A stretch of DNA of 15,654 nt. It comes from Desulfuromonadales bacterium (GTDB taxonomy: Bacteria > Desulfobacterota > Desulfuromonadia > Desulfuromonadales > BM103). The translations under genes and the position numbers were made by a program. The notes beneath the pieces are model-generated. The model saw only the letters and a list, made by a program, of their open reading frames with translations, was not told the DNA's origin and did not search any database. Shown here piece by piece: positions 1 to 15,654 of the stretch. Location: assembly GCA_030640215.1 (NCBI GenBank), contig DAOWJU010000261.1, positions 1 through 15,654 of the forward strand. The letters run 5' to 3'. Every line of letters starts with the position of its first letter. The first letter of the stretch is position 1.

Positions 1-4
1 AGCC

Positions 5-1336
5 TTGGCACAGGAACCGCAACAACAGGATATTGACGCTAATATCACAGAACAGTTGAAAGATGTTAAACGGGTGAAAATCTTTTTCACTGACCTCAAT
101 GGGCGTCTGAAAAATCTGGATGTCAATCCAAACAATATCTTGGATATCATAAGTAACGGCGTCGGTATTGATGGCAGCTCCATCCCCGGCCTGGCGACGG
201 TCGATAACTCTGACCGCATCATGTTTCCGGTCGTTGAGAGTCTGCGTATTCTTGAGTTCTCGAATCGCAAGGTGGGCTTTTTCGTCGGCAAAGTCTACAA
301 CCAGTCTGGCGAGCGCTCAGAATGCGATCCCAGGGCGGTTTTGGAAGCAGTTCTGGAAAAGGCCGAAAAGGAATATGGGGTGCGTTTCATGGTCGGTCCC
401 GAGCATGAGTTCTTCCTGCTCAAAGGCGACGAATTTAACGATGACATCCATACTGATTCAGTCGGTTATTTCAGCAGTTCTCCAGGCAATAAAGGTGAAG
501 TGGTTCGCCATAAGATCGTTGATTTGCTGGGCAAGTGCGGCATCAACTACGAGAAGACCCACCACGAGGTCACCCCGTCACAGCACGAAATCAACCTCGA
601 ACCTGGCAACCCGTTGGAGATTGCCGACCGTACCCTGCTCTTTACCCACGTCGCCAAGGAAGTTGCCGCAGAGTACGGTATGCATGCAACCTTCATGTCC
701 AAGCCTTTCGATAAAATGAATCGTAATGCCTTCCATATCCACACCTCGATGACAGATCTTGAGGGCAACAACCTCTTCTACGATAGCAACGCAGAGCATC
801 AACTCAGCACCCAGATGCGTCACTTCATCGGCGGTATTCTCAAATACGCCCGTGAATCAACGATCATCTTTGCCTCGACACTGAACTCGTACAAGGCTTA
901 TATCATGGACCGCGAGGCGCCAATTATTCGCGGTTGGGGTCTGAAAAATCGCAGTTCAATGGTCCGCATCCCCCATGCTCTCAACCCCCAGGCAACCCGT
1001 CTCGAGTTACGCTGTCCAGATGCCACGGGCAATGTCTACCTGCAGATGGCAACCCTGATCGCCATGGGCCTGCAAGGACTTGAAGATAAACTTGATTGCG
1101 GCAGTCCCGATATCGGCAGCACATACAAGAAAACCAACACCAAACGTATGCATGATGACCGCTTTATCCCCCGGGATATCTTTGAGGCTTTGATGGAAGC
1201 GGAGAAAAGTGATTTTCTTAAAAACCTTCTGGGTGAGCCATTATTCAACAATTACCTAGGACTCAAGATGGATGACTGGGAAGAGCATCGTACGCGTGTT
1301 ACCCCACTTGAGCATCAGAAATACTTGTCAATCTGA
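5..1336 (+). CDS. Glutamine synthetase family protein (type I, atypical)
   Basis: Cytoplasmic ATP-dependent ligase of the GS-I fold, joining ammonium (or an amine) to a glutamate-type substrate. It is 443 residues long, the usual length of the short GS-I class. Family landmarks in order: GIDGSSIPG (56-57 carries the ammonium-site Asp), GPEHEFF (metal-binding Glu 133 and 135), HEV...QHE (Glu 188 and 195), HIH (His 244 and 246), NSYK (294-297), Glu 304, NRSSMVRIP (315-323), ELRCPD (334-339) and RVTPLEHQKYLSI at the C-terminus. Oddities seen by eye alignment to E. coli GlnA: NRNAFH replaces NGSGMH, and the Arg of NSYKRL (R321, glutamate binding) is Ala 298. The NLYDLP adenylylation segment is absent. 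It may therefore be a paralogue, for example a gamma-glutamyl ligase, rather than housekeeping GlnA. The start is TTG at 5. No ribosome site can be seen because the window begins there, and the frame is open upstream, so the true start may lie outside. Confidence 0.85.
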   Translation: MAQEPQQQDIDANITEQLKDVKRVKIFFTDLNGRLKNLDVNPNNILDIISNGVGIDGSSIPGLATVDNSDRIMFPVVESLRILEFSNRKVGFFVGKVYNQSGERSECDPRAVLEAVLEKAEKEYGVRFMVGPEHEFFLLKGDEFNDDIHTDSVGYFSSSPGNKGEVVRHKIVDLLGKCGINYEKTHHEVTPSQHEINLEPGNPLEIADRTLLFTHVAKEVAAEYGMHATFMSKPFDKMNRNAFHIHTSMTDLEGNNLFYDSNAEHQLSTQMRHFIGGILKYARESTIIFASTLNSYKAYIMDREAPIIRGWGLKNRSSMVRIPHALNPQATRLELRCPDATGNVYLQMATLIAMGLQGLEDKLDCGSPDIGSTYKKTNTKRMHDDRFIPRDIFEALMEAEKSDFLKNLLGEPLFNNYLGLKMDDWEEHRTRVTPLEHQKYLSI

Positions 1337-1352
1337 GCAAACTCAATCCACT

Positions 1353-1393
1353 CACCAGGCAAGGGGAGGATCGCTGGCTCCTCTTGCTTGGTG
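1353..1393 (+). terminator. Long hairpin after the GS-like gene, possible terminator
   Basis: A 16-bp stem (1353-1368 with 1378-1393) pairs perfectly if two G-U pairs are allowed, with a 9-nt loop. It begins 17 nt after the stop codon. No T-run follows directly, so it is either a Rho-assisted or 3'-end-stabilising structure rather than a textbook intrinsic terminator. Confidence 0.5.
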
Positions 1394-1539
1394 ATATTGT
1401 TGTGATCCCCTTCCTTTCTAGAACCAGCCTGGGTTAGTCCTTTTCGACTTATGTCGTGAAAGATGTCGTGGCCAAATATCTCTGGACACATCGTTAAGTT
1501 TTTTTTAAGCTGTCCTGTGAAAAGTGGTCGGTACAGCGG
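1394..1539. other. Intergenic leader of the kinase gene with short direct repeat and T8 run
   Basis: No coding sequence is seen here. ATGTCGTG occurs twice, at 1451-1458 and 1463-1470, with a 12-bp period. A weak 7-bp hairpin with one mismatch (1468-1474 with 1483-1489) precedes a run of eight T (1499-1506). This could be a weak terminator for the upstream gene or a regulator site for the kinase operon. No convincing -35/-10 or -24/-12 promoter is visible. Confidence 0.3.
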
Positions 1540-3330
1540 GTGTTCATGGGCATGAGACCATTCCCTCAAGTGAAAGAAGTCGTTTTGCGCAATAGCTTGC
1601 TTAAGTATTTTCCCCATTGGGTGTTGGTACTGTTGTTTTTTCTTGCGACAGTATCCGTTGCACTTGCTGAGGAACCCGATGATTTTGATGCTCCGATTAT
1701 CGTCGGTGGTGACCACAATTATCCCCCTTATGAGTTTATCGACGATGACGGTCAGTCTGCAGGTTTCAACGTAGAATTAACCCACGCGGTTGCCGATGTC
1801 ATGGGAATGGATGTAGAGATCAGGCTTGGTCCCTGGGGGCGTATGCGCCAAGGGTTGAGTTTGGGGGAGGTTGATGTTCTACAGGGGATGGCCTGGACCA
1901 GCGAACGGACTCAGGAGGTTGATTATTCCATACCACATGCCAAGGTGCATCAATCGATCTGGATCCGTAAAGGGTCGTCGATTGATTCCCTGGATGATTT
2001 AAACGGCAAGAACGTGATTGTCATGCGTGGTGCCGTTATGCATGACTTTATGCTGCAACATTCTGATTTGCATGCCAGACTGCATCCGGTACAGACACTT
2101 GAAGATGCTTTGAGGAAACTTTCTGAAGGGCTCTATGATGCGGCTCTGGTCGCTAAGCTGCCGGGAGAATATCTAGTTCAGAAAACCGGGTTGGTCAACA
2201 TCGCCCCCATTGCCAAGCCGTTGGTGGCACAAGATTACGGTTACGCGGTCAAGAAAGGCAATGCAGAACTGTTGGCCCGTTTCAACGAAGGTCTGATGTT
2301 GCTGAAAAAGTCAGGCCGCTTTCGTCTGATCTATGAAAAGTGGCTTGGAGTGTTACCTCAGCCGGGGATTTCGACTGATAAGATCGTTCGGGTTGGTGCC
2401 ATGGTTGTCTTGCCGTTACTCCTCGTTCTGGCAATGACAGTCTTCTGGTCGCGCACCTTAAGACGTCAAGTTGCGTTACGCACTGAGGCTCTGGAATTGG
2501 AGGTGATCAAGAAAGAGCAGGCCCTGTACGAATTGGAGGTTCACCAACAACAGCTGATCCAGGCGGATAAACTCTCTTCTCTTGGAATTCTGACCTCTGG
2601 TGTTGCCCACGAAATCAACAATCCCAATGGCTTGATTCTGCTGAACCTGCCGCTTCTCAAAAAAGCCTGGAATGATATGTCTCCAATACTACAGAAGCAT
2701 TTCCAGCAAAATGGAGATTTTAAACTCGGCTGGTTCAGCTTTTCGCGCATGAGCAACGAAATTCCACAGATGCTCGATGAAATGCAGCAGGGTGCCGAGC
2801 GAATCAAGAGAATCGTGGAGGATTTGAAGGACTTCACCCGCCAAAGTAGCGCCGAATTGAGCGAATCTGTCGATTTGAGTCTGGTCGCTGATACCGCACG
2901 ACGACTAGTCGATACTTCGCTGAAGAAGGCGACCCACCATTTCCAGGCAGATTTGGCTGGGAATCTACCGAAGTTTCGAGGCAATTCTCAGCGGATTGAG
3001 CAGGTGGTGGTCAACCTGCTACTTAATTCCTGTCAGGCCCTTGTTGATCGCGAGCAATCAATAGAATTACGCACGGCATTGGCTGAGGACGGGAGCCTTC
3101 TGCTTGAAGTCAAGGATCAGGGCTGTGGCATCGCCAGCGAGCATCTGCAGAAGTTGACCGACCCTTTCTTTACTACCAATCGTGATACAGGTGGAACGGG
3201 TCTTGGCCTTTCGATCTCAGAGGGAATTGTGAACGAGCATAGTGGCCAACTCAAATTCGATTCAGTGCCGGGTGAAGGGACTTGCGTCAGTTTACTGTTG
3301 CCGGCGGAGGATAAAACGCGTGAACGTTGA
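1540..3330 (+). CDS. Membrane sensor histidine kinase with periplasmic SBP_bac_3 domain
   Basis: Two-component sensor kinase, inner-membrane anchored. From the GTG at 1540 it has: signal/anchor segment about 20-43 ending in ALA|EE; a solute-binding family 3 domain about 50-270; a membrane helix about 283-304; a coiled-coil linker 305-345; the phosphoacceptor box GVAHEINNPNG with His 357; N-box around Asn 492/496; G1 DQGCG 526-530; F-box DPFFTT 541-546; G2 GGTGLGL 551-557. The H-box is of NtrB/AtoS type, fitting the sigma54 activator downstream, whose start overlaps this gene by 11 nt. In the sensor domain Arg 123 (TSERT) matches the alpha-carboxylate-binding Arg of amino-acid binding proteins. 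However, the Asp that binds the alpha-amino group (DAAFQD in HisJ) is Ala 205 (DAALVA). The start is uncertain: GTG 1540, ATG 1546 and ATG 1552 are all possible and none has a strong ribosome site. Confidence 0.93.
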   Translation: MFMGMRPFPQVKEVVLRNSLLKYFPHWVLVLLFFLATVSVALAEEPDDFDAPIIVGGDHNYPPYEFIDDDGQSAGFNVELTHAVADVMGMDVEIRLGPWGRMRQGLSLGEVDVLQGMAWTSERTQEVDYSIPHAKVHQSIWIRKGSSIDSLDDLNGKNVIVMRGAVMHDFMLQHSDLHARLHPVQTLEDALRKLSEGLYDAALVAKLPGEYLVQKTGLVNIAPIAKPLVAQDYGYAVKKGNAELLARFNEGLMLLKKSGRFRLIYEKWLGVLPQPGISTDKIVRVGAMVVLPLLLVLAMTVFWSRTLRRQVALRTEALELEVIKKEQALYELEVHQQQLIQADKLSSLGILTSGVAHEINNPNGLILLNLPLLKKAWNDMSPILQKHFQQNGDFKLGWFSFSRMSNEIPQMLDEMQQGAERIKRIVEDLKDFTRQSSAELSESVDLSLVADTARRLVDTSLKKATHHFQADLAGNLPKFRGNSQRIEQVVVNLLLNSCQALVDREQSIELRTALAEDGSLLLEVKDQGCGIASEHLQKLTDPFFTTNRDTGGTGLGLSISEGIVNEHSGQLKFDSVPGEGTCVSLLLPAEDKTRER

Positions 3331-4738
3331 TAAATACCCCAATTTTTCGATCCTCATCGTTGACGATGAGCCTTCCTGGTTACGCAGTTTGGGAATGACG
3401 CTTGAAGGCCCAGGAGGCTTTACTAACCTGTTGCAGACGAGTGTAAGCTGCGATGTTATGGGCTTACTGGAGCGACACGATGTTGGTGTGTTGTTGTTGG
3501 ACTTGAATATGCCGCACATCGGTGGGGAAGAACTGCTGGAGAGGGTCAATCGAGAATACCCGGAAATCATGGTGATTATTCTTTCAGGGATAAATCAATT
3601 GGAAATGGCCGTGGGTTGTATGCGCAAGGGAGCCTTCGATTATTTTGTCAAGACTGTCGAGGAGAACCGTCTTATTGGTGGGGTGCAGCGAGCAGTACGG
3701 ATGGTTGAACTGCAGCGTGAAAACCGTCAACTCAGTCGCCACATGTTGAAGTGTGAACTTGAGCACCCTGAAGTTTTTGACAAGATAGTGACGCGTAATC
3801 CGAAGATGCAAGCGGTTTTTTCCTATCTCGAGTCAATCGTCGGTTCTCGTCATCCCGTACTCATCCTGGGTGAGAGCGGTGTTGGTAAAGAACTAATTGC
3901 TCATGGCATTCACCAGCTTGAAAAGAATGATGGTTTGCTCGTCAGCATCAATGTTGCCGGCCTTGATGACAATGCTTTTGCTGATACCCTCTTTGGCCAT
4001 CAGAAAGGCGCTTTTACAGGTGCGGAGAGAGCGCGCAGTGGCTTGATAGAACAAGCCGCTGGTGGGACTCTCTTTCTCGATGAAATTGGTGATCTGTCTC
4101 TTGCAAGCCAGGTCAAGCTACTGCGCCTGTTGCAGGAAGGAGAATATTACCGCCTTGGTAGTGATACCCCCAGCCAATTGCGTGCACGAATAGTCTGCGC
4201 TACCCACAAAAACTTGAACGAAGCTGTCGCACAGGGGACCTTTCGCAAAGACCTTTATTATCGCCTGAATACTCACATGGTTAGACTTCCGCCATTAAGA
4301 GAACGTCGTGAGGATCTCCCTCTGCTGCTTGAGTATTTTCTTGAAACTTCGGCTGAAGAACTTGAAAAGCCAGTTCCGACCCCACCGCGCGAATTGGCTG
4401 CACTTCTCCATAGCTACAGTTTTCCCGGTAATTTACGTGAGTTAAAGATGATGGTGCATGATGCAGTCAGTCGGCATAGTGGTGGAGTTCTTTCGATGTC
4501 TCCCTTTATTGAGCGAATCGGAGAAGCTCGCGAGCAACTGGTACCAGTTGCGGACAACCCTTTTATTGCTATGCGTGAACTGCCGACCATAAGTGCTGCC
4601 ACAGAATTATTAGTCGACGCCGCCCTCGGTCGCGCAGCTGATAATCAGTCCTTGGCAGCTCGTCTGTTGGGGGTCTCGCAACCAGCATTGAGTAAACGTC
4701 TTAAGCAACGTCGCCAAACTGATGATAAAGGGGTATAG
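3320..4738 (+). CDS. Sigma54-dependent response regulator (NtrC/AtoC type)
   Basis: Transcription activator that uses ATP to open sigma54-RNA polymerase promoters when phosphorylated by the adjacent kinase. With start GTG 3320 (GGAGG at 3306-3310, 9-nt spacing) it has 472 residues. Receiver domain 8-125: acidic pair DDE 15-17, phosphoacceptor Asp 61, Ser 89, Lys 111. AAA+ domain about 155-385: Walker A GESGVGKE 184-191, the sigma54-contact loop GAFTGA 230-235, Walker B LFLDEIG 251-257, arginine region FRKDLYYRLN 308-317, FPGNLREL 368-375. A Fis-type helix-turn-helix lies at about 443-464 (SLAARLLGVSQPALSKRLKQ). Starting at the ATG-frame codon at 3242 would put 26 extra residues inside the kinase gene and lacks the ribosome site. 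The 11-nt overlap with the kinase stop implies translational coupling. The most obvious target is the sigma54 promoter at 4916-4931. Confidence 0.95.
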   Translation: MNVDKYPNFSILIVDDEPSWLRSLGMTLEGPGGFTNLLQTSVSCDVMGLLERHDVGVLLLDLNMPHIGGEELLERVNREYPEIMVIILSGINQLEMAVGCMRKGAFDYFVKTVEENRLIGGVQRAVRMVELQRENRQLSRHMLKCELEHPEVFDKIVTRNPKMQAVFSYLESIVGSRHPVLILGESGVGKELIAHGIHQLEKNDGLLVSINVAGLDDNAFADTLFGHQKGAFTGAERARSGLIEQAAGGTLFLDEIGDLSLASQVKLLRLLQEGEYYRLGSDTPSQLRARIVCATHKNLNEAVAQGTFRKDLYYRLNTHMVRLPPLRERREDLPLLLEYFLETSAEELEKPVPTPPRELAALLHSYSFPGNLRELKMMVHDAVSRHSGGVLSMSPFIERIGEAREQLVPVADNPFIAMRELPTISAATELLVDAALGRAADNQSLAARLLGVSQPALSKRLKQRRQTDDKGV

Positions 4739-4748
4739 CCTCGGTTAT
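4727..4748 (+). promoter_or_regulatory. Candidate activator site, distal copy of inverted 22-bp motif
   Basis: AAAGGGGTATA followed by 5 nt and GGTTAT. The reverse complement of this arrangement recurs at 4824-4845, matching at 18 of 22 positions. The copy overlaps the last codons of the response-regulator gene and lies about 200 bp upstream of the predicted transcription start of the GDH gene. That is a normal distance for an enhancer of a sigma54 activator. A perfect 16-bp palindrome (4743-4758, GGTTATAATTATAACC) extends from it. The role is inferred. Confidence 0.5.
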
Positions 4749-4823
4749 AATTATAACCAGAACCCTCTTCGTCATTTACTCCCAATACCTATCTAGTTTT
4801 TGTCCAATCGCACCTCTATTGCC

Positions 4824-4845
4824 ATAACCAGAGTTATACCCCTTT
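4824..4845 (-). promoter_or_regulatory. Candidate activator site, proximal copy of inverted 22-bp motif
   Basis: Reverse-complement copy of the motif at 4727-4748: ATAACC, 5 nt, TATACCCCTTT on the plus strand. Its centre is 97 bp from that of the distal copy and about 100 bp upstream of the predicted +1 of the GDH gene. It is likely bound by the Fis-type HTH of the neighbouring regulator, by inference from position and repetition only. Confidence 0.5.
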
Positions 4846-4915
4846 GCCCTCTCTGCTTTTTTGGGCTTGTGCCGAAAAACCATTAGAAACAGCAGTATAC
4901 GTAAATTTATTGGTC

Positions 4916-4931
4916 TGGCATGTTGATTGCT
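4916..4931 (+). promoter_or_regulatory. Sigma54 (-24/-12) promoter of the glutamate dehydrogenase gene
   Basis: TGGCATGTTGATTGCT matches the sigma54 consensus TGGCAYR-N4-TTGCW at every specified position. GG is at 4917-4918 and GC at 4929-4930, with the required spacing. The expected start is near 4941, giving a leader of about 90 nt before the ATG at 5030. It sits directly downstream of a sigma54 activator gene and of two candidate enhancer sites. Confidence 0.85.
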
Positions 4932-5029
4932 ACAACATTGTTTTAGAGAAACGCCGCTAAGCAATTCCACACCACAAAGGTTCTGCAAGCAAAGAGCCGG
5001 ATTGTGACGAGACCGGGCAAAGGAAACTG

Positions 5030-8000
5030 ATGAACGAAATGGCCGTCGACAACCGAACCTTGCAGAAGATTCGCCGCACTGTGATCGATGAACTGGGCCG
5101 CACGACTGACAATCTGGAATGGTTGCGCGAACAAATGCACCCCTATTTCTTTATCACCATGAAGAAAGAAACAGAGGCCGTTGCCGAATTAGCTCGCGGC
5201 CTTGGCTGGCTACGCAAAAATAGGCGCAGGATACTGGCGGAAACGGACCGTAAGCTGATTCTGGCCTGCCTGTCAGAACCGGACTCGCTCTACAGCACAA
5301 TGAGTCATCTTCAGGAGCGGGAGATCTCTTACGCACACATTGCTCGATCTTTTTCTTCTGTCCCTGGCACGGAGAAACGACTCGAAATACAGCGCTACGA
5401 ATTTGATCGCAAAAGCCCCGAAGAGGTGCGCGAGACTGGTGATGTCAACATCCCTCAGCGTATTCGTAAGAGTATAGTTGCAGAATTAAGGCGCTACTAT
5501 CCAGAATTCAATTTTACCGAGCTCGACAACTTGTTGCGTATTCTCTGGATCAACAACGAAAACTATGTGCGCATTTCGCCACCAAAGAGGGTCGCCCAGA
5601 TCCTCTGGCTCTACCAGCAGGGCATATTACATGACGGGGTTTTTCTCGCCGCAGAAGAGACTGATGGAGAGGATCAGCAACGGGAAACGCGGCTGATGTT
5701 CGCCGTCGGCAATCCTCCGCAGAAAGATTTCCTGCAACAGACTCTTGAGGTTCTCAAACGCCTCGGACTACAAACTAGGCGTGCCTACTGCCTGACAATC
5801 AACAACGGTATTCACCCCTACTTCCTCTCCACATTTTATGTGCGGACCGTGGATGACAAGCTCCTTGAACCGGACTCAGCGCAGTTCCGCACTCTGCAGA
5901 AAGAGCTCTTCAACACCCAGATTCTGGGTACCGAAACCGAAGCTTATCGCGAATTCGTAACCAACGGCATCATGACTGGCGAGGAAGCAGCTCTGACCAA
6001 TGCCTTTATTGCCTTTTGTCATACCAATCTCGCGCACAACAATCAGCCGCGCTACGATCTGGAGGGGGTATCACGCGCATTCCATTCCCACCCCGATATC
6101 ACTCTGCAATTGATTAAACTTTTCCGGCTGCGTTTCGACCCTGATCTCAAGTTTGATCCGACCCTGTATCACGACGCCCTGATCGAGACTGAGAAGACCC
6201 TCGCCAGCTACAATACCGGGCGTCGCTCCCTGGACGAGTTCAGACGAACAATCTTCCAGTGTTGTGTTTCGTTCATCCGCCACACTCTGAAAACTAATTT
6301 CTTTGTCCTGGAGAAGCATGCCCTTGCTTTTCGTATTGACCCGGCTTATCTCGCTGATTTTGATGAGCGCTTTACTTCAGGGCTGCCTGCTGAAAGACCG
6401 TTCCGCATCACCTTCTTTTTCTGTCGCAATGGCAGCGGCTACCATATTGGCTTTTCAGATATCGCCCGTGGCGGCTGGCGCACCATTTTAACTCGCAACC
6501 GTGACGAGTATGTCACCACCGCAAACACTCTGTTCCGCGAAGTTTACGTGCTTTCCCATACCCAACACCTGAAAAACAAAGATATCTATGAAGGTGGTTC
6601 CAAAATGGGCGTTGTGTTGCGCGCAGGGCGCGAAGATGATCAGGAAAAAATGAAACGTCGCCTGTACAAGTTGCAGTATGGCATCTTCAACGCTTTCCTC
6701 GACATTTTTGTGACAGAGGACGGCAAGGCACTTAACCCCAGGGTCATCGACCACTATGGTGAGGATGAGCCGATTGAGCTCGGCCCCGACGAGAACATGC
6801 ATGACGAGATGATCGAATTGATCGCTCGCCAGTCTGAGCGTCGTAATTACCTGCTCGGTTCCGGTGTCATCTCAAGCAAGCAGGTCGGTATCAACCACAA
6901 AGAGTATGGTGTCACATCTACTGGTGTGGTCAAATTTGCCGAGATTACCATGGAGTCCCTCGGCATAGACATGCACAAGGATCCCTTTTCGCTGAAACTG
7001 ACCGGCGGTCCCAATGGCGATGTTGCTGGCAACGCTCTGCGGTTGCTGTTGCAACGCTGCCCGAAAATGCAGGTCAAACTGATTGTCGATGGCAGCGGGG
7101 CACTCTACGACCCACTTGGTGCAAACCATGAGGCGCTTGACAAAGTCGTTCTGAAAAGTGACATCGACGCATTCGATCCCGTGGCGTTGAACCCCGGAGG
7201 ATTCATTCTCTATCGCAATCAACAGCAGAGTGAAGGTTTGCGCAAACTTTACCGTAAACTCAGCCGTGAGAACGGTGACGTCAAAGAAGAGTGGGTTTCT
7301 GCAGATGAATTCTTTAGTGAATACGGCCGCTTGGTCCTCAACGTCGACGCCGATTTGTTCATCCCTGCTGGTGGCCGCCCGGAGACAATCGACAACAGCA
7401 ACTGGCCGCGTTTTCTGGACAAAAATGAGACCCCAACTGCCCGCGCTATTATTGAAGGAGCCAACTCCTTCCTGACTCCCATTGCACGGGTTGAACTGCA
7501 GAAGCGCGGCGTTGTTATCATGCGTGATGCCTCCGCCAATAAGTGCGGAGTGATTTCGTCATCCTACGAAATCATTGCTAACCTGCTGCTCTCAGATAAG
7601 GAGTTTCTGAACAGCAAGGAACGTTACGTGGCAGACGTCATCGACATTCTCGAGCGTCGGGCCCAGGACGAAGCCCGGCTGATCCTGCGTAGGTACGATG
7701 AACAAGGGGGAAACAAACTCTACACTGAAATCTCGGACGAGATCAGCAGGGAGATCAACAGTCACTATGCACATCTCTTTACCTTCTTTCAGAAGCACTC
7801 CCACCTCTGCGGGAAGCCACTCTTCCGACGCGCCATCCTGGCTCATCTGCCTAAGATGCTGCGCACAGAGGAACGCTATCGTCGTCGTCTTAAGCTTTTG
7901 CCGGAAAAGTACCTGTTTGCCATTCTTGCCAGTGAGATAGCATCTTCAATGGTTTACCGTGAAAACCGCGAAGCGGATTTTCTCGGCGTACTGCAAGGAC

Positions 8001-8047
8001 ATTTGCAGCGTAGATTTGGAGAACACATTGAACGAAAAGTTGCCTAA
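5030..8047 (+). CDS. NAD-dependent glutamate dehydrogenase, large (115-kDa-like) type
   Basis: Cytoplasmic catabolic enzyme: glutamate + NAD+ to 2-oxoglutarate + ammonium + NADH. It has 1005 residues. The first ~400 are a family-specific N-terminal region without motifs I can name. The catalytic core follows: RGGWR 480-484, EGGSKM 521-526 (counterpart of the GGGKGG lysine loop), GPDENM 585-590, GVTSTGVV 627-634, then the nucleotide-binding segment TGGPNGDVAGN 658-668, DLFIPAGG 775-782, IEGANSFLT 808-816 and DASANKCGVISSSYEI 833-848. The last motif is close to the one in fungal GDH2. The size fits the 115-kDa class rather than the ~1600-residue bacterial GDH180. ATG 5030 is supported by AAAGGA at 5021-5026; an in-frame ATG at 5039 is less well placed. 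It has its own sigma54 promoter and candidate enhancers, so expression is probably switched by the upstream sensor pair. No strong terminator follows, so readthrough into the transporter genes is possible. Confidence 0.93.
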   Translation: MNEMAVDNRTLQKIRRTVIDELGRTTDNLEWLREQMHPYFFITMKKETEAVAELARGLGWLRKNRRRILAETDRKLILACLSEPDSLYSTMSHLQEREISYAHIARSFSSVPGTEKRLEIQRYEFDRKSPEEVRETGDVNIPQRIRKSIVAELRRYYPEFNFTELDNLLRILWINNENYVRISPPKRVAQILWLYQQGILHDGVFLAAEETDGEDQQRETRLMFAVGNPPQKDFLQQTLEVLKRLGLQTRRAYCLTINNGIHPYFLSTFYVRTVDDKLLEPDSAQFRTLQKELFNTQILGTETEAYREFVTNGIMTGEEAALTNAFIAFCHTNLAHNNQPRYDLEGVSRAFHSHPDITLQLIKLFRLRFDPDLKFDPTLYHDALIETEKTLASYNTGRRSLDEFRRTIFQCCVSFIRHTLKTNFFVLEKHALAFRIDPAYLADFDERFTSGLPAERPFRITFFFCRNGSGYHIGFSDIARGGWRTILTRNRDEYVTTANTLFREVYVLSHTQHLKNKDIYEGGSKMGVVLRAGREDDQEKMKRRLYKLQYGIFNAFLDIFVTEDGKALNPRVIDHYGEDEPIELGPDENMHDEMIELIARQSERRNYLLGSGVISSKQVGINHKEYGVTSTGVVKFAEITMESLGIDMHKDPFSLKLTGGPNGDVAGNALRLLLQRCPKMQVKLIVDGSGALYDPLGANHEALDKVVLKSDIDAFDPVALNPGGFILYRNQQQSEGLRKLYRKLSRENGDVKEEWVSADEFFSEYGRLVLNVDADLFIPAGGRPETIDNSNWPRFLDKNETPTARAIIEGANSFLTPIARVELQKRGVVIMRDASANKCGVISSSYEIIANLLLSDKEFLNSKERYVADVIDILERRAQDEARLILRRYDEQGGNKLYTEISDEISREINSHYAHLFTFFQKHSHLCGKPLFRRAILAHLPKMLRTEERYRRRLKLLPEKYLFAILASEIASSMVYRENREADFLGVLQGHLQRRFGEHIERKVA

Positions 8048-8114
8048 AGCTTGCAAAATGTTCAATTGACGATAAAAATATAGATTGTTGTAGCTGTTAG
8101 CTCTTTCGGCGCTT

Positions 8115-8152
8115 GGTCGCTCGCGACCTGCATTGTAACAGGCCTCTTGGCC
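8115..8152 (+). repeat. Two short GC-rich inverted repeats ahead of the TAXI receptor gene
   Basis: GGTCGC-TC-GCGACC at 8115-8128 and GGCC-TCTT-GGCC at 8141-8152 lie in the 152-nt gap between the GDH gene and the receptor gene. A third one, CCGGC-N8-GCCGG, follows at 8163-8180. They could be operators or mRNA hairpins. None is followed by a T-run, so they are not intrinsic terminators. No known riboswitch fold was recognised. Confidence 0.4.
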
Positions 8153-8163
8153 AATAACCTGCC
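8148..8163 (+). promoter_or_regulatory. Weak sigma54-like promoter candidate for the transporter
   Basis: TGGCCAATAACCTGCC keeps TGGC and TGC at the correct -24/-12 spacing but deviates at four specified positions (C and A after TGGC, C before TGC, final C). A start near 8174 would leave a 26-nt leader containing the ribosome site. It would put the transporter under the same regulator as GDH, but the match is much poorer than at 4916-4931 and no copy of the enhancer motif is nearby. Confidence 0.3.
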
Positions 8164-8199
8164 CGGCTTGGGCTTGCCGGTAACTAAAGGAGAATGTGT

Positions 8200-9162
8200 A
8201 TGAAGAGATTTGCAGCAGTATTAATGGCGGCCGTTTTTGTGTGCATCGGTGTCGCAGATGCTTTCGCTACCCAGTATGTTACGATCGGTACTGGTGGTGT
8301 AACCGGTGTTTACTACCCTACGGGTGGTGCGATCTGTCGTCTGGTGAATAAAACCAGGAAAGAGCATGGTATCCGTTGTTCTGTCGAGAGTACCGGTGGT
8401 TCGGTTTACAACCTGAATACCATTCGTGCTGGTGAGCTCGATATGGGCGTTGCTCAATCCGACTGGCAATATCATGCCTACAACGGCACCAGCAAGTTTA
8501 AAGATCAGGGTGCCAATAAGGATCTGCGTGCAGTATTTTCAGTTCATCCCGAGCCCTTCACCGTTGTTGCCCGTAAAGATTCCGGTGTCACGGATTTCAT
8601 GCAGCTGAAAGGCAAGCGCGTTAATATCGGCAACCCCGGTTCTGGTCAGCGCGGGACAATGGAAGTACTCATGGGTGCTTTGGGTTGGACCAAAGCTGAT
8701 TTCAAACTGGCCTCAGAATTGAAATCTTCCGAGCAGTCGAAAGCCCTGTGTGACAATAAAATTGACGCCATAGTCTTCACCGTTGGTCATCCAAGTGGTT
8801 CTATTAAAGAAGCCACCACCTCTTGTGATTCAGTGATGGTCAGCGTGACTGGCCCTGCAGTCGACAAGCTGGTTGCAGACAACGATTACTATCGTACAGC
8901 AACCATCCCGGGCGGCATGTATCGTGGTACCGATGCAGACACCCAGACCTTTGGTGTAGGTGCAACATTTGTTTCTTCAGCCAACGTTCCTGAAGAAGTC
9001 ATCTACCAGGTCGTCAAGGCGGTCTTCGAGAATTTTGACGATTTCAAAAAGCTTCACCCTGCATTTGCTAACCTGGACCCAAAAGAAATGATTAAGGACG
9101 GCCTTTCTGCTCCTCTGCACAAAGGTGCTCTCAAGTACTACAAAGAAGTAGGTTGGATGTAA
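8200..9162 (+). CDS. TAXI family TRAP transporter solute-binding protein
   Basis: Periplasmic receptor that captures a substrate and delivers it to the fused TRAP permease encoded next. It has 320 residues from ATG 8200. Residues 1-23 form a signal peptide ending AFA|TQ. The mature N-terminus [18 protein letters not shown] (26-43), the segment [27 protein letters not shown] (62-88) and [16 protein letters not shown] are characteristic of the TAXI receptor family. AAGGAG at 8187-8192 lies 7 nt from ATG 8200. The ATG at 8194 would leave almost no spacing and is rejected. Characterised TAXI receptors bind glutamate/glutamine (Thermus) or 2-oxoglutarate (Proteus), and the neighbouring GDH makes such a substrate likely here. 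That is inferred, not read from residues. The strong terminator after the gene should make this component more abundant than the permease. Confidence 0.95.
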
Positions 9163-9181
9163 TTTTAATGATGGTATGCTG

Positions 9182-9213
9182 AAAAAATGCACCGTTACGG
9201 CGGTGCATTTTTT
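9182..9213 (+). terminator. Intrinsic terminator between receptor and permease genes
   Basis: A perfect 13-bp stem (9182-9194 with 9201-9213) has a 6-nt loop; its 3' arm ends in six T and its 5' arm begins with six A, so it could act on both strands. It lies 20 nt after the receptor stop and 40 nt before the permease start. No new promoter is evident in between, so the permease is probably expressed by partial readthrough. Confidence 0.9.
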
Positions 9214-9253
9214 CTCTGTCAATTGCTATTCGTTACGCTAAAAGGTTCTTGCC

Positions 9254-11839
9254 ATGACCGAAGCCAATGAGACAATCAAGACTGAAGAAGAACTCGCAGA
9301 GATGATAGCAGAAACTGAGTCTGGTGCTCGAAACCCGACCGGAGCGTTTCCTAAGAAAGTTCTATTTTTTGTCCCGCTCATCTGGACAATATTTCAGCTC
9401 TGGTATGCCTCTCCGCTGCCCTTTCTCTTTAATTTCTTTGTTATCAATGATACAGAGGCACGGGCAATCCACCTGGCTTTTGCAATTTTCCTCTCTTTCA
9501 CAGCTTTCCCGACCTTTAAGAAATCACCGACAAAGTATATCCCGGTGCAGGACTGGATCCTTGGCCTGCTCGGTGCTTTCTGTTCGGCTTATCTATATAT
9601 CTTTTATGCGGCACTTGCAGATCGTCCCGGTTTGCCAACCCAAGTGGACTTGATTGTTTCAGTTGCCGGCATGATTCTGTTGCTTGAGGCGACTCGTCGT
9701 GCTTTGGGTCCACCACTCATGGTTGTGGCTGCAGTTTTTATCACCTACACCTTTGGCGGTCAGCTTATGCCGGAGGTCATTGCCCACAAGGGTGCCAGCC
9801 TGGTTAAAGGGATGTCCCATTACTGGCTGGGAACAGAAGGGGTTTTCGGTGTGGCTCTGGGCGTTTCAACCGGCATGGTCTTCATGTTCGTGCTGTTTGG
9901 CGCGATGCTTGAAGCCGCGGGCGCAGGTAACTATTTTATCCGCACCTCTTTCGCTGCCCTCGGCCATCTGAAAGGTGGTCCGGCAAAAGCTGCCGTGGTT
10001 TCTTCCGGTTTAACCGGCCTGGTGTCCGGATCTTCCATTGCCAACGTGGTGACCACCGGCACCTTTACTATCCCGTTGATGAAGAAAGTCGGCTTCAGCT
10101 CGGAAAAAGCCGGTGCGATTGAGGTCGCCTGTTCTACCAATGGTCAGCTGATGCCTCCGGTCATGGGTGCGGCAGCCTTTCTGATGGTTGAATATGTCGG
10201 TATCACCTATATTGAAGTCATCAAACATGCTTTCCTTCCCGCGATCATCTCCTATATCGCCCTGGTTTATATTGTTCATCTTGAAGCCTGTAAAATGGGC
10301 CTGGAGGGGATGAAAAAGACGATTACCAGAACCGCAACACAGCGGCTGCTCTCTTTTGTTTTTACAATTCTCTTTCTGATTATTCTCGCCGGAGTGACTT
10401 ACTACGGCTTAGGCTGGATCAAAGATGTTGCCGGTGAAGCAACCATCTATATTGTTTCGGTGCTGCTGGCTGTTTCTTACGCGTTCCTGCTTTGGTATGC
10501 CTGCAAGGTTCCCGAATTGGAGCATACCACCGAAATCAAGGAACTTCCTCATCTCGGACAAACCGCGCAGGCCGGTTATTATTTCCTTCTGCCAGTTGTC
10601 GTACTGATGTGGTGTCTGACGGTGGAAAGGCTGTCTCCGGCACTGTCTGCTTTCTGGGCAACGGTGCTGATGATCGTTATATTGCTGACTCAGCGACCAA
10701 TGAAAGGTTTCTTCCGTAAAATGCAGGGCAAAGAGTTCTCATTCAAAGCCGGGTTTGATGACCTGATTCATGGCAGTGTTTCCGGTGCCCGCAACATGAT
10801 CGGTATCGGTGTCGCAACGGCCGCTGCGGGTATCATCGTCGGTACCGTAACTCTGACCGGTATCGGCTTGGTCATGACTGAGTTCGTCGAGTTTATTTCC
10901 GGTGGCAACCTGATGCTGATCCTGTTTTTTACGGCAATTATCAGCCTGATTCTCGGCATGGGGTTGCCGACCACAGCGAACTACATTGTTGTGTCAACCC
11001 TGATGGCACCGGTTATTGTCAGTCTGGCGGCGCAGAATGGTCTGATTGTTCCGCTGATTGCTGCTCACCTGTTCGTCTTCTATTTTGGTATTCTTGCGGA
11101 TGATACGCCGCCAGTGGGGTTAGCGGCTTTTGCCGCCGCGGGAATATCAGGTGGTGATCCGATCAAAACGGGTATTCAGGGTTTTGTCTATGATATCCGA
11201 ACGGCAGTACTGCCCTTTATGTTTATCTTCAACACCCAGTTGTTGATGATCGGGATTGATCATTGGTATCACTTGATTCTGGTGGTTGTTGGAGCAGTCC
11301 TTGCGATGCTGGCTTTTGCGGCCGGTACGCAGGGTTATTTCCTGGTTAAAAGCCGGATATGGGAGACCGCGGCTTTGCTGCTGGTTGCACTGATTCTATT
11401 CCGACCTGGCATTGTCTGGGACAAGTTTTTTCCACCTCTTCATGAAGAGTCACCAGTTCAGCTTGTGAAGTGGGTTGACGATATGGACCCAGGTGCCGCG
11501 CTCAGAATGAAGCTCAAAGGTGAAAAGTTGAGTGGCAAGCCGTTTACCAAGACCATCATGTTGACAATGGGGGATGAAGCGACTGGTCCAGAGAAGTTGG
11601 CTGGAGCTGGTTTCGAAATCCGCGATGAAGACGGCAAAATCTTCGTCGACAATGTTATGTTCGCCAGTGCTGCGGAGAAGGCCGGGATTGATTTTGATCA
11701 GGAAATCCTGAATATCCAGATCCCCGCCCATCGTCTGCCGAAAGAATTGATGTATATCCCGGCAGGAGCACTCTATATCCTGGTATGGTTAATTCAGAGC
11801 CGCAGAAGAAAGGAGCAACAACCTGTTGTTGCAACATGA
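9254..11839 (+). CDS. TRAP transporter fused permease (4TM/12TM, TAXI type) with DUF3394
   Basis: Inner-membrane ion-coupled importer partner of the preceding receptor. It has 861 residues. A DctQ-like small subunit (helices about 36-62, 70-86, 100-120, 131-150) is fused to a DctM-like large subunit (about 155-700). Conserved DctM features are SGLTGLVSGSSIANVVTTG (251-269), NGQLMPPVMGAAAF (296-309), GMGLPTTANYIV (568-579) and the FGILADDTPPVGLAAFAAAG stretch (611-630). Further helices lie at about 672-697 and 704-716. Residues about 730-835 are hydrophilic and end with a membrane helix 835-848 and a basic tail; this is the DUF3394 tail known from TAXI permeases. Within it, VDNVMFASAAEKAGIDFDQ (798-816) resembles the carboxyl half of a PDZ repeat. 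The start ATG 9254 has AAAAGG at 9240-9245. A Usp gene follows in the same orientation. Confidence 0.95.
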   Translation: MTEANETIKTEEELAEMIAETESGARNPTGAFPKKVLFFVPLIWTIFQLWYASPLPFLFNFFVINDTEARAIHLAFAIFLSFTAFPTFKKSPTKYIPVQDWILGLLGAFCSAYLYIFYAALADRPGLPTQVDLIVSVAGMILLLEATRRALGPPLMVVAAVFITYTFGGQLMPEVIAHKGASLVKGMSHYWLGTEGVFGVALGVSTGMVFMFVLFGAMLEAAGAGNYFIRTSFAALGHLKGGPAKAAVVSSGLTGLVSGSSIANVVTTGTFTIPLMKKVGFSSEKAGAIEVACSTNGQLMPPVMGAAAFLMVEYVGITYIEVIKHAFLPAIISYIALVYIVHLEACKMGLEGMKKTITRTATQRLLSFVFTILFLIILAGVTYYGLGWIKDVAGEATIYIVSVLLAVSYAFLLWYACKVPELEHTTEIKELPHLGQTAQAGYYFLLPVVVLMWCLTVERLSPALSAFWATVLMIVILLTQRPMKGFFRKMQGKEFSFKAGFDDLIHGSVSGARNMIGIGVATAAAGIIVGTVTLTGIGLVMTEFVEFISGGNLMLILFFTAIISLILGMGLPTTANYIVVSTLMAPVIVSLAAQNGLIVPLIAAHLFVFYFGILADDTPPVGLAAFAAAGISGGDPIKTGIQGFVYDIRTAVLPFMFIFNTQLLMIGIDHWYHLILVVVGAVLAMLAFAAGTQGYFLVKSRIWETAALLLVALILFRPGIVWDKFFPPLHEESPVQLVKWVDDMDPGAALRMKLKGEKLSGKPFTKTIMLTMGDEATGPEKLAGAGFEIRDEDGKIFVDNVMFASAAEKAGIDFDQEILNIQIPAHRLPKELMYIPAGALYILVWLIQSRRRKEQQPVVAT

Positions 11840-11861
11840 TCACTTTGATCGGTGAAAACCT

Positions 11862-11902
11862 ACCTGCATGCCTTTAGAGTGATATGCTTGAGGTATGCAG
11901 GT
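11862..11902 (+). repeat. Inverted repeat between permease and Usp genes
   Basis: A 12-bp stem with one G-U pair (ACCTGCATGCCT at 11862-11873 with 11891-11902) encloses a 17-nt loop. It is not followed by a T-run and lies 22 nt after the permease stop. It may be an RNA processing or stability element that sets the relative level of permease and Usp, or an operator. Confidence 0.45.
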
Positions 11903-11939
11903 GATTTACTTAACGGGTTGATGGCGAGAGGAGGCTACT

Positions 11940-12434
11940 GTGAGTATTAAACTTGAAAAGATTCTGGTTGCTAAAGATTTGAGCAAAGAATCTTCTAACG
12001 TTGTTCGCTATGCTTTGGAGTTGGGCCGTAGGTTTAGTGCACAGGTTTATGTGCTGCACGTCATGCCGACGGTCGACGCATCAGTGTTGAATATGGTGGC
12101 CCTGACCATGGGGGCGGATAAACTGGCAAAATTCAATGCGCAAAACGAAGCAGAGTTGGCTGAAAAAACGCGTGAGCAGTTGCATAACATCATTGCGAAA
12201 GAAACGGAACTGATGAAGGAGGAAATCGTTCACCCTCCAAAGGTTGAGGTTCATCACGGTGACGCGGCACCGGTGATACTCAGCGTTGCTGATCGTCTGG
12301 ATGTCGATATGATTATTCTCGGCAGTCACAGCAAGGGTAAGCTGCATTACGCATTTTTAGGCAGTGCGGCAGAAAAGATTTTGCGCAAGACGCATCGGAC
12401 TGTTGTTATTGTCCCTCCTGTGAGTGGCAGTTAG
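11940..12434 (+). CDS. Universal stress protein (Usp), TRAP-associated
   Basis: Small cytoplasmic UspA-fold protein, 164 residues, starting at GTG 11940 with GAGAGGAGG just upstream (11927-11935). It has the beta-alpha opening EKILVAKDLS with Asp 13 and a C-terminal GSHSKGKLHYAFLGSAAEKIL (128-148). The ATP motif of the family is G-2x-G-9x-G-S/T. Here Gly 128 and Gly 141-Ser 142 are present but the second Gly is Ser 131, so nucleotide binding may be altered. It is collinear with the second Usp at 13220-13708, with Asp 13 and Gly 128/141 in the same positions. In Halomonas the Usp TeaD is encoded with, and regulates, the TRAP transporter TeaABC. The position here suggests a similar role, which is inferred. 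Confidence 0.9.
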   Translation: MSIKLEKILVAKDLSKESSNVVRYALELGRRFSAQVYVLHVMPTVDASVLNMVALTMGADKLAKFNAQNEAELAEKTREQLHNIIAKETELMKEEIVHPPKVEVHHGDAAPVILSVADRLDVDMIILGSHSKGKLHYAFLGSAAEKILRKTHRTVVIVPPVSGS

Positions 12435-12459
12435 TTTACGAAAAATATGATTGTGAGAG

Positions 12460-12494
12460 AACCCGCCCTCAGTTACTATTGAGGGTGGGTTTTT
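12460..12494 (+). terminator. Intrinsic terminator after the first Usp gene
   Basis: A 12-bp stem with one G-U pair (12460-12471 with 12480-12491) has an 8-nt loop, and its 3' arm runs into five T (12490-12494). It ends the transporter transcription unit 25 nt after the Usp stop. Confidence 0.9.
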
Positions 12495-12550
12495 CGTCTG
12501 AACCTGTTATTTACTATTTATTTAACCTAAGTATAAGGACGTATCGTTTT

Positions 12551-13189
12551 GTGAACTATGACAGTTGGTTACTTTTTACGTCGATTGCACTCGTAGCCAC
12601 GATTACTCCGGGACCGGCGATACTGCTTGTGTCAACCCACAGTGTTACCTTTGGCACAAAGTATTCTGTTGCCACCATGGTTGGCAACGTGACCGGGCTG
12701 TTCATTTTATCGTTGCTTTCCGTTATGGGGCTGAGTGCAATCATTCTCCATTCTGCGTCGATATTTTTCGCAGTGAAGCTAATCGGAGCCTGCTACTTGA
12801 TTTTTTTGGGCTTAAAACTCTGGAGGAATGGTTTTGGCCTCGAGGCGATCCAGACTGTCGAAAACGACGATGTGCGGCAACAACCTAACATTGTGAAGCT
12901 TTATGCCAATGGTCTGTTGGTGGCTCTCAGCAATCCCAAGGCAATCGCCTTTACAACTGCGCTGTTTCCGCAGTTTATCCAGCCTGATCGGTCGATGATA
13001 CAGCAGTTCAGTATCCTGATTGTTACCTTCATGTTTCTGTCGTTTATCTGTCTGTTTAGCTATGCAATCATGGCCGAGGGAACGAAAAAGCGTTCAGCGC
13101 AAATTAAATTGCCCGGTATTATGAGCAAAGTGTTCGGTTGTGCATTTATTGGCTCGGGAGTTTTTCTTGCAACTGCAACTCAGAAATAA
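12551..13189 (+). CDS. LysE/RhtB family amino-acid exporter
   Basis: Inner-membrane efflux protein of 212 residues, the normal size for LysE/RhtB transporters. Hydrophobic helices open with WLLFTSIALVATITPGPAILL, carrying the family signature around PGPA. Next come VATMVGNVTGLFILSLLSVMG and the stretch AVKLIGACYLIFLGLKLW, a polar loop (about 98-122), and three more helices including NPKAIAFTTALFPQF. Start GTG 12551 is preferred: AAGGA lies at 12535-12539 and the protein then begins MNYDSWLLF. The longer frame from 12479 would start inside the terminator. The substrate cannot be read from sequence. Next to GDH, GS-like and amino-acid uptake genes, it may relieve amino-acid overload. It is followed closely by the second Usp, probably in one transcript. 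Confidence 0.88.
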   Translation: MNYDSWLLFTSIALVATITPGPAILLVSTHSVTFGTKYSVATMVGNVTGLFILSLLSVMGLSAIILHSASIFFAVKLIGACYLIFLGLKLWRNGFGLEAIQTVENDDVRQQPNIVKLYANGLLVALSNPKAIAFTTALFPQFIQPDRSMIQQFSILIVTFMFLSFICLFSYAIMAEGTKKRSAQIKLPGIMSKVFGCAFIGSGVFLATATQK

Positions 13190-13219
13190 TCAACCACAAC
13201 CCAGAATTGAGGTGTACTT

Positions 13220-13708
13220 ATGATCGCACACTACAAAACCATCCTATATGCAACTGATTTAACTGAAAATGCCGCCCACGCATTTAAACATGCAATTTCT
13301 CTGGGCAAAGCATATAAGGCTCAAATTCACATTCTTCACATGATGCAGGAAATGGATGCAGCTGTTGTCAGTTATGTGGCAAGCGTTATGGGAGAAGATC
13401 GGTTTACTGGTATGGAGCTGGATCACGAGAAAGAAATGCATGAGCAAATAAGTGAAAAACTTAACCTCTTTGCTGCAGAAGAATTGACTGAGTATCCTGA
13501 TGAACTGGCAAGAATAGCTTCCGTTGCTGTTCATCGTGGCAATCCGGTAGCTGGCATCCTTGCTGAGGCAGACCGTCTCTCTGCTGATATGATCGTTATG
13601 GGGACACACGGCAAAGGGCCGTTGCGTTACGCTTTTCTCGGCAGTGTTGCCGAGAAGGTGTTGCGTAAAACTCACCGGCCGGTCCTGATTGTGCCTCTGG
13701 GGGATTGA
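13220..13708 (+). CDS. Universal stress protein (Usp) with intact ATP motif
   Basis: UspA-fold cytoplasmic protein of 162 residues, ATG 13220 with GAGG at 13209-13212. It opens YKTILYATDLTENA with Asp 13 and ends GTHGKGPLRYAFLGSVAEKVLRKTHRPVLIVP. Here the G-2x-G-9x-G-S nucleotide motif is complete: Gly 128, Gly 131, Gly 141, Ser 142. It is a paralogue of the Usp at 11940-12434, with which it aligns without visible gaps through residue 160. It therefore looks like a duplication, with the LysE-type gene lying between the two copies. The 30-nt gap to the exporter gene suggests co-transcription. Confidence 0.92.
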   Translation: MIAHYKTILYATDLTENAAHAFKHAISLGKAYKAQIHILHMMQEMDAAVVSYVASVMGEDRFTGMELDHEKEMHEQISEKLNLFAAEELTEYPDELARIASVAVHRGNPVAGILAEADRLSADMIVMGTHGKGPLRYAFLGSVAEKVLRKTHRPVLIVPLGD

Positions 13709-13739
13709 AAGAAGTTCTTGTGGCGAACAGCCTCTCCGC

Positions 13740-13782
13740 AGAACATTGCTTTTGCATGTTCTCCCTCCTAGGTAAAACCTAG
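13740..13782 (+). repeat. Two small hairpins after the second Usp gene
   Basis: AGAACAT pairs with ATGTTCT (13740-13746 with 13756-13762) and CTAGGT-AAA-ACCTAG forms a second stem (13768-13782). With the terminator at 13792 they make three consecutive hairpins in the 3' untranslated region. They may protect the transcript end or be the remains of a small RNA. Nothing recognisable. Confidence 0.35.
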
Positions 13783-13791
13783 AAATCCGTT

Positions 13792-13834
13792 GCCCCGCAG
13801 TCACCCCCCCCCCCCTGACTGTGGGGCTTTTTTT
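13792..13834 (+). terminator. Intrinsic terminator with a C12 loop
   Basis: A 12-bp stem with one G-U pair (13792-13803 with 13816-13827) is followed by seven T (13828-13834). The loop consists only of 12 consecutive C (13804-13815). It closes the LysE/Usp unit. Confidence 0.9.
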
Positions 13835-14037
13835 CTTGAAATAAAGCAGTAGTGTCTGTTTGGGTTCTTGCTGAGATCTGAGAACCCTTTAAAATACAAA
13901 TTTCTAAATGGATTGCACTGAAAATACTAAGAGATAGTTAGAGTTACAGGATATGCAAGCTCTCTTTTGAGACGAAGTCCCAGATTCAGCTATCTCTCGC
14001 TAATTCTTCTACACTTGTTTGAACCCCACAAATTGAA
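13835..14037. other. Convergent intergenic region, nothing coding seen
   Basis: Space between the plus-strand terminator and the minus-strand lpd stop. GGGTTCT...AGAACCC (13862-13868 with 13881-13887, 12-nt loop) is a possible weak terminator for lpd, though no T-run follows on the minus strand. AGAGATAG (13930-13937) has a complement at 13990-13997 with a long spacer. No RNA gene is recognised. Confidence 0.35.
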
Positions 14038-15447
14038 TCAACTATGCACCGCCTTGCCAAAAGCACCAAGCGCCGCCTCCTTGAACGCCTCGCTCAGAGT
14101 CGGATGGGCGTGCATGGTCAGAGCGACATCTTCGACGCTGCCATCAAAAGCCATGATGGTGACCGCTTCACTGATTAACTCCGAAGCGCAGGGGCCGATG
14201 ATATGCACGCCGAGAATCCGGCCACTCTCCGGATTGGCCAGAACCTTGACGAAGCCGTCGACATTATCCATGGCGCGGGCGCGACCGCTGGCCATGAAGG
14301 GAAAGCGGCCAACCTTATAGGCTGTCTCCCGCTCTTTAAGTTGCTCTTCGGTTGCGCCGATAGATGCCGCCTCCGGATGAGTATAGACAACGCCGGGGAT
14401 CAGATTGTAATCGACCGCAGGATTCTCGCCTGCCATCTGCTCAGCAAAGACAACACCTTCGTCCATAGCCTTGTGAGCCAGCATAGGGCCGTGGATCAGG
14501 TCGCCAATAGCAAAAATATTCGGTACGCTGGTCAGGTAGTTAACATCGACTGCTATGCGACCGGTTTCGTCCAAGGTGACCCCGGCATCATCAAGACCGA
14601 GCCCTTCAATGCATGGCTTGCGTCCGGCAGCGACAAGAACCTTGTCACAGGTTATGCTCTCTTCCACCTTACCTTCAAGCTTAAGTGTGATGCCTTGATC
14701 GGTTTGCTCCATACCGGAAACTTTCGTGCCGGCGTGGATCTTCATCCCCTGCTTCTGCAAGCTTTTCAGTAGGGCTGCTGTTACTTCCTGATCGGTCGTC
14801 GGGATCATCTGCTCAAGCATTTCAACGACCGTGACTTTGGCACCAAGGCGCAGCCAGACCGAGCCGAGTTCCAGGCCGATGTAGCCGCCGCCAATCACTA
14901 CCAGGTGTTCAGGGACAGCATCATACTCCAGTGCGTCGCGAGCTTGGCCGACGCGGTCACCATCCTGCGGCAAGCCGGGGATGTCGATTGCGACACTGCC
15001 GGTGGCCAGCAGGACACGTTTTCCTAGGATCGTCTGTTCGCCGTCATCCGTGGTTGCTATAACCTGCACAGGACCTTCTTTTGCTGCAGAGCCGAGACGG
15101 CCAGTGCCAGTAATTAAGGTGATCTGGTTCTTTTTAAAGAGGCTGGCAATGCCACGGGTCAGGCGCGTGATGATATCCTGCTTGCGCTTCATCATCTTGC
15201 CGAGGTCAAGTGTGGGCGGGTCTACCAGGATGCCGTGACCGGCGAACTTGTCGCGGGCCTGGGCAAAAAGTTCACTCGAATCGAGTAAGGCCTTGCTTGG
15301 AATACAGCCTTCGTTGAGGCAGGTGCCGCCGAGGGCTTTACGTTTTTCTATGACGGCAACGCTAGAGCCGAGTTGGGCTGCTCGAATCGCAGCGACATAG
15401 CCGCCAGGGCCACCGCCAATAACGATCAGATCATATGTTTCACTCAT
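14038..15447 (-). CDS. lpdA: Dihydrolipoyl dehydrogenase (E3)
   Basis: Flavoprotein that reoxidises the dihydrolipoyl groups of 2-oxo acid dehydrogenase complexes with NAD+. It has 469 residues, the normal length. FAD-binding motif IGGGPGGYVAA (10-20); redox disulfide GGTCLNEGCIPSK with Cys 43 and Cys 48; NAD-binding VVIGGGYIGLELGS (183-196); second FAD motif FAIGDLIHGPMLAHKA (312-327); catalytic HAHPTLSEA with His 448 and Glu 453. Start ATG 15447 has GGAG 7 nt upstream on the minus strand. It follows the E2 gene of 2-oxoglutarate dehydrogenase by 38 nt, so it is probably the dedicated E3 of that complex. Confidence 0.97.
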   Translation of the reverse strand: MSETYDLIVIGGGPGGYVAAIRAAQLGSSVAVIEKRKALGGTCLNEGCIPSKALLDSSELFAQARDKFAGHGILVDPPTLDLGKMMKRKQDIITRLTRGIASLFKKNQITLITGTGRLGSAAKEGPVQVIATTDDGEQTILGKRVLLATGSVAIDIPGLPQDGDRVGQARDALEYDAVPEHLVVIGGGYIGLELGSVWLRLGAKVTVVEMLEQMIPTTDQEVTAALLKSLQKQGMKIHAGTKVSGMEQTDQGITLKLEGKVEESITCDKVLVAAGRKPCIEGLGLDDAGVTLDETGRIAVDVNYLTSVPNIFAIGDLIHGPMLAHKAMDEGVVFAEQMAGENPAVDYNLIPGVVYTHPEAASIGATEEQLKERETAYKVGRFPFMASGRARAMDNVDGFVKVLANPESGRILGVHIIGPCASELISEAVTIMAFDGSVEDVALTMHAHPTLSEAFKEAALGAFGKAVHS

Positions 15448-15463
15448 TTAAAACTCCAAAGGA

Positions 15464-15479
15464 ACGTGGCGCGCCACGT
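15464..15479. repeat. Perfect 16-bp palindrome between sucB and lpdA
   Basis: ACGTGGCGCGCCACGT occupies most of the 38-nt spacer between the E2 stop and the E3 start. In RNA it would fold as a 6-bp stem with a CGCG loop just 5' of the lpdA ribosome site. Possible roles are operator, segmental mRNA stability or a translational control hairpin. Confidence 0.7.
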
Positions 15480-15485
15480 GAATTA

Positions 15486-15654
15486 TCAAAGTTCGAGAAA
15501 TAGTTCCGAAGGCTCCTCGATATACTCTTTGATCAGTTTGAGAAAGCTAACTGCTTCGCGGCCATCGATGAGGCGATGGTCGTAGCTTAAGGCCAGATTC
15601 ATGATCGGGCGGATGACAATCTCGCCATCCCTGACCACCGGGCGATCCTGAAGC
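15486..15654 (-). CDS. sucB: 2-oxoglutarate dehydrogenase E2, dihydrolipoyl succinyltransferase (C-terminal fragment)
   Basis: Only the last 55 residues are inside the window; the gene continues beyond the right edge. They contain the acyltransferase active site [17 protein letters not shown], with catalytic His and Asp, and end [15 protein letters not shown]. The wording around the active site and the (E)DP-like tail match SucB/OdhB (E. coli [15 protein letters not shown]) rather than pyruvate dehydrogenase E2. The stop is TGA at 15488-15486. It precedes lpdA in the same transcript. This enzyme transfers succinyl to CoA in the oxidative TCA step that consumes 2-oxoglutarate. Confidence 0.93.

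What the first reader, a model, noticed from the sequence alone, without database searches (positions are those of the whole stretch)
1540..8047. Self-contained extracellular-ligand to sigma54 to glutamate dehydrogenase switch
A kinase with a periplasmic binding domain and a sigma54 activator sit directly upstream of a -24/-12 promoter that matches consensus at every specified position and drives a catabolic NAD-GDH. Two copies of a 22-bp motif lie at enhancer distance. Together they form a complete one-locus circuit for turning on glutamate deamination in response to something outside the cell. I know of no well-described system with this exact layout.
Basis: partly seen in the sequence, partly recalled or inferred. 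Interest (0 to 1): 0.85.

Follow-up and report, generated by a model that had tools for sequence, protein, structure and literature searches.

The report
Glutamate-sensing switch for uptake and breakdown
This stretch of a bacterial genome carries a membrane sensor, its partner regulator and a matching on-switch in the DNA, which together most likely turn on glutamate uptake and breakdown when glutamate is outside the cell; relatives share the switch, and here it has been wired to the breakdown enzyme first.

Summary
Window 1540-4738 encodes a kinase with a periplasmic binding domain and a sigma54 response regulator. Between the regulator and a large glutamate dehydrogenase (GDH) lie a -24/-12 element (4915-4931, 12 of 13 consensus positions) and palindromes ATAAC-N4-GTTAT at 4735-4748 and 4824-4837, plus a decayed copy at 4753-4766. 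Of 40 loci of the order with TAXI or GDH close behind the regulator, 36 keep a -24/-12 element and 37 the palindrome (shuffle means 0.98 and 0.63).

The interpretation needs widening. The usual order in relatives is kinase-regulator-TAXI-TRAP transporter-Usp, with GDH last or absent. The transporter's binding protein keeps the glutamate pocket of VcGluP. In the window and its nearest relative GDH stands first, and the window's operon parts have three different nearest kin. Among 20 class-level loci examined, one more (G149) has GDH first. Related pairs precede ABC, DctA, DcuB and other operons, and the kinase tree splits by substrate class in one step. Best reading: a glutamate-responsive, locally acting sigma54 switch of the DctBD/AauSR kind, carried as a portable cassette. 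Ligand and promoter use are inferred, not shown.

The parts
1540..3330 (+). Sensor histidine kinase: N-terminal membrane segment, periplasmic SBP_bac_3 (Venus flytrap) domain, second membrane segment (segments read by eye), HisKA, HATPase_c
   Evidence: Pfam; catalytic motifs; closest solved structure 3h7m
3326..4738 (+). Sigma54 response regulator (receiver, AAA+ with GAFTGA, C-terminal HTH); overlaps the kinase stop codon
   Evidence: Pfam; motifs; start at the GTG at 3326 is my choice
4735..4748 (+). UAS site A, ATAGCCTCGGTTAT (1 mismatch to ATAAC-N4-GTTAT); overlaps the regulator's stop codon
4753..4766 (+). UAS site B, 18 bp after A: left half ATAAC kept, right half decayed
   Evidence: 18 bp is the commonest site spacing in the 40 loci (16 pairs, sites with up to 2 mismatches)
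4824..4837 (+). UAS site C, ATAACCAGAGTTAT (exact)
4915..4931 (+). -24/-12 (sigma54) promoter element CTGGCATGTTGATTGCT; start of transcription expected near 4941
   Evidence: unchanged 17 of 17 in the nearest relative
5030..8047 (+). Large glutamate dehydrogenase (1005 aa, NAD-GDH family), first gene of the presumed operon
8194..9162 (+). TAXI-type TRAP solute-binding protein, predicted glutamate binder
   Evidence: TIGR02122; 8S4J (VcGluP) E 8.7e-135; pocket residues
9254..11839 (+). Fused TRAP permease (861 aa, with DUF3394)
11940..12434 (+). Universal stress protein (Usp)
12479..13189 (+). LysE-type exporter
13220..13708 (+). Second universal stress protein
13813..13826 (+). Terminator-like hairpin with T run, presumed end of the operon
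   Evidence: consensus match only; 19 terminator-like sites found, shuffle mean 13.4

Best explanation
A self-contained, locally acting two-component sigma54 switch for glutamate. The membrane kinase's periplasmic flytrap domain reports external glutamate, or a close dicarboxylate. The kinase phosphorylates the adjacent response regulator. The regulator binds palindromes ATAAC-N4-GTTAT about 110 and 200 bp upstream of the start and activates sigma54 RNA polymerase at the -24/-12 element 4915-4931. This switches on one operon: GDH, a TAXI-TRAP glutamate importer, two stress proteins and a LysE-type exporter. Imported glutamate is deaminated to 2-oxoglutarate, NADH and ammonium. Shown from sequence and comparison: the parts, the conserved promoter and UAS, the kinase-regulator-transporter linkage, and the glutamate-type pocket of the transporter's binding protein. 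Inferred: phosphotransfer, DNA binding, the start site, operon extent, the kinase's ligand, and the catabolic direction and NAD use of GDH.
For: Cis-elements: of 54 usable loci, 40 have TAXI or GDH within 420 nt of the regulator (the window and its nearest relative included). Of these 40, 36 have a -24/-12 match of at least 10 of 13 (shuffle mean 0.98, max 3) and 14 at least 12 of 13 (mean 0.01); 37 have a UAS with at most 1 mismatch (mean 0.63, max 3) and 26 an exact one (mean 0.04). The spacer is 4 nt in 40 of 44 exact dyads, spacers 2-8 tried. Window against its nearest relative G012: 2 changes in 55 positions (sites A and C, first 10 nt of B, the 17-nt promoter) against 39 in 241 others. 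Linkage: 41 of 60 fetched order-level loci have TAXI downstream of the regulator (in L168 6.4 kb away); 8 others are cut by a contig end. Glutamate: the two VcGluP residues whose loss cuts glutamate affinity most (Y45, Q93; PMC11574862) are kept in 41 of 41 operon TAXI proteins, the window's included, as are S75, H123 and E125; VcGluP binds glutamate with Kd 0.065 uM. Sensor: kinases next to glutamate-type targets (TAXI, Glt-type ABC, GDH with either) and those next to C4-dicarboxylate carriers (DctA, DcuB, DctQM) are separated by one change on the tree (55 labelled rows). The first group has M162 and K/R206 in 47 of 47; the second has S118 in 8 of 8 and neither M162 nor K/R206. Host: rpoN present. 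Precedent: in Geobacter sulfurreducens dcuB has a primer-extension-verified RpoN promoter and a GDH gene (GSU1305) was RpoN-dependent on arrays (PMC2725144 passages).
Against: No expression, footprint or binding data. The Asp that binds the alpha-amino group in amino-acid SBPs is Ala at residue 205 (0 of 61 kinases have Asp), so glutamate may not be bound in the usual way, if at all. The VFT of HK29 is reported closed and unliganded (PMC4352136). The tree split could be shared ancestry rather than ligand, and the three DcuB-rotamase-GDH kinases have mixed residues (S118, L162, K206). The ABC transporter that I call Glt-type is below the NCBIfam cut-offs; its binding protein's second-best solved relative is named glutamate-binding (5eyf). 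14 of 54 loci have no TAXI/GDH within 420 nt, and 8 of these 14 show neither promoter nor palindrome. In G010, of the window's own genus, a regulator end (54% over 104 aa) is followed by a -24/-12 element, aspartase, a DcuB-like carrier and GDH, without the palindrome. PMC2725144 reads its RpoN-dependent GDH as ammonia-assimilating, not catabolic. S40 of VcGluP is Gly and M201 is Thr here. Sigma70-like matches at 9249 and 12424 overlap the starts of TRAP and LysE, though such matches are no more frequent than in shuffles.
Confidence: 0.75

Rival explanations
1. Same circuit, but the kinase senses a dicarboxylate such as 2-oxoglutarate, succinate or fumarate (or aspartate) rather than glutamate; glutamate genes are switched on as part of a C4/C5-acid response.
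For: The carboxylate-binding Arg is kept in 60 of 61 kinases while the amine-binding Asp is absent in all 61. Sister kinase-regulator pairs sit before DctA, DcuB, DctQM and aspartase, and in G010 a related regulator end precedes aspartase-DcuB-GDH.
Against: Kinases next to TAXI-TRAP, Glt-type ABC and GDH share pocket residues and tree position distinct from the DctA/DcuB/DctQM ones. The common denominator of their targets is glutamate.
Confidence: 0.25
2. The sensor domain does not bind a free ligand; it is a locked flytrap that reads the state of the TAXI binding protein or TRAP transporter (co-sensing), so that transport flux is the signal.
For: HK29's domain is reported closed and unliganded (PMC4352136). 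The kinase gene lies near the transporter genes in 41 of 60 fetched loci.
Against: Pocket residues are strongly conserved: Arg123 60, Trp99 61, Tyr61 57 and Asp58 54 of 61. The transporter family changes (TRAP, ABC) while these kinases stay on one side of the tree, which argues against one specific partner.
Confidence: 0.15
3. The inverted repeats act as RNA (leader hairpin or attenuator) or as a terminator of the regulator gene, and GDH has its own housekeeping promoter.
For: The two 22-bp copies are inverted and could pair; a sigma70-like match with TATAAT ends at 4751 and a weak terminator-like match lies at 4730-4742.
Against: No Rfam match. The repeats lie upstream of the expected start. 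Each copy is itself a palindrome, kept with a 4-nt spacer and a common 18-bp spacing across divergent loci. Sigma70-like sites are no more frequent than in shuffles (10 against 12.4).
Confidence: 0.05
4. The GDH-first arrangement is an assembly artefact.
For: The host genome is a draft in 347 contigs, 83% complete; 14 linked relatives have GDH after TRAP; the parts have different nearest kin.
Against: The relative G012 has the same junctions: regulator-promoter-GDH start at the end of one contig (L126) and GDH-TAXI-TRAP on two others (L199, L200).
Confidence: 0.03

Closest known systems
AauS-AauR / aatJQMP of Pseudomonas (PMC7962211, passages read)
   Same: Sigma54 two-component activator for glutamate/aspartate uptake; two motifs of the 5-N4-5 palindrome form upstream of a -24/-12 element; nearby target operon
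   Different: UAS TTCGG-N4-CCGAA there, ATAAC-N4-GTTAT here; target there an ABC transporter, here TAXI-TRAP plus a large GDH; sensor domain here SBP_bac_3
DctB-DctD (and MifSR), DctD driving DctA and the DctPQM TRAP transporter (PMC7962211, passages)
   Same: Kinase with periplasmic sensor plus sigma54 regulator switching on a TRAP importer
   Different: C4/C5 dicarboxylates; DctP-type TRAP and no SBP_bac_3 flytrap sensor (both recalled); no GDH
Flytrap kinase of PDB 3h7m (that it is HK29 of Geobacter sulfurreducens is recalled) and the RpoN-dependent dcuB promoter (PMC2725144, passages)
   Same: 3h7m is the closest solved sensor (E 1.3e-67). DcuB-linked family members have the same plan: kinase-regulator-UAS-(-24/-12)-dcuB (L183, L218)
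   Different: Target is a C4-dicarboxylate carrier; pocket residues 118, 162 and 206 differ in L183 and L218; whether this kinase sits beside dcuB in G. sulfurreducens was not checked
VcGluP (VC0430) TAXI-TRAP of Vibrio cholerae (PMC11574862, passages; PDB 8S4J)
   Same: Glutamate-binding TAXI protein; main binding residues identical
   Different: In the passages read it lies downstream of argR and mdh; no kinase, sigma54 regulator or GDH is mentioned there
EBP genes co-localised with their operons in Desulfovibrionales (PMC4641369, one passage) and EBP regulons for amino-acid catabolism in Clostridiales (PMC6615313, passages)
   Same: EBP gene beside a sigma54-driven operon with an AT-rich palindrome; amino-acid catabolism under EBPs
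   Different: Other target pathways; this kinase-regulator pair was not looked for in those groups

Membership tests
Sigma54-dependent two-component system (DctBD/AauSR kind) | Kinase with periplasmic sensor, HisKA and ATPase domains | tested here: met
Sigma54-dependent two-component system (DctBD/AauSR kind) | Response regulator with receiver, GAFTGA AAA+ domain and HTH | tested here: met
   HTH read in the alignment, no HTH model hit
Sigma54-dependent two-component system (DctBD/AauSR kind) | -24/-12 promoter and palindromic UAS upstream of the target | tested here: met
   (sequence and conservation, not function)
Sigma54-dependent two-component system (DctBD/AauSR kind) | rpoN in the host | tested here: met
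Sigma54-dependent two-component system (DctBD/AauSR kind) | Activation requires regulator and RpoN | not testable with these tools
   needs reporter or transcript data
AauSR proper | UAS TTCGG-N4-CCGAA upstream of the target | tested here: not met
   one 1-mismatch site in the window, at 5922 inside GDH; 0.65 expected by chance
AauSR proper | AauS-type sensor domain | tested here: inconclusive
   the kinase's only Pfam sensor domain is SBP_bac_3; AauS itself was not scanned
Glutamate-type TAXI-TRAP | TRAP_TAXI model and fused TRAP permease | tested here: met
   TIGR02122 and TIGR02123 over cut-off
Glutamate-type TAXI-TRAP | Y45 and Q93 of VcGluP | tested here: met
   Y40 and Q88 here; 41 of 41 operon TAXI proteins
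Glutamate-type TAXI-TRAP | Binds glutamate | not testable with these tools
   binding assay needed
Large NAD-dependent glutamate dehydrogenase | Bac_GDH_CD and ELFV domains, about 1000 aa | tested here: met
   homologs named NAD-glutamate dehydrogenase, e.g. P0004, P0102
Large NAD-dependent glutamate dehydrogenase | Uses NAD and runs in the deaminating direction | not testable with these tools
   family name and operon context only
HK29/BvgS-like flytrap kinases | SBP_bac_3 sensor closest to 3h7m among solved structures | tested here: met
   the identity of 3h7m with HK29 is recalled
HK29/BvgS-like flytrap kinases | Flytrap closed without ligand | not tested
   reported for HK29 in PMC4352136; no structure modelled here

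The most novel reading that the evidence does not exclude
Kinase, regulator, UAS and -24/-12 promoter form one portable 'sense-and-switch' cassette of this bacterial class. The UAS can begin at the regulator's stop codon, so the promoter travels with the regulator and can be plugged in front of whichever uptake or catabolic operon matches the sensor's ligand: TAXI-TRAP with or without GDH, GDH then an ABC transporter, ABC alone, DctA, DcuB, DctQM, aspartase, GlnH-type ABC, glycine reductase. Three pocket positions of the sensor (118, 162, 206) would form a readable ligand code. In the window the cassette (Geothermobacter-like), the GDH and the TAXI-TRAP genes come from three different lineages, a re-plugging that put the degrading enzyme first.
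Probability: 0.5. Interest if true: 0.6.

Novelty: new variant of a known kind. Interest (0 to 1): 0.48.

Why it matters
It gives a testable regulatory rule for a large bacterial class: a defined DNA motif, a defined promoter and a sensor family whose neighbouring genes suggest its ligand. It links a TAXI-TRAP importer and a large GDH to a sigma54 two-component switch; no paper on such a link stood out in the listings of the searches made. The substrate split on the kinase tree could let ligands of many uncharacterised flytrap kinases be predicted. It also gives an untested lead on which activator drives RpoN-dependent dcuB in Geobacter.

Tried and rejected
RNA element: no Rfam match, and the repeats are palindromes upstream of the expected start; rejected. 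Regulon in trans: 20 regions were scanned, but two (L199, L200) are G012 contigs cut inside GDH, so 18 are upstream regions of GDH genes not found beside the kinase. 0 of 18 have a UAS with at most 1 mismatch; 4 of 18 (L191, L193, L196, L197) have a -24/-12 scoring at least 11 somewhere in up to 3.7 kb. One of them (L197, G010) turned out to be linked to a regulator end after all. Single UAS sites in the host are no more frequent than in the reversed control (72 against 95), so the doublet was used. AauR-type UAS: not found upstream of GDH. GDH-only circuit: rejected, TAXI-TRAP is the usual target. Assembly chimera: rejected by G012. A second sigma54 promoter between GDH and TAXI: none seen by eye in 8047-8194; the only other window site with up to 2 mismatches is at 9897. 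Structure prediction, fold search and viral scans were not used.

Rows dropped before counts: of 61 order-level kinase loci (60 fetched plus the window), 6 with under 250 nt after the regulator and L141 with a truncated regulator were left out, giving 54; 14 of these without TAXI/GDH within 420 nt were left out of the 40; L126 was put into the 40 by hand because its sequence runs into the GDH start. L176 and L185 (long branches) were left out of the second kinase tree. The 3 DcuB-rotamase-GDH rows, the aspartase row and the unknown or cut rows were in neither class of the one-change count. The 20 class-level loci were chosen from 153 genomes with a match, mainly from complete or long contigs. 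The 60 order-level regions leave out the window's own and a few partial or lower-ranked matches. Labels: models were run on one example each of GlnH, DcuB, aspartase, glycine reductase C-beta, DctM, DcuB-rotamase and DctA and on ABC parts of L207 and L222; the other class loci were labelled by eye and confirmed by BLAST to these (79-100%); GlnPQ, DctQ, the NhaC-like gene and the asparaginase were named by eye.

Full report
What is in the window. The window is one whole contig (C257) of a draft genome of 2.71 Mb in 347 contigs, 83% complete. In order it encodes a glutamine-synthetase-like enzyme, the kinase, the sigma54 regulator, a 1005-aa glutamate dehydrogenase, a TAXI binding protein, a fused TRAP permease, Usp, LysE and a second Usp; a gene with pyridine-nucleotide oxidoreductase domains lies on the other strand. 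A terminator-like hairpin with a T run follows the second Usp (13813), and none of the plus-strand terminator-like matches lies in the gaps between GDH and that Usp. Two sigma70-like matches overlap the TRAP and LysE starts, but such matches are not more frequent than in shuffles. The genes from 5030 to 13708 look like one operon; this is inference.

The cis-elements. The -24/-12 element at 4915-4931 matches 12 of 13 consensus positions. Site A (4735-4748) overlaps the regulator's stop codon. Site B (4753-4766) begins 18 bp later and has lost its right half. Site C (4824-4837) is exact. The expected start is about 4941, so sites A and C lie roughly 200 and 110 bp upstream, a usual enhancer distance.

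Conservation. Kinase orthologs (E up to 1e-100) are found in 62 of 136 genomes of the order. Sixty regions around them were fetched. In 41 of the 60 TAXI lies downstream of the regulator, usually followed by TRAP and Usp; 8 more are cut by a contig end, one (L126) runs into GDH, one (L174) has TAXI-TRAP upstream of the kinase, and 9 have other or no recognised targets. Of 54 loci with at least 250 nt after the regulator, 40 have TAXI or GDH within 420 nt. In these 40, 36 have a -24/-12 element scoring at least 10 of 13 (shuffle mean 0.98); 37 have a palindrome with at most one mismatch (0.63); 26 have an exact one (0.04). Of the other 14, 8 show neither. The rows are related, so these ratios are not probabilities; but the kinases of the 40 range from about 53 to 92% identity to the window's, and against the closest relative only 2 of 55 element positions changed while 39 of 241 others did. 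The spacer is 4 nt in 40 of 44 exact dyads.

GDH is an add-on. GDH homologs (E up to 1e-100) are in 39 of 136 genomes, 31 of which also have the kinase. In 15 of these, counted by hand, both lie on one contig within 20 kb. In 14 of the 15 GDH comes after the TRAP genes; in the window it comes before TAXI. The near relative G012 has the window's order spread over contigs: regulator and promoter run into the first GDH codons at a contig end (L126), and GDH-TAXI-TRAP stands on two others (L199, L200). Outside the order, G149 (L222) has kinase-regulator-two palindromes 18 bp apart-(-24/-12)-GDH-ABC genes. A further case in the window's genus, G010, has a related regulator's end, a 12-of-13 -24/-12 element 236 nt behind it, aspartase, a DcuB-like carrier and GDH, without the palindrome. 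Of 18 regions upstream of GDH genes not found beside the kinase, none has the palindrome.

A mosaic operon. On the kinase tree the window groups with Geothermobacter-like sequences (8 rows, starred). On the permease tree it falls in the other deep group, with L134, L137 and L143 of another family. On the GDH tree it groups with P0004 and a GDH of G106; all 12 operon-end GDHs in that tree fall in a different starred group (FastTree). The kinase-regulator block, the GDH and the transporter thus have different nearest kin. G012's fragments were not in the permease and GDH trees.

What the transporter carries. The TAXI protein is closest to 8S4J, which is VcGluP, with Kd 0.065 uM for glutamate (PMC11574862, passages). 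Y45, S75, Q93, H123 and E125 are kept in 41 of 41 operon TAXI proteins; Y200 is Y or F; M201 is T or V; S40 is G. Glutamate is the likely cargo.

What the kinase senses. The sensor domain is closest to 3h7m. The Arg that binds the carboxylate in amino-acid SBPs is kept in 60 of 61 kinases; the Asp that binds the amino group is absent in all 61 (role of these residues recalled). Around the class, related kinase-regulator pairs precede ABC genes that I call Glt-type, DctA, DcuB, a DcuB with an inserted rotamase domain followed by GDH, DctQM, aspartase, a GlnH-type ABC gene and glycine reductase genes. The Glt-type label is moderate: NCBIfam scores are below cut-off, but the binding protein's second-best solved relative is named glutamate-binding (5eyf, E 1.4e-47) and in G149 the genes follow GDH. 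In 7 of the 20 class loci the nearest target was not recognised; in L213 and L217 a DctA and in L219 a DcuB lies some kilobases further on. UAS with at most 1 mismatch appear in 8 of the 20, -24/-12 scores of at least 10 in 8 of 20; in the DcuB-rotamase loci neither was found within 450 nt. Grouped by target, glutamate-type rows have M162 and K/R206 in 47 of 47; dicarboxylate-type rows (8) have S118 and neither M162 nor K/R206; the three DcuB-rotamase-GDH rows are mixed. On the tree the two classes are separated by a single change. Two unrelated importers (TRAP and ABC) share one side, which points to the ligand as the common factor; shared ancestry alone could also explain it.

Known systems. 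AauSR drives glutamate uptake through RpoN, with two motifs resembling TTCGG-N4-CCGAA (PMC7962211 passages); that motif is not upstream of GDH here. DctD drives a TRAP transporter (same paper). In G. sulfurreducens the dcuB promoter was verified as RpoN-dependent by primer extension and a GDH (GSU1305) was RpoN-dependent on arrays, read there as assimilatory (PMC2725144 passages). A G. sulfurreducens NAD-GDH 62% identical to the window's exists (P0102); that it is GSU1305 was not checked. In Desulfovibrionales EBP genes are co-localised with operons that have conserved sigma54 promoters and an AT-rich palindrome (PMC4641369, one passage). No paper describing this cassette stood out in the listings of searches of an open-access library, which lacks most subscription journals; passages of seven papers were read, none in full.

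Verdict. A real, conserved, locally acting sigma54 switch, most likely for glutamate uptake and breakdown. The general plan is known; the sensor type, DNA motif, TAXI-TRAP/GDH target and re-plugged layout make it a new variant.

Noticed in passing
L232 (G010 contig C80) 2-6564: In the window's genus: end of a related regulator, -24/-12 element, aspartase-like gene, DcuB-like carrier, large GDH, without the ATAAC-N4-GTTAT palindrome.
   Followed up: partly
L126 (G012), about 6142-7638 in kinase orientation: The regulator gene of the window's closest relative is split into two ORFs (111 and 351 aligned residues, 94-95% identical to the window's), a frameshift or a sequence error in that draft genome.
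   Followed up: no
L199 and L200 (G012 contigs C9 and C11): Two contigs of one genome carry GDH-TAXI-TRAP ends; in L200 a 425-aa ORF that reads like an aminotransferase/cysteine-desulfurase relative lies between TAXI and TRAP. Either a duplication or mixed strains.
   Followed up: partly
L208:4271-5908: A DcuB-type C4-dicarboxylate carrier with a PPIC rotamase domain inserted in its middle, followed directly by the large GDH (also L210, L212).
   Followed up: partly
L147, L227, L234, L235: A different sigma54-activator-like gene (34-35% identical to the window's regulator) lies next to the large GDH in several genomes.
   Followed up: no
L183 and L218, after the regulator gene: In the dcuB-linked members the palindrome has a 5-nt spacer (ATAAC-N5-GTTAT) instead of 4.
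   Followed up: partly
L216, L224, L226: DctA-linked regulators of the same family have the same palindrome (18-19 bp doublets); genomes with several paralogous pairs may show cross-talk between glutamate and dicarboxylate switches.
   Followed up: no
window 5-1336; L161:1103-2425: A glutamine-synthetase-like gene precedes the kinase in the window and in L161. The window's scores 352 bits against the GlnA model's cut-off of 429, so it may be a GS-like ligase rather than housekeeping GlnA.
   Followed up: no
L185 downstream of the regulator: A member of the same kinase-regulator family stands before a thioredoxin reductase-like gene and glycine/sarcosine/betaine reductase genes, with a -24/-12 element scoring 12 of 13 at +266.
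   Followed up: partly
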